Below are positions 1 through 55,185 of a stretch of DNA of 55,185 nt, one piece after another. The position numbers and the translations under genes were made by a program. The notes below the pieces were generated by a model that saw only the letters and a list, made by a program, of their open reading frames with translations, was not told the origin of the DNA and did no database searches. The stretch spans positions 5,179 through 60,363 of the forward strand of contig JANXAM010000013.1 in NCBI GenBank assembly GCA_025062155.1, read 5' to 3'. The DNA comes from Gloeomargarita sp. SKYB120 (lineage in GTDB: Bacteria > Cyanobacteriota > Cyanobacteriia > Gloeomargaritales > Gloeomargaritaceae). The number at the start of each line of letters is the position of its first letter. The first letter of the stretch is position 1.

Positions 1-645
1 CAAAAGCGTGAAATTGACCGTCAAATGCCAGTCCAGATGCACATGCCCTAGATAACCCGCTAAACCGGCTAGGGAATTAGCCGCAATGATTAACAACGAC
101 GTGCCAATCGCCTGTTTTACGGGGATGTTGGCCAGTAACACTAACGCCGGCACAATGGCAAAACCACCGCCCACACCTACCAGCCCAGTTAGCATACCCA
201 CCAGCAACCCTTCCGTCGGCAACCACAACCAGCAGTAGGGACAAACGGGCGGGACATAGGGGCCGGTGAGTTCCGGAGCAGGAGGGCGACGCCGGATCAT
301 CAACCCTGCCGCCACCAGCATTGCCACGGCAAAGAGGGTCGTCTGAACCGTATCGGTGATAAACGGCAAGGTAGCTAAGCGCGCGCCCCCGTAGGCTCCC
401 ACCATTGTCGCACCGCCAAACGCCACCCCGGCCCGCCAGGTGACATTACCCCGGCGCATGTGGGGAATTGCTCCCAGCAGGCTCACAGCACCGACAACTA
501 CCAGGGTCATGGGGACAGCGACTTTAGGAGCAATGCCCACCACGTACAGCAGTACCGGTAAGGCCAGTACCGAACCGCCGCCCCCGAGTAACCCCAGGCT
601 TAGGCCAAAGAGTATCGCTAGGGCATAGCCGACTAGGACTGCCAC
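1..645 (-). CDS. TauE/SafE-family sulfite exporter (3' end cut by window)
   Basis: Polytopic membrane protein whose C-terminal end lies beyond the window edge. The visible 215 residues contain several hydrophobic helices. They show the glycine-rich LGLLGGGGSVLALP and GLVGVGGGFAIVPAL motifs, one in each half, that mark the TauE/SafE (DUF81) family, which exports small sulfur anions or organosulfonates. The start is a GTG, the first possible start after an in-frame stop, and it overlaps the end of the rhodanese gene by 13 bp, so the two are translationally coupled. As last gene of a persulfide-detoxification operon it probably removes sulfite or thiosulfate made by the upstream enzymes. The substrate is inferred from context. 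Confidence 0.85.
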   Translation of the reverse strand, partial: MAVLVGYALAILFGLSLGLLGGGGSVLALPVLLYVVGIAPKVAVPMTLVVVGAVSLLGAIPHMRRGNVTWRAGVAFGGATMVGAYGGARLATLPFITDTVQTTLFAVAMLVAAGLMIRRRPPAPELTGPYVPPVCPYCWLWLPTEGLLVGMLTGLVGVGGGFAIVPALVLLANIPVKQAIGTSLLIIAANSLAGLAGYLGHVHLDWHLTVNFTLL

Positions 646-1196
646 GATTGACCTGCTCGCTTGTTATAGGGCAACTGCGCCAGGAGCATCCCTAGCGCAC
701 AGGTGTTGGTCACCCCAGCGAACACCAGCCCTGCTCCCACAAACCCGCTGAGCAGCAGGAACCAGGGCGAGACCGTAGCCCCCAGAATTGTCCCCAGCAA
801 AACTAGCGAACCGGCCACAATCTGCACCTGGCGGAACAAGCTAATGGGGGCTTTGGGGTTACGCTCCACAGGATAGCCCTGTTGTTTCCAGGCCATGATG
901 CCGCCCTGCAAATGGGTCACCTGCGCACACCCCGCCGCCAGTAACTGCTGCGCCGCCCGGTAGGAACGATTCCCTGACCGGCAATACAGCACCAAAACCT
1001 TATCATCGGGGCATTTGATTTCAGCGGGATTGAACTTGGACAGGGGATGGCAAATCGCCCCTGGAATCCGCTCCTCGGCGTACTCCACTGGTTCCCGCAC
1101 ATCCACCAGCCACACCCGCCCAGCGTCCCATTCCGCCTTCAGGGTGGCCGCATCCCAGCACTGAATTCCTGGTGTAGTCGTTTGCACTTGCGTCAT
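633..1196 (-). CDS. Rhodanese-domain membrane protein (YgaP-like, with DUF2892 tail)
   Basis: 187 residues. Residues about 10-105 form a rhodanese domain with the catalytic loop CRSGNRS, whose cysteine carries the persulfide. The C-terminal 60 residues form two membrane helices of the DUF2892 type with a conserved cysteine (TNTCALG), as in YgaP, a membrane-anchored sulfurtransferase. I chose the ATG at 1196 over a start 21 bp upstream because GGGAGG lies just before it. It is the middle gene of the persulfide dioxygenase, rhodanese, TauE operon and would move sulfane sulfur between glutathione persulfide, sulfite and thiosulfate at the membrane. The family call is firm and the exact reaction is inferred. 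Confidence 0.9.
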   Translation of the reverse strand: MTQVQTTTPGIQCWDAATLKAEWDAGRVWLVDVREPVEYAEERIPGAICHPLSKFNPAEIKCPDDKVLVLYCRSGNRSYRAAQQLLAAGCAQVTHLQGGIMAWKQQGYPVERNPKAPISLFRQVQIVAGSLVLLGTILGATVSPWFLLLSGFVGAGLVFAGVTNTCALGMLLAQLPYNKRAGQSWQS

Positions 1197-1209
1197 GGCG
1201 TGCACCTCC

Positions 1210-1902
1210 CTACACACTCACCAAACCGCAACGTTCATTCGCCGGCACCGCCTCGGCAATCTTTTTCGGGTCCGGCAGGTTCAAGCTGTTCATGAGAGCA
1301 ATGAACTCGTCGCGCGACTTCCCAGCCAGGCGCGAGTTCCAGCGTTTTTCTTCACCAATGGTAGAAACCGTGTGACCCCGGTAGTCATGCCCTGGATACA
1401 CCAGCGTTTCCTCCGGCAAGGTAAATAGGCGCTCGGTAATCGCATCGTAGAGCAATCCTGGGTTGCCGCTTTGGAAGTCCGTCCGCCCACAGCCCCGGAT
1501 AAGCAGGGAATCGCCCGTGAGCAGGTGCGTGCCGTTGACCAAGTAGGCCATGTGGCTGTCGGTGTGCCCCAAAGTGGCAATCGCTTGAATCGTCACTTTC
1601 CCCACCTGGAGTACCTCTCCATCGGCGATGAACCGGTCGGCACACTCGGCTTTGGACCCCACCGGCACCACTGTCTGGCAACCCGTGATTTCCCGTAACT
1701 TGCCCGCGCCGGTGATGTGGTCAGCGTGGACATGGGTCTCGATGGCATAGCGCAGAGTCAGCCCTAGCTCCCGCAACAACTGCACATCCCGCTCCACCTG
1801 CTCCAACACTGAGTCCACCAGCGCCGCCTCTTTCGTATCCGGGTCGGCAATTAGGTAACTGTAGGTCCAGCTCTCCCGGTCGTATAACTGCCGAAATAAC
1901 AC
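1210..1902 (-). CDS. ETHE1-like persulfide dioxygenase (metallo-beta-lactamase fold)
   Basis: 230 residues. The motif HVHADH, the later GHTDSH histidine and GD (LLTGDSLLIRGCGRTDF) and a terminal PGHDY histidine form the metal site of the glyoxalase-II-like fold. GCGRTDFQ is typical of ETHE1-type enzymes, which oxidise glutathione persulfide to sulfite with O2 using one iron. The start is the GTG at 1902 (MLFRQLYD): a GGGAGG lies 9 bases before it and the length then fits the family. Upstream in-frame ATGs fall inside the operator. First gene of the operon, divergent from a sulfur-sensing ArsR-type repressor, so induction by sulfide or persulfide is expected. Confidence 0.92.
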   Translation of the reverse strand: MLFRQLYDRESWTYSYLIADPDTKEAALVDSVLEQVERDVQLLRELGLTLRYAIETHVHADHITGAGKLREITGCQTVVPVGSKAECADRFIADGEVLQVGKVTIQAIATLGHTDSHMAYLVNGTHLLTGDSLLIRGCGRTDFQSGNPGLLYDAITERLFTLPEETLVYPGHDYRGHTVSTIGEEKRWNSRLAGKSRDEFIALMNSLNLPDPKKIAEAVPANERCGLVSV

Positions 1903-1929
1903 CGCTTTTGCCCTCCCTTCCGTCTTTAT

Positions 1930-1960
1930 CATAAATTGTATAACTATATAATAATTTATG
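1930..1960. promoter_or_regulatory. Operator/promoter of the persulfide operon (perfect 8-bp inverted repeat)
   Basis: The divergent space between the dioxygenase and the repressor contains CATAAATT, 15 bases, then AATTTATG, a perfect inverted repeat in an AT-only stretch. TATAAC and TATAAT -10-like hexamers lie inside it. BigR/YgaV-type repressors bind AT-rich palindromes that cover the -10 region of their own promoter, so this is the likely binding site controlling both directions. The repeat is seen directly. The binding protein is inferred from position. Confidence 0.7.
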
Positions 1961-1997
1961 CAAGCCACAGATGGGTTATGCTGAGGTTAAGGAAGCG

Positions 1998-2363
1998 ATG
2001 GCGGGGCAGTGTATGGCAACGATGTCGGTGGCGGTCCTGGAGCAAGTGGCCGACTACTTCAAAGTGTTATCGGAAGTGAGCCGGCTGCAGGTGCTCTGTG
2101 CGCTCAAGGACGGTCCTAAAAACGTATCGGAGATCATGGCGGCGACGGGATTGGGGCAAGCGAATGTGTCCAAGCACCTAAAAATTCTCACCCAGGCGGG
2201 GATGGTGCAACGGCAACCCCAGGGAGTACAGGTGTACTACCGGATCAGCGACCCGATTATCCTGCCCATGTGCGAGTTGGTGTGCCAAGGGTTGCAAAAC
2301 CGGTTGCAGGCGCAACTCCAGACCTTCGAGGGGGAGAATAAAGGCGCATTGCAGTTTAGGTAA
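1998..2363 (+). CDS. ArsR-family repressor, BigR/SqrR-like persulfide sensor
   Basis: 121 residues with an ArsR winged helix: VLSEVSRLQVLCALKDG, NVSEIMAATGLGQANVSKHLKIL as the recognition region, then VYYRISD in the wing. Two cysteines stand where BigR and SqrR carry their redox pair, one in the second helix (VLCAL) and one near the C-terminus (MCELVC). In those proteins persulfides link them through a polysulfide bridge and release DNA. It lacks the ELCVCDL metal motif of arsenic sensors. The start is uncertain: ATG at 1971 gives 9 more residues, but AAGGA precedes the one at 1998. The 3' end overlaps pth tail-to-tail by 8 bp. Confidence 0.85.
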   Translation: MAGQCMATMSVAVLEQVADYFKVLSEVSRLQVLCALKDGPKNVSEIMAATGLGQANVSKHLKILTQAGMVQRQPQGVQVYYRISDPIILPMCELVCQGLQNRLQAQLQTFEGENKGALQFR

Positions 2364-2925
2364 TGACCAGGGCGTTGCCGATATTCATCGCCTGGTCCAG
2401 TCCTTCCCGCAACGCCAGCTCAACAACGCGCACCACTTCGTTTAGGAGGCGGGGCAAAAGCGCCTGCTGTTCAGGGCTGAAGGGTTCCAATACGTAGTGG
2501 GCGCTCTCTCCCACCACTGGACGACCGATGCCGATGCGCAACCGGGGAAATTCTTGGGTCCCTAGGTGAGCAATGATGGATTTCATCCCGTTGTGCCCGC
2601 CGGCAGAACCCTGTTTACGCAGGCGCAACCGGCCAAAGGGCAAGTCCAAGTCGTCGTAAATAACTAGGATTTCGCGGGGAGTGAACTTGAACCAGCGACA
2701 GACCGCCTGAACCGCCTGGCCAGAGTGATTCATATAAGTATTCGGCTTCAGCAGCACAATCCCTTGGCCTTCGGCGACCCAACCGTGCCACTGGGATTTT
2801 TCCCGCCACGCCAATCCCCACCGGCCCGCCAAGGCGTCCACCGCCATAAATCCCACGTTGTGTCGTGTGCGCTCGTACTTGGCCCCTGGATTCCCCAAGC
2901 CCACCATCAAGCGCAAGGGGGACAT
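2356..2925 (-). CDS. pth: Peptidyl-tRNA hydrolase
   Basis: 189 residues, the usual Pth length. It cleaves the ester bond of peptidyl-tRNA released by stalled ribosomes. VGLGNPG at the N-terminus, the catalytic histidine in RTRHNVGF, the substrate-binding asparagine in PNTYMNHSG, YDDLDLPFG with the catalytic aspartate, and GSAGGHNGMKS are all present. It starts only 5 bp after the stop of the ribonucleotide reductase ORF, so the two probably share a transcript. No residue known to be needed is missing. Confidence 0.97.
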   Translation of the reverse strand: MSPLRLMVGLGNPGAKYERTRHNVGFMAVDALAGRWGLAWREKSQWHGWVAEGQGIVLLKPNTYMNHSGQAVQAVCRWFKFTPREILVIYDDLDLPFGRLRLRKQGSAGGHNGMKSIIAHLGTQEFPRLRIGIGRPVVGESAHYVLEPFSPEQQALLPRLLNEVVRVVELALREGLDQAMNIGNALVIT

Positions 2926-2930
2926 GGTTT

Positions 2931-5216
2931 CTAGGTCGCTGGTGGCTGACTAGGTGTCTCGCAGGTCATCCCTTCGCAGGCGGCCACCTCCGGCGTCAAG
3001 GGCACCTGGGGTTGGTCGTACTGGCGCAACAACGCCCCGAAGTCATCCGATTTGCGTCGTTGGAGCACCTGTTGCATCAGCGCTTCGTAGCGTTCTTTGC
3101 TGATCGGTTCAAAGGGCAACCGGGGAAAGGTTTGCAGCGCATCGAACCGGGCCAACAATGCGGCGCTGATATAGCCCTCATCGTGCTGAATTGCCTGGTA
3201 AATCCGGTCGGCGAGTTGCTCAATCTCATGCTCGCGAAACTCAATCGTCGCCGATGTGTTGTGGGTAGTGTAATGGCGCTGGACATTCATGTAGAAATCG
3301 AATTGGGCTAGGGCGCTGAATTGACTGATGTCCACCCCCGCCTCGTCGGCAATGTCCGCCCAGGAGACCGCCACCGGAATTTCCACCAGCCATTCGGTGC
3401 AGCGCGGGTCAAAGGGGTCATTGAGTAAGTGCCCCTGCTCGTCCTTATCGGCTTGACCTGGCACCACGCTATAGCCGTAATCCATGCAGGCCAGGGCCAC
3501 CGGGTCATTTTTGGCAAAGGTGATGCGACGGATGTAGCGCTGGGCTTTGGGGGGATGCCACCCCGGCGACGCATTGGTGAGCAAACTTTTCGTACCCGCC
3601 GGTTGCACTGTGGTGCAGCGATTGGGCCGCCGTAACCCATGCCGGTCGCAGTAGTCCCACACCACCCGATGCACAACTTCTTTCCAAAACGTGAGATAGT
3701 CGGCCTCCTTCTGGCGCAAAATCAAGCCTAGTTCGCTATCCGGTCGTCCCGCCGCCCACCACTGGAGCCATTCCTTGCCAAAGGCATGCACAAAGAAATC
3801 AAACAACCCTGTAAACGACACCCCCACAATCGGGTCAATCTCTCGCGAGTATTGAAAACGCGGCTCCACAAACCGGTGGTGCAACAGGGCGGCTACTGTT
3901 AGAGCGCCAGCGGTAAAGGCTTTTTCCTGCTCTTCAAAGTTATGGGGATCAATCCGGTTTAAGTGAATTTCAGATAGGTTACAGTGAAAATCAGCACCGA
4001 TAATTTCGCCGCAGTTATGCACAACCAACCCATTGGCATCAAAACGATTAGCGCCTGGAACAGAGCAGTCGTAAACCAGCTCCTCCCCATCTGGAACCAA
4101 GGCCATGACGGTTGCCGTAAATCGCTCACGGTTCAGGTGCCGTTGGTGGCGTTCAAGTAACGTGGCTAAACGAGTTGCTTTGTCGGGGTCACGAAACCCA
4201 ATCAACCGCTGAAACTCCTGCAAATTGTCACCGCTAATGACCAGTTCGTGTTGCGCCCGACAGGGATAGGCAACCAGTTGTCGTTGGGAATTAGGCAATA
4301 AACGGGTATGGGCTGGACGCCGGTTGATGGAGAGCGTTGAAACAATGCCCAACCGGAGCAACATGCGCTGCACCGCCCGCAACCGTTCCAGGTCGCTGTG
4401 GGCTAACCGCACGCTGACCCCTTTGGTCTGGTCGCCTTGGACACTGCCATCAGCATCAAAAAATCCCCCTAGAAAGCCCCGGTAGAATTCATAACTGGCG
4501 CGTTCAATGGCTGGTGTAATAATTTTGCGGCCTTCACCTAATCCGTAAGATGCAGCCAGATGGAATAAACGAGCGCTTCCTACTTCACTGTAGCGGTTCT
4601 GGGGATGATTTCGTAAAATTTGGCTGGAAAAATCAGGGAAAACTGATTGACAAAGGGCTTGGGCAAACTCAGCCATCATGACTTGGTGTTCGCCCCAGTA
4701 ACGCCAATGGCCTCGCCGTCCATGACTGGGTACATATTCCGACAAACAACCATCGCCCATCAAATTGCCTAGTAACCAGCCCTCGGTCCAGGTACCTATG
4801 CCCGACCAAGGCAACATCCCCCGGTGGTTGTGCAAGCAGATGAGGTCACCCGGCTGAAGATGCGCTGCTGCAACCCATGCACAGTCCTGGCGTTGCGTCG
4901 TTTGCCGAATGACCTTGAGCACAGGGTGGTTGGCGGTCAAGCGCAGGCAGTAACCCTCCCACGTGTGGAGCCGAAACACAGGTTGCATCCCACTGCAGAA
5001 GAAACCCGCCGGTGTCGTTTGGAACAGCTTCCCATGCACATACGTCCCATGCGGCTGACCGATGAGTTCCTTGACCTGTCGCGCTCCCCACTCGGTCTGC
5101 ACCCAAGTATCGGCGGTGACGCAGGGATTCAAGCCATAGCGGCTCATGCGGTGGTCGAGTTCCGCCTCCAGGGCGCTTTCGGTCATGGAAAGGGAACGTT
5201 CAGGCGCTTGGGTCAT
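2931..5216 (-). CDS. nrdJ: Class II ribonucleotide reductase, C-terminal half, with intein (N-terminal half absent)
   Basis: 761 residues: an N-extein stub of 31, an intein of 370 (residues 32-401) and a C-extein of 360. The C-extein matches the adenosylcobalamin-dependent reductase of cyanobacteria: CGEIIG at the active site, CTTVQPAGTKSLL, SPGWHPP, and a C-terminal CX4C pair (C747/C752) that would re-reduce the active site. After splicing, NP joins CGE to rebuild the NPCGE motif whose cysteine forms the thiyl radical. About 370 residues that normally precede this point (nucleotide-binding region, specificity site and the first redox cysteine) are not encoded upstream or anywhere in the window. 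The gene is therefore split, with the other half elsewhere, or internally deleted. The reading frame itself is intact. Confidence 0.85.
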   Translation of the reverse strand: MTQAPERSLSMTESALEAELDHRMSRYGLNPCVTADTWVQTEWGARQVKELIGQPHGTYVHGKLFQTTPAGFFCSGMQPVFRLHTWEGYCLRLTANHPVLKVIRQTTQRQDCAWVAAAHLQPGDLICLHNHRGMLPWSGIGTWTEGWLLGNLMGDGCLSEYVPSHGRRGHWRYWGEHQVMMAEFAQALCQSVFPDFSSQILRNHPQNRYSEVGSARLFHLAASYGLGEGRKIITPAIERASYEFYRGFLGGFFDADGSVQGDQTKGVSVRLAHSDLERLRAVQRMLLRLGIVSTLSINRRPAHTRLLPNSQRQLVAYPCRAQHELVISGDNLQEFQRLIGFRDPDKATRLATLLERHQRHLNRERFTATVMALVPDGEELVYDCSVPGANRFDANGLVVHNCGEIIGADFHCNLSEIHLNRIDPHNFEEQEKAFTAGALTVAALLHHRFVEPRFQYSREIDPIVGVSFTGLFDFFVHAFGKEWLQWWAAGRPDSELGLILRQKEADYLTFWKEVVHRVVWDYCDRHGLRRPNRCTTVQPAGTKSLLTNASPGWHPPKAQRYIRRITFAKNDPVALACMDYGYSVVPGQADKDEQGHLLNDPFDPRCTEWLVEIPVAVSWADIADEAGVDISQFSALAQFDFYMNVQRHYTTHNTSATIEFREHEIEQLADRIYQAIQHDEGYISAALLARFDALQTFPRLPFEPISKERYEALMQQVLQRRKSDDFGALLRQYDQPQVPLTPEVAACEGMTCETPSQPPAT
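4014..5123 (-). other. Intein with LAGLIDADG homing endonuclease, inserted before the nrdJ catalytic cysteine
   Basis: 370 residues in frame. It begins with Cys1 (CVTADTWVQT, block A), has TANH in block B (LRLTANHPV), two LAGLIDADG-type motifs (LLGNLMGDGCLSE and FLGGFFDADGSVQG), block F near YDCSVPGANRF and block G ending LVVHN. The next residue is Cys+1, so all canonical splicing residues (Cys1, block-B His, penultimate His, terminal Asn, Cys+1) are present. Both acidic residues of the endonuclease motifs are visible, so homing may still work. Boundaries follow from restoring the reductase motif LNPCGEI. Confidence 0.93.
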
Positions 5217-5245
5217 CGTCGCGTCCTAGGCAAGTCCAAAGTCAT
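5213..5245 (-). other. Ten-codon ORF overlapping the nrdJ start (possible remnant of the true N-terminus)
   Basis: On the minus strand an ATG at 5245 opens MTLDLPRTRR and then TGA, which overlaps the ATG of the reductase ORF (ATGA). Cyanobacterial NrdJ proteins often begin with a short lead containing a (L/F)P-T-like stretch before their first conserved block, so this may be what is left of the original N-terminus after an internal deletion. It is too short to prove homology and could be chance or a leader peptide. Confidence 0.3.
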
Positions 5246-5372
5246 GATATAGCTAAACCACCTTTAGAGAGCAAACTTAACAACAGAGCTTCGCCCTGCG
5301 ACCGAGGGGACACCCCGCTACCGAGCGATTTGGTCTAAGATAAGAGTATCGGGGATGTGCAAGATGACCGGG

Positions 5373-5579
5373 ATGCCCACCCTGCGAATCCTGCTGAGTG
5401 ACCAGGTGTTGGAACCGGAAGTGATTTGTCAGAGTTGCCCGCTGGCCAGCCAGAGGGGAACACCCCGATGGTCAGGGGGACGGTTGGGATGCGGTTATCC
5501 GGCGCAGCGAGGAGAAGCCCAGGAACCGCTGGCCTTTGAATGCGCGATGGGATTTCGAGTGGTAGCCCTTCGCTCCTAG
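5373..5579 (+). CDS. Small cysteine-containing conserved cyanobacterial protein
   Basis: 68 residues from the ATG at 5373. An ATG 18 bp upstream is also possible. The features are CQSCPLAS near residue 20, GRLGCGYPA near 40 and FECAMGFRVVAL at the C-terminus, giving four cysteines spaced as in a small metal-binding or redox protein. I recall this pattern in uncharacterised short cyanobacterial proteins but know no function. It lies alone between the reductase and a DUF3318 gene, on the same strand as the latter. The spacer 5246-5372 upstream holds nothing else I can recognise. Confidence 0.65.
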   Translation: MPTLRILLSDQVLEPEVICQSCPLASQRGTPRWSGGRLGCGYPAQRGEAQEPLAFECAMGFRVVALRS

Positions 5580-5619
5580 ACAAAACTAAGATAGGCAGGG
5601 GAGAACGCGAGGGACTGTT

Positions 5620-6243
5620 ATGCCGACAAGTGCCGCTACCGATGCCTACCAAGGTGAATTTCGCCGCCTGCAGGGCCTATTGCCAATGGAAATGCGCGGC
5701 TGGGTCACCATTGTGCCCAGTACAGCCATGAATCCGCCGGTAATCACCAGCGAAGAAGTGGACAAGGACCAGGTGGAGATTCAAATTGACCCGGTGCGGT
5801 GGGACCAACTGGCAATTGACCAGCGGAATTTGCTCTTCTGGCACGAGGTGGCCCGCATCCAGAGCGATACTTTGCCCAAAGAAGGCTGGGAAATGGCAGC
5901 CCTAGCGATTGGCCTGGGGGGAACGGTCGGGGAATTGTGGGTGCAAGACACGCTGTTGCTGTTGCTATCCCTGGGACTGACGGGGTTTGCGGGGTATCGG
6001 CTGTGGCGGCGACACCAGAAACAAAACGCTTTGAAGTGGGCGATTCAGGCCGATGAACGGGCGATTCAACTGGCAGTGCAACACGGCTATACCCTCCCAG
6101 CCGCCTATAAAAGCTTGGGGAGCGCCCTGAAACTGCTGGCGGAACAGACCCCCAACAAGGGGTTGCGCCGTCGCTACGAAGCCCGTCTCGATGCCCTCAA
6201 ACGGAGCGCCCAACGGGCCAAGCAGAGCCGTTCCCGCGAATAA
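5620..6243 (+). CDS. DUF3318-family cyanobacterial membrane protein
   Basis: 207 residues. The N-terminal half is soluble, with the conserved core LPMEMRGWVTIVPS, VRWDQLAIDQRNLLFWHEVARIQ and KEGWEMAALAIGLGG. A hydrophobic segment (about 107-127, LLLLLSLGLTGFAGYRLW) is followed by a basic helical C-terminus. This is the layout of the cyanobacteria-specific DUF3318 family, whose function is unknown. HEVARIQ superficially resembles a gluzincin HExxH but lacks the second histidine, so I do not call it a peptidase. AGGGAC precedes the ATG. It ends 104 bp before rpaA. Confidence 0.75.
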   Translation: MPTSAATDAYQGEFRRLQGLLPMEMRGWVTIVPSTAMNPPVITSEEVDKDQVEIQIDPVRWDQLAIDQRNLLFWHEVARIQSDTLPKEGWEMAALAIGLGGTVGELWVQDTLLLLLSLGLTGFAGYRLWRRHQKQNALKWAIQADERAIQLAVQHGYTLPAAYKSLGSALKLLAEQTPNKGLRRRYEARLDALKRSAQRAKQSRSRE

Positions 6244-6347
6244 GTTGCGCCCCTTGACAACGCCCTATAATAATGGGTAGGCCTACTCATCAATATGGGG
6301 AACGCCCTTGCCTACTATAGAAAAGTTGTTTTTATTGCTGTTTTATT

Positions 6348-7103
6348 ATGCCACGCATTTTGGTGATTGATGACGACGCCGCCATTACAGAATTGGTGAA
6401 AGTGAATTTAGAATTGGCGGGTTATGATGTCAGCGAAGCCAACGATGGTGTAAAGGGACAGGCGCTCGCCATCCAATTGCTGCCGGATTTGATCATGCTG
6501 GATTTGATGTTGCCGCGGGTGGACGGGTTAACGCTATGCCAGCGCCTGCGGCGGGACGAGCGCACCAGCCACATCCCCATCCTGATGTTGACGGCCTTGA
6601 GTCAAACCCAGGACAAGGTGGAAGGGTTTAACGCGGGCGCCGACGACTACCTGACCAAACCCTTTGAGGTGCAGGAGATGCTGGCGCGGGTGCGGGCCTT
6701 GTTGCGGCGGGCGGACCGGGCACCCCAGGCAGCCCCTGGGGAAATTCTCAGCTACGGCCCGTTGACCCTGATCCCGGAGCGCTTTGAGGCGATTTGGTTT
6801 GACAAGACGATTAAACTGACCCATCTAGAGTTTGACCTGCTCCATTGCCTGTTGCAACGGCACGGGCAAACGGTGGCCCCCAGCGACATCTTGCGGGAGG
6901 TGTGGGGCTACGACCCGGACGACGACATCGAGACAATCCGGGTACATGTGCGGCATTTGCGCACCAAACTGGAACCGGACCCCCGCCATCCCAAGTACAT
7001 CAAAACGGTGTACGGGGCGGGCTATTGCCTGGAGCTGCCGCCGGTGGATGGGAAATTGCCCACAGGCCGGAGTCAAACGACGACGTCTCCTTCCCAGAGC
7101 TGA
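6348..7103 (+). CDS. rpaA: OmpR-type response regulator RpaA (circadian output)
   Basis: 251 residues: a receiver domain with DDD at 8-10, the phospho-acceptor D52 in LIMLDLMLP and the LTKPFE lysine, then a winged helix with [25 protein letters not shown] and [10 protein letters not shown]. The sequence follows RpaA rather than RpaB almost word for word ([38 protein letters not shown]). RpaA is phosphorylated by SasA and dephosphorylated by CikA, and sets clock-driven transcription. The leader has a TATAAT at 6266-6271 and the palindrome GTAGGCCTAC at 6277-6286. A TTGACA at 6254 is only 6 bases from that TATAAT and so is not its -35. The ycf4 gene follows 31 bp downstream. Confidence 0.93.
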
Positions 7104-7134
7104 TAGGATCAAACCAGCGAGTGCCTTTGGGTTT

Positions 7135-7698
7135 ATGGCGACGGAGACGGTGACGCCAACTCGTTACCGGGAATCTGTTCAGGGTGCGCGTCGCCTGAGC
7201 AACTACTGGTGGGCAACGGTGACGGGCTTGGGTGGTCTGGGATTTCTGCTGGCTGGGATTTCCAGCTATACCCGGGTGAATTTGTTGCCCTTTGCTGACC
7301 CCACCCAGTTGCTGTTTATCCCCCAGGGCATCGTGATGGGCGCTTATGGCGTGGCGGGTTTACTCCTGAGCGGGTTTTTGTGGTTGTTGATTGTCTGGGA
7401 TGTGGGCGGTGGGTACAACGAATTTGACAAGGAAACCCAACGGGTGACGATTTTCCGGTGGGGCTGGCCAGGAAGAAACCGGCGGGTGGAGCTGGTGTAT
7501 GACCTGGCGGAGGTGCAGGCCATCCGGGTGATGGTCCGGGATAACTTCCTCAATCCCCGGCGGGCTTTGTATCTGCGGCTGCGAGGTAAGCGGGATATCC
7601 CTTTGACGCCGGCGGGACGACCCCTGGCTCTGGGGGAACTGGAGGAACGGGCGGCGCGATTGGCGCGATTTTTGGGTGTGCCAGTAGAGGGATTGTGA
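7135..7698 (+). CDS. ycf4: Photosystem I assembly protein Ycf4
   Basis: 187 residues, normal length. Two membrane helices lie near residues 24-45 (WWATVTGLGGLGFLLAGISSY) and 62-85 (GIVMGAYGVAGLLLSGFLWLLIVW), followed by GGGYNEFDKE and IFRWGWPGRNRRVEL and a soluble thylakoid-surface domain, all hallmarks of Ycf4. Ycf4 acts as a scaffold for photosystem I assembly. The start is the ATG at 7135. A longer reading frame upstream is only a shadow of rpaA. Its TGA overlaps the next gene's ATG by one base, so a ycf4-cyclophilin transcript is likely. Confidence 0.95.
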   Translation: MATETVTPTRYRESVQGARRLSNYWWATVTGLGGLGFLLAGISSYTRVNLLPFADPTQLLFIPQGIVMGAYGVAGLLLSGFLWLLIVWDVGGGYNEFDKETQRVTIFRWGWPGRNRRVELVYDLAEVQAIRVMVRDNFLNPRRALYLRLRGKRDIPLTPAGRPLALGELEERAARLARFLGVPVEGL

Positions 7699-8417
7699 TG
7701 GGACGCGTTGTGTGGCTGGCATTTGTGCTATTGTGGCTGGTGGGTTGCCAGGCCAACGCCGACAGCCTGAATCCATCTCGCCCGGAGCCTGGAGCGATGA
7801 CATCTTCCCGGTGCAACATCCCCCCCGAACTGGTGCAACCATTGCGCGGCTATCCCTGTCTTAACGGCAAAGCGGTTGTGGAACTGGTGGTCAACGGCCA
7901 GACGATCCTGCTGGAGGTAAATGGGGAAGACGCGCCAGTGACAGCGGGGAATTTTGTGGACTTGGTACAGCGCGGGTTTTACGACAACTTGACGTTTCAC
8001 CGCGTCGTGCGGGAGCCCCAACCGTTTGTGGTTCAAGGTGGCGACCCCAAGGGCAACGGCACTGGCGGGTTTGTGGACCCCCAGACCAAGCGGGAGCGGG
8101 TCATTCCCTTGGAGATCAAGCCGGAAGGGGCCACCCAGGCCTTGTATGGGCGCACGTTCCCGGAGCAGAACATCCAGCAAGCCCCCAAGTTGCGCCACCG
8201 GCGGGGTGCCCTAGCGATGGCCCGTTCCCAAAATCCCAATTCCGCCTCTTCCCAGTTCTACATCACCCTTGCCGAGACCAGCTTCCTGGATGGGAACTAT
8301 GCAGTTTTTGGTTACGTGACCAAGGGGATGGAGGTGGTGGACCGGATCAGGCAGGGAGACCGGATCACCCGAGCGCGGGTGGTGCAGGGTGCTGAGCATT
8401 TGACCACGATCCAGTGA
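7698..8417 (+). CDS. Cyclophilin-type peptidyl-prolyl isomerase, lipoprotein
   Basis: 239 residues. The N-terminus is a lipoprotein signal with lipobox LVGC near residue 17, so it should be anchored on the lumenal or periplasmic side. The rest is a cyclophilin domain: VTAGNFVDLVQRGFYDNLTFHRV, FVVQGGDPKGNGTGG, GALAMARSQNPNSASSQFYIT and NYAVFGYVTKGMEVVDRI. It carries the active-site Arg-Phe-Gln framework (FHR, QGGD, SQFY). It would speed proline isomerisation in exported proteins. ATG overlaps the ycf4 stop. The next gene starts 5 bp after the stop. Confidence 0.93.
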   Translation: MGRVVWLAFVLLWLVGCQANADSLNPSRPEPGAMTSSRCNIPPELVQPLRGYPCLNGKAVVELVVNGQTILLEVNGEDAPVTAGNFVDLVQRGFYDNLTFHRVVREPQPFVVQGGDPKGNGTGGFVDPQTKRERVIPLEIKPEGATQALYGRTFPEQNIQQAPKLRHRRGALAMARSQNPNSASSQFYITLAETSFLDGNYAVFGYVTKGMEVVDRIRQGDRITRARVVQGAEHLTTIQ

Positions 8418-8422
8418 TCGCG

Positions 8423-8758
8423 ATGGAAACCCCCTCGCGCTGGCGGTTGCTCGTGTACCTGTTGCCGGTGGTGGGTCTTGTGCCGGCGCTGTGGAACCTG
8501 GCAACCAATCGCCCACGTTCGCGGCGGGAACGGGAATTGAGCCGTAGCGTCGTGACTCTTACCGGCTTGTGGCTGGTCGCCTACGGGTTGTTGGGAACCG
8601 CCGCCCAGCAGGAGTCGTTGGCGCTGCCCGCCTTGGTGGTGAACAGCTTCGTGACGTCGGGCTACTTCGTCTTGCAGGTGTGGTTGACGCTCCGGGTCTG
8701 GCGAGGCGAATCCCCGTCCTTGCCGTGGCTAGGGCGTTTGGCTCGCCGTTTACCCTAG
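8423..8758 (+). CDS. Small conserved membrane protein, unknown function
   Basis: 111 residues with three likely membrane helices (about 8-23, LLVYLLPVVGLVPALW; 42-62, LTGLWLVAYGLLGTA; 70-92, LPALVVNSFVTSGYFVLQVWLTLRVW) and basic loops (NRPRSRRERE). I do not recognise a named family, but the layout recurs in short cyanobacterial proteins. It starts 5 bp after the cyclophilin stop and so is probably co-transcribed. A GTG at 8414 is an alternative start overlapping that stop. Confidence 0.6.
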   Translation: METPSRWRLLVYLLPVVGLVPALWNLATNRPRSRRERELSRSVVTLTGLWLVAYGLLGTAAQQESLALPALVVNSFVTSGYFVLQVWLTLRVWRGESPSLPWLGRLARRLP

Positions 8759-8799
8759 GGGCGATGTACGCTAATCTAAATGAAGCGCTGAGGTGACCT

Positions 8800-10149
8800 G
8801 TGTCTGTGACGCCCACACCCACTCGAATTGCTCCGGCGCGAGTACGGGCGCGACATTGGCCGCGATGGAGTCTGGCCCTGTTTATCCTACTCGGGGTCAG
8901 TTCAGCGGCGGTGGGCGGTGGGCTGGCCTGGTTTTTGCACAGTACTCCCCTGCAACAGCGGTGGTTGAGCCAGGAAGAAGCCAAAACCTTTTTTGGGGAA
9001 CCCATTGCCGGGGGATTTTGGGGCGTGCCGGAACTACGCCGCCCGGTGAATATCTTGTTTTTGGGGATCAAGGTGCTGGCGTTGGACCCCCAGGCGGGTT
9101 ACCAGAAGCGGGTCAACGATTTTGAGGGGCTAACGGACACGATGATGCTGTGGCGGTTTGACCCGGATAGGGGAACGGTGACCGTCCTTTCCCTGCCCCG
9201 CGATACCCAAGTGCTGATTAAAAATGACCCCTACAGCAAGTTGAACGAAGCCAACGCCAAAGGAGGGCCGGCGCTAGCCGCCGAAACCGTCAGCGGCCTG
9301 TTGGGAGGAGTGGTCATTGACCGCTACGTGCGGGTCAACCCTATGGCGATTGAAGCGCTGGTGGATGCCGTGGGGGGCATTACCATTAATGTCCCCAAAG
9401 ATATGAAATATCAAGACGACAGTCAGCACCTGTACATCCATCTCAAGGCGGGACCTCAGAAACTGAACGGCAAGCAGGCGCTGCATTTTCTTCTGTATCG
9501 CCAGGACGGGCTAGGGGATATTGGCCGGATTCAGCGGCAACAGATGTTCATGCGGGCCTTTCAGGAGCAAGCGTTGAACCCCCAGACTGTAACCCGCTTG
9601 CCCCAAATATTCAGCGCCATCAAGCAGTACGTAGATACCAACCTGACGGGCGAAGAACTGGTTGCCCTGGTGCGGTTTGCCCAGCAGACGCCGCGGGAAA
9701 AATTTCACATGATGCTGTTGCCGGGCCAGTTTGGGACACCAGGGCGCTTGTCCGGCTACTGGATTCCCGACCCCATCCGGATCCGGCAGATGGCGGTGCA
9801 ACATTTTGGTTTGCCGGCAGATACGACCTGGCGCGGGGAACTCCAGCTTGCCCAGATGGAGGTGGTGTTGCAGGACAGCACGGGTGAGCAAGGAGCCGTT
9901 CCGGCGGTGACCGAGCATCTCCTGAAGGCCGGATTCCGGCGTTTGTACCGCGAGGTACCCTGGCACGAGACGTTAAACCAGACAGTGATTATTGCCCAGC
10001 AGGGGAATGTGCAGGCGGCGCAAGCGGTACGCGACGCCCTTGGATTTGGCGAAGTTCGGGTGGACAGCACCGGCGTGCTCAACTCCGATGTCACGGTGCG
10101 GATTGGACGGGATTGGCGGTTCCATTTGAGCAGGGCTACTTCCCTCTAA
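8800..10149 (+). CDS. LytR-CpsA-Psr (LCP) family cell-envelope ligase
   Basis: 449 residues: a cytoplasmic basic N-terminus, one membrane helix (about 24-45), then the LCP catalytic domain outside, with GLTDTMMLWRFDP, SLPRDTQV, KLNEANAKGG and the RQDGLGDIGRIQRQQ arginine cluster that binds polyprenyl pyrophosphate. A C-terminal LytR_C domain (about 350-440) follows. LCP enzymes attach polysaccharides from lipid carriers to peptidoglycan or protein. The start is a GTG after AGGTG. Its TAA overlaps the stop of the convergent TPR gene in a CTAA tetranucleotide. Confidence 0.9.
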   Translation: MSVTPTPTRIAPARVRARHWPRWSLALFILLGVSSAAVGGGLAWFLHSTPLQQRWLSQEEAKTFFGEPIAGGFWGVPELRRPVNILFLGIKVLALDPQAGYQKRVNDFEGLTDTMMLWRFDPDRGTVTVLSLPRDTQVLIKNDPYSKLNEANAKGGPALAAETVSGLLGGVVIDRYVRVNPMAIEALVDAVGGITINVPKDMKYQDDSQHLYIHLKAGPQKLNGKQALHFLLYRQDGLGDIGRIQRQQMFMRAFQEQALNPQTVTRLPQIFSAIKQYVDTNLTGEELVALVRFAQQTPREKFHMMLLPGQFGTPGRLSGYWIPDPIRIRQMAVQHFGLPADTTWRGELQLAQMEVVLQDSTGEQGAVPAVTEHLLKAGFRRLYREVPWHETLNQTVIIAQQGNVQAAQAVRDALGFGEVRVDSTGVLNSDVTVRIGRDWRFHLSRATSL

Positions 10150-10589
10150 CCCGGATTGTCAGTGGGTGGGGTCTGTTCCGCCTGTTGACGTGCAGCGCAA
10201 CTCTGCAGGACTTTGGTGTCTTTGGTAACTTCCGCCGCCCGGCACAAGTCGGCATTGCCCTGATCCGGCTTCCCCATCCCGAAGTAGGCAATGGCCCGGT
10301 GGCGCAAGAGCACGGGGTTATCCGGCTTGCCCTCCAATGCCTTGGTCAAATCCCGCACGGCCTCCCGGTATTCCCCCAACTTCAGATAGGCAATGCCCCG
10401 TTGTTCGTAGGCCTCCAGGTAATCGGGGCGCAGGCGAATCACCTCATTTAGCTTGGTCACCGCCTCCTGGGGACGGCCCTGCTTGAGCGCTCGCACGCCT
10501 TCTTCGTAGATTTTGTTGGCATTGGGGGCGCAACTACTGCTCAGCAACAGGATTGCTATCAACCCTCCCCACAGGCACCATCTCCTCAC
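10146..10589 (-). CDS. TPR-repeat lipoprotein
   Basis: 147 residues. The signal peptide ends in lipobox SSSC (cysteine near 20). Two to three tetratricopeptide repeats follow (KIYEEGVRALKQGRPQEAVTKLNEVIRLRPD, LEAYEQRGIAYLKLGEYREAVRDLTKALEGKPD, PVLLRHRAIAYFGMGKPDQG). This is a surface or periplasmic protein-interaction module and no partner can be named. It lies 12 bp downstream of the CO2-hydration protein gene on the same strand, so it may be the last gene of that transcript. Confidence 0.85.
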   Translation of the reverse strand: MRRWCLWGGLIAILLLSSSCAPNANKIYEEGVRALKQGRPQEAVTKLNEVIRLRPDYLEAYEQRGIAYLKLGEYREAVRDLTKALEGKPDNPVLLRHRAIAYFGMGKPDQGNADLCRAAEVTKDTKVLQSCAARQQAEQTPPTDNPG

Positions 10590-10601
10590 GTTTCCACCTC
10601 C

Positions 10602-11711
10602 TCATTGCACCGCCAACAACCGGGATTCCGCTAGCCGCTGTAACCAAGGCTCCAGATAGCGCTCGTTGGCCGCCCGTTCCCGCGGGTCTGTACTCGTCAA
10701 GGGATAGGGCGCTAGCGCTTGCATCGCCGCTGTCGTCACGCAGAACATGGCCTTTTGAAAACTCACACAAATTTTAACCCGCAGGTCGCCCAAGCCCCGG
10801 GGTGTTTGTCGGTAGCGCGCTAGCAGGTAATCCGGTAAATAATGGCGCATATCTTGCATGAGTAAGGTGGGGGGAATGCCCGCGCCGCCAATGGGTAACG
10901 GGTCCGCGTACAAAGCGCCGTAGTTAAAGTCCGCTTGGTCGGCGGGAATTTGGTACGCCTGGGCGTTGTAGGACACAGTGCCCATGAAGGGAAACGACCG
11001 GAAAAATACTGCTTCCACGTAGGGCACCGCCGCCGCCGTGAGAAAGTTCAATCTAGCGCTTTCAGGAACCAAGGGATAGGCTTCTCCCCGGATTTTAACC
11101 GCATAAGTAATCGGCTGGGATGCGGCGTTGACTAACCCCGTGCGAATGTGGTCCACCACAGCAGCAATGGAGGCAATTTCACCCCGGTCGTAACGGTCAG
11201 ATAAATGTAGAAATAGGGGACTCATTACCCGCCAAAACTGCCCTAGTACGCTGGTGTAAACCATTTGTTTGACCTGTTCCGGGAGAAAGGTGGGAAAAAG
11301 GGCGTGCAGGATTCGTAAAAGCCAGTTCCCCTGGATTTTGGCTCGAATAGCGCGCTCAGCGTTTTGGGCAAATTCGGGCGAATCTAAGTAGGCATCCAAG
11401 GGGGGACTCCCATGCCACAACATCGCCCGCATGCAGTATTCGGAAAATTCATAGTTAATCCGGTCGTGGTTCCAGTGGCGCCACAGTTTTTGCCAGGTGA
11501 TTTCCCCGTTGAAGTATTTGAAAAAGGGAAAAATCACGAGGAACTGGTCCTGGGCCATGTAAAGCAAGTTTTCCCAGTAATACTTCAGGACCACGCCGTA
11601 GCTTTTGAGAATGCCCACCACTTCCACCACATTTTCCGGCGTATCTGGCAACAGCGCCTCGCCCTTGAGCAAGCGTTCTTTGACCGTTTCCAACGGCGTT
11701 GCCAGTTTCAT
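10602..11711 (-). CDS. CO2 hydration protein of NDH-1MS complexes (ChpX/ChpY, CupA/CupB family)
   Basis: 369 residues from the ATG at 11711, which overlaps the ndhD stop (ATGA). The conserved block LLPDTPENVVEVVGILKSYGVV, FFKYFNGEITWQKLWRHWNHDRINYEFSEYCMRAMLWHG and DAYLDSPEF identify the family found only with specialised cyanobacterial NDH-1 complexes. There it converts CO2 to bicarbonate on the cytoplasmic side, driven by electron flow. Whether this is the inducible high-affinity (CupA/ChpY) or constitutive (CupB/ChpX) type cannot be settled by eye. The usual partner ndhF is not next to it. Confidence 0.9.
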   Translation of the reverse strand: MKLATPLETVKERLLKGEALLPDTPENVVEVVGILKSYGVVLKYYWENLLYMAQDQFLVIFPFFKYFNGEITWQKLWRHWNHDRINYEFSEYCMRAMLWHGSPPLDAYLDSPEFAQNAERAIRAKIQGNWLLRILHALFPTFLPEQVKQMVYTSVLGQFWRVMSPLFLHLSDRYDRGEIASIAAVVDHIRTGLVNAASQPITYAVKIRGEAYPLVPESARLNFLTAAAVPYVEAVFFRSFPFMGTVSYNAQAYQIPADQADFNYGALYADPLPIGGAGIPPTLLMQDMRHYLPDYLLARYRQTPRGLGDLRVKICVSFQKAMFCVTTAAMQALAPYPLTSTDPRERAANERYLEPWLQRLAESRLLAVQ

Positions 11712-13153
11712 CCCAGCCCCCAATGACTCACTGTCACTTCACTCCAGCGAACCAACCAGCTTGGTTGCAACCCCAACATCACCACTAGCCCGGCCAAGAC
11801 CACGGCTGGCAGGCGTTGGCCCCAGGTAACCGGCGGCAGTTCCGCCAAAGCAGGGGTCAATCGCCCAAAAAACGCCCGGTTCACCAGCAGTAAAAAATAC
11901 ACCGACGTCAGGGCAGTTCCCAGCATCGCCAGCACTGTTGGCACCGGAAACACCGGAAAACTGCCGCGAAACACCATGAACTCGCTAATGAAACCGACCA
12001 TCCCCGGAATGCCACTGCTAGCCATCACCGCCAGGATCATCAAACTGCCCACTACCGGCAAGCCCCGCTCAGGCGTGAGCAACCCCTGCAATTTCGCCAA
12101 ATCCCGTGTGCCCGTGACCCGATAGACCACCCCCACCAGGAAAAACAATAGCGCCGCAATCAACCCATGGCTTACCATCTGGGCCACCGCCGCCACCAGG
12201 GACAAGGGGGTTGCCGCCGCTGCCGCCAGCAAGACATAGCCCATGTGCCCAATCGAGCTAAAGGCCACCACCCGTTTCATATCCTGCTGCCCAATCGCCA
12301 TCAACGAGCCGTACAAGACGCTCACCACTGCCCAGACCGCCAGCACCGGCGCTAGCACCCGCCACCCCTCTGGCAGCAACTGCACCCCAAACCGCAATAA
12401 CCCGTACGTTCCCAGCTTGAGCAAGACGCCCGCCAACAACATGGAAACTTCCGTGGACGCTTCCACATGGGCATCCGGCAACCAGGTATGCAGCGGCACC
12501 AATGGAATCTTGATGCCCAGCCCCAGCAGCAATAAAACCAACAGGCCGATTTGCGCCCCCAAACCCAGCGTTTTCGCAGCCATCACAATCACTTCGTAAT
12601 CAAAGGACCCTGCGCCGCTGAGCACCACCAAACCAAAAAACGCCGCCAACAGGAGCAACCCCGAAATGGCCGTATAGACCAAAAACTTGACCGCTGCGTA
12701 GTCCCGCCGTGGCCCACCCCAGATGGCAATGAGTAGATACAGGGGCAGCAACTCCAGTTCATAAAACAGGAAAAACAACAGCAAATTTTGGGCCAGGAAT
12801 GCGCCCGCTACCGCCGCACCCGCCAGCAGCACCAAGCTGTAGTACAAACGGGGACGAGATGCCGGATGAGGGCTGGCAACCACCAGCGCCACGATGAGAC
12901 TGTTTAATCCCAGCAGGGGCAATGACAGGCCATCCACCGCCAAGCGATAGCTCAACCCCAGGTTGTCTAACCAGGGGAGCGATTGCACCATTTGCCAGCC
13001 AGCCGTGTGGACATCAAACTGGGCCAGCAACACCCCCGTCCAAATTGCTACGACGGCAACTGTTGCCAAGGCGACTGAACGCACCCACCGCCCCGGCGCC
13101 AGCCACAGCAACAGCACCCCCAGCAACGGCCAGCCAATCAAGCCACTTAACAT
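11708..13153 (-). CDS. ndhD: NADH dehydrogenase-like complex subunit NdhD (CO2-uptake type)
   Basis: 481 residues of antiporter-like membrane subunit with about 13-14 helices. Key residues are present: the glutamate in FYELELLPLYLL (helix 5) and the lysine in GLGIKIPLVPLHTWLPDAHVEAST (helix 7), plus the DMKRVVAFSSIGHMGY loop. Pairing with the Chp gene suggests the NdhD3 or NdhD4 form of the CO2-uptake NDH-1MS complex rather than the respiratory NdhD1. The protein is somewhat short for the family. The plus-strand nucleotidyltransferase gene begins 47 bp away in a divergent arrangement, so the promoter must lie in or beyond that short gap. Confidence 0.9.
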   Translation of the reverse strand: MLSGLIGWPLLGVLLLWLAPGRWVRSVALATVAVVAIWTGVLLAQFDVHTAGWQMVQSLPWLDNLGLSYRLAVDGLSLPLLGLNSLIVALVVASPHPASRPRLYYSLVLLAGAAVAGAFLAQNLLLFFLFYELELLPLYLLIAIWGGPRRDYAAVKFLVYTAISGLLLLAAFFGLVVLSGAGSFDYEVIVMAAKTLGLGAQIGLLVLLLLGLGIKIPLVPLHTWLPDAHVEASTEVSMLLAGVLLKLGTYGLLRFGVQLLPEGWRVLAPVLAVWAVVSVLYGSLMAIGQQDMKRVVAFSSIGHMGYVLLAAAAATPLSLVAAVAQMVSHGLIAALLFFLVGVVYRVTGTRDLAKLQGLLTPERGLPVVGSLMILAVMASSGIPGMVGFISEFMVFRGSFPVFPVPTVLAMLGTALTSVYFLLLVNRAFFGRLTPALAELPPVTWGQRLPAVVLAGLVVMLGLQPSWLVRWSEVTVSHWGLG

Positions 13154-13200
13154 GGGATAGGGAAACGCGCCAGCCTGAATTCATTCTAGGGAACTTGGTG

Positions 13201-14493
13201 ATGCTGCTTGCCTATTTAGACCCAGACCAGCGGGCGTTCTTGACTCGCACTGCCCAGGCCGTCGCTGCCATGGGTGGGCACGTGTACTTGGTAGGGGGCG
13301 GGGTACGGGATTTGCTGCTGGCCCAATCCCAGGGGCAGACCATCACCTTGAGCGACATGGATTTGGTGCTCGATCAGGTGTCTCCAGATGCCATTGGCGA
13401 ATTGGCGCAACAGATGAGTCGCTGGCGTCCTGGTGCCCTGGTGCAACCCCATCCCAAGTTCCACACCTGCGACTTGCTCTGGCCGGATTTGGCCTTGGAT
13501 TTAGCGCTGGCGCGGCGGGAGACCTATCCCCATCCAGCGGCCAACCCCCTGGTCACGCCAGCGGACATCCACCAGGATTTACACCGCCGCGACTTTACCA
13601 TCAATGCCATGGCGCTGGGTTTGCATCCCGCAGGCGTTTTGCTGGACCCGTTCGATGGGCAGGGGGATTTGCAGCGCAAGTCTTTGCGGGTGTTGCATGA
13701 ACGGAGCTTCGCTGATGACCCCACTCGGCTATGGCGGGGCGTGCGCTATGGGGTGCGCTACGGGTTGCAATTTGCCCCGGAAACCGTAGCCCAATGGCAT
13801 GCGACGTTAGCCAGTGGTGTGTATGAATACTGGCGTCAACAACCAGGGCAAGCGCCGGCGCTGCAAACCCGCTTGCGGGCGGAATTGCACTATCTCTGGC
13901 AAATGGCGCAGTGGGTCCAGGCGGGACGGTGGTTAGAAGCGCTAGGCGCCTGGGCCTGCATTCACCCCGAACTGCACTGGACGCCGGCGTTGGAACGCAG
14001 TCTGCGCACTGCTAGTTACGTCCTGCGCCACCATCCCCACCGGTATCGGTGTCTCACCGAATTACTAGTCAGCTACGTCCCACCGACGGATCGCTATGCT
14101 GTGGCGCATTGTCTGGATTTACCTTTGGCCGCCCAGAAACGCTTGGCCCAATTGGAGCGCTTGGAAACGCAATTGCCGGCATTACCCGCCTTGCCCGTGA
14201 GCCGCATTTGCCAAACCTTGGAGCCTTACGAGCCGGAACTTCTCTGGCTGGCCCTGTTTCGGCAGCGGGGAAACATCCGCAACATCCTACGCAACTATTT
14301 ACAGCACTGGTCCCACGAACACCCGCCCTTGAATGGCAAAGATTTACGGGAACTCGGCTATCAACCTGGACCCCAATTTCGCCAGATTCTTTCCCGTTTG
14401 CGTTCCGCCTACCTAGACCGAGAAATTACCGACCGCACGGAAGCCATTGCCTACGTCCAGCGGTACTTCCCTAGGGTTTCACCCGGTCAATGA
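13201..14493 (+). CDS. tRNA nucleotidyltransferase, probably A-adding
   Basis: 430 residues of class II nucleotidyltransferase: VYLVGGGVRD, the metal-binding DMD in LSDMDLVL, RRDFTINAMAL and DDPTRLWRGVRYG. Between the metal site and RRDF lies a full-length flexible loop (ALARRETYPHP...DIHQDL, about 24 residues), as in CCA- and A-adding enzymes. Because a second, loop-deleted homologue lies 2.3 kb downstream, this copy most likely adds the terminal A of CCA to tRNA. The start is the ATG at 13201 after AGGGAAC. A longer upstream frame is a shadow of ndhD. Its end overlaps the convergent binding-protein gene by 23 bp. Confidence 0.85.
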   Translation: MLLAYLDPDQRAFLTRTAQAVAAMGGHVYLVGGGVRDLLLAQSQGQTITLSDMDLVLDQVSPDAIGELAQQMSRWRPGALVQPHPKFHTCDLLWPDLALDLALARRETYPHPAANPLVTPADIHQDLHRRDFTINAMALGLHPAGVLLDPFDGQGDLQRKSLRVLHERSFADDPTRLWRGVRYGVRYGLQFAPETVAQWHATLASGVYEYWRQQPGQAPALQTRLRAELHYLWQMAQWVQAGRWLEALGAWACIHPELHWTPALERSLRTASYVLRHHPHRYRCLTELLVSYVPPTDRYAVAHCLDLPLAAQKRLAQLERLETQLPALPALPVSRICQTLEPYEPELLWLALFRQRGNIRNILRNYLQHWSHEHPPLNGKDLRELGYQPGPQFRQILSRLRSAYLDREITDRTEAIAYVQRYFPRVSPGQ

Positions 14494-15694
14494 CCCGAAT
14501 TTTGCCATCGGGCGTCACCTGCCACACATCATAGCTCCCCACCACATCCCCAAATGCATCAAAATCCACATTGCCGCTGGCACCCTGGTAATTAATGTCC
14601 TGGCCCTGTTTGAGCAGTGCCAAACCCTGACAGACATCCGTAACCGGTTGACCTGGTGGATTGCCAATCTCGCGAATCTTGGGCGCAATATCCACCCCGC
14701 GATTGCTCTGGGCCGCCTGCGCCGCTAAGATAATCACCGCCGCCGCATCCCAGGTTTGGGCTGTAAAAGGGGGCAAGGCCGTACCCCGTTTCTCGCGCCA
14801 GAGTTTCTCCAAGGCCGCCAGTGCTGGTCCATCCGCCCCCGGCACCGTGCCAATCGCTCCCGCAATAATGAATTGCCCCTGGGGATTTTTGCCCACACTG
14901 GCGACGAACTGCTCCGACTGCACCGCATCCGTCAGTAACAATTGCACCCCTGGCAACAGCCCTTGCTCATAGGCCGATTTCAACAACAGCGCTCCCGTTT
15001 CCGCATAGACGGCTGCCATCACCGCCTGGGGTTTATTGGCAAAGGCGCTGCGGGCTTCACTTTCCAAGGTCGTGGCATTGGGGTCGTAGCGGGTGGGACG
15101 ATTAACAATCTGGCCGCCTTTTTGGGTGAAGGCTCGGGTAAACTCCCGTTCAAACCCCAGGCCATAGCTGTTGTTAATCACCACCGTGCTGACGCGCCGG
15201 AGTCCCCGTTTCAAGGCCAAGGCCGCCAGCGCTGCCCCCTGGTAGGTATCCGGCGGAGCTGTGCGGTACCAAAAGCCCTTGTATTCGCCTTTCTTGGCCC
15301 GTTCGGTGAACTCGGGACTGGTGCTCCCCGGCGACACCAGCGGCACCTGGTTACGCACCGCCACATCCAACGCCGCCTGGGACACGCTGCTGGCAAAAGA
15401 ACCCACCACGCCCCCCACCTGGTTGACTTCCGCCAGTTTGGTCATCGCGGCGGCCCCTGCGGTTGGTTGCGTCTGGTCGTCTTCTTGGAAGACCTGCACC
15501 GGCTGGCCGTTGACCCCCCCGCAGGCGTTCACCTGTTCCACCAGCAGATTCACCGCCGGAATCATCTCTTGTCCCAAGGGCGCCAAATCCCCGGTTGCCG
15601 GCAACAGGACGCCCAATTTCAACCCCTGGGGCGCTGGTTGACAACCCGCCAACAACCCCGTCAATGCCAGTCCTGGAATCACCCACCGTTTCAT
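14471..15694 (-). CDS. ABC transporter substrate-binding lipoprotein (branched-chain amino acid type)
   Basis: 407 residues. Lipobox LLAGC (cysteine 18) is followed by a Peripla_BP_6 fold typical of LivJ-like proteins: LKLGVLLPATGDLAPLGQEM, GVNGQPVQVFQEDDQTQP, VVGSFASSVSQAALDVAVRNQVPLVSPGSTSPEFT, GFWYRTAPPD and QTWDAAAVI. It would capture amino acids or related small molecules for an ABC importer. No permease or ATPase genes are nearby, so its partners are elsewhere or it serves as an orphan sensor. Overlaps the convergent nucleotidyltransferase gene at its 3' end. Confidence 0.88.
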   Translation of the reverse strand: MKRWVIPGLALTGLLAGCQPAPQGLKLGVLLPATGDLAPLGQEMIPAVNLLVEQVNACGGVNGQPVQVFQEDDQTQPTAGAAAMTKLAEVNQVGGVVGSFASSVSQAALDVAVRNQVPLVSPGSTSPEFTERAKKGEYKGFWYRTAPPDTYQGAALAALALKRGLRRVSTVVINNSYGLGFEREFTRAFTQKGGQIVNRPTRYDPNATTLESEARSAFANKPQAVMAAVYAETGALLLKSAYEQGLLPGVQLLLTDAVQSEQFVASVGKNPQGQFIIAGAIGTVPGADGPALAALEKLWREKRGTALPPFTAQTWDAAAVIILAAQAAQSNRGVDIAPKIREIGNPPGQPVTDVCQGLALLKQGQDINYQGASGNVDFDAFGDVVGSYDVWQVTPDGKIRVIDRVKP

Positions 15695-15738
15695 GAACTC
15701 CCCACCCCTGCGATGGCCTGTTGCATTGAAATTCTAGT

Positions 15739-16668
15739 TTAAGGGTCAATGCGATGGTCCACAAAATAGGTAATCCGGCGGAACTGGGACAACGTCAACG
15801 CTCGCATATCCTGTTCCAGGCGTTGCCGGCTGGCAGCTAAGTCATGGCAAACCGGATCAGGGGTATGCAATTTCACGTAGCCCACCTGACAGATTGGCAC
15901 TTGACCATAGAACGCCGCCCAGTTGCTGTAAGTGCTGGGGACGCCAACCAGATAATCACAGCGAGCCAAGGTGTATAAATCCTCCACCACATGCCCAGGG
16001 CCGAAATACACAGGAAAGTCTTGGAATCGATGCGCCTGGTCACGGAAATCCTCATCCGAACACAGGATAAAAGCCACCCGCTGGCCGGCTAATTGTTCCG
16101 TCATCCGTTCCATAACAATTCGCCACATTTCCAGCCCGTGGAACCCACCATACAACCGATAATCTCCCGCCCGAATATGCAAGCCGACCAGCGTATCGTA
16201 GGTATCCCGTAAGGGTTGCACAAAGGCATCAATGCGTTGCTGATGCAGGGGTATTGGTGTAAACCATTCCCGCAGCGTCTGTTGATGCTTGACAAAGCAA
16301 CGGGGCGCCCGGATATACCACGCTCGCACACACAAGGCGGTCTTCACCACCAAATCATCAATGAGCAACGGATTGCCCCAGTGTTTTCCCGGTTCTGGCA
16401 GGACTTGGATATGGGACTTCAATACGGGATAGGCATTCACTAGCTTGCGTAGGACACGTACCCCGGTATAAACCACTTTGGGCACCCAGGGACGGTAGGG
16501 CCATCGAAATACATTGGGGTTCGATGCTGGGCCGACAAAATAGGGGGTATATTCTGCAAAGCCCCAGTCCCATAATTGGTGGTTTTTCTCTAGGGCATAG
16601 GCCAACAGGTGGGCGGAGATTAATAAACGGTTCCCCAGGCGTCCGAAGCGGTGCGTCAGGATAATCAT
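15739..16668 (-). CDS. Fucosyltransferase-like glycosyltransferase (GT11-related)
   Basis: 309 residues. The N-terminal RFGRLGNRLLISAHLLAYA resembles the GGLGNQ(L/M) opening of GT11 alpha-1,2-fucosyltransferases. The central LHIRAGDY matches their conserved HxRxGDY motif. The C-terminal part (ILCSDEDF, DLYTLARCDYLVGVPSTYSNWAAFYGQ) matches their donor-binding region. It probably decorates a surface polysaccharide. Acceptor and sugar are unknown. The gene stands alone, and the divergent second nucleotidyltransferase begins 85 bp away. Confidence 0.75.
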   Translation of the reverse strand: MIILTHRFGRLGNRLLISAHLLAYALEKNHQLWDWGFAEYTPYFVGPASNPNVFRWPYRPWVPKVVYTGVRVLRKLVNAYPVLKSHIQVLPEPGKHWGNPLLIDDLVVKTALCVRAWYIRAPRCFVKHQQTLREWFTPIPLHQQRIDAFVQPLRDTYDTLVGLHIRAGDYRLYGGFHGLEMWRIVMERMTEQLAGQRVAFILCSDEDFRDQAHRFQDFPVYFGPGHVVEDLYTLARCDYLVGVPSTYSNWAAFYGQVPICQVGYVKLHTPDPVCHDLAASRQRLEQDMRALTLSQFRRITYFVDHRIDP

Positions 16669-16753
16669 GGGTTGGCCACGGCGTTTCGGCGATAATCGTA
16701 CAGGAGACCCAGCAACGTGTCAAATTTCATTGGGTGAAAGTTCTCCAACATCT

Positions 16754-17980
16754 ATGCTCCATCCATTTAATCCCCAAACCTGGCCATTTGCCCTTACCGA
16801 TTTACCCCCTCACGGTTACTTGGTCGGCGGCGCAGTGCGGGATGGATTACTAGGGCGTACAAAAAAGAGCTGGGATTTAGACCTTATTTGTCAAACGGAT
16901 GTCCTGCGGCTCGGTCGCCATTTATCCCGTAAATACCGCACTGGTTTTGTGGTGTTAGATGCCGACCGCCAAATTGCCCGTCTCGTTTTCCCCCAGGTCA
17001 CCGTAGATTTAAGCGCAATGCAGGGGCCAGATATTGAGAGTGATCTGCGCCAGCGAGACTTTACGATCAATGCCATCGCTTGGGATTACACCGCCCGCAC
17101 CTTTTATGACCCCTTTAACGGGCAAAAGGATTTACAGGCCCAAACGATTCGCATGGTACATCCCGATAACTTGCGCCGGGACCCCTTGCGAGTTTTACGC
17201 GCCTATCGCTTGGCGGCCCAATTGCACTTTGCCATCGAACCCCTCACGCAACAAACCCTGAAAGATTGCGCGCCCTATTTGGCCCGGGTCGCTCCTGAAC
17301 GAGTCCAAACAGAATTGAACCTACTGCTGGCGGAACCCCACAGTTCTCATTGGCTTTTTTGTGCGGAACAAGACGGCGCGCTCAAACCCTGGTTTCCTAA
17401 CATTCAACCCGCATGGTTGACGCTACTCCCCCGTTGGGATGAAGTTGTGATGACCTACCCCCAAATTAGCCCTTATCTAGCGCGGGAATTGCGGGCCGAC
17501 CGTTCCGTGTTACAGACGCTGAAATTGCGCTGTTTGTTGAACGACAACCCGGTGGATGTGGAACAAACCTTAACTCGCCTGCGCTACAGCCGCGCTGAAG
17601 TTGAGTACCTGGTAAAATTCGTGCGCCTGTGGCCGCGTTTTGCTGCGTTACTCCAGCTATCTCCCCCCGCCATCGCTGACCAATTCGAGATGTTCCAACA
17701 GGCAGGGGACGTCTTGCCCGGATTAGTGGCGTTGGCGCTGGTGCGGAGCTATCCCGAAGCGCAGGTATGGCCCTGGTTAGAGCGCTACAGCGACCCCAAC
17801 GACCCCGTGGCCCATGCTTTGCCCCTGGTAACGGGTCACGACTTGATGGAACATCTCAACTTGCCACCTGGCCCTCAGATTGGCGAGCTACTGCGGGCGC
17901 TAGCATTGGCCCATGCGCAGGGAGAAATTGCTAACCGGCAAGATGCGCTGGCGCTGGCCCGAAAATTAGCTCTCCCGTAG
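16754..17980 (+). CDS. tRNA nucleotidyltransferase, probably CC-adding
   Basis: 408 residues of class II nucleotidyltransferase: GYLVGGAVRDGLLG, DLD in SWDLDLICQ, RQRDFTINAIAWD and RRDPLRVLRAYRLAAQ. The stretch between the metal-site strand and RQRDF is only about 10 residues (SAMQGPDIESDL), shorter than in the other copy at 13201. Loss of this flexible loop is the published signature of CC-adding enzymes. The ATG at 16754 gives the family N-terminus, and an in-frame ATG at 16667 is less likely. The C-terminus overlaps convergent gatC by 15 bp. Confidence 0.85.
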   Translation: MLHPFNPQTWPFALTDLPPHGYLVGGAVRDGLLGRTKKSWDLDLICQTDVLRLGRHLSRKYRTGFVVLDADRQIARLVFPQVTVDLSAMQGPDIESDLRQRDFTINAIAWDYTARTFYDPFNGQKDLQAQTIRMVHPDNLRRDPLRVLRAYRLAAQLHFAIEPLTQQTLKDCAPYLARVAPERVQTELNLLLAEPHSSHWLFCAEQDGALKPWFPNIQPAWLTLLPRWDEVVMTYPQISPYLARELRADRSVLQTLKLRCLLNDNPVDVEQTLTRLRYSRAEVEYLVKFVRLWPRFAALLQLSPPAIADQFEMFQQAGDVLPGLVALALVRSYPEAQVWPWLERYSDPNDPVAHALPLVTGHDLMEHLNLPPGPQIGELLRALALAHAQGEIANRQDALALARKLALP

Positions 17981-18259
17981 AATTTGCGGCACTTGGAAAA
18001 AGCGGTCTTCAGGCGCAGGGGCCGCTTGCAGGAGCGCGTCAGTCAAGGTTGAAGGAATGGGTTCGTCGGGGCGCAGTACGTTGGATGTATCCACCGCGTG
18101 CATGGTCGGGGGCACATCCCGCAGGTCAAATTGCTGGATTTGGGCCATGTAGTCCAGGATGGACCCCAGTTGTTGGCTAAATGTCTCAATTTCTTCTGGG
18201 GTTAAAGCCAGCCGCGCCAGGTGAGCCAATTGCGCCGTTTCTTCGGGGGTCATGGTCAT
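17966..18259 (-). CDS. gatC: Glu/Asp-tRNA(Gln/Asn) amidotransferase subunit C
   Basis: 97 residues, the normal GatC length, with TPEETAQLAHLARLALTPEEIETFSQQLGSILDYMAQIQQFD, a proline-rich turn and a C-terminal FFQVPQIL segment. GatC holds GatA and GatB together in the enzyme that amidates Glu-tRNA(Gln). Cyanobacteria lack glutaminyl-tRNA synthetase and depend on it. gatA and gatB are not in the window. The start lies 1 bp after the ycf3 stop, so the two are co-transcribed. Confidence 0.95.
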   Translation of the reverse strand: MTMTPEETAQLAHLARLALTPEEIETFSQQLGSILDYMAQIQQFDLRDVPPTMHAVDTSNVLRPDEPIPSTLTDALLQAAPAPEDRFFQVPQILRES

Positions 18260-18260
18260 C

Positions 18261-18779
18261 TCAAAACACCTCGATATTGCCGCGTCCAGTGGTTTTTAAC
18301 CAGTTCTGAGCTTCGATGTAGTTGTTGGGGGCTAAACGAATCGCCTCGCGCCAGTATTCCGCCGCTTTGTCGAATAATTCCTCTGCTAATTCGGGTTGAT
18401 TAGCGGCTTTCGCCTGCTCCCCCTGGTAGTGATAAATAACCGCAATGTTGTTGAGCGCCTGGGGCATGCGGGGGTTGAGTTCCAACGCTTGATGATAGTA
18501 TGCCAGCGCTTTTTCGTGGTCGCCGTTGCTGGTGTGAATCAAACCAATGTTGTACAGGATAAAACTGCGGTCGTAGGGGTCGTCTTCGAGCGCCAGGGCC
18601 TCTTCATAATTTTTGAGCGCTTCCGCATATTCCCCTTCCGCCTGGGCGTTCATCCCATCCCGGTAATAGGCAAACGCCGCTTTTTCCTTGGGACTGGCCG
18701 GCAATAGCTTGAGCAACAAATCCGCCAGTACCGTAAAGGTTTTGTCAATGAAATTATCGTTGCGCTGCGAGCGGGGCAT
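18261..18779 (-). CDS. ycf3: Photosystem I assembly protein Ycf3
   Basis: 172 residues, the normal length. It starts [20 protein letters not shown], then has three TPR repeats ([57 protein letters not shown]) and ends in the usual [11 protein letters not shown]. Ycf3 is a peripheral thylakoid chaperone that brings PsaA and PsaB together. The reading frame extends 88 codons upstream, but those codons are antisense to the neighbouring gene's shadow and the ATG at 18779 gives the conserved N-terminus. It is 5 bp after mgdA and just before gatC. Confidence 0.96.
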
Positions 18780-18784
18780 AGGGG

Positions 18785-20125
18785 CTAGGATTCCACCGTG
18801 TACTGAACATGCACTGTCTTTACCCATTTTAACCGCTTGGGCCGGACCGCCACGCGCATCATCATCGTCGCCACTACCGGCAGCCAGTGCAGCATATACA
18901 CCATCATCCGCAACGACGCGCCAAGCAGTCGCCAGCGGGATGTTTTGCCCTCCAGTTGTGCCAATCCCCGCCAGGTGGACCCGCAAAACAGTAGCAGCAT
19001 GACGCCCGTCAAAGGCCAGAGCAACGGTGGGTGCTTTGTCCACAACGCCATCAGCCCATCGGGAATAGTGGCCGCCGGCAGCAGGTACTGGCTGACGTAG
19101 GACATGCCGCTATCCCAGCGTTTAACCCAGCCCCAGGGCCACAGCAGCCAAGGCCGCCAGTAGTCCAGGTAGCGTTGATACCCCCCTTCCGCCCAGCGAT
19201 TGCGTTGATGCCACAGCGCCCGGAATGTGGTCACACCCTCTTCCAGCACGCTGGGGGTAAACAAGAACTCAATATCCCAATCGTCCAGGTGCAGCCGGAA
19301 TGTTAGGTCTAGGTCATCGGTGAGCGTCGCCTCGTTCCATCCCCCCACCCGTTGCAGCGCCGACCGCCGCACAAATTGCCCATTGCCCCGCAGCTCGGCT
19401 ACACCGCCCAGCCGCCGCCGTTGTTGTTGCAAAAACGCATCCAACACCATCTCGATTTGCTGGCCGCGCAACCACCAGTTTTTGGGTCCTGGCGCAATCG
19501 CTTTGCGCACCTGCACAGCGCCGATGTGGGGCTGGCGAAACAGGGGCACAATCCAGCGCAATAAATCGGGTGACACCTGGGCATCGGCGTCAAACACCCC
19601 GATAATTTCGCCGCGACTGAGCCGCAATCCCTCGTTCAAGGCCCCTGACTTACCGCCGCCAGCCTCCGGTCGCCGGTGTAATACATGGAGTTGGGGGTAT
19701 TCGGCGCACAACTCATCCAAAATCCGGCCTGTGGCGTCGGTGCTGGCATCGTCAATCACCCACACTTCGTAATCGGGGTAGTCCAACTGGCACAAGGACC
19801 GCACCAATCGCTCAATCACTGCCTCTTCATTTTTAGCCGCCACTAATAGGCTCACCAAGGGCATTTCAGCATCATCTTCCAGCGCCGGTGCGGTCGGGGG
19901 AGATACCTTGGCCCACAACAGACGTAGCGCCTGCACACCCATCACTGTCGTCAATAGCCAGACGACCCAGGAACCCCAGGATACCCAGTGCAGGGCAATC
20001 GTCCCGCCCCAGACTAGGGAGAGCACCACCACCGCCTTGCGCCGCCGCCCTTGCCCATAGCGATTGAAATCACGGGGAGCAGGGTCGTAGCATTCCGGTT
20101 GTTCCCAGACCTGTTCGATGGCCAT
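18785..20125 (-). CDS. mgdA: Monoglucosyldiacylglycerol synthase (GT2, MgdA-like)
   Basis: 446 residues. Two N-terminal helices (about 31-65) precede a GT2 domain with [31 protein letters not shown] (DxD), [25 protein letters not shown] and the acceptor-site motif [18 protein letters not shown]. Further helices follow, then YMLHWLPVV and [12 protein letters not shown] at the end. [10 protein letters not shown] near the start and the last two motifs are what I recall of the cyanobacterial enzyme that transfers glucose from UDP-glucose to diacylglycerol, the first step to thylakoid MGDG. It heads an mgdA-ycf3-gatC cluster. AGGAGGGATGG precedes the ATG. Confidence 0.88.
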
Positions 20126-20151
20126 CCATCCCTCCTGCACCTTTGCCCTCA

Positions 20152-21333
20152 CTATAGCCCGTCCGATTCCAACCACGCTAGGGCTTGCGCCAGTGCTTGG
20201 CTGTCTATCCGAATTGAGTGTTGCCGGTGGTCGGAATGGGTCATCGCCGCTTGCCCAATCAAACACCCGTAATCCAAACCCATCTGCCGCGCCATGACCC
20301 AATAACATTCCGGTTGATACGTGGGCGAAAAAAACTCCAGCACCTTCGCGCCTGGGGAACACCAAACCAGATTGGCGAGACCGGCGCCATGGGGAGCAAT
20401 AATCCGTCTGGCCTGCTGAAATAAGCCCACCTGCTCAGGAAAACTCAAATCCTCTAACCACACAGGTTGATAGCCCCACCGGCTGAGCACCTCCAGCACT
20501 TCTGGCTCGTTAATCACCCGGCGAAAATGCGCGCGCGACCGACTGATGTAGATGCGGGGTTGGGGTTGGGCCGGTAATTGCGCCTGGGGTAAATAGGTAG
20601 CTCGCAAAAACTCAAACACCCAACGCGGTTTGAAGTAGGACATCCCTGGCAAGCCCGTTAGCGATGTAGCCACCACCGCCTGCGCTTGTACATGACTGTG
20701 CTGGTCCGCCCAAAAAACTTGTTTATCAGTTAAACCGGCAGCAGCCAAAACTGGGCACAACTTTCGCAATCTCGGCGACAGGCGATTCACATAACACACT
20801 TGAATCTCTGACCAGAACTGTGATTGCTTGAGCAGGTAAAGGCGCGGCAGAACATCCACCAGAAAGTGGTAATAATTGGACCCGCCTTTGACGCCCGCAA
20901 TTACGCCTAGTGTTTGGTGCAATTGTTTGGGCTGTGGAAAGTAAGATGTGCAGACCGTGTGTTCTTGGGGCCGTCGTTGTGGTTCTTCCCAGTTGTCATA
21001 AATTAACTGTCCATCTGCAGCAATCACATCTCCGTACTGACTCGCTACTCGCCCATTGTTCACTCGATAACAAACCGCATCCGGCACCTGGAATTCCGTT
21101 TGCTGAAAAGTGGGTGGAAGCGTCACGCCAGGCAATGTCCAGGGTGGCTGGATGGTTTCGGAGTGTCCAGGAATGATGATTTGATACTCCGCCTGGTCGG
21201 GATGATGCTGCTGATAGGTCTGGACTGATTCCCAGTACCCATGCGCCGGAACTTGTCCCCAGGTGTTCAGAGCCGCTCGGGTAACATAGCGTCGCAGGGG
21301 TCGCCAGACTTGCGCTTTGAAGGTGGCAATCAT
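20152..21333 (-). CDS. GT61-family glycosyltransferase
   Basis: 393 residues. The C-terminal half carries the DUF563/GT61 signature: RIYISRSRAHFRRVINEPEVLEVL, then IIAPHGAGLANLVWCSPGAKVLEFF. The middle has GSNYYHFLVDVLPRLYLL, also typical. The family includes xylosyl- and GlcNAc-transferases. Bacterial members usually act on extracellular polysaccharide. Its ATG overlaps the gltA stop (ATGA), so it is transcribed with citrate synthase, which looks accidental rather than functional. Substrate unknown. Confidence 0.82.
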   Translation of the reverse strand: MIATFKAQVWRPLRRYVTRAALNTWGQVPAHGYWESVQTYQQHHPDQAEYQIIIPGHSETIQPPWTLPGVTLPPTFQQTEFQVPDAVCYRVNNGRVASQYGDVIAADGQLIYDNWEEPQRRPQEHTVCTSYFPQPKQLHQTLGVIAGVKGGSNYYHFLVDVLPRLYLLKQSQFWSEIQVCYVNRLSPRLRKLCPVLAAAGLTDKQVFWADQHSHVQAQAVVATSLTGLPGMSYFKPRWVFEFLRATYLPQAQLPAQPQPRIYISRSRAHFRRVINEPEVLEVLSRWGYQPVWLEDLSFPEQVGLFQQARRIIAPHGAGLANLVWCSPGAKVLEFFSPTYQPECYWVMARQMGLDYGCLIGQAAMTHSDHRQHSIRIDSQALAQALAWLESDGL

Positions 21334-22478
21334 TCCGACCGTTCTTCGATGGGAATGTAGGGGCGGTTATGTTCACCCACATAGATTTGGGTGGGCCGGA
21401 AAATGCGATTGTGATTGAGTTGTTCTTTCCAGTGAGCCAACCACCCCGCTACCCGCGCAATGGCAAACACCGGCGTGAATAAATCGTTGGGAATCCCCAA
21501 CTTCCGATAGACCAAACCGGAATAGAAATCCACGTTGGGATAAATGCCTTTATGACCCAAGCGGTCCACCACCACCCGCTCAATTTCTAGGGCAATGTCG
21601 TAGTATGCATCGGCCCCAAACTCATCAAACAATTCCTTGGCGAGATTTTGCAAAATAGTGGCGCGGGGGTCTTTTACCTTATATACCCGGTGTCCAAATC
21701 CCGGAATCCGCGCCTTTTTCTCCAACAACCGGTCAATGTAGGGTTCTACGTTTTCCACGGAGCCGATTTCTTCAATCATCTGCATCACGTCTTCATTAGC
21801 TCCCCCGTGCAACGGCCCCGCTAGCGTCCCCACCGCTGACGCCACTACGGCGTAGGGATCGGTTAGCGTTGAAGCCGTCACCATCGCCGCAAAGGTGGAC
21901 GCATTGATGGTGTGTTCAGCGTGGAGAATGAAACAGGCATCTAACACGCGCGCTTCTAAGGGATGGGGAACTTGTTCGCGCAACATGTAGAGAAAATTGG
22001 CCGCGTAATTCTGGTCGTCGCGGGGTTGCACGGGGTCATTGCCTTTGCGGATGTGTTGAAAGGCCGCCACCATCGTGGGAATTTTTGCCAGTAACCGCAC
22101 CACCGCCGCGCGAATGTAGGCTGGATCATCTAACGCTCGCCGCGAGTAAAACAAGCCCAACGCCGCCGCCGATGCCTGGAGCGCATCCATTGGGTGACCG
22201 CTTTCGGGAAAACATTTCATCATGTCCCGGATGCGATATTTCACCCGCCGGTGATAGGTAATTTCCCGTTCAAACGCCTGCAACTCACTCGCGGTTGGCA
22301 AGTGCCCCCAAATCAACAAATAAGCAACTTCTAAAAAACTGCTTTTGGCCGCCAATTCTTCAATGCGAATCCCGCGATATTCCAAAATGCCGTTTTGCCC
22401 ATCCACATAACTGATGCTAGATTGGGTTACCGGCACCCCTTCCAACCCCGGACGGTATTCACAGGCTAGCGTGGTCAT
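21330..22478 (-). CDS. gltA: Citrate synthase
   Basis: 382 residues, the size of the small dimeric type II-like enzymes. It condenses oxaloacetate and acetyl-CoA to citrate. Catalytic regions are plain: ILHAEHTINASTFAA (first histidine), GPLHGGANEDVM (second histidine), FGHRVYKVKDPRA (oxaloacetate arginine) and NVDFYSGLVYRKLGI (catalytic aspartate). The start ATG at 22478 opens MTTLACEYRPGLEGVPVTQS, a normal cyanobacterial N-terminus. It feeds 2-oxoglutarate synthesis, the signal read by the PII protein encoded nearby. Confidence 0.96.
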   Translation of the reverse strand: MTTLACEYRPGLEGVPVTQSSISYVDGQNGILEYRGIRIEELAAKSSFLEVAYLLIWGHLPTASELQAFEREITYHRRVKYRIRDMMKCFPESGHPMDALQASAAALGLFYSRRALDDPAYIRAAVVRLLAKIPTMVAAFQHIRKGNDPVQPRDDQNYAANFLYMLREQVPHPLEARVLDACFILHAEHTINASTFAAMVTASTLTDPYAVVASAVGTLAGPLHGGANEDVMQMIEEIGSVENVEPYIDRLLEKKARIPGFGHRVYKVKDPRATILQNLAKELFDEFGADAYYDIALEIERVVVDRLGHKGIYPNVDFYSGLVYRKLGIPNDLFTPVFAIARVAGWLAHWKEQLNHNRIFRPTQIYVGEHNRPYIPIEERSE

Positions 22479-22518
22479 GCAACGTTACCTAGTCGCCCAT
22501 TTCAATTCGCCCATTATA

Positions 22519-23364
22519 TTATCGCCGCACCGCCGCCCGTAGTTTCGCTGACCGAGAACGGGGGTTGGACTGTCGCTCTTGGGAATCAGGGGTCACGGGC
22601 TTGGGCGTCACAATCTCCAGCCGCTCATCCCGGCGAAACGCCCATTTCACCAACCGGTCTTCCAGACTGTGAAAACTGATGATGACCAGCCGTCCTCCTG
22701 GTTTGAGCCAGCCCGGCGCCCGCTGTAAAAACCGTTCCAAACTCTCCAACTCCCGGTTGACGGCAATGCGCAGCGCCTGAAACACCTGGGTCGCTGGGTG
22801 AATCCGTCCGTAACGAGCAGACGGGGGAACCGCGTACCAAATGACGTCCGCTAGGGCTTGGGTGTCGTGAAACGGGCGCTTTTGCACCATCTGGCGAGCA
22901 ATCCGGCGCGCGTAGGGCACTTCCCCGTAGCGGCTCAACAACTCAACCAACTCCGTTTCGCTGGCGTGATTGACCCAATCGGCGGCGGTTTCCTGTTGTT
23001 GCGGGTCCATGCGCATATCCAGCGGCCCGGCGTGACGGAAACTAAAGCCCCGTTCCGGTGTGTCCAACTGCAACGAACTCACCCCCAAGTCGGCCAAAAT
23101 GCCGTCGAATTCACCCCCCGGATAATCTGCGTAATTCCCATGCCACCAGGTCACGTCATACCCCCGCAACCGTTGTTGGGCTAGCGCCAGCGCTTGGGCA
23201 TCCCGGTCTATCGCCGTCAAGCGTATCCCCGGCGTTTGCAGCAGGAGTTCGCTGTGGCCTCCCAAGCCCACCGTCGCATCCAAAAAATGCTGGCCTGGTT
23301 GCGGCTGCAAGTAGGTCAACACCGCCTGGGGCAGTACGGGAATGTGACCAGCATCCGGTATCAT
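22519..23364 (-). CDS. rsmH: 16S rRNA (cytosine1402-N4)-methyltransferase
   Basis: 281 residues. [36 protein letters not shown] contains the SAM site. [47 protein letters not shown] and the terminal [12 protein letters not shown] are all RsmH (MraW) hallmarks. It methylates C1402 in the ribosomal P site. Slightly shorter than the E. coli protein, as usual in cyanobacteria. The usual division-cluster neighbours are absent. It is divergent from glnB across 73 bp. Confidence 0.96.
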
Positions 23365-23431
23365 GAGTTACAAGTTACTCCTTCCGGCCAATGCTAAAAC
23401 AGCAAGGTCAAGGTCAGCAGCGGGTTGATAG

Positions 23432-25266
<1,835 letters not shown>

Positions 25267-25288
25267 GACTGTCTAAAATGCAGGTGGG

Positions 25289-26602
25289 GTGCTCGGGAAG
25301 CAAATTGTGTTCAAAACCCTCAAGCCAGTCAAGCGCGTTGTACCGTTAGTGGGCGTCGCTGCCCTAATTGCCGGGGGTCTCTGGTGGTGGATAGCTCGCC
25401 CTCGGCCTAAACCCAAATCACCTTTGAAAACTGCCGTTGTCACCCGCGAGACCTTACCTGTCACCGTCCAGGTCAACGGCGAAGTCCGCCCCGAACGCAC
25501 CATCAACATCAGTCCCAAAACGGCTGGGATTGTCAAGGAGTTGCGCGTTCAAGAGGGCGACCGGGTGGCAGCGGGGCAAATCTTGGCGGTAATGGACGAC
25601 AGCAATCTGCGCGGGCAATTGACGCAAGCGCAAGCCCAGGTGAAAGCGGCCCAGGCCAATCTCCAGCGGCTTCTGGCGGGCAACCGGCGCCAGGAAATTG
25701 CCCAAGCCCAGGCCCAGGTTGCCGAAGTGCAAGCAGCGTTGCAACGGGCAGAGTTCGACTTTCTGCGCTCCCAAACGCTCTGGAACCAGGGGGCAATCTC
25801 GCGCCAGGAGTTTGACCGGGCACGCACGGAACGGGACCAGCTCCAGGCTCGCTTGCGACAGGCCCAACAGCAGTTGGATTTATTAAAAGCCGGTTTTCGC
25901 CCCGAGGAGATTGCCCAGGCGCGGGCGCAATTACTCCAGGCCCAAGGGGTGCTCCAGGTGGTCCAAGCCCAACTCAACGACACAATCTTGCGGGCGCCCT
26001 TTGCGGGTGTAGTGAGCCGGATCTATGCGGAACCAGGAGCCTTTGTCACTCCCACCACGTCAGGGAGTACGGTGGCGTCGGCTACGTCGTCGTCGGTGTT
26101 GGCCCTGGTTGCTCCCAACCAGGTGGTTGCCAAGGTGCCAGAGACAGTCTTGCCCCAGTTGCGCTTGGGTCAAACAGCCAAAATCATTGCCGATGCTTAC
26201 CCAGATACCCCCTTTACTGGGCGCGTGACGCGGATTGCGGTGCAGTCGGTGCTAGAGCAGAACGTGAATAGCTTTGAAGTGCGTTTGGCTGTCCGCGACC
26301 CCCAGCAAAAGCTACGGGCAGGGATGAGCACGTCGGTGCTTTTTCAGGTGGGCACGCTCCGGAATGCCCTGGTAGTGCCGACCGTGGCGATTGTCCGGCG
26401 CGAGCGACGCACGGGTGTATTCCTAGCGACCGACCCGCCCCAATTCCAACCCATCCGCACCGGCATCAGTGTGGGGGACAAGACCGTGGTGAAGGAAGGA
26501 CTGCAAGCGGGCGACCGGGTGCTGTTGAGTTTTCCCAGGGGTGAACGCCCGCAGACCCAACTGGCTCCCTTGATTCCGGGATTAGGCCCGCCGCGTCGCT
26601 GA
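25289..26602 (+). CDS. Membrane fusion (periplasmic adaptor) protein of an ABC/RND exporter
   Basis: 437 residues. One N-terminal membrane helix (about 19-37) is followed by a lipoyl half (VKELRVQEGDRVAAGQILAVMDD), a long glutamine/alanine-rich alpha-hairpin (about 105-215), the second lipoyl half (LNDTILRAPFAGVVSRI), a beta-barrel domain (TAKIIADAYPDTPFTGRVTRI) and a membrane-proximal domain. It would link an inner-membrane pump to a TolC channel, possibly the one encoded at 39.2 kb. Start GTG preceded by AGGTGG. Its TGA overlaps the permease ATG. Confidence 0.9.
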   Translation: MLGKQIVFKTLKPVKRVVPLVGVAALIAGGLWWWIARPRPKPKSPLKTAVVTRETLPVTVQVNGEVRPERTINISPKTAGIVKELRVQEGDRVAAGQILAVMDDSNLRGQLTQAQAQVKAAQANLQRLLAGNRRQEIAQAQAQVAEVQAALQRAEFDFLRSQTLWNQGAISRQEFDRARTERDQLQARLRQAQQQLDLLKAGFRPEEIAQARAQLLQAQGVLQVVQAQLNDTILRAPFAGVVSRIYAEPGAFVTPTTSGSTVASATSSSVLALVAPNQVVAKVPETVLPQLRLGQTAKIIADAYPDTPFTGRVTRIAVQSVLEQNVNSFEVRLAVRDPQQKLRAGMSTSVLFQVGTLRNALVVPTVAIVRRERRTGVFLATDPPQFQPIRTGISVGDKTVVKEGLQAGDRVLLSFPRGERPQTQLAPLIPGLGPPRR

Positions 26603-27861
26603 TGAAGTCCTGGCTCAAGCAACCGCCGCCTGTCAGTGGGTGGGATGTACTCCAGATGGCCTGGCGTTCGCTGGGAGCGCACCGGTTGCGGGCGTTTCTG
26701 ACCATGCTGGGCGTGGTGATTGGCATTGCATCCGTCATGGTGGTGACCTCGGTCGGGCAAGGGGTGCAGTTGGCCACGGCGCGGGAAATTCAGAATCTGG
26801 GGACGAATTTGCTCCAGGTGCAGGGGACGCCGCCACGGGTGCGCGGGATTGCCCAGGCGGGTGGAACCACCAGCACTTTGACCTGGGAAGATGCCCGAGC
26901 CGTTGCGGCCCAAGCGCCATCGGTACAGCTAGTGGCGCCCTATCTCACGCGCCAGCGCCAGGTCACCTACGGCACGGAAAACACCTTCACCCTGGTCAAC
27001 GGGGTGGATGAGCACTTCTGGGAGGTCCGCCAGTTTGAAGTGGCCCAAGGACGAGTGTTTACCCCGATGGAGTTGGACACGGCCCAGTCAGTGGTCGTGC
27101 TGGGGGCAACGGTCGCGCGGGATTTGTTTGGGCGGGAGTCGCCTCTGGGCAAATCGGTACGGATTCAGGGAGACCGCTACGAGGTGATTGGTGTGCTAGC
27201 GCCCAAGGGCACCACCGGCGGCTTTGACCAGGACGATCAGGTGTTTATCCCCCTGAAGAACATGGCCGCTCGCATCGTTGGGCAAAACGCGCTCCAAGGC
27301 ATCGCTATCAGTGGGTTCTGGGTGCAGGTGGCTGATGAATCGGAAATGGAGGCCGCCCAGTTTCAGATCACTAATCTCTTGCGCATTCGCCACAACATTT
27401 ACCCGCCCCAGCCTGATGACTTTCGCATCAACAATCAAGGGGACATCATTAGCGCCTTTACAACGATTACGGGCCTGCTGACTGTGATGGTGGGAGCCAT
27501 TGCTGCTATATCGCTGGTGGTGGGAGGTATCGGGATTGCCAACATCATGCTGGTATCCGTCGTGGAACGCACCCGTGAGATTGGTATCCGCAAAGCGGTG
27601 GGGGCAACGCAAGCGGCAATCCTGCAGCAGTTTTTAGTCGAAGCCGTGTTGGTTTCGCTGGGCGGGGGAATCGTGGGACTGCTGCTGGGGGTGGCTTTGG
27701 CCTATGGGGCTGCCCAAGTGCTGCGGATTCCGTTTGTGTTGGCACCCTGGGCGATTGGCGCATCGCTCGTGCTGTCAATCGCTGTAGGATTGGTAGCTGG
27801 TGTGGCCCCCGCCCAATATGCAGCCCGCTTGGACCCAATTGTGGCCCTTAGGACGGAGTGA
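26602..27861 (+). CDS. MacB-like ABC exporter permease (FtsX domain, no ATPase)
   Basis: 419 residues: a helix near 29-52 (LRAFLTMLGVVIGIASVMVV), a large periplasmic MacB_PCD domain (about 55-280), then three helices with GGIGIANIMLVSVVERTREIGIRKAVGAT, the coupling motif of FtsX-type mechanotransmission transporters. MacB itself fuses an ATPase to this permease. Here there is none, and no ATPase gene follows. The adaptor gene just upstream overlaps by one base, so adaptor and permease form one unit needing an ATPase from elsewhere. Substrate unknown. Confidence 0.9.
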   Translation: MKSWLKQPPPVSGWDVLQMAWRSLGAHRLRAFLTMLGVVIGIASVMVVTSVGQGVQLATAREIQNLGTNLLQVQGTPPRVRGIAQAGGTTSTLTWEDARAVAAQAPSVQLVAPYLTRQRQVTYGTENTFTLVNGVDEHFWEVRQFEVAQGRVFTPMELDTAQSVVVLGATVARDLFGRESPLGKSVRIQGDRYEVIGVLAPKGTTGGFDQDDQVFIPLKNMAARIVGQNALQGIAISGFWVQVADESEMEAAQFQITNLLRIRHNIYPPQPDDFRINNQGDIISAFTTITGLLTVMVGAIAAISLVVGGIGIANIMLVSVVERTREIGIRKAVGATQAAILQQFLVEAVLVSLGGGIVGLLLGVALAYGAAQVLRIPFVLAPWAIGASLVLSIAVGLVAGVAPAQYAARLDPIVALRTE

Positions 27862-27930
27862 TATTGAAGTGGACTTTCACACCCGCAGCCGTTATAACTA
27901 TGGGTAAACCCGTTGCCAGCTATTTCAACA

Positions 27931-29688
27931 ATGCCCGCCTCAGGACGTTGGCAATTTCTCAGGCAGTTGTTTAATCCATTTAGCTGGCGGGGACTCGTGG
28001 TTATAGTGGCTGTAGCAGGAGGTGGCAGCTATTTCATGTACCGCCTCCATGACTACCACTGGAATGAATTAATGTTTCAGGTCCAGACGGTAGATTTTAA
28101 TATCCTGAGTCACACGCTGCCTACTAAGCTTTCCCTTGATCTACTGCGGGGCGACCTAACGGAGCTGCAACGGACACTGGACAGTGGCTACGGCTTTTTT
28201 GGGCTGGTGGTCACAGATGCCGATGGTCGCCAAATCATCGCCATGTCCAGGAGCGAAGACCGTTGGACCAGAAATTTACAGTTAGACCATCACCCCTACG
28301 ACCTGCTGTTTGACCCTCCACCTACCCAACCCCAAAAGTTTTACACCAGCTATGCAGCCAAAGCGCCGACGCCCTACCCAGTTCAACCCCAAGGTCGCGT
28401 GATTGGCCGAGTCTATTACGTTAGGAGAGTGCCTCGTTCATTTATCGAAGATTTAGCGATATGGTCCCAGAATCCTTTTGAGCTGCGGGATGACCGTTTT
28501 CTCTATACATTGACCTGCATCAGTGCTGTGTTCCTAGGGGCAGTTGGGATTATTGGTTGGAATGCTTTTCACCTTAGTCAGCAGCACTACAGGCAGGAAA
28601 AGCAACGGCTCGAAAAAGAGCGACATCAGGTCGCTGAAGCCCTAGCAGAATCACGGCAACAGCTACTCCAGACTCAATGTGAGAACTGTGAATTAAAACG
28701 GGCACTTGATGAACTGGAAAGAGCCATATCTAATTATCGAAATGAAATCCGCGAGTATCAAAACAAAATCCAAACTCTTCAGGAACTCGAAAATACTCAA
28801 AATACACTTCAAAGATTGATTGCTCAGAAGGAAGTTCATGAACGTGCTCAGCAGGAGCAGATTATCCGCCAGTTAACCCGAGGTTGCGATTCGGTGGGCT
28901 ATCTCAATACCCAGTTACTTCTGAAGTTGTACATAGCCTACATCATACCTCACTACGACCCTGCAGCTAACCATCTCACTTCTGGCGGATACTTGTCTCC
29001 CTTGCGGAGAATTGCCAGGTCACTGGGCGAGAATTTTGATAGACTCAAGGGAATTTATCGAGAACTTAAAAGAGCCTGTCAAGTAGCAGATAGAAGATTC
29101 AGCTATAGATATCAAACTACCGATGATAGGCAGTGTATCAACAACTTTCTTGGCACGTTGAGAGCTAGAGGCTATATCACGGGGCTAGGTCCCCTAGCTC
29201 AGGCAAGGTCTGTTCAGGGTCAGCTAAACGACAATTTTGAGTTCATCAACTTCTTGAATGGTAAATGGCTGGAGATGTACGTCCATAACTTTATTACTGA
29301 GCACTACCGCGTGGAGGATGGCTGGTTGAAAAACTTGAAGTACACGTCTTTAGGTGGGCAACAGGGCGAGTTTGACCTGATTCACTTGCCCCAAGCACCA
29401 AGTTCAAATTTGGACCAGACCAGTCAGCACTGTGGATTGGTCGTTATCGAGTGCAAAACCGGTGACTACGCAGAGAGAATCAGAAAGTATCAGGACTTGC
29501 GACAGTCCTTGGGCATACCACCTGAGCAATTTATCATGCTGGCGGTTGACGTTGCCGATCAGGACCTGGAGAATTTGTCTCAACGATATGAACTAACGTT
29601 TGCGAATCTGGGTCATCTGAGGCAAGCGTTTGAGCTGGCTATCAAATCCGCCACCGGGGGCAACCCTCAGCAACGGGGGGTTGCTTAG
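27931..29688 (+). CDS. Membrane sensor fused to a Card1/Can2-like PD-(D/E)XK nuclease (unusual)
   Basis: 585 residues from the ATG. A TTG 18 bp upstream is possible. Domains: helix 19-37; outside domain 38-189 with a Cache-like run (RGDLTELQRTL...FFGLVVTDADGRQII); helix 190-213; coiled coil about 216-312; helical domain 314-439; then a nuclease-like domain with GKWLEMYV (E448), GEFDLI (D482) and VVIECKTGDY (E507, K509). The spacing and the WLE/IECKTG wording resemble the C-terminal DUF1887 nuclease of Card1/Can2, but there is no CARF domain. Codons are visibly more A/T-rich than in neighbours, suggesting transfer. I infer a membrane-controlled nuclease. Target and signal are unknown. Confidence 0.72.
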   Translation: MPASGRWQFLRQLFNPFSWRGLVVIVAVAGGGSYFMYRLHDYHWNELMFQVQTVDFNILSHTLPTKLSLDLLRGDLTELQRTLDSGYGFFGLVVTDADGRQIIAMSRSEDRWTRNLQLDHHPYDLLFDPPPTQPQKFYTSYAAKAPTPYPVQPQGRVIGRVYYVRRVPRSFIEDLAIWSQNPFELRDDRFLYTLTCISAVFLGAVGIIGWNAFHLSQQHYRQEKQRLEKERHQVAEALAESRQQLLQTQCENCELKRALDELERAISNYRNEIREYQNKIQTLQELENTQNTLQRLIAQKEVHERAQQEQIIRQLTRGCDSVGYLNTQLLLKLYIAYIIPHYDPAANHLTSGGYLSPLRRIARSLGENFDRLKGIYRELKRACQVADRRFSYRYQTTDDRQCINNFLGTLRARGYITGLGPLAQARSVQGQLNDNFEFINFLNGKWLEMYVHNFITEHYRVEDGWLKNLKYTSLGGQQGEFDLIHLPQAPSSNLDQTSQHCGLVVIECKTGDYAERIRKYQDLRQSLGIPPEQFIMLAVDVADQDLENLSQRYELTFANLGHLRQAFELAIKSATGGNPQQRGVA

Positions 29689-29701
29689 CTGTCGCAGCAA
29701 T

Positions 29702-30514
29702 TCACTCCACCCGCTGGGTCATGGGCGAGCTGGGTGTGGCGTAGGACTTGACGGGAATGCGCCCCGCCAAAAAGGCCAAACGTCCTGCTTCCACCGCTAA
29801 ACGCATCGCCGCCGCCATGCGGGGAGGGTCCTGGGCCTGGGCAATGGCTGTATTGACCAGCACCGCCTGCGCACCCATTTCCATCGCCTGGGCCGCTTCA
29901 CTGGGAGTCCCAATCCCCGCATCGATTACCACCGGCACTTTCGCCTGCTCAATGATGATGGCGATGTTACTGGCGTTGCGCAATCCTTGACCCGAGCCAA
30001 TCGGCGACCCGAGGGGCATCACTGTGGCACAACCAATTTCCTCCAACTGGCGGGCCAACACCGGGTCGGCATTGATGTAGGGCAAGACGGTAAAGCCCTC
30101 CTTCACCAGTTGTTCCGCCGCCCGTAACGTGCCAATCGGGTCCGGCAACAGGTACTTGGGGTCGGGAATGACCTCTAACTTGACAAAGTTGTTGTCTTCC
30201 TGGCCAAGTACCTTGGCCATTTCCCGTCCCAGGCGTGCGATGCGAATCGCCTCTTCCGCAGTGCGACACCCCGCTGTATTGGGCAATAGCCACAGCCGAC
30301 TCCAGTCTAATGCCTCGACTAGCCCGATGTGACCGGGGGCTTGGTCCTGCACGCGCCGCACCGCCACCGTTACCATCTCACAACCACTGGCGGCCACACT
30401 CGCCTGCATTTCCGCCACACTCCGGTAACGCCCTGTGCCCGTGAATAAGCGCGACCGGAAACACTTGCCCCCAATCCACAGCTCATCCACCGCTGGGGCT
30501 GCTGCAACGACCAT
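29702..30514 (-). CDS. thiG: Thiazole synthase
   Basis: 270 residues. It makes the thiazole phosphate of thiamine from 1-deoxyxylulose-5-phosphate, glycine imine and ThiS thiocarboxylate. The Schiff-base lysine lies in [74 protein letters not shown] are all present. In many cyanobacteria ThiG is fused behind ThiO. Here it stands alone. It follows pstB on the same strand across 37 bp without a visible terminator. No TPP riboswitch is seen in that gap. Confidence 0.95.
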
Positions 30515-30551
30515 GCCCAACCTATCTAACCAATGGCTCTATTCTAGCGGG

Positions 30552-31352
30552 TTAGCCGAATCGCCCGCCGACGTAGGCTTGGGTTGCTTCGTGACTGGGC
30601 TGCTGGAAGATTTTGGCCGTCACGTCGTATTCCACCAACTGACCGGTGCGACTCCCCTCCTTCATCTCCACGTTGAAGAAGGCGGTATAGTCCGACACCC
30701 GCGACGCCTGCTGCATGTTGTGGGTCACAATCACAATGGTGTACATGTCTCGCAATTCCTGCATCAGGTCTTCAATCCGCCGGGTGGAAATAGGGTCTAG
30801 CGCTGAGCAGGGTTCGTCCATCAAGATTACTTCCGGCTGCACCGCCACCGCCCGCGCAATACACAACCGCTGCTGCTGACCGCCCGAGAGGGCCGTCCCT
30901 GGTTTCTTCAACTTGTCCTTCACCTCGTCCCACAAGGCTGCCTGGCGCAACGCCCGTTCCACTAGCTCGTCCATGTCCCCCTTGTAGCCGTTGATGCGCG
31001 GCCCAAAGGCAATGTTTTCATAAATACTCTTGGCAAAGGGGTTGGGCTTTTGAAACACCATGCCGATCCGCCGCCGCAGGGCCACTGGGTCCACCGACGG
31101 GTCGTAAATATTCTTGCCATGGAACAAAATTTGCCCCTCCAGACGGGTGCCCTTGATAAAGTCATTCAGCCGGTTGAAACACCGCAGCAACGTGCTCTTG
31201 CCGCACCCCGACGGGCCGATAAATGCCGTGATCCGGTTGCGCTTAATGGGTAAGTCAATGTTGCGGAGCGCCAAGAACGTACCGTAGTAGAACGCATCCA
31301 CCTTGGCATGAAGAATAATGTCACTACCTGGTGCTCCTGTTTCTGCCCCCAT
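30552..31352 (-). CDS. pstB: Phosphate ABC transporter ATPase
   Basis: 266 residues from the ATG at 31352, which follows AAGGAG at good spacing. Walker A is GPSGCGKST, the signature [14 protein letters not shown], Walker [14 protein letters not shown] and the switch [13 protein letters not shown] and [21 protein letters not shown] are specific to PstB. It powers high-affinity phosphate uptake with PstS/PstC/PstA, none of which is here, so pstB is a stand-alone copy. A three-repeat PHO box lies about 93 bp upstream, implying induction by phosphate shortage through SphR. Confidence 0.95.
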
Positions 31353-31417
31353 TACTGGCTCCTTGCAACGCTGCAATAAACGCAATGAACCTGTTTAGAT
31401 TCAAGTGACTCGTCCCT

Positions 31418-31423
31418 AGTATA
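31418..31423 (-). promoter_or_regulatory. -10 element of the pstB promoter
   Basis: TATACT on the minus strand, about 66 bp before the pstB start codon and 21 bases after the PHO box. There is no good -35 hexamer, as expected where an activator bound to the PHO box replaces it. Confidence 0.55.
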
Positions 31424-31444
31424 AGAACCAATGCCACCCACCCA

Positions 31445-31474
31445 TGGTTAAGCTCCGGTTAAATTTAGGTTAAA
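31445..31474 (-). promoter_or_regulatory. PHO box (three 8-bp repeats, 3-bp spacers) upstream of pstB
   Basis: Read on the minus strand: TTTAACCT, AAA, TTTAACCG, GAG, CTTAACCA. This fits the cyanobacterial SphR site (PyTTAAPyPy(T/A) repeats with 3-bp gaps) with one mismatch in 24 positions, and the 11-bp period puts all three on one face of the helix. A TATACT -10 element lies 21 bases downstream at 31423-31418. The distal repeat overlaps the stop codon of the ParR-like gene. Seen directly; SphR binding is inferred. Confidence 0.82.
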
Positions 31475-31958
31475 AATCGTCCCCGAGTAGCGCGCCCAGC
31501 TCGGCGATCAGGGGGTCGGCAACGGTTGGCGGGGGAGGCGGCGGTGGTTCGACGGGCTTGGGGGGCGGAGTCACGTGTTGCCGGATCAAGGCTTCCACAT
31601 CGGCTCGGGTCAGCCAGGGGCGTTGTTGCAATTCCACAACTGCCTGCTCTAACCGTTGTAGACGCCGCTCCAGGTCACTGGGTGGGGAGGCTTGCAGGCG
31701 TTGTTTGACCCAGTCACTGAAACTAATCCCCTGGGCGGCGAGTTCGGCATCTAATTGTTGTTGCAGGGCTTTTTCTTCGGGGCCAAACGTGACGCTGTAG
31801 GAATGCCCTGCTCCCTGGACAAATTGCCGCAGCGCGATTTTGCACAGTTCACCAAAAGCAATTTGCTGAGCTGCTGCCCGGCGGTCAAGTTCTTCCAGGA
31901 GTTCATTATCCTCCGGGGTCGGGTAAAAGGTAATCGAGCGACTCACTCGTTTGCTCAA
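31470..31958 (-). CDS. ParR-like DNA-binding protein with tandem ribbon-helix-helix units
   Basis: 162 residues. Two similar units occur: residues 7-47 (RSITFYPTPEDNELLEELD..AAQQIAFGELCKIAL) and 53-89 (SYSVTFGPEEKALQQQLD..AAQGISFSDWVKQRL). Each reads as strand, helix, turn, helix of a ribbon-helix-helix, so the chain may fold as a one-chain pseudo-dimer. Then come a short coiled coil (SDLERRLQRLEQAVVEL), a proline-rich linker and an acidic tail (LIAELGALLGDDF). A DNA-binding head plus flexible tail is how ParR adaptors work, the tail contacting the ParM filament. Start TTG 2 bp after the ParM-like gene. GTG at 31946 is an alternative. Confidence 0.7.
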   Translation of the reverse strand: MSKRVSRSITFYPTPEDNELLEELDRRAAAQQIAFGELCKIALRQFVQGAGHSYSVTFGPEEKALQQQLDAELAAQGISFSDWVKQRLQASPPSDLERRLQRLEQAVVELQQRPWLTRADVEALIRQHVTPPPKPVEPPPPPPPTVADPLIAELGALLGDDF

Positions 31959-31960
31959 CC

Positions 31961-33037
31961 CTACGCCCCTTTATCTTTACTCAACTGCACTTGCCCATAG
32001 ATATATTGTCCCAAAGCGTTGGCTGTACGGGTGGGTTCAGCCAGGTGGGGCGTTAAACCATATTCCCGCAGCAGAGGCGCGAGGTCATTCCAGAAAAACT
32101 CCCCGCCGCCGCCAGTGATGATCACATCGGTCACTTGGCTGGGCAACCACTGGCGGATGCGCTCCCACAGTTCCCTGGCGAAATTGGCCCGGATGCGGGG
32201 GAGAATGTCGTCTAGGTCAATCGGTTTTTCGCCCCGGGGCCGGTAGAACCGCTGTCCCTCGGGACGATGGACGGCTTCGATCAGAGTCAAATCTTCGCTG
32301 TCTGCCCCTTTGATTTGAGCGGCCAGTTGCTCGTAAAACTGGCTCATGCCGAACTGCTCGCTGCGGGAAGTGCCCCGCGCAAAATGAAATTTATCCACCT
32401 TGAGCATGTCCGTTGTCTGGTGACCAATGTCAATCACCGCCACGTGCAGGTTGATCAGGGATTCGGTCTTCTTCCCAGCGGCTTTTTCCTTGTCCAGCGT
32501 TTCTTTTTCTTTTTTGTGACACCAGACCAGGCTGCCATAGCCCTCTGGCATCACCCAGACCTTCACCACATTGACGGTAAAGCTACGACCGCGGTAGGCC
32601 AGGGCGTGGGGCGCTTGCAGTTGGGCCACCAGTTGGCGTTTTTCCGTGTCGAATTGCTCCTGCGACAAGTAGGGCAACCCCAGGGAAATGGCTAGGTCGC
32701 CGCTCAACTCGAAATACCCGATACAGGCGAAGGTTTTGACCAGGGCGTCCTCGATTTTGGATTGCCCAACCCCTAACCCTGCGCCAAAATCTGCCGCCAA
32801 ATGGCCGATGGCGTAAGCGCGCCCTTGGTATTCTACCCACATGTCCCGCAGCGGGTCGCCCCCTTCAAACCGTCCCTGCCGGACTTGCTCCAGGGTAAGT
32901 TTGGCAACGTTGGCGGGAATGACTAATACTTCATCCGGGTCACTGCTGATACAGGTCTTGATGGCGGTGCGCCCCAGGTCCACACTCAACAGGGTAGGGG
33001 GACCGATATATCTACTGGTCATAGCCGGAAACACCAT
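31961..33037 (-). CDS. ParM-like actin-family ATPase
   Basis: 358 residues with the actin-fold nucleotide motifs: phosphate 1 LLSVDLGRTAIKTCI (about 17-31), phosphate 2 HVAVIDIGHQTTDML (about 198-212) and adenosine motif VTDVIITGGGGEFFWNDL (about 304-321). The family (ParM/StbA and relatives) forms ATP-driven filaments that push plasmids apart. It sits 2 bp before a ribbon-helix-helix partner and 5 bp after a repeat pair that could be its centromere/operator. An ATG at 33022 could be the true start. Chromosomal role unknown: it may be an integrated plasmid module or have a new job. Confidence 0.82.
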   Translation of the reverse strand: MVFPAMTSRYIGPPTLLSVDLGRTAIKTCISSDPDEVLVIPANVAKLTLEQVRQGRFEGGDPLRDMWVEYQGRAYAIGHLAADFGAGLGVGQSKIEDALVKTFACIGYFELSGDLAISLGLPYLSQEQFDTEKRQLVAQLQAPHALAYRGRSFTVNVVKVWVMPEGYGSLVWCHKKEKETLDKEKAAGKKTESLINLHVAVIDIGHQTTDMLKVDKFHFARGTSRSEQFGMSQFYEQLAAQIKGADSEDLTLIEAVHRPEGQRFYRPRGEKPIDLDDILPRIRANFARELWERIRQWLPSQVTDVIITGGGGEFFWNDLAPLLREYGLTPHLAEPTRTANALGQYIYGQVQLSKDKGA

Positions 33038-33042
33038 TTACA

Positions 33043-33091
33043 GCTAAGGATAGCACCCAGCCGCCGGAATGCTAAGCTAAGCATAGCACCC
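33043..33091. repeat. Direct repeat pair, 16 bp, 33-bp period (candidate parC/operator)
   Basis: GCTAAGGATAGCACCC (33043-33058) and GCTAAGCATAGCACCC (33076-33091) differ at one base. Their starts are exactly 33 bp apart, three helical turns. They fill the gap before the ParM-like start. In plasmid R1, parC is a set of direct repeats upstream of parM that serves as both centromere and ParR-repressed promoter. On the minus strand each repeat contains TGCTATNCT, an extended -10-like string. Confidence 0.65.
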
Positions 33092-33093
33092 TG

Positions 33094-33513
33094 TTGTCCT
33101 TTGACCCAATCCCTGTGCGTCCCCGGCAACTGACGTTGAGTTTTCCCTCCACGTTGTACCTCAGTCCGGTGTTGGATTTGCTGCTGGCCGATGTCCCGCC
33201 GGAACTGTTACCGCTCGTCCGCCTAGGCTTGCAGGAGGCGCTGGTCAACGCCGCCAAGCACGGGAATAACTTAGACCCCCGTAAGACCATCCGTGTGCAT
33301 TACGAAGGCCGCACCGATGGGTGGTGTTGGGTCATAGAAGACCAGGGGCCGGGGTGCCCTAGCGATTGTGATTGCCGCCCAGAAGGGCCGGAGTGGTCCT
33401 GGGAATCGGGCCGGGGCTTGTATATCCTGCATCAGGTGTTTGACCGGGTGGAATGGTGCGACCGGCGACAACGCCTCCAGTTGACCAAGCACCTGTCGGT
33501 GACCCGCCGCTGA
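33094..33513 (+). CDS. RsbW-like serine-protein kinase / anti-sigma factor (HATPase_c_2)
   Basis: 139 residues of a GHKL ATPase: N-box LQEALVNAAKHGNNLDP, G1 VIEDQGPGCP and G2 SGRGLYILHQVFDRVEW. RsbW-type kinases bind sigma factors and phosphorylate antagonist proteins. No antagonist (STAS) or sigma gene is near. The first start after an in-frame stop is the TTG at 33094. GTG at 33115 is also possible. The start lies directly beside the repeat pair, so a protein bound there would affect both divergent genes. Confidence 0.82.
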   Translation: MSFDPIPVRPRQLTLSFPSTLYLSPVLDLLLADVPPELLPLVRLGLQEALVNAAKHGNNLDPRKTIRVHYEGRTDGWCWVIEDQGPGCPSDCDCRPEGPEWSWESGRGLYILHQVFDRVEWCDRRQRLQLTKHLSVTRR

Positions 33514-33521
33514 AAGTACGG

Positions 33522-34157
33522 ATGCGGGATTGGCGCTGGTTGCCGTTGGTCGTCGGAAGCCTGGGAGCGCTGGCGTTGCTAGTCAATCGCAGTTTGACAG
33601 AAGTGCTTACCCCCGCCCAAACCCGCGCTGATGCCCTGGGTATTCTCCTGAGCGCTGTACTCATCCTCACCGGTCTCCTGTGGCGACAAATACAACCCAA
33701 ACCAGCCGAAGCAGTTGAATTGGTGGGGGTCCATGGCTTTGAGATGCAACCGGATTTGCCGACGTGCATCCAACAGGAACTGGCCTGGTTATCCCACACC
33801 CTCCTCACCACAACGCCGACCAAAACGGTGGTGGTCTATTGGGATGGTCAAACCTTGTTGCGGCGGGGCATCTTGGGGCCGCAGGCGCAGGTGCAACCGG
33901 GGCCGATCCTGCAACGGGTCCTGGCGCAACAAAAACCGGTGTATCTGGTAGACTTGAAGCTCTATCCAGGGCGGGTGGAATTCGATTATTTGCCCCCGAA
34001 TACCCAGGCGGTGATTGTGCAGCCAATGGCTGGCCGGGGGGTGCTGGTGGTGGGCGCAGACCGGCCCCGCTGTTACACGCGACAGGAAGAAAGCTGGATG
34101 GCGGCCTTGGCTGATAAACTGGCGGTGGTGCTGGCGACCCAGGGAGCACACTCATGA
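33522..34157 (+). CDS. Cytochrome b6f cofactor-assembly protein (CCB2/CCB4 family, DUF2930)
   Basis: 211 residues. Two N-terminal helices (about 5-23 and 39-56) are separated by NRSLTEVLTPAQTRADALG, then comes a soluble GAF-like domain. This matches cyanobacterial homologues of CCB2/CCB4, needed to attach the extra haem c of cytochrome b6 covalently. VYLVDLKLYPGRVEF and AVIVQPMAGRGVLVVGAD are conserved-looking. I chose the ATG at 33522, 8 bp after the kinase stop. The frame is open further upstream but overlaps that gene. Its stop overlaps the next ATG. Confidence 0.72.
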   Translation: MRDWRWLPLVVGSLGALALLVNRSLTEVLTPAQTRADALGILLSAVLILTGLLWRQIQPKPAEAVELVGVHGFEMQPDLPTCIQQELAWLSHTLLTTTPTKTVVVYWDGQTLLRRGILGPQAQVQPGPILQRVLAQQKPVYLVDLKLYPGRVEFDYLPPNTQAVIVQPMAGRGVLVVGADRPRCYTRQEESWMAALADKLAVVLATQGAHS

Positions 34158-34558
34158 AGCAAATCGGGCTGTCTATCAGTCTAGTGGCGGGGTTGCTGTT
34201 GGGCTGGCCGACTGTGCTGGCTGGGGGTTCTAAACCGACATCGCTAGTTGCCAACCAAAATCCCCGAGGACTGCGGGTAAGCAATCGCAGCAAACAACCC
34301 CTGCGGCTGGTGTTGCTGGCCCGCAAACCGGGCGGTGGTTACCAGGAACCAGTCCATTGGGACTTTGCGCCGGGGGAAGGGGAGCGCGAGGGATTGATGC
34401 TCAGCCTGCCGGAAGGGCCGTTGGCGCTGCAACCGGGAGATATTCTGGTGGCGTTTAGCCTGGATGGTTCACGGCGGTACTGGGGACCGTATGTGGTGGG
34501 CAGCACCAGTAAACCGACTCGCCCTAGCGACAACAGCGATTGGCAACTGGTTTTGTAA
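34154..34558 (+). CDS. Secreted conserved protein, unknown function
   Basis: 134 residues. A signal peptide (residues 1-23, cleavage after VLA) precedes a short, probably all-beta domain with paired strands (GLRVSNRSKQPLRLVLLARK, PVHWDFAPGEG, GDILVAFSLDGSRRYWGPYVVG). I recognise no family. Overlaps the cytochrome-assembly gene by ATGA, so it may act in the same compartment. 75 bp separate it from argC. Confidence 0.65.
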   Translation: MKQIGLSISLVAGLLLGWPTVLAGGSKPTSLVANQNPRGLRVSNRSKQPLRLVLLARKPGGGYQEPVHWDFAPGEGEREGLMLSLPEGPLALQPGDILVAFSLDGSRRYWGPYVVGSTSKPTRPSDNSDWQLVL

Positions 34559-34633
34559 TAACTTTGTCCCCAATTTTTCACCTGGACGAGGAGATGGCAT
34601 GTTAGGCTAACGGCAGGAGCGGGGGAGAGCGGC

Positions 34634-35692
34634 GTGACGGAGACGACCAAGGTTCCGGTAGCGGTGGTGGGGGCATCCGGTTATGGCGGGTTACAGCTTG
34701 TGCGCCTGCTGCTGGAACATCCGCACCTGGAGTTGGTGTACCTGGGGGGCGATACGAGCGCGGGGCAAGAATACGCCGATATTTACCCGCACCTGGGTCA
34801 CCGGTTGCATCGGGTCGTCGAGCCGGTGGATGTCTCTGTCATTGCCCGCAAGGCGCAGGTGGTGTTTCTTTCGCTGCCCAATGGCGTCGCTCCGAAACTG
34901 GTGCCGGATTTGCTGGCTGCCGGCTGTCAGGTGTTGGATTTATCCGCCGACTACCGGTTTCGGGATTTGCAAACCTATCAAACTTGGTACGGCATCGAAC
35001 GCAGCGATAAGGAGGTCGCAGCCAAGGCGGTGTACGGCCTGCCGGAACTGTACCGGGACGCCCTGGTGGATGCCCGTTTGGTGGGATGTCCAGGCTGTTA
35101 CCCGACGGCGAGTTTGCTGGCGTTGGCCCCGCTGCTGCGCCAGGGGTTGGTGGTGTGGGACAGTATTGTGATTGACGCGAAATCGGGAACGTCGGGGGGC
35201 GGGCGGCAGGCGAAGACTCACCTACTCCTGGCGGAAGCGGACCAGTCAGTGGCGGCTTATGGGGTGGCGCGGCATCGGCATCGTCCAGAAATTGAACAAG
35301 TCTGTGCGGATTTGGCGGGTCAGCCGGTGAAGGTGCAATTTACCCCCCATCTGGTGCCGATGGTACGGGGCATCCTGGCGACGGTTTATGCCCAGATGCG
35401 CGACCCAGGTCTGACTACGGAAGATTTGCTGATGATTTACCAGGCGTTTTACCGAGGGAAACCGTGGGTGCGGGTGCTGCCGCCGGGGGTGTATCCCCAA
35501 ACCAAATGGGCTTGCGGAACCAACATGTGCTACATCGGGCTGGAGTTGGACACCCATACCGACCGGGTGGTGGTGATGAGCGCCATTGACAACCTGATTA
35601 AGGGTCAGGCAGGACAAGCAGTACAATGTCTAAATATCAGTCGGGGTTGGCCGGAAACGCTCGGACTGCCCCAGTTGAGTTTCTACCCCTGA
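34634..35692 (+). CDS. argC: N-acetyl-gamma-glutamyl-phosphate reductase
   Basis: 352 residues. Third step of arginine synthesis: NADPH reduction of N-acetylglutamyl phosphate. NADP motif [15 protein letters not shown], catalytic C155 in [28 protein letters not shown] and HRHRPEIEQ are present. Start GTG after a GGGGGAGAG. PII (encoded at 23.4 kb) controls the preceding kinase step in cyanobacteria. The TGA overlaps the ATG of the next gene by one base. Confidence 0.96.
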
Positions 35693-37287
35693 TGCCCCTG
35701 GTGCGCTGGCGTGCTTGGCTACCCTACGTAACGTTGTTGGCGCTGGTCTTGCCGTTACTGGTCTGGCGCGGGCCGGAGCAGAGTTTTTTGCCCTACGACG
35801 AGGGGTTGTACGTCTGGCGGGCGCGGGGGATGCTTGTATCGGGAGACTGGCTGGTGCCGCGCTCCTGGGATGCGGTGCATTACCACAAACCGCCGGGGTT
35901 TTACTGGGTGCTGGCAACGGTTTTTCAACTGGCGGGGCTGAGTGAATGGACGGCGCGGCTGCCATCTCTACTGGCCAGTGTGGTGACGACGTTGACGCTG
36001 TACGACCTGGGGAAACGGTTGGTGGCGCCGGCGGCAGCCTGGTGGGGGGCGTTGTTGCTCAATCTGCACTTCCTGTGGTTTTCCTACAGTCGGCAGGCGA
36101 CACCGGATGTGCTCACGGTGATGCTAGGGGTCGTCGGTGTGTGGGCATTGGTGCAGGCGGAAGAATCCCCCAAGCAGGCGAATCGCTGGCGACTGGGAGC
36201 GGGGGTGTGTCTGGGATTGGGATTGATCCTGCGCAGTGCGATGGGATTGATTCCCTTGTTCGCGCTGCTGCCTTACCTGTGGTTGGAACGGAAACGGCAC
36301 AGGCATTGGGGCAATCCTTGGCTGTGGGCCGGGGTGGGACTAGGCGCAGCGCCGATGCTCATCTGGCTGGCTCTGGTTACCGTCAAAGATGGCTGGCAAC
36401 CCCTACAGGCGTTAGTGGGATTCGTGGGACGGGCGGTGGTACGGACGCGCCAGGGGAACGGGCCGCTATATTACCTGTGGAATCTACCGGTGCAGGGGTT
36501 CCCGTGGCCGTTGCTAGCGCTGGTGGGGCTGCCGGCGATTCCCGCTGCTAGACGCAGTTTACTGGTGGGGTATCCGCTGGTGGGGTTGGTGGGCTTGAGC
36601 GCCATTTCCACACGGTTGCCCCACTACAGTCTGGCGTTGTTGCCCTGGCTGTCGCTGTGGGCGGGGCTGGGGCTGGTACGCACCGGTTGGATGTTTGCCG
36701 GCATTGCCAAACGTCGTTGGGTGGCGCAGACATGGGCCTATGGGCTGGGTGTGCTGGGTGGGACGCTGGTGCTGTTGACCACCGTGCTGTACCCCCGTTT
36801 GGTGGCGCAGGCGCCGGAGGAGGTCACACTCTACCGCTGGCCGGCGTTGGCGTTGGGGGTGAGCTGGGCGCTACTGCCGGTGTGCTGGTTGGTTCGGTAT
36901 CGCTGGCGCCAGGTGTGGCCGGGGGTGCGGGTGTGGTTCCTGTTGACAGTGGCGGGGCCGTGGTTGACGCTGGCGCTCTTGGGCGGCATGGGACTGGTGG
37001 GGAACTACCGCCCTGAGGTGAAGGCGTTCTTGCAACAGGAACCGGTAGCAACGGTCTTGGCTCAGGAGCGGGTTCATTTCGTACGGCAAGGGGAAGGGGA
37101 TGAGGCGCAAATTTTGCTGAGCATTTACACGCCCCATCTGGGCCGGTGGTATCCGGAAGCGGCGGCGCTCCCCCCGGGAGACTGGGCCTGGGTGCAACCG
37201 GGATTGACGCTGCAACCACGCCGGCGTTATCGGGTGGTGGCGGTGTACGAGGGCTGGCGACTGGTGCAGGCGCGGGCCAATAGATAG
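35692..37287 (+). CDS. ArnT/PMT-like membrane glycosyltransferase
   Basis: 531 residues with about 11-12 membrane helices. The first outside loop has FLPYDEGLYVWRARGMLVSGDWLVPR, the acidic motif that in ArnT and protein O-mannosyltransferases binds the metal and polyprenyl-phosphate sugar, and YHKPPGFYWVLA follows as in ArnT. The C-terminus is a soluble outside domain (about 430-531). It would move a sugar from a lipid carrier to lipid A or another outer acceptor. Lies between argC (1-bp overlap) and asnB (0-bp gap). Confidence 0.85.
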   Translation: MPLVRWRAWLPYVTLLALVLPLLVWRGPEQSFLPYDEGLYVWRARGMLVSGDWLVPRSWDAVHYHKPPGFYWVLATVFQLAGLSEWTARLPSLLASVVTTLTLYDLGKRLVAPAAAWWGALLLNLHFLWFSYSRQATPDVLTVMLGVVGVWALVQAEESPKQANRWRLGAGVCLGLGLILRSAMGLIPLFALLPYLWLERKRHRHWGNPWLWAGVGLGAAPMLIWLALVTVKDGWQPLQALVGFVGRAVVRTRQGNGPLYYLWNLPVQGFPWPLLALVGLPAIPAARRSLLVGYPLVGLVGLSAISTRLPHYSLALLPWLSLWAGLGLVRTGWMFAGIAKRRWVAQTWAYGLGVLGGTLVLLTTVLYPRLVAQAPEEVTLYRWPALALGVSWALLPVCWLVRYRWRQVWPGVRVWFLLTVAGPWLTLALLGGMGLVGNYRPEVKAFLQQEPVATVLAQERVHFVRQGEGDEAQILLSIYTPHLGRWYPEAAALPPGDWAWVQPGLTLQPRRRYRVVAVYEGWRLVQARANR

Positions 37288-39210
37288 ATGTGTGGCATTG
37301 CCGGGTTGTGGTTGCATAAACAAGCGGCGACTCTTGGGCTGGCTGTACGCCAGATGACCGCAACGCTCGCCCATCGTGGGCCGGACGGGGAGGGCGTGTG
37401 GGTGGATGAGACGGCGCAATTGGGCTTGGGACACCGACGTTTGGCCATCCTGGACTTGTCGCCACAGGGAGCGCAACCCATGCAGTCAGCGGCGGGCAAT
37501 GTGCTGGTTTTGAACGGGGAAATTTACAACTACCGGGAATTACGCCGGGAATTGACCGCCCAGGGCGACCGGTTCCAGAGCCAGACCGATACGGAAGTGT
37601 TGCTAGCAGGGCTGGAGCGGTGGGGGATCGAGACCTGTTTGCAAAAATGCCGGGGAATGTTCGCGTTTGCTTTTTGGCACGCCCAGGAACGCTGCCTGTA
37701 CCTGGCGCGGGACCGGATGGGAGAAAAACCGCTTTACTACGGGTGGACGGCAACGGGCTTTGTTTTTGCATCGGAATTAAAAGCGCTGCGGTGTAGTCCA
37801 GGTTGGCGAGGGGAACTGCACCGGCCAGCGCTGGATGTGTTTTTGCGCTATGGCTACATTCCCAGCCCCTACAGCATTTACCAGGACATTTACAAGTTGC
37901 CGCCGGGCACCTGGTTGCGCCTGGAGAACCCCCACCATCGCCCGGAACCCCAACCCTACTGGTCGCTGGTGAATGTAGTCGCTCCTAGCCAGGAACCCTG
38001 GCGTCTCTCACCGGCGGCTACCGTGCAGGTCTTGGATGAATTGCTCACGCAGGTGGTGGGGGAACAAATGGTGGCGGATGTACCGCTGGGGGCGTTTTTG
38101 TCGGGGGGGATTGACTCATCGCTAATTGTCGCCCTAATGCAAAAGCAGTCGCCCCAGCCGGTCAAAACCTTTACGATTGGGTTTACCGAAGTGGCCTACA
38201 ACGAAGCGCCCTGGGCCAAACGGGTGGCGCAGCACCTGGGTACGGACCACACCGAGTTAATCACCACGCCCGCGTTGGCGATGGCGGTCATTCCCAAACT
38301 GCCCCAGATTTATGACGAGCCGTTTGCCGACAATTCCCAAATCCCCACTTTTTTGGTCGCCGAACTGACGCGCCAATCCGTGACGGTGAGCTTGTCGGGC
38401 GATGGGGGCGATGAATTGTTTGGGGGTTACCGCCAGTATGTTTATGCGCGCCGGATTTGGCGGTCGCTGGGTTGGTTGCCCCCCAAGATACGCCAATCCT
38501 TGGCTCAGGCGTTGCAACGGCTGCCAGTGGAGCGGCTCAATCACCGCCTGCGCACCCCTTACTATTCCTTAGCGGACAATGTAGCTCGCCTGGTCGCCGC
38601 GCTGGGGGAATCCCATCCAACCAAGCTCTACCGGCACCTAATGGCCCGCTGGCTGGCATCGCCCTTGATCCCCACCACTGAACCCCTGCCCACCACGGTT
38701 TTTGAGCAACTGGCTGAACAGTTTCCTGCATCGTGGGGTGTGATTCCCCTGCTGATGCTGACCGATGCGCTCATGGAGTTGCCCGACGACATCTTGGTCA
38801 AGGTGGACCGGGCCACGATGGCGGTGGGGTTAGAATCCCGAGCGCCCTATCTCGACCCCCAGGTGGTGGCGCTGGCTGGGCGATTGCCGCTGCCCTACAA
38901 GGTGCGGGGGAACCAAACCAAGTGGATACTGCGCCAGGTGCTCTATCGTTACGTCCCGCCCCGACTGCTCGAGCGCCCGAAACAAGGGTTTGTCCTGCCG
39001 CTGGGGGAATGGCTACGCACGCCGCCGTTGCGGGATTGGGCCGAAGAGCTATTGCGTCCCCAGCGATTACACCAGCAGGGGTACTGGGATGTTCCCGCGA
39101 TTCAACAAAAGTGGCAGGAGCACCTAGCGGGAGTAGCCAATTGGCAAGCGCTGTTGTGGCCGGTGCTGATGGTGCAGGCGTGGCTCAGTTCGCCGGCGCA
39201 CCAAAGCTGA
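37288..39210 (+). CDS. asnB: Asparagine synthase (glutamine-hydrolysing)
   Basis: 640 residues. The N-terminal glutaminase begins MCGIAGLW with the nucleophilic Cys2, then AHRGPDGEG, HRRLAILD and VLNGEIYNY. The synthetase domain has the PP-motif SGGIDSSLIVALM, SGDGGDELFGGY and KVDRATMAVGLESRAPYLD. Makes asparagine from aspartate, ATP and glutamine. Near glycan genes such proteins may instead amidate surface sugars, which I cannot exclude. It begins immediately after the ArnT-like stop, and its end overlaps the convergent TolC-like gene by 26 bp. Confidence 0.92.
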   Translation: MCGIAGLWLHKQAATLGLAVRQMTATLAHRGPDGEGVWVDETAQLGLGHRRLAILDLSPQGAQPMQSAAGNVLVLNGEIYNYRELRRELTAQGDRFQSQTDTEVLLAGLERWGIETCLQKCRGMFAFAFWHAQERCLYLARDRMGEKPLYYGWTATGFVFASELKALRCSPGWRGELHRPALDVFLRYGYIPSPYSIYQDIYKLPPGTWLRLENPHHRPEPQPYWSLVNVVAPSQEPWRLSPAATVQVLDELLTQVVGEQMVADVPLGAFLSGGIDSSLIVALMQKQSPQPVKTFTIGFTEVAYNEAPWAKRVAQHLGTDHTELITTPALAMAVIPKLPQIYDEPFADNSQIPTFLVAELTRQSVTVSLSGDGGDELFGGYRQYVYARRIWRSLGWLPPKIRQSLAQALQRLPVERLNHRLRTPYYSLADNVARLVAALGESHPTKLYRHLMARWLASPLIPTTEPLPTTVFEQLAEQFPASWGVIPLLMLTDALMELPDDILVKVDRATMAVGLESRAPYLDPQVVALAGRLPLPYKVRGNQTKWILRQVLYRYVPPRLLERPKQGFVLPLGEWLRTPPLRDWAEELLRPQRLHQQGYWDVPAIQQKWQEHLAGVANWQALLWPVLMVQAWLSSPAHQS

Positions 39211-40768
39211 AGGGGGGGTCGCCCACAGCGCGTTTAAGAGCCGCCAAGGCCCGGTTGTAGCCCAGCACGGCGTTGACTAGGTTCCCCTGCGCCTGAGTCA
39301 GGGCATTTTCCTGGTTGATCACGTCGGTTTGCGTGCCCACCCCCGCCTGAAACCGCAACCGCGCCAGCCGCAGGCTTTCGTTGGCCTGTTCGAGCGCCAA
39401 AGCCGCGGTCTTGATATTGGCTTCGTTGGCCCGCAGGTCGCTCAAGGCCCGCTCGATTTGGAACCGCACTTGGTTACGCACGTTGGCATAGTTAATATCC
39501 GCCGCGGCAATGTTGGCTTCAGCCTGGCGCGCGCCAGCAAGTGCCGCTCCCCCGTCAAACAACGTCACACTGAACTGCAGACCCACAGCGTAACCCTGGC
39601 CGAAACCACCCCGGTCTAGATTGGCGGGACTCTCAAAAAACCGCAGGAAATCGGTTTGGGCGAACAGGGCGATGTTAGGGCGAATCCCGGACAGAGCCAG
39701 TTCCCGCTGCGCCTGCTGGAACCGTCGCTGGGATAGGGGGATGAACAATTCTGGTCGCTGCTGGAACCCCCGTAGGATACTCTCTTCTAAAGACAAGGTC
39801 CAGACCCCTGCTACTTCAATGGGGTCGGCGGCGGTCACGGTCACCTGGTCGCCTAGACTAAGAAGCTGCGCCAAATTCCGCTGGGCCACTGCTTGGTCCC
39901 GCTGGGCATTGGCCAGCTGTTGACGCGCGTTGGCTAACTGCACCTCGGCCTGCAACACGGCAAACTGGGTCCCTACGCCCGCCCGCAACTGGGCCTGGGC
40001 ATCCCGCAAGCTCACCTCCGCGTTGCGCACCGCTGACTGGGCAATTGCCACCTGGGCATCGGCGTTTTGCAGGTCGTAGTAGGCGTTGGTCACCGCCAGT
40101 TGCACCTCCTGGGCCACCCGCACCCCATTCAAAACCGCCTGGCGCAATTGTTCTTGGGCCTGTTGAATCCGTGCGCCCCGTTGTCCACCCGCGTAGATGC
40201 TGTAGGTCAAGCGCAACGTCCCATCCCAGGTGGTCGAAGGCCCATCACTCCGGCTTGGACGGAGCAACGTCCCCAGGGGGCCTACCGCCTGCGCCCGTAC
40301 CCGGTCTGAGATTTCCGCTTGGGCCGATTCACTGCGCTGGAAATTGGACTGAAACGTGAGGCTAGGAAATAACGCCGCCTGCGCCTGCCGCAATCCCGCT
40401 CGCGCCGCTTCAATCTGGGCACGGGCTGCCTGTAACTCGCGGTTGGTGCGGGCCGCCAGTTCCAACGCCTGTTGTAGGGTCAAGGCTTGGGTGGTTTTAA
40501 TTTCCACTTCTGCCGGTTGCGTGGGCGTCGCCAGGGGATTTTCATTCGGCAGTAAGGGCGCTAGCAAGGGGGGTAAATTGCGAAAATCTTGAGCGCCAGG
40601 AGAATTGGGCGGTACAGGGGTCACGGCAGGTAAATCGGGCAATCCTGGTACCTGACCAGGCCGTTGGGCTTCTCGGGTTGTCGGTTCTGCTCGCAATCCC
40701 ACACCAGCCACCCAAAAGCTCGCACTTAATAGACCACCGAGCCACCAGCGCACGGGTTTCCCAGGCAT
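39185..40768 (-). CDS. TolC-like outer-membrane efflux channel
   Basis: 527 residues from ATG 40768 (GTG 40780 possible). A signal peptide and a proline-rich linker (about 30-75) precede two similar coiled-coil halves typical of the OEP family: LQQALELAARTNRELQAARAQIEAARAGLRQAQAALFPSL cut across 85-125, and ADINYANVRNQVRFQIERALSDL near 430. Alanine/glutamine-rich helices line the periplasmic tunnel. It would pair with adaptor/ABC pumps such as the one at 25.3 kb. The proline-rich segment could span the peptidoglycan. Confidence 0.9.
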   Translation of the reverse strand: MPGKPVRWWLGGLLSASFWVAGVGLRAEPTTREAQRPGQVPGLPDLPAVTPVPPNSPGAQDFRNLPPLLAPLLPNENPLATPTQPAEVEIKTTQALTLQQALELAARTNRELQAARAQIEAARAGLRQAQAALFPSLTFQSNFQRSESAQAEISDRVRAQAVGPLGTLLRPSRSDGPSTTWDGTLRLTYSIYAGGQRGARIQQAQEQLRQAVLNGVRVAQEVQLAVTNAYYDLQNADAQVAIAQSAVRNAEVSLRDAQAQLRAGVGTQFAVLQAEVQLANARQQLANAQRDQAVAQRNLAQLLSLGDQVTVTAADPIEVAGVWTLSLEESILRGFQQRPELFIPLSQRRFQQAQRELALSGIRPNIALFAQTDFLRFFESPANLDRGGFGQGYAVGLQFSVTLFDGGAALAGARQAEANIAAADINYANVRNQVRFQIERALSDLRANEANIKTAALALEQANESLRLARLRFQAGVGTQTDVINQENALTQAQGNLVNAVLGYNRALAALKRAVGDPPFSFGAPAN

Positions 40769-40829
40769 TTTGCTTCTCACACCACCCGCCTTCCACCATA
40801 GCCCCTAGGTTCTGGACTTGACAATCCAG

Positions 40830-42344
40830 CTATAGGGGCCACCAGGTACCCCGGCGCATGCCTACCGGTAATTTGGTTGCCCAATTCGTGCGGGCCATCG
40901 CTAGTTGTTCCTCCGCCACCAGCGCCCCCTCCAGGTTTGCCCCACACAGGTTGGCATCCCGCAGGTTGGCATTGCGCAGGTAGGCTTCCGTCAAATCAGC
41001 GTTGCGCAGGTCCGCCCCTTGGAGATTAGCAAAGCTGAGATACGCCTTATGCATGTTAGCCCGTTGGAGGTTGGCCCCTTGGAGATTCGCTCGCCCCAAA
41101 TTCGCTTCTTCTAAAATGCACTCGCGCAAATTGGCGTTGGCTAAAATCGCCCCTGTCAAAATACAGCCCACCATGACCTGACCCTGCAGGTCGTACCCCC
41201 GCAAATCGTAGCCGGCAAAATCCTTTCTCCCCTGGCGCAGGGCCTGCTTAAACTGGGCGGGGCTAAGCCTTGTGCTTTCTGCCCCCCCCGTCTCGATGGG
41301 TGTGGCCCGAGCCTTGCGGGCGCGAATGGCCGCCGCTAGACGACTCAGATGGCTTTCTGGATCACTCAGTGGTTCCGGCAGGGCAGGAGAAGGCGGTGGA
41401 GTCGCAGCGGCGCGCCGCCCCTGAGCCAGAGTGTCGTAATAGGGTTCCAGGTCCAAAGCGCGCAGGACAGCGTTAGCGGTGGCGTAGCGTTGCTTAAGGG
41501 AAATGGCCAGCATCCGGTCCAGCACCTGGGCAAAGGCGTCGCTCACCCGCACGTGTTGCCGCCAGCGAATTTCCCCAGTTTGGGGGTCAGTTTCCAACTC
41601 CTTAGGGGATTTGCCCGTCAGGAGATATAGGCAGGTGCACCCTAACGCATAGATGTCACTGGCATAGACCGGACGCATAGACAGTTGCTCCGGGGGCGCG
41701 TAACCGGCGGTGCCAATGGCAAACTGGGTGAGTTCATTCTCCGCATCGGTGGGAATCTGTCCTACTTGCTTCACGGCGCCAAAATCAATCAAAATCAAGG
41801 CCCCATCGGCTTTGCGCCGGATAATGTTGGCCGGTTTGATGTCCCGGTGGATGACCCCCTGCTGGTGGATGTACTGCAAAACTGGAAGTATCTGCCGTAA
41901 AAACAACTTCACCGCCCCTTCCTCGTAGGGACCCTTTTCCCGCACCTCCGCCTGGAGCGTCTGCCCGTCAATAAATTCCTGCACCATGTAGAAGTAGGGC
42001 GCTTCGGTGAAGTAGTCCCGCAGGCTGGCCAACTGGGGGTGATTCCCCAAACGCCCCAAAATTTCCGCCTCCCGTTCAAACAGTTCTTTCGCCATCTGGT
42101 AGATAGGGTCGTTGGCGTTGTCCACGGGCGGGCGCAGTTGCTTGATCACGCAAAGCGGGCGTCCCGGTAGGTTTTCCTCCACCGCCAAAAACGTGGCCCC
42201 AAACCCGCCATAACCTAGGCATTTCTTCATCCGGTATCGGCGGCCCTGGTGTGTCAGGATAAGACTGGCCCCGCAGTTGCTACAGGTCAAGGCACCCTCG
42301 GGATTCTGGGGGCGAGTGCAGGTTGGGTTAAAACAGTAGCTCAC
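40830..42344 (-). CDS. Ser/Thr protein kinase with zinc ribbon and pentapeptide repeats (SpkB-like)
   Basis: 504 residues. N-terminal Cys4 zinc ribbon (CFNPTC..CSNCG); kinase domain about 38-290 with GYGGFGATF, the VIKQL lysine, HRDIKPANI and DFG; then a linker and about 13 A(N/D)LxxA pentapeptide repeats (about 385-470). This layout is that of SpkB of Synechocystis, a Hanks-type kinase linked to motility and stress. RYRMKKCLGYGGFGATFLAVEE is split by the glycine loop as usual. The pentapeptide coil probably binds the substrate. The spacer 42345-42489 on its 5' side holds no gene. Confidence 0.9.
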   Translation of the reverse strand: MSYCFNPTCTRPQNPEGALTCSNCGASLILTHQGRRYRMKKCLGYGGFGATFLAVEENLPGRPLCVIKQLRPPVDNANDPIYQMAKELFEREAEILGRLGNHPQLASLRDYFTEAPYFYMVQEFIDGQTLQAEVREKGPYEEGAVKLFLRQILPVLQYIHQQGVIHRDIKPANIIRRKADGALILIDFGAVKQVGQIPTDAENELTQFAIGTAGYAPPEQLSMRPVYASDIYALGCTCLYLLTGKSPKELETDPQTGEIRWRQHVRVSDAFAQVLDRMLAISLKQRYATANAVLRALDLEPYYDTLAQGRRAAATPPPSPALPEPLSDPESHLSRLAAAIRARKARATPIETGGAESTRLSPAQFKQALRQGRKDFAGYDLRGYDLQGQVMVGCILTGAILANANLRECILEEANLGRANLQGANLQRANMHKAYLSFANLQGADLRNADLTEAYLRNANLRDANLCGANLEGALVAEEQLAMARTNWATKLPVGMRRGTWWPL

Positions 42345-42489
42345 TGGGGATGCACAAGTTTCGCAACAGTCCTACTCCAGTTTAGTCCAACTCCCGGTCC
42401 CTGCATCTTGGGAAATTTGCCTAAGGCGGGAACTTTCGGAGGTGGTGTTAGGATCAATCAGCAATGACATGATGGAGGCAGCCAAACCC

Positions 42490-42996
42490 ATGGGACAACG
42501 ATGGCTACTTGGCCTGGTGGCGGGGTTTGTCGTTCTCTTGCCGCCCGGTATCCTGCGGGCACAGGGGTCGGGTTGGACGCTCTGGGGCGGGCCTAAGAAA
42601 GAACTGCGCTACAGCGCCGACTCGGGCCGGATTGGCGACTGGGACCGCTATTACCTGCAAGTGCCCCGCCAGCGGGTCGCCGTGGCTGAGTACTACATCA
42701 GCTATCCCGAGAACTTCCGAGGTGAATTTGACCCCAAGGCGGTGGAAGTGGTACGCAGCCGTACCCGGCAGAAATTCCGCATCGGGGAGGTGGTGTGGGA
42801 CCGGGAGAACCGGGAACTGCGGATTGCCCTTGCTGAGCCGGTGCCGGCGGATACCCCGATAGAAATCATCCTGTCGAATGTGCGCAATCCCCGCAATATT
42901 GGGATGTTTTTTTTCAACCTGCGGGTGCTCAGCCCAGGGGACATTCCCCTACCGCGACCGGTGGGCACCTGGGTGATCATGGTGAGTTCCAACTAG
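42490..42996 (+). CDS. DUF2808-family secreted protein
   Basis: 168 residues from the ATG at 42490, which follows GGAGG. ATGs at 42469 or 42472 would add about 6-7 residues. Signal peptide to about residue 25 (LLPPGILRAQG). The mature part has the DUF2808 pattern: YYLQVPRQRVAVAEYYISYPENFRGEFDPKAVEV, IGEVVWDRENRELRIALAEPVPADTPIEIIL cut by a loop, and NVRNPRN followed by a FFNLRV strand. The family is cyanobacterial and exported, with unknown role. It stands alone between a kinase and an aminotransferase gene. Confidence 0.78.
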   Translation: MGQRWLLGLVAGFVVLLPPGILRAQGSGWTLWGGPKKELRYSADSGRIGDWDRYYLQVPRQRVAVAEYYISYPENFRGEFDPKAVEVVRSRTRQKFRIGEVVWDRENRELRIALAEPVPADTPIEIILSNVRNPRNIGMFFFNLRVLSPGDIPLPRPVGTWVIMVSSN

Positions 42997-43051
42997 GGTA
43001 CCCGCGGCGATAGGCTAAAATAAGCAGTATTTGGCCTTGGTGTCGTTGCTC

Positions 43052-44323
43052 ATGCTCAACCCGCGACTGAGTGACTTTGGCGCCACCATGACCCGGCTGA
43101 CGGGAGTGCGGGCTATTATGAAAGACATTGTCGAAACGCTCCAGGCGCGGGCGGGCGAGGATTTAATCAACCTCAGCGCGGGCAACCCCGTCATCTTGCC
43201 AGAGGTGGAACAGTTGTGGCGGGATTGCACCCAAGCCCTGCTGGCGAGTGACGATTACGGCGAGGTGGTCTGTCGCTACGGCGCTAGCCAGGGATACCAG
43301 CCCTTGCTTGAGGCGGTGGCGGCGGATTTTAACCAGCGCTACGGGCTGTCGCTGACTCCCCGCAACGTGCTGGTGACGCCAGGGAGCCAGTCGCTGTACT
43401 TTTTTGCGGCGAATGCCTTTGGGGGGGTGGGTCGAGAGATTGTCCTGCCCCTGAGTCCTGACTACACCGGTTATGGGGGAATTTGCCTGGTGCCGGAGTC
43501 CTTGCGGGCGGTGCGACCGACGCTGGAAGTGGACGAGCAAGCCCATGCGTTCAAATACCGGCCTGATTTCGACCAGCTGCATTTTGACGACCACACCGGC
43601 TGCGTGATTTTTTCCCGCCCCTGCAACCCGACGGGGAATGTGCTGTCGGAAACGGAGGTGCGGCAAATTGCGGCGTTAGCGGCCCGCTGGGATATTCCGG
43701 TGTTTATTGATTCGGCCTACGCCGCGCCCTATCCGGCCCTGAACTTTACCCCCATGACGCCCGTGTTTGCCCCTAACATTGTGCATTGCATCAGCCTGTC
43801 CAAGGCGGGGCTGCCGGGGGAACGGGTAGGGATCGCTCTCGGCGACGAGCACATCCTGCGGGTGCTGGAGGGATTTCTCACCAACGCCTGCATCCATGCC
43901 TCGCGGTACGGGCAAGCCCTGGCGGCCCAGGCGATTCGCTCTGGGAAACTGGCCCACCTATCGGAAACGGTGATCCGGCCCCACTACCAGCGCAAGTTCG
44001 ACGTCCTGGCGGCGGGGTTACGGGCGGGATTGCCCAACGACCTGCCCTGGTTTTTGCACCGGGGGGAAGGCGGAGTATTTGCTTGGCTCTGGCTGCGGGA
44101 CTTGCCCATCAGCGATTGGGAGCTGTACCAAGCCCTCAAGCAGGTCGGCGTGATTGTCGTCCCTGGTCACACCTTTTTCCCTGGTCTGCGTCAGGAATGG
44201 CCCCACACCCGCCAGTGCCTGCGCATCAGTCTCACCGCTACGATGACTGAAATCGAACGGGGGGTTGAACGGTTGACGCAGGTGGTGCGCCGCGTCTATC
44301 AGCGCTTGCCGGTCAAGGTCTAA
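43052..44323 (+). CDS. Valine-pyruvate aminotransferase-like PLP enzyme (AvtA family)
   Basis: 423 residues of fold-type I aminotransferase: NLSAGNPVILPEVEQLW, VTPGSQSLYFFAANAF, DYTGYGG, RPCNPTGNVLSETE and the PLP lysine in CISLSKAGLPGERVGI, ending with RISLT. AvtA of E. coli has the same N-terminal plan (LTGVRAIMKDI, GSQSLYFFAAN) and makes valine or alanine from the 2-oxo acids. The start is the ATG at 43052. An ATG 21 bp upstream is possible. A TAAAAT stretch near 43016 could be its -10. Its end overlaps the convergent L,D-transpeptidase gene by 11 bp. Confidence 0.87.
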   Translation: MLNPRLSDFGATMTRLTGVRAIMKDIVETLQARAGEDLINLSAGNPVILPEVEQLWRDCTQALLASDDYGEVVCRYGASQGYQPLLEAVAADFNQRYGLSLTPRNVLVTPGSQSLYFFAANAFGGVGREIVLPLSPDYTGYGGICLVPESLRAVRPTLEVDEQAHAFKYRPDFDQLHFDDHTGCVIFSRPCNPTGNVLSETEVRQIAALAARWDIPVFIDSAYAAPYPALNFTPMTPVFAPNIVHCISLSKAGLPGERVGIALGDEHILRVLEGFLTNACIHASRYGQALAAQAIRSGKLAHLSETVIRPHYQRKFDVLAAGLRAGLPNDLPWFLHRGEGGVFAWLWLRDLPISDWELYQALKQVGVIVVPGHTFFPGLRQEWPHTRQCLRISLTATMTEIERGVERLTQVVRRVYQRLPVKV

Positions 44324-44780
44324 CCCGCACAGGCGTGCCAATTTGCACCCACTCAAACAGCTCAGCGATGTGGTGGGGATGCATCCGTACACAGCCGTGG
44401 CTGACGGCTCGGCCAATCGTTTCCGGGTAAGGAGTGCCGTGGAACCCAATCGCGTCCACGCCGTCGCTCCAAAACCCAATCCAGTGACGTCCGAGGGGGT
44501 TGCGGGGATGGCGGGCCGGGAGTTGCCGGTTATCGGTAAAACTTTGCCAGACCGGGTCTTTCACCTTCGTTTCCACCACAAAGTCTCCCTGAGGTGTCTC
44601 CCAACCGGGCTTGCCCACCGCCACGGGATAGCGACGCACCAGGCGATTCCCCCGCCAAACGTAGAGTTGCCGTTGATGCAGCACCAGCTCCAACCGCAGG
44701 GGTTCCGCCGCTACGACCCAGCCATGACTCCCCATCCAACCAGCCAGAACCAGCACCCCGATCCGTCGCCGCCAGCCCAT
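44313..44780 (-). CDS. L,D-transpeptidase (YkuD domain)
   Basis: 155 residues: signal peptide (1-25, ending VVAA), then a minimal YkuD domain with H114 in IGFHGTPYPE and the catalytic SHGCVRM (C130). These enzymes cross-link peptidoglycan stems 3-to-3 or attach proteins to them in the periplasm. It is a short, single-domain form without LysM or PG-binding modules. Divergent from the small coiled-coil protein gene across 35 bp. Confidence 0.93.
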   Translation of the reverse strand: MGWRRRIGVLVLAGWMGSHGWVVAAEPLRLELVLHQRQLYVWRGNRLVRRYPVAVGKPGWETPQGDFVVETKVKDPVWQSFTDNRQLPARHPRNPLGRHWIGFWSDGVDAIGFHGTPYPETIGRAVSHGCVRMHPHHIAELFEWVQIGTPVRVRP

Positions 44781-44815
44781 CTGTCACAATAGGAACCGTA
44801 CCCTCATCCCCGATT

Positions 44816-45136
44816 ATGGAACAGGACAATTTGTTGCGGCAATTGCTGCTGCTGGGCATCGGCGCCACATCGCTGGTGGTGGACAAGGTGCGGGAAGTGA
44901 GCGACGAATGGGTGCAAACCGGGCGGCTGCGTCCCGACCAGGCTACGGCCTTGCTCAATGAGCTAGTAGGGCGGCTGACCCAGGGCGCCGACTGGGAAAC
45001 GCGCCTGCGTCGCCAGATGCAGGACGTGCTCCGGGAATTGGGCCTGGCCAGCCAGCGTGAAGTGGACGAGCTGCGAGGACGGATTGACCGCCTGGAACGG
45101 CAAGTTCGGGATTTGGAAAACCGGCTGTGGCACTAG
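44816..45136 (+). CDS. Phasin-like small coiled-coil protein
   Basis: 106 residues, nearly all helix: LLRQLLLLGIGATSLVVDKVREVSDEWVQ, RPDQATALLNELVGRL, then a C-terminal heptad coil (LASQREVDELRGRIDRLERQVRDLENRL). This resembles the short phasin-superfamily/PhaI-like proteins of bacteria, which coat granules or act as regulators. No polyhydroxyalkanoate genes are near. The family call is by pattern only. Its TAG overlaps the convergent response-regulator stop in a CTAG tetranucleotide. Confidence 0.7.
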   Translation: MEQDNLLRQLLLLGIGATSLVVDKVREVSDEWVQTGRLRPDQATALLNELVGRLTQGADWETRLRRQMQDVLRELGLASQREVDELRGRIDRLERQVRDLENRLWH

Positions 45137-46251
45137 CTGGCGGCGGCCAACGGCGATGCCTGAGGCAACAAGGTTTGCACCACCTCGACTACCCGCTCCG
45201 CCACCGGTGGTTTCGCCAGGAAGTCACTCGCGCCGCAGAGTTTGGCCCGTACCCGGTCGATCACCGTTCCTTGCCCCGTCAGGATGACGATGGGTGTCCG
45301 TTGAAAGGCCGCCGACTTGCGCAGGAAGGCGCAGACTTCGTAGCCGTTCGTCTCCGGCATCACCAGGTCCAGGAAAATCAACACCGGCTGTCGCTGCAGG
45401 AGTTGCGACAGGGAGCGCAGGGGGTCCGTCACCCCCCAGACCTGGTAGCCCAAGGGTTCTAGGATTGGCCGCAGGGCTTGGGCCACCAGCGGGCTGTCGT
45501 CAATACAGGCAATCACTGGACGAGGTGGGCGCGGCGTCACCACCTGGACCACCGGTGCGGGTAAATCGGGGACGTCCTTCAGGATCACCACCGCATCGTG
45601 AATCAACGAGCGCAAGGAAGCCGCTACCTGCTCTACAGGCCGTCCCACCCGCTGGGCGATGTCCCAAAACGTGGATTGCCCGTCCAACACCTGCGTCAAC
45701 TGCTGGTAGGCCGCCGGCGACACCAAATTCTTGAGCTGCCCCCGCCGGTCAATTACAGGCGCTTGCTCCCACCGAATGCCCCCCGCCGCCAGCCAGCGGC
45801 GAAACAGGGGTTGCACCTCCTCCCACCAGTAATCCACGTGCACCAGCATCCAGCGTTGCGGGAGCGTTTGCTGCGCCAGCCACTGCAACTGCATCTCTCC
45901 CGCCCGCCAGGTCGTCAGACACTCCAACAACGTCGCCTGGGACCATGCCTGTACGTAGGCCTGCGCCTGTTCCTTGGTCATGGCGCCGTGGGTCACTGCT
46001 TGGGCCACCAGGTGGTAATCCCAAGGGATGCCAGTCTCCACTCGCTGGGGCGCCGGCGTGTAGTTGGGGCAATACTGGGGCCATAAGCGCCGCCACCGTC
46101 GCACTGGATGCACACCCCCCGTCGCATAGACCAACCGGCCCAAGAACAGATAAAACCGCCAGACCACTTGCCCGAGCGTCACCGCCCAGCACCCTGTGCC
46201 CTGCTCCTGTTTCGTTCCGAAAAGCGCCCTGCGCAACTGCTCCTGTTCCAT
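45133..46251 (-). CDS. PatA-type response regulator (PATAN domain plus receiver)
   Basis: 372 residues. The N-terminal PATAN/DUF4388-like region has WRFYLFLGRLVYATGGVHPVRRWRRL; a helical middle follows (about 60-240, with FWDIAQRVGRPVEQVAASL); the receiver has IACIDDSP, the phospho-acceptor D in LIFLDLVMPETNGYEVC and the LAKPP lysine. PatA/PixG/PilG-type regulators act in heterocyst spacing, phototaxis and type IV pilus control. No chemotaxis genes are adjacent, so the partner histidine kinase is elsewhere. Start ATG at 46251; one 33 bp upstream is less likely. Confidence 0.87.
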   Translation of the reverse strand: MEQEQLRRALFGTKQEQGTGCWAVTLGQVVWRFYLFLGRLVYATGGVHPVRRWRRLWPQYCPNYTPAPQRVETGIPWDYHLVAQAVTHGAMTKEQAQAYVQAWSQATLLECLTTWRAGEMQLQWLAQQTLPQRWMLVHVDYWWEEVQPLFRRWLAAGGIRWEQAPVIDRRGQLKNLVSPAAYQQLTQVLDGQSTFWDIAQRVGRPVEQVAASLRSLIHDAVVILKDVPDLPAPVVQVVTPRPPRPVIACIDDSPLVAQALRPILEPLGYQVWGVTDPLRSLSQLLQRQPVLIFLDLVMPETNGYEVCAFLRKSAAFQRTPIVILTGQGTVIDRVRAKLCGASDFLAKPPVAERVVEVVQTLLPQASPLAAAS

Positions 46252-46652
46252 CGCCCTACAGCTCCCTACGCAAGATAGACTCAATCGTGTGCAAATCTTA
46301 CGATTTAGCGAGTGATTTTAATTTAGCTAAAGAATATTTCCGCTCCTACCGCAAGCTCACCGAACCTCCGTAAAATCCGGTTCCGCACACTCCCGCAATT
46401 CCGGTGACTGTATCGAGCAATTTTCTATGAAACCTTGGCCCCAGAAAGTTTTCCATTCGGCCTAGTACGCTTCTGGTGTACTAACAAAAATAGTACAATT
46501 TTTGTTTGGTATTCGGCTTAAAATTTTGTGAACAAATTCGTAATCCGACACAAATCCGTAATCTCACAAGGTGATGGTTAGCACCGACGGCGATTGCAGA
46601 ATCTGCTAGGGTGGTGGAAGCGATGCGCTGACTATGCTAGAGGGGATGATGG
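46252..46652. other. 401-bp spacer with TAGTAC half-sites and CGTAATC repeats
   Basis: No gene is seen on either strand. AT-rich compared with its surroundings. It holds TAGTAC at 46463, its complement GTACTA at 46478 (perfect inverted pair, 9-bp loop) and a third TAGTAC at 46491; ATTCGGC twice (46454 and 46511); and CGTAATC twice, 18 bp apart (46539, 46557). These could be regulator sites for the pentapeptide gene downstream or for the divergent PatA-type gene. I cannot match them to a known factor. Confidence 0.5.
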
Positions 46653-47540
46653 ATGGAGCCGGAAGAGCTGTTGCGCCACTACCGACAGGGCAGACGGGAC
46701 TTCGGGCGGCTTAACCTGAGTGAAGCGGTGTTGATTCACATGGACCTCAGCGGGATTAACCTGCAGGGGTGTGATCTCACGTGGAGCAATGTCAGTGGCG
46801 CTTGTCTGCGGGGCGCGAATCTGAGTCTTTGCAACTGTACCAAAATCAAGCTCATCCAGGCGGATTTACAAGAGGCCAACTTGAGCGGGGCCAACCTCAG
46901 CGGCGCAGACTTGAGCTGGGCCAATCTCAGCGGGGCGAATTTGAGCGGCGCTGACCTGAGCGAAGCCACGCTGAATGCGCCGGTTTTGGACGGGTGTAAT
47001 CTCAGCCGAGTGAACCTGCGGGGTGCGAATCTGCGGGGTATTAACTTGCAGGGGGCCGATTTCAGCGGCGCTGACCTGAGCGGGTGCAATTTGAAAGACG
47101 CCCACCTGGCCCAAGCCACTATGACGCGGGTGTTGCTCAGCGAAGCCAATCTCAGCGGGGCCAACTTCACCGAGGCCAATCTCACCCGGGCTTGCATGAC
47201 ACGGGTGATCCTAATACGAGCTGATTTGCGGGGGATCATTCTCAACGCCAGTAACAACGTCCGCCGGGAGACCATCAGCGGTGCAATTTTGAACAACGCG
47301 ATTTTTGTGGGAGCTTGTTTACAGGGAGCGGATTTATCAGGGGCCAACTTGAGTCAAGCCAACTTCAGCGGCGCCTGCTTGGAGGGGGCCAACTTGAGTG
47401 GGGCGAATCTCTCCCAGGCCAACTTGAGCGGAGCGGACTTGAGTGGAGCCGATTTGACCAAGGCCAATTTGGGCCGAGCAACGCTCGCGGGGGTGGATTT
47501 GAGCGGCGCCAAGATGCCCGACGGTTCGATCCGCACCTAG
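46653..47540 (+). CDS. Pentapeptide-repeat protein
   Basis: 295 residues. After a 20-residue lead (MEPEELLRHYRQGRRDFGRL) nearly all the rest is A(D/N)LSxA pentapeptides, which wind into a right-handed quadrilateral beta-helix. A small break (near 187-205, VILIRADLRGIILNASNNVRRE) interrupts the coil. The lead resembles the segment before the pentapeptides of the SpkB-like kinase at 40.8 kb (LRQGRKDFAGYDLRG), so the two may share a partner. No signal peptide, so cytoplasmic. Function unknown; not obviously a Qnr/MfpA gyrase mimic. Confidence 0.9.
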   Translation: MEPEELLRHYRQGRRDFGRLNLSEAVLIHMDLSGINLQGCDLTWSNVSGACLRGANLSLCNCTKIKLIQADLQEANLSGANLSGADLSWANLSGANLSGADLSEATLNAPVLDGCNLSRVNLRGANLRGINLQGADFSGADLSGCNLKDAHLAQATMTRVLLSEANLSGANFTEANLTRACMTRVILIRADLRGIILNASNNVRRETISGAILNNAIFVGACLQGADLSGANLSQANFSGACLEGANLSGANLSQANLSGADLSGADLTKANLGRATLAGVDLSGAKMPDGSIRT

Positions 47541-47551
47541 TCCCCTAGGTG
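47534..47551. terminator. Perfect 7-bp hairpin at the end of the pentapeptide gene
   Basis: CACCTAG, TCCC, CTAGGTG form a perfect stem-loop that covers the TAG stop codon. There is no run of T after it, so it is not a classical intrinsic terminator. It may instead stabilise the mRNA end or serve as a protein site in front of psbK. Confidence 0.4.
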
Positions 47552-47585
47552 GTAAGCTAGGAGGGACACCTTATTGCTGTGGACT

Positions 47586-49096
<1,511 letters not shown>

Positions 49097-49120
49097 TCAC
49101 TGGGTTAAGATTGAGATTGG

Positions 49121-49194
49121 CGGGATGTAGCGCAGCTTGGTAGCGCATCTGCTTTGGGAGCAGAGGGTCGCAGGTTCAAATCCTGTCATCCCGA
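49121..49194 (+). tRNA. tRNA-Pro (anticodon TGG)
   Basis: Acceptor stem CGGGATG pairs with CATCCCG, followed by discriminator A; D-arm GCGCAGCTTGGTAGCGC; anticodon stem TCTGC/GCAGA with loop TTTGGGA, giving TGG; short variable loop; T-arm GCAGG TTCAAAT CCTGT. CCA is not encoded, so the two nucleotidyltransferases in this window would be needed to mature it. Reads CCA, and by wobble CCG, proline codons. Confidence 0.95.
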
Positions 49195-49212
49195 TTGAGT
49201 TCCTAAGTGACC

Positions 49213-49791
49213 ATGAGCACTGTCCTAGAAACAAAACTGACGCCCGAAGAATATCTCGCCCAAGAAGTGGCGTCCGAACTCCGGCACGAGTATCGTCAAG
49301 GAGATTTAATCCCAATGGCGGGCGGCACAACAACCCATAACGAACTCATTCGGTCCTTAACTGTCATCTTGAGTCTGGCGCTCAAGGGTCAACCCTTTCA
49401 GGTTTTCATCACAGACCAGCGGTTATGGATTCCCCAAACCCAATCCTTTTATTATCCTGATGTGATGATTACTCCCAAACCCGTACCCCTTTTGGAGGGC
49501 CGTAGAGATACGGTTATGGAGCCGTTGCTGATTGCAGAAGTGTTATCCGAGTCAACTGAGGAACGCGACCGGGGCGCTAAATTCCTTGATTATCGGCAGA
49601 TTCCCACCCTTCAGGAATACCTGCTGATTGACCAGAACAAACCCTATGTCGAGCAATACACCAAAAAAGCCGAACATCAGTGGTTGTTGACCATCTACAC
49701 TGATTTAGCCCAAGCGATTCCCCTGGACTCGGTGAACATCCTGCTGAATCTCAGTGAACTTTATGAGAATGTCGTGTTTGGCGGCCTATGA
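49213..49791 (+). CDS. Uma2-family (DUF820) PD-(D/E)XK-like protein
   Basis: 192 residues. Typical Uma2 features: LTPEEYLAQEVASELRHEYRQGDLIPMAGG, HNELIRSLTVIL, RLWIPQTQSFYYPDVMI (acidic site), LIAEVLSESTEERDRGAKFLDYRQIPTLQEYLLID. The family has a restriction-endonuclease-like fold, is hugely expanded in cyanobacteria and has no settled function. It begins 19 bp after tRNA-Pro and overlaps the DUF29 gene by ATGA. The cassette looks accessory. Confidence 0.92.
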   Translation: MSTVLETKLTPEEYLAQEVASELRHEYRQGDLIPMAGGTTTHNELIRSLTVILSLALKGQPFQVFITDQRLWIPQTQSFYYPDVMITPKPVPLLEGRRDTVMEPLLIAEVLSESTEERDRGAKFLDYRQIPTLQEYLLIDQNKPYVEQYTKKAEHQWLLTIYTDLAQAIPLDSVNILLNLSELYENVVFGGL

Positions 49792-50219
49792 CCCAGAATT
49801 TGTACGAAACTGATTTCTACGCCTGGACGCAGCAGCAAGCGACTTATCTCCGCGAGCGAAAGTTTGATTTGCTCGATGTAGAAAACCTGAGTGAGGAGAT
49901 AGAATCCTTAGGCAAACAACAACGACAGGAACTGCGCAGTCGCTTGAAAATCTTACTTGGTCACCTACTGGAATGGTATTACCAACCTGAGCGGCGCTCG
50001 AAAAGCTGGCTATACACTATCCGCGAACAGCGGCGGGAAATTCGTCGTCACCTGCAGGAGAATCCCAGCCTAAAGCCCTACCTAGCCGAGGCCATCCAGC
50101 TCAGTTACGAAAACGCGCTCGATTTGATTGGTCAGGAAACACCCCTTGACCCTGAAACCTTGCCCCAATCCTGTCCCTTTTCTCAAGAGCAAATCTTGGA
50201 AGAAGTTTTACAGCTATAG
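49788..50219 (+). CDS. DUF29-family protein
   Basis: 143 residues, all helical, with YETDFYAWTQQQATYLRERKFDLLDVENLSEEIESLGK broken at the usual turn, then LGHLLEWYYQPERRSKSWLYTIREQR, the DUF29 core. Cyanobacteria and some proteobacteria carry many copies, often beside Uma2 proteins as here. Function unknown; a toxin-antitoxin-like or nuclease-partner role is only a guess. The 161-bp spacer to coxB (50220-50380) contains a weak GGTTGT/ACAACC dyad and otherwise nothing I recognise. Confidence 0.9.
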   Translation: MTQNLYETDFYAWTQQQATYLRERKFDLLDVENLSEEIESLGKQQRQELRSRLKILLGHLLEWYYQPERRSKSWLYTIREQRREIRRHLQENPSLKPYLAEAIQLSYENALDLIGQETPLDPETLPQSCPFSQEQILEEVLQL

Positions 50220-50380
50220 AACCGCTTGTGGTTGTAGCAGCAAGGCTTGGACAACAACCTCGATCAGCTCTCCCCAGGGGCAAGACAAGACAATCTTAAA
50301 AATACCTAGAGATTTTGCAGGCCCGCGGAAACGGCTGTGCTACAACCGGTATTGCCGGGACAGGTACGGGGTGACAAGCG

Positions 50381-51271
50381 ATGGGACGGATACCGACTTC
50401 TATCTGGACGCTGACGGTCGGGGTTCTGGTCACGGTCATTGCTGTATGGGTAGGGAATCATGTCTCCCTGTTTCCAGAACAGGCTTCGCTGCAAGCGCCC
50501 CTGGTGGATGACTTTTTCAAGCTGATGTTGATGATTGCAACGGCGCTCTTTCTGCTGGTAGCGGGTACAGTTATCTTCTTTGCCATTCAATTTCGGCAAC
50601 GGCCTGGCGATGAGGGGGATGGGGTACCCCTAGAGGGAGATTTTGCCCTGGAAGCCTACTGGACAATGATTCCAGCGGTCATTGTGATAGTCCTAGGTGT
50701 GTATAGTGTGCAGGTCTTTGCGGAAATGGGGGGATTTGCTGTGGGCGGCGCGGGCGGGAATCACCTGCTGGTGGGGCATCACCACCATCATCCGGCAGGT
50801 ACGAGCCAGTTGGTTAGCCATGAGATGGCAAATCCAGCATCCGAATCTAAGGCCAAGTATGGATTTGGAGGCAGCGGCGAACCGGATGTGACCGTGACTG
50901 TAACGGGGATGCAATACGCGTGGATTTTCAATTACCCAGAGGGTATTACATCAGGGGAACTTCACATCCCCGTGAATAAAAACATTCAACTGAATATCAA
51001 ATCAGCGGATGTGATTCACTCGTTTTGGGTGCCCCAATTCCGCTTGAAACAGGATGCCATTCCCGGTCAAAACACAGAACTTCGGTTTACGGCAACCAAG
51101 GTAGGAGAATATCCAGTAATTTGTGCGGAGTTATGCGGGGGGTATCATGGGGCCATGCGTACACGGGTTTATGTTCACACGCAGGAGGACTATGAAAAAT
51201 GGTTAGCGGAGAATCTCATTGCTCAACGTCCTGATATGTCTCAAATGGTTGCCGTTAAAACTAGTCAGTAA
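50381..51271 (+). CDS. coxB: Cytochrome c oxidase subunit II
   Basis: 296 residues: two helices (about 9-28 and 47-70, or 95-112 for the second anchor), then the outside CuA domain with H213 (VIHSFWVPQF) and C248, E250, C252, H256, M259 in ICAELCGGYHGAM. It accepts electrons from cytochrome c6 or plastocyanin. Between the second anchor and the CuA domain lies a histidine-rich stretch (128-148, with five in a row) that could hold copper. First gene of coxBAC, with GGGGTGA before the ATG. Confidence 0.96.
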   Translation: MGRIPTSIWTLTVGVLVTVIAVWVGNHVSLFPEQASLQAPLVDDFFKLMLMIATALFLLVAGTVIFFAIQFRQRPGDEGDGVPLEGDFALEAYWTMIPAVIVIVLGVYSVQVFAEMGGFAVGGAGGNHLLVGHHHHHPAGTSQLVSHEMANPASESKAKYGFGGSGEPDVTVTVTGMQYAWIFNYPEGITSGELHIPVNKNIQLNIKSADVIHSFWVPQFRLKQDAIPGQNTELRFTATKVGEYPVICAELCGGYHGAMRTRVYVHTQEDYEKWLAENLIAQRPDMSQMVAVKTSQ

Positions 51272-51299
51272 TTGTCTTGTTTCTTGTGAGGTGTTAGCG

Positions 51300-52949
51300 A
51301 TGGCTCAAGTACAAATCCCTGCTACCGGTGATTTACCTGTCGTTGCCACGCAGCATCCCAAAGCGTGGAAATGGTATCACTACTTCACGTTTAACACTGA
51401 CCACAAGGTCATCGGGATTCAGTATCTGGTTTTCTCCTTCATTTTTTACTTGATCGCGGGATTGATGGCGGTGGTCATGCGCACGGAACTCTACACGCCG
51501 GATCCCGACGTGATTGACCCAAATCTCTACAACGCGCTACTGACCAATCACGGCACCATCATGATTTTTGGTTGGGTTGTGCCGGCGGCAATTGGGGGAT
51601 TCGGGAATTACTTGGTGCCGTTGATGATTGGGGCGCGGGATATGGCGTTCCCCCGGTTGAATGCGCTGGCGTTTTGGATGTTGCCCCCGGCGGGTCTATT
51701 ACTCCTGGGCAGTTTTCTGTTTGGCGGCGCCCAGGCGGGTTGGACGTCCTATCCACCGTTAAGCCTCATCACAGCGCCCACCGCTCAATCCATGTGGTGT
51801 TTGAGTATTATCCTGGCGGGGACGTCTTCGATCCTGGGGGCGGTCAATTTCATCGTGACAATCGTGAAAATGCGCGTGCCGAGTATGCCCTGGGATAAGA
51901 TGCCGCTGTTTTGCTGGGCAATGATGGCGACATCCATTTTGTCGTTGCTATCGACACCGGTGCTGGCCATCGGTTTAATCCTGTTGCTGTTCGATATTAA
52001 CTTTGGCACGTCGTTTTACAAACCCGATGCGGGTGGGAATGTGATTATTTACCAGCACTTATTCTGGTTTTATTCGCACCCAGCCGTTTATTTGATGATA
52101 CTGCCCATCTTTGGGATTATGTCGGAGGTGATCCCTGTCCACGCCCGCAAACCCATCTTTGGTTACAAGGCGATTCTCGGCTCCAGTATGGTGATTTGTT
52201 TTGTGGGCTTGTTTGTGTGGGTCCACCACATGTTCACCAGCGGAACGCCACCTTGGATGCGCATGTTTTTTACCATCTCTACGCTGATTGTGGCAGTGCC
52301 GACGGGGGTGAAAATTTTTAGCTGGACGGCTACGCTGTGGGGCGGTAAGATTCGTTACACCAGTGCGATGTTGTTTGCGATGGGCCTGTTAATTATGTTT
52401 GTGATTGGCGGGCTGAGTGGTGTGACATTAGGAACAGCGCCGGTGGATGTGCATGTCCATGACACGTACTATGTTGTGGCCCATTTCCATTACGTGTTGT
52501 TTGGGGGGTCGGTGTTTGGTTTGTACGCCGGGATTTATCACTGGTTCCCCAAAATGACGGGCCGGATGCTGAATGAAACGTTGGGGAAAATCCACTTTCT
52601 ACTGACCATCATTGGGGCAAATATCACGTTCTTGCCGATGCACGTTTTGGGGACGCAAGGGATGCCCCGGCGTGTGGCCATGTACGACCCCCAATTTGCC
52701 ACGCTCAATCAAATCTGTACGATTGGGGCGTATATCCTAGCGTTTTCGGTGGTGCCGTTTTTGATTAACGTCATTTGGAGTTGGCGGTGGGGGCCAAAGG
52801 CGGGCGGTAATCCCTGGCGAGCGTTGACGTTGGAGTGGACGACGGACTCTCCCCCGCTGATTGAAAACTGGGAGCGGTTGCCGGTGGTGACCCATGGCCC
52901 CTATGACTACGGCATGCACCACGCAGAAGCAACATCGGTTCAGGGTTAG
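51300..52949 (+). CDS. coxA: Cytochrome c oxidase subunit I
   Basis: 549 residues with about 12 helices. Haem a ligand in LLTNHGTIMIFGW, CuB ligands in FYSHPAVY and WVHHMF, and haem a3/a ligands in VVAHFHYVLFGG. The D-channel glutamate of HPEVY is replaced in YSHPAVY, which marks the A2-type haem-copper oxidases and is normal for this group. Thylakoid or plasma-membrane terminal oxidase. The ATG at 51300 follows GTGAGGTG; the longer frame overlaps coxB and is a shadow. Starts 28 bp after coxB. Confidence 0.97.
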   Translation: MAQVQIPATGDLPVVATQHPKAWKWYHYFTFNTDHKVIGIQYLVFSFIFYLIAGLMAVVMRTELYTPDPDVIDPNLYNALLTNHGTIMIFGWVVPAAIGGFGNYLVPLMIGARDMAFPRLNALAFWMLPPAGLLLLGSFLFGGAQAGWTSYPPLSLITAPTAQSMWCLSIILAGTSSILGAVNFIVTIVKMRVPSMPWDKMPLFCWAMMATSILSLLSTPVLAIGLILLLFDINFGTSFYKPDAGGNVIIYQHLFWFYSHPAVYLMILPIFGIMSEVIPVHARKPIFGYKAILGSSMVICFVGLFVWVHHMFTSGTPPWMRMFFTISTLIVAVPTGVKIFSWTATLWGGKIRYTSAMLFAMGLLIMFVIGGLSGVTLGTAPVDVHVHDTYYVVAHFHYVLFGGSVFGLYAGIYHWFPKMTGRMLNETLGKIHFLLTIIGANITFLPMHVLGTQGMPRRVAMYDPQFATLNQICTIGAYILAFSVVPFLINVIWSWRWGPKAGGNPWRALTLEWTTDSPPLIENWERLPVVTHGPYDYGMHHAEATSVQG

Positions 52950-52962
52950 GAGGAAACAGGCA

Positions 52963-53559
52963 ATGACCACGGCACCGACGACTCCAGAATTGGCCGTAGC
53001 GCACGAACATCAGGATTTGCGGGTGTTTGGCCTGCTGACATTCCTGGTGTCGGAATTGTTGATGTTTGGGGCGCTCTTTGCCGTGTTTCTCATCTTTCGG
53101 TCGGAATTTCCGGCCTGGCCCCCAGAGGATACGGAAGTGGAGTTGCTGGTACCGGCAATCAACACCGTCATCCTGGTTTCGAGCAGTTTTGTGATCCACT
53201 ACGGGGATGTGGCGATCAAAAAGGGGGATGTAGCGGGTCTGCGCAAGTGGTACTGGCTAACGGCATTGATGGGGGCTATTTTCCTAGCAGGTCAGGTGTA
53301 CGAATACCTCACGCTGGGGTATGGGTTGACCACGAATGTGTTTGCCAATTGTTTCTACGTGATGACGGGGTTTCACGGTTTACATGTGCTGGTGGGGATT
53401 CTGTTAATCCTGGGGGTGATCTGGCGGTCGTATATTCCTAACCATTACACGGCGGAAAAACACGTCGGTCCGGCGCTGGCGGAAATTTACTGGCACTTTG
53501 TAGATGGAATTTGGGTGATTTTGTTTGTGCTGATTTACGTTTTGGCGTTTGTGGGCTGA
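52963..53559 (+). CDS. coxC: Cytochrome c oxidase subunit III
   Basis: 198 residues, the five-helix short form. HEHQDLRVFGLLTFLVSELLMFG, SSSFVIHYGDVAIKKGD, GQVYEYLTLGYGL, CFYVMTGFHGLHVLVG and AEIYWHFVDGIWVILF are typical. The ATG at 52963 has a perfect AGGAGG. It stabilises subunit I and its proton uptake. Last gene of the coxBAC operon, 13 bp after coxA. No terminator is visible before the next gene 55 bp away. Confidence 0.96.
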   Translation: MTTAPTTPELAVAHEHQDLRVFGLLTFLVSELLMFGALFAVFLIFRSEFPAWPPEDTEVELLVPAINTVILVSSSFVIHYGDVAIKKGDVAGLRKWYWLTALMGAIFLAGQVYEYLTLGYGLTTNVFANCFYVMTGFHGLHVLVGILLILGVIWRSYIPNHYTAEKHVGPALAEIYWHFVDGIWVILFVLIYVLAFVG

Positions 53560-53614
53560 AGTCGCTCCCCGGTCGCAAGTGCTAGGATAGCCTTGGTCGC
53601 TCACGTACAGGCCC

Positions 53615-54814
53615 ATGGCTGGAAGTCGCATTGTGATTGTCGGGGGTGGGTTTGGCGGGCTGTACACGGCGCTAAACCTTTGCCAGTTTCCGTGGACCGA
53701 TAGCACGCGCCCGGAGATTGTGCTGCTGAGCGACGAGCGGCATTTTTTGTTCTCGCCCTTGCTGTATGAGGTGGTGACGGGGGAAATGCAGAGTTGGGAG
53801 GTGGCACCCCCGTACGAGGAATTACTGGAAGGTACGCCGGTGCAGTTCCAGCAAGCAAACGTACAAACGGTGGATTTGGTGCAACGGCGGGTAGAGGCCA
53901 ACGGCAAAAGCATCACAGGCGATTACTTGGTGTTGGCGGTTGGGGCCAAAACGCAAAAGCCGCCTATTCCAGGATTACGAGAGTATGCGCTGGAATTTCG
54001 CACGCTGACGGATGCGGAACGGCTGCGGGAACGGTTGCGGCTCCTGCTGGCGCGGGAAGGGGTCATCCGCGTGGTGGTGGTGGGGGCAGGGCCAAGCGGC
54101 GTTGAGTTGGCGTGCAAATTAGCAGACCAGTTGGGACCGCGAGGCCGGGTGCGGATTGTGGAACGGGGGCAAGAAATTCTGAAAACGTTTTCTCCCTTTG
54201 CGCGGGAGGCGGCACAGGCGGCTTTAGAACGGCGCGGGGTGTGGCTGAACCTGGCGACCACAGTGACGGAAATTACAGCCGATAGCATTACGTTGCACTA
54301 CAAAGACCAGTTGGACGTGTTGCCGGTGGATTTGGTGGTCTGGACGGCTGGGATTACGACGCCGGGGTGGATTGCCGATTTGCCGACGCTGCATGACGAC
54401 CAGGGCCGGTTGGTGGTGCGTCCGACGTTGCAGTTGCCGGATTACCCGCAGTTACTGGCGTTGGGAGATATTGCCGCGTGTGTGGATGAGCAAGGACACG
54501 CCGTACCCCGAACCGCTCAGGCGGCGTTCCAACAGGCGGATTATGCGGCGTGGAACTTGTGGGCGTTGGCTACGGGACGTTCGCTCTTGCCCTTCCAGTA
54601 TTTCCATCTCGGCGAAATGCTGACGCTGGGGAAGGAAGATGCGGCGCTGTCGGGCTTGGGGTTACAGTTGCGGGGGCCGGTGGCCTATATTGCACGGCGG
54701 CTAGTGTACTTGTGGCGGTTGCCAACGCTCAAGCACCGCTTGCAGGTAGGGTGGCATTGGCTGGTTGCGCCCTGGTTGGATTGGGTCACGTCGGTGATGT
54801 CAGCGCGTCCGTAA
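53615..54814 (+). CDS. Type II NAD(P)H dehydrogenase (NdbB/NDC1-like)
   Basis: 399 residues with two Rossmann motifs: FAD site IVIVGGGFGGLYTALNL at the start and NAD(P)H site VVVVGAGPSGVELACKLA near 152; LALGDIAACVD near 287 and AQAAFQQADYAAWNL follow. FLFSPLLYEVVTGEMQSWEVAPPYEELL and the tail GEMLTLGKEDAALSGLGLQLRGPVAYIARRL, broken by a turn, recall the NdbB/NDC1 branch that reduces plastoquinone or demethylphylloquinone. The NdbB assignment over NdbA/C is moderate. It follows the oxidase operon and could feed the same chain. Confidence 0.85.
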   Translation: MAGSRIVIVGGGFGGLYTALNLCQFPWTDSTRPEIVLLSDERHFLFSPLLYEVVTGEMQSWEVAPPYEELLEGTPVQFQQANVQTVDLVQRRVEANGKSITGDYLVLAVGAKTQKPPIPGLREYALEFRTLTDAERLRERLRLLLAREGVIRVVVVGAGPSGVELACKLADQLGPRGRVRIVERGQEILKTFSPFAREAAQAALERRGVWLNLATTVTEITADSITLHYKDQLDVLPVDLVVWTAGITTPGWIADLPTLHDDQGRLVVRPTLQLPDYPQLLALGDIAACVDEQGHAVPRTAQAAFQQADYAAWNLWALATGRSLLPFQYFHLGEMLTLGKEDAALSGLGLQLRGPVAYIARRLVYLWRLPTLKHRLQVGWHWLVAPWLDWVTSVMSARP

Positions 54815-54821
54815 TGCCCGC

Positions 54822-55185
54822 TTAACCACCACCCCCCCATAGGGCCGGTAGCAACACGCGCCAGGCAAATTGGGGAAGGGCCAACATCCGTCGCCAGCGC
54901 CAGGGTTCCTGATACAGCCGAAACGCCCACTCCAGGTACAACCGTCGCACCCAGCGAGGCGCCCGTTTTTTCACACCAGCCCAGATGTCAAAACTGCCAC
55001 CCACACCGACCCAAACCGCTTGGGGACAACAACGCCGGTGCTGGTAAATCCACAATTCCTGGCGCGGCACACCCAAAGCAACTAAAATCAAGCGCGGTTG
55101 TTTTTGAGTTATTTCGTCAACAAGCGCGTTCTCTTCAGCCGGGGTGAAATAACCGTGATGGTAACCAGCAATCACCAAGTTGGGA
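54822..55185 (-). CDS. WecG/TagA/CpsF-family glycosyltransferase (5' end cut by window)
   Basis: Only the C-terminal 120 residues are inside. PNLVIAGYHHGYF, PRLILVALGVPRQELWIYQHR, AVWVGVGGSFDIWAGVKKRAPRWVRRLYLEWAFRLYQEPWRW split by a turn, is the GT26 core (GSFD, APxWxxxxxLEWxxRL). These enzymes add N-acetylmannosaminuronic acid, ManNAc or glucose to a lipid-linked sugar, here probably for exopolysaccharide. It converges on the NAD(P)H dehydrogenase gene with a 7-bp gap. Confidence 0.92.
   Translation of the reverse strand, partial: PNLVIAGYHHGYFTPAEENALVDEITQKQPRLILVALGVPRQELWIYQHRRCCPQAVWVGVGGSFDIWAGVKKRAPRWVRRLYLEWAFRLYQEPWRWRRMLALPQFAWRVLLPALWGGGG

Follow-up and report, generated by a model that had tools for sequence, protein, structure and literature searches.

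Card1 and Can2 nucleases are CRISPR accessory proteins that are activated by second messengers. Together with Cdn1 and VC1899 (DUF1887), they resemble the protein analyzed here in combining a winged helix with a PD-(D/E)XK nuclease bearing E-x-D and E-x-K motifs, but they differ in their CARF domain and cyclic-oligoadenylate input, in place of which our protein has a transmembrane Cache-like receptor. A periplasmic Cache-like fold between two transmembrane (TM) helices is shared with the sensor kinases LuxQ, CitA, and WalK. Among the relatives of our sensor, some are true histidine kinases and come with a response regulator; our protein instead ends in a nuclease, without a kinase domain, and its sensor lacks a Pfam Cache sequence match. 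SNIPE is an elongated protein, anchored in the inner membrane, whose cytoplasmic C-terminal nuclease acts directly on entering DNA (PMC13190303). SNIPE has one TM helix, a DUF4041 domain, and a GIY-YIG nuclease, without the periplasmic sensor domain found in our protein. Finally, HicA, RelE/HigB, and ParE toxins and NERD nucleases have the same folds as C-terminal outputs of the sensor family described below, in which these effectors are covalently joined to a membrane sensor.

Domain architecture of the window protein

We analyzed a 55,185-nucleotide stretch of the genome of Gloeomargarita sp. SKYB120 (the window), in which one gene had been predicted to join a membrane sensor through a coiled coil to a Card1/Can2-like nuclease without a CARF domain. 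The predicted open reading frame proved exact (Table 1). An in-frame TTG upstream at 27913 would lengthen the protein by 6 residues, leaving the start codon uncertain. Profiles, predicted folds, catalytic residues, and topology upheld the central claim, and the domain order from the N terminus is TM1, Cache-like domain, TM2, coiled coil, winged helix, and PD-(D/E)XK nuclease. Full-length relatives of the protein were found in Gloeomargarita sp. SKYG116 (69% identity) and Gloeomargaritales VI4D9.

Table 1. Features of the receptor gene and its product (window coordinates)
Feature	Position	Strand	Residues	Basis or detail
Whole gene	27931..29688	+	585 aa	ATG at 27931, stop at 29686-29688
TM helix 1	27991..28047	+	21-39	Hydropathy; helix in model
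Cache-like periplasmic sensor domain	28048..28497	+	40-189	Alignment; predicted fold
TM helix 2	28498..28566	+	about 190-212	Hydropathy
Coiled-coil linker	28567..28866	+	about 213-312	Free of Gly and Pro; weak SMC-like matches
Winged-helix domain, Card1/Can2 type	28867..29235	+	about 313-435	Fold; PADLOC match from 358
PD-(D/E)XK nuclease domain, Card1/Can2 type	29236..29685	+	436-585	E448, E480, D482, E507, K509

Hydropathy analysis placed hydrophobic segments at residues 21-39 and 190-208, bordering an N-terminal domain that was modeled with high confidence (pLDDT 91.8) as a long helix followed by a small beta sheet and a second, exiting helix. Hydropathy and predicted fold thus agree with a Cache-like domain outside the inner membrane between two membrane helices. 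The best structural matches to this model were LuxQ (Z 8.0; 98 residues at 2.8 Å), CdgS9 (Z 7.6), CitA (Z 7.1), and WalK (Z 7.0), and nearly all of the best matches were Cache/PDC-type sensors, with a moderate level of similarity (best Foldseek E of 0.015). The search with Cache/PDC sequence profiles that had been proposed as a check of the original prediction gave no match, as no Pfam Cache profile matched any of 24 sensor-family members at an E of 0.1; the resemblance lies at the level of the fold. The coiled coil of roughly 95 residues was borne out by the complete absence of Gly and Pro from residues 210-317 and by weak SMC-like coiled-coil matches at residues 217-311.

A search of the PDB with the single protein sequence returned nothing meaningful. 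With a profile built from 26 homologues, only Card1, Can2, Cdn1, and VC1899 entries scored below an E of 1e-4. An AlphaFold model of residues 313-585 (pLDDT 87.5) retrieved 18 PDB chains with Foldseek at an E of <0.001, each of which was VC1899, Can2, or Cdn1. VIA-align gave Z scores of 16.8 for Can2, 16.1 for Cdn1, 15.0 for VC1899, and 11.8 for Card1 (range across the matches to this group, 11.3-16.8), compared with 7.6 for the next unrelated chain, and the match covered the winged-helix and nuclease domains over their whole length. The region originally described only as a helical domain does exist as a domain, but it is a winged helix of the kind that Card1/Can2 proteins also have.

G444, W446, E480, D482, and E507 were invariant across the 26 homologues, and E448 was kept in at least 90% of them. 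E480-x-D482 aligned onto E276/D278 of SthCan2, a double mutant of which is inactive (PMC7969007), and E507-K509 aligned onto the SthCan2 ExK motif. The originally proposed residues E448, D482, E507, and K509 were all present, with E480 having been overlooked. The Pfam profile PF09002 scored 18.2 bits with the whole protein and 21.7 bits with the C-terminal half alone, short of its curated cut-off of 26.4 bits; 20 of the 26 homologues matched the profile, and two relatives (L054 and L058) exceeded the cut-off. The subthreshold score of the window protein might suggest that the nuclease-like half is inactive and provides a nucleic-acid-binding or regulatory output, a reading that we consider highly improbable against the presence of all PD-(D/E)XK residues and the invariance of the acidic ones (E480, D482, and E507) in the homologues. 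Taken together, profiles, fold, and conserved residues indicate that the winged helix and nuclease are of the Card1/Can2 type with an intact predicted active site, and neither the lack of a nuclease fold nor a scattering of the catalytic residues, either of which would have counted against the prediction, was found.

The PADLOC CARF_PDDEXK profiles matched the protein at an E of 2.7e-7 over their non-CARF part only (profile position 162 onward), and most structural matches began past the CARF domain (Card1 142-373, Cdn1 143-399, and Tb Can2 151-437). As predicted, no CARF domain was found in the window protein, in which residues 1-312 are taken up by the TM helices, Cache-like domain, and coil. 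No defense-system profile in PADLOC-DB 2023 spanned the whole protein, with matches confined to the CARF_PDDEXK nuclease part and the coiled coil. There was likewise no linkage to type III CRISPR-cas, with no cas gene among the immediate neighbors; Cas10-like palm matches lay on contigs other than that of the window gene. In three other loci (L046, L052, and L056), Card1-like nuclease domains occurred in proteins of ~1,100 residues ending in an FGE-sulfatase domain, in which a CARF domain was not recognized either.

The sensor as a module with exchangeable effectors

We found 76 sensor loci in a search of 84,980 species. All named loci were cyanobacterial, with Melainabacteria and Obscuribacterales included, and a few came from MAGs labeled differently or not at all. 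In a profile search of cyanobacterial genomes of the class, the sensor was detected in 30 of 390, and no relatives were detected in the viral contigs or phage records searched. The family is recognizable by the sensor motifs QTVDFNIL..LPTKLS and GRVYYVR. A literature search, which scarcely extended to subscription journals and preprints, found no description of it. The sensor half thus appears to belong to a previously undescribed cyanobacterial family with interchangeable effectors.

Pfam assigned HicA C termini to five relatives (L005, L026, L029, L067, and L070), NERD C termini to eight (L025, L027, L028, L032, L033, L035, L039, and L081), a Gp49/HigB C terminus to L040, and HATPase_c C termini, representing histidine kinase forms, to L006, L017, L038, and L049. 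DUF2325 C termini were assigned below the curated Pfam cut-off in L007, L030, and L031 and by a purpose-built profile in L034. The catalytic GSH was kept in the HicA fusions and D..ExK in the NERD fusions, and no HicB-like gene was seen beside those HicA fusions that we inspected by eye. A sensor copy on a Synechococcus elongatus plasmid has a ParE/RelE-like end (21.5 bits against a cut-off of 23.0) and is adjoined by DNA methylase, HEPN, GIY-YIG, and helicase genes. Most of the relatives seen adjoin housekeeping genes (enolase, rbcL, or prfA-like) rather than defense genes, and in several genomes the HicA forms occupy a conserved position next to enolase. A quick tree built from 52 sensor rows grouped the Card1-type sensors into one clade (SH-aLRT 86), and on this tree effector type changed at least 11 times within photosynthetic cyanobacteria, a starred NERD/DUF2325 pair included.

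Other members lacked a recognizable effector. In Chroococcus sp. FPU101, the C-terminal domain of a sensor-family protein (L099:9941-11947) was unrecognized. Four melainabacterial sensor genes (L088, L101, L114, and L126) had no recognized effector domain, and each was followed by a gene for a protein of about 1,080-1,110 residues with a SWIM-like CxC..CxH motif at its start as judged by eye.

The sensor histidine kinases are followed by a response regulator with a RelE/ParE-like tail, and one such kinase and regulator pair is encoded elsewhere in the window's own genome. The assignment of these tails is borderline since it rests on marginal matches (23.3 bits against 23.0 in Pfam; 19.5 against 27.9 in NCBIfam) and on a YR-L-Y-F-like motif held in common. 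RelE was not matched in a PDB profile search with the regulator tails, and hhalign of these tails with the plasmid RelE-type tail gave a probability of only 1.9. At a further locus (L176:6986-9352), a response regulator lies beside a sensor kinase, followed by transposase-like open reading frames and then one with a DUF2325-like tail, seen by eye and without a Pfam match; this arrangement is perhaps a split regulator-effector fusion.

The breadth of these outputs bears on the main mechanistic rival, in which the window protein would, like SNIPE, be tethered to the membrane and cut foreign DNA on entry, with its periplasmic domain docking to the entry complex instead of working as a ligand-gated switch. 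In its layout, with an anchor in the membrane, a long coil, and a nuclease at the C terminus, the protein resembles SNIPE (PMC13190303), and some other A2-family Card1-like proteins appear to lack the sensor and to have a short hydrophobic segment at the N terminus. However, neither DUF4041 nor GIY-YIG had a Pfam match in the window protein up to an E of 10, and the sensor is strongly conserved and common to histidine kinases and mRNA-interferase-type toxins, which argues for signal transduction rather than DNA capture. We therefore regard direct cutting of entering DNA as quite unlikely.

Genes for PhnD-like proteins lay within 35 bases of a sensor gene and in the same orientation at 12 distinct loci, mostly beside NERD forms of Nostocales, and a 13th was 312 bases away (loci with nearby PhnD-like genes include L142, L143, L071-L081, L131, and L177). 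In Nostocales, the gene for the binding protein often comes directly after that for the sensor. The arrangement is present on two annotated plasmids. Both plasmid partners also bear an SNase (staphylococcal nuclease) domain, and most of the other partners align with these two over their full length; in L177, which comes from another genome, the partner is joined to a protein kinase. An acid phosphatase gene is next in L142 and L177. No PhnD-like partner was found in the window's genus, in a search there that had no positive control. The binding-protein genes adjoining many sensor genes recall LuxP/LuxQ, and with LuxQ as the top fold match they make a LuxP/LuxQ-like pairing plausible by analogy for these members.

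Genomic setting and recombination at TM2

The window gene had been described as A/T-richer than its neighbors and standing alone, like an acquired module, and our analysis agrees. Its GC content was 48.4%, compared with 56.5-61.5% in seven neighbors, and its GC3 was 0.51, compared with 0.59-0.73. A macA/macB-like pair lies on one side and thiG, on the opposite strand, on the other, with an ABC ATPase and an actin-like gene further among the neighbors. Only in SKYG116 and in the window genome did a receptor gene come after macB; in five congeners the same macB site was occupied by other genes, and two of these five had a Card1-type receptor beside rbcL. Patchiness in the genus, two chromosomal sites, low GC content, and a recombination boundary within the gene all support acquisition.

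The recombination boundary emerged from comparison with SKYG116. Over codons 1-189, the two genes were 93-95% identical in DNA, with a sensor dS of 0.32, whereas past codon 189 they were 58-66% identical with saturated dS, a drop in DNA identity from 93% to about 62%; the macB-like neighbor was 82% identical with a dS of 1.15. Third-position identity fell from 84% before the junction to 45% after it, with the drop located at about 28500-28510, within about 10-20 bases of position 28500, the start of TM2 (Fisher p 2.6e-48). This sharp fall indicates that sensor and effector halves have been exchanged by recombination at TM2. Stronger selection on the sensor was rejected as the cause of its conservation because synonymous divergence jumps as well, and the continuity of the reading frame and of the homologous architecture across the junction makes a chimeric assembly unlikely.

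We also observed rearrangements around the gene. The segment at window 1595-10128 (L167) is inverted in SKYG116 and directly follows the receptor gene there, which places a rearrangement end at the 3' side of that gene. Close to window position 33510, identity to SKYG116 changes abruptly, from 85% to 96%. The thiG-to-actin-like block (window 29702-34708) is repeated in the same assembly (L173, G000 contig C48) at 85% identity, and about 90% further on, so this draft genome may contain a duplication or be a mixture of two strains. Within the block, at 31470-33037 (minus strand) and two genes beyond the receptor gene, lies an actin-like gene (ALP_N / MreB-like_C) that, together with a small partner gene, resembles a plasmid-type actin segregation pair.

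These distributions also bear on a role in stress response, in which a nutrient or envelope signal would slow growth through limited RNA or DNA cleavage. The PhnD (phosphate/phosphonate)-like proteins and acid phosphatase near some relatives, the conserved enolase-side HicA forms, and the existence of histidine kinase forms are consistent with such a role. However, the patchy spread described above, plasmid copies, repeated effector change, and intragenic recombination fit a conflict system better, and we consider a stress-response receptor unlikely.

Proposed mechanism and significance

Our computational analyses support the domain order, the two TM helices, the Card1-type fold and intact active site of the protein, and the recurrence of its sensor with other toxins, and we infer signal direction, dimerization, nuclease activity, a ligand, and a purpose in the following model. 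We favor the view that the protein is probably a one-component transmembrane receptor gating a toxic nuclease, most plausibly against phage entry or envelope attack. The Cache-like domain would be altered by a ligand, by a periplasmic binding protein, or by some disturbance of the envelope, and TM2 and the coiled coil would relay this change to the winged-helix/nuclease module in the cytoplasm. This module is probably dimeric, as in Card1/Can2, and would be inactive until rearranged. Once activated, it may nick nucleic acids (DNA and/or RNA) close to the membrane or degrade them, resulting in growth stop or cell death, most plausibly upon phage entry or envelope attack; the receptor would thus possibly serve in phage or envelope defense. 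The gene surroundings of the S. elongatus plasmid copy favor this model. The housekeeping setting of most relatives, the negative search for a PhnD-like partner in the genus (run without a positive control), and the sensor's lack of a Pfam Cache match weigh against it.

More tentatively, the family may constitute a previously undescribed, innate-immunity-like class of envelope receptors in Cyanobacteriota, in which a conserved periplasmic sensor, sometimes with a PhnD-like protein, feeds an outside signal either directly to an exchangeable intracellular toxin (HicA, RelE, NERD, or Card1-like nuclease) or to a kinase acting on a RelE-tailed regulator, with recombination at TM2. The window protein suggests that an outside signal can be connected to a Card1-type effector with neither CRISPR nor cyclic nucleotides involved. 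The family unites one receptor with at least five kinds of effector and a two-component branch, which makes it a testable case of interchangeable killing modules on a common envelope sensor, and its several independent fusions allow ligand and activation to be compared across the family.
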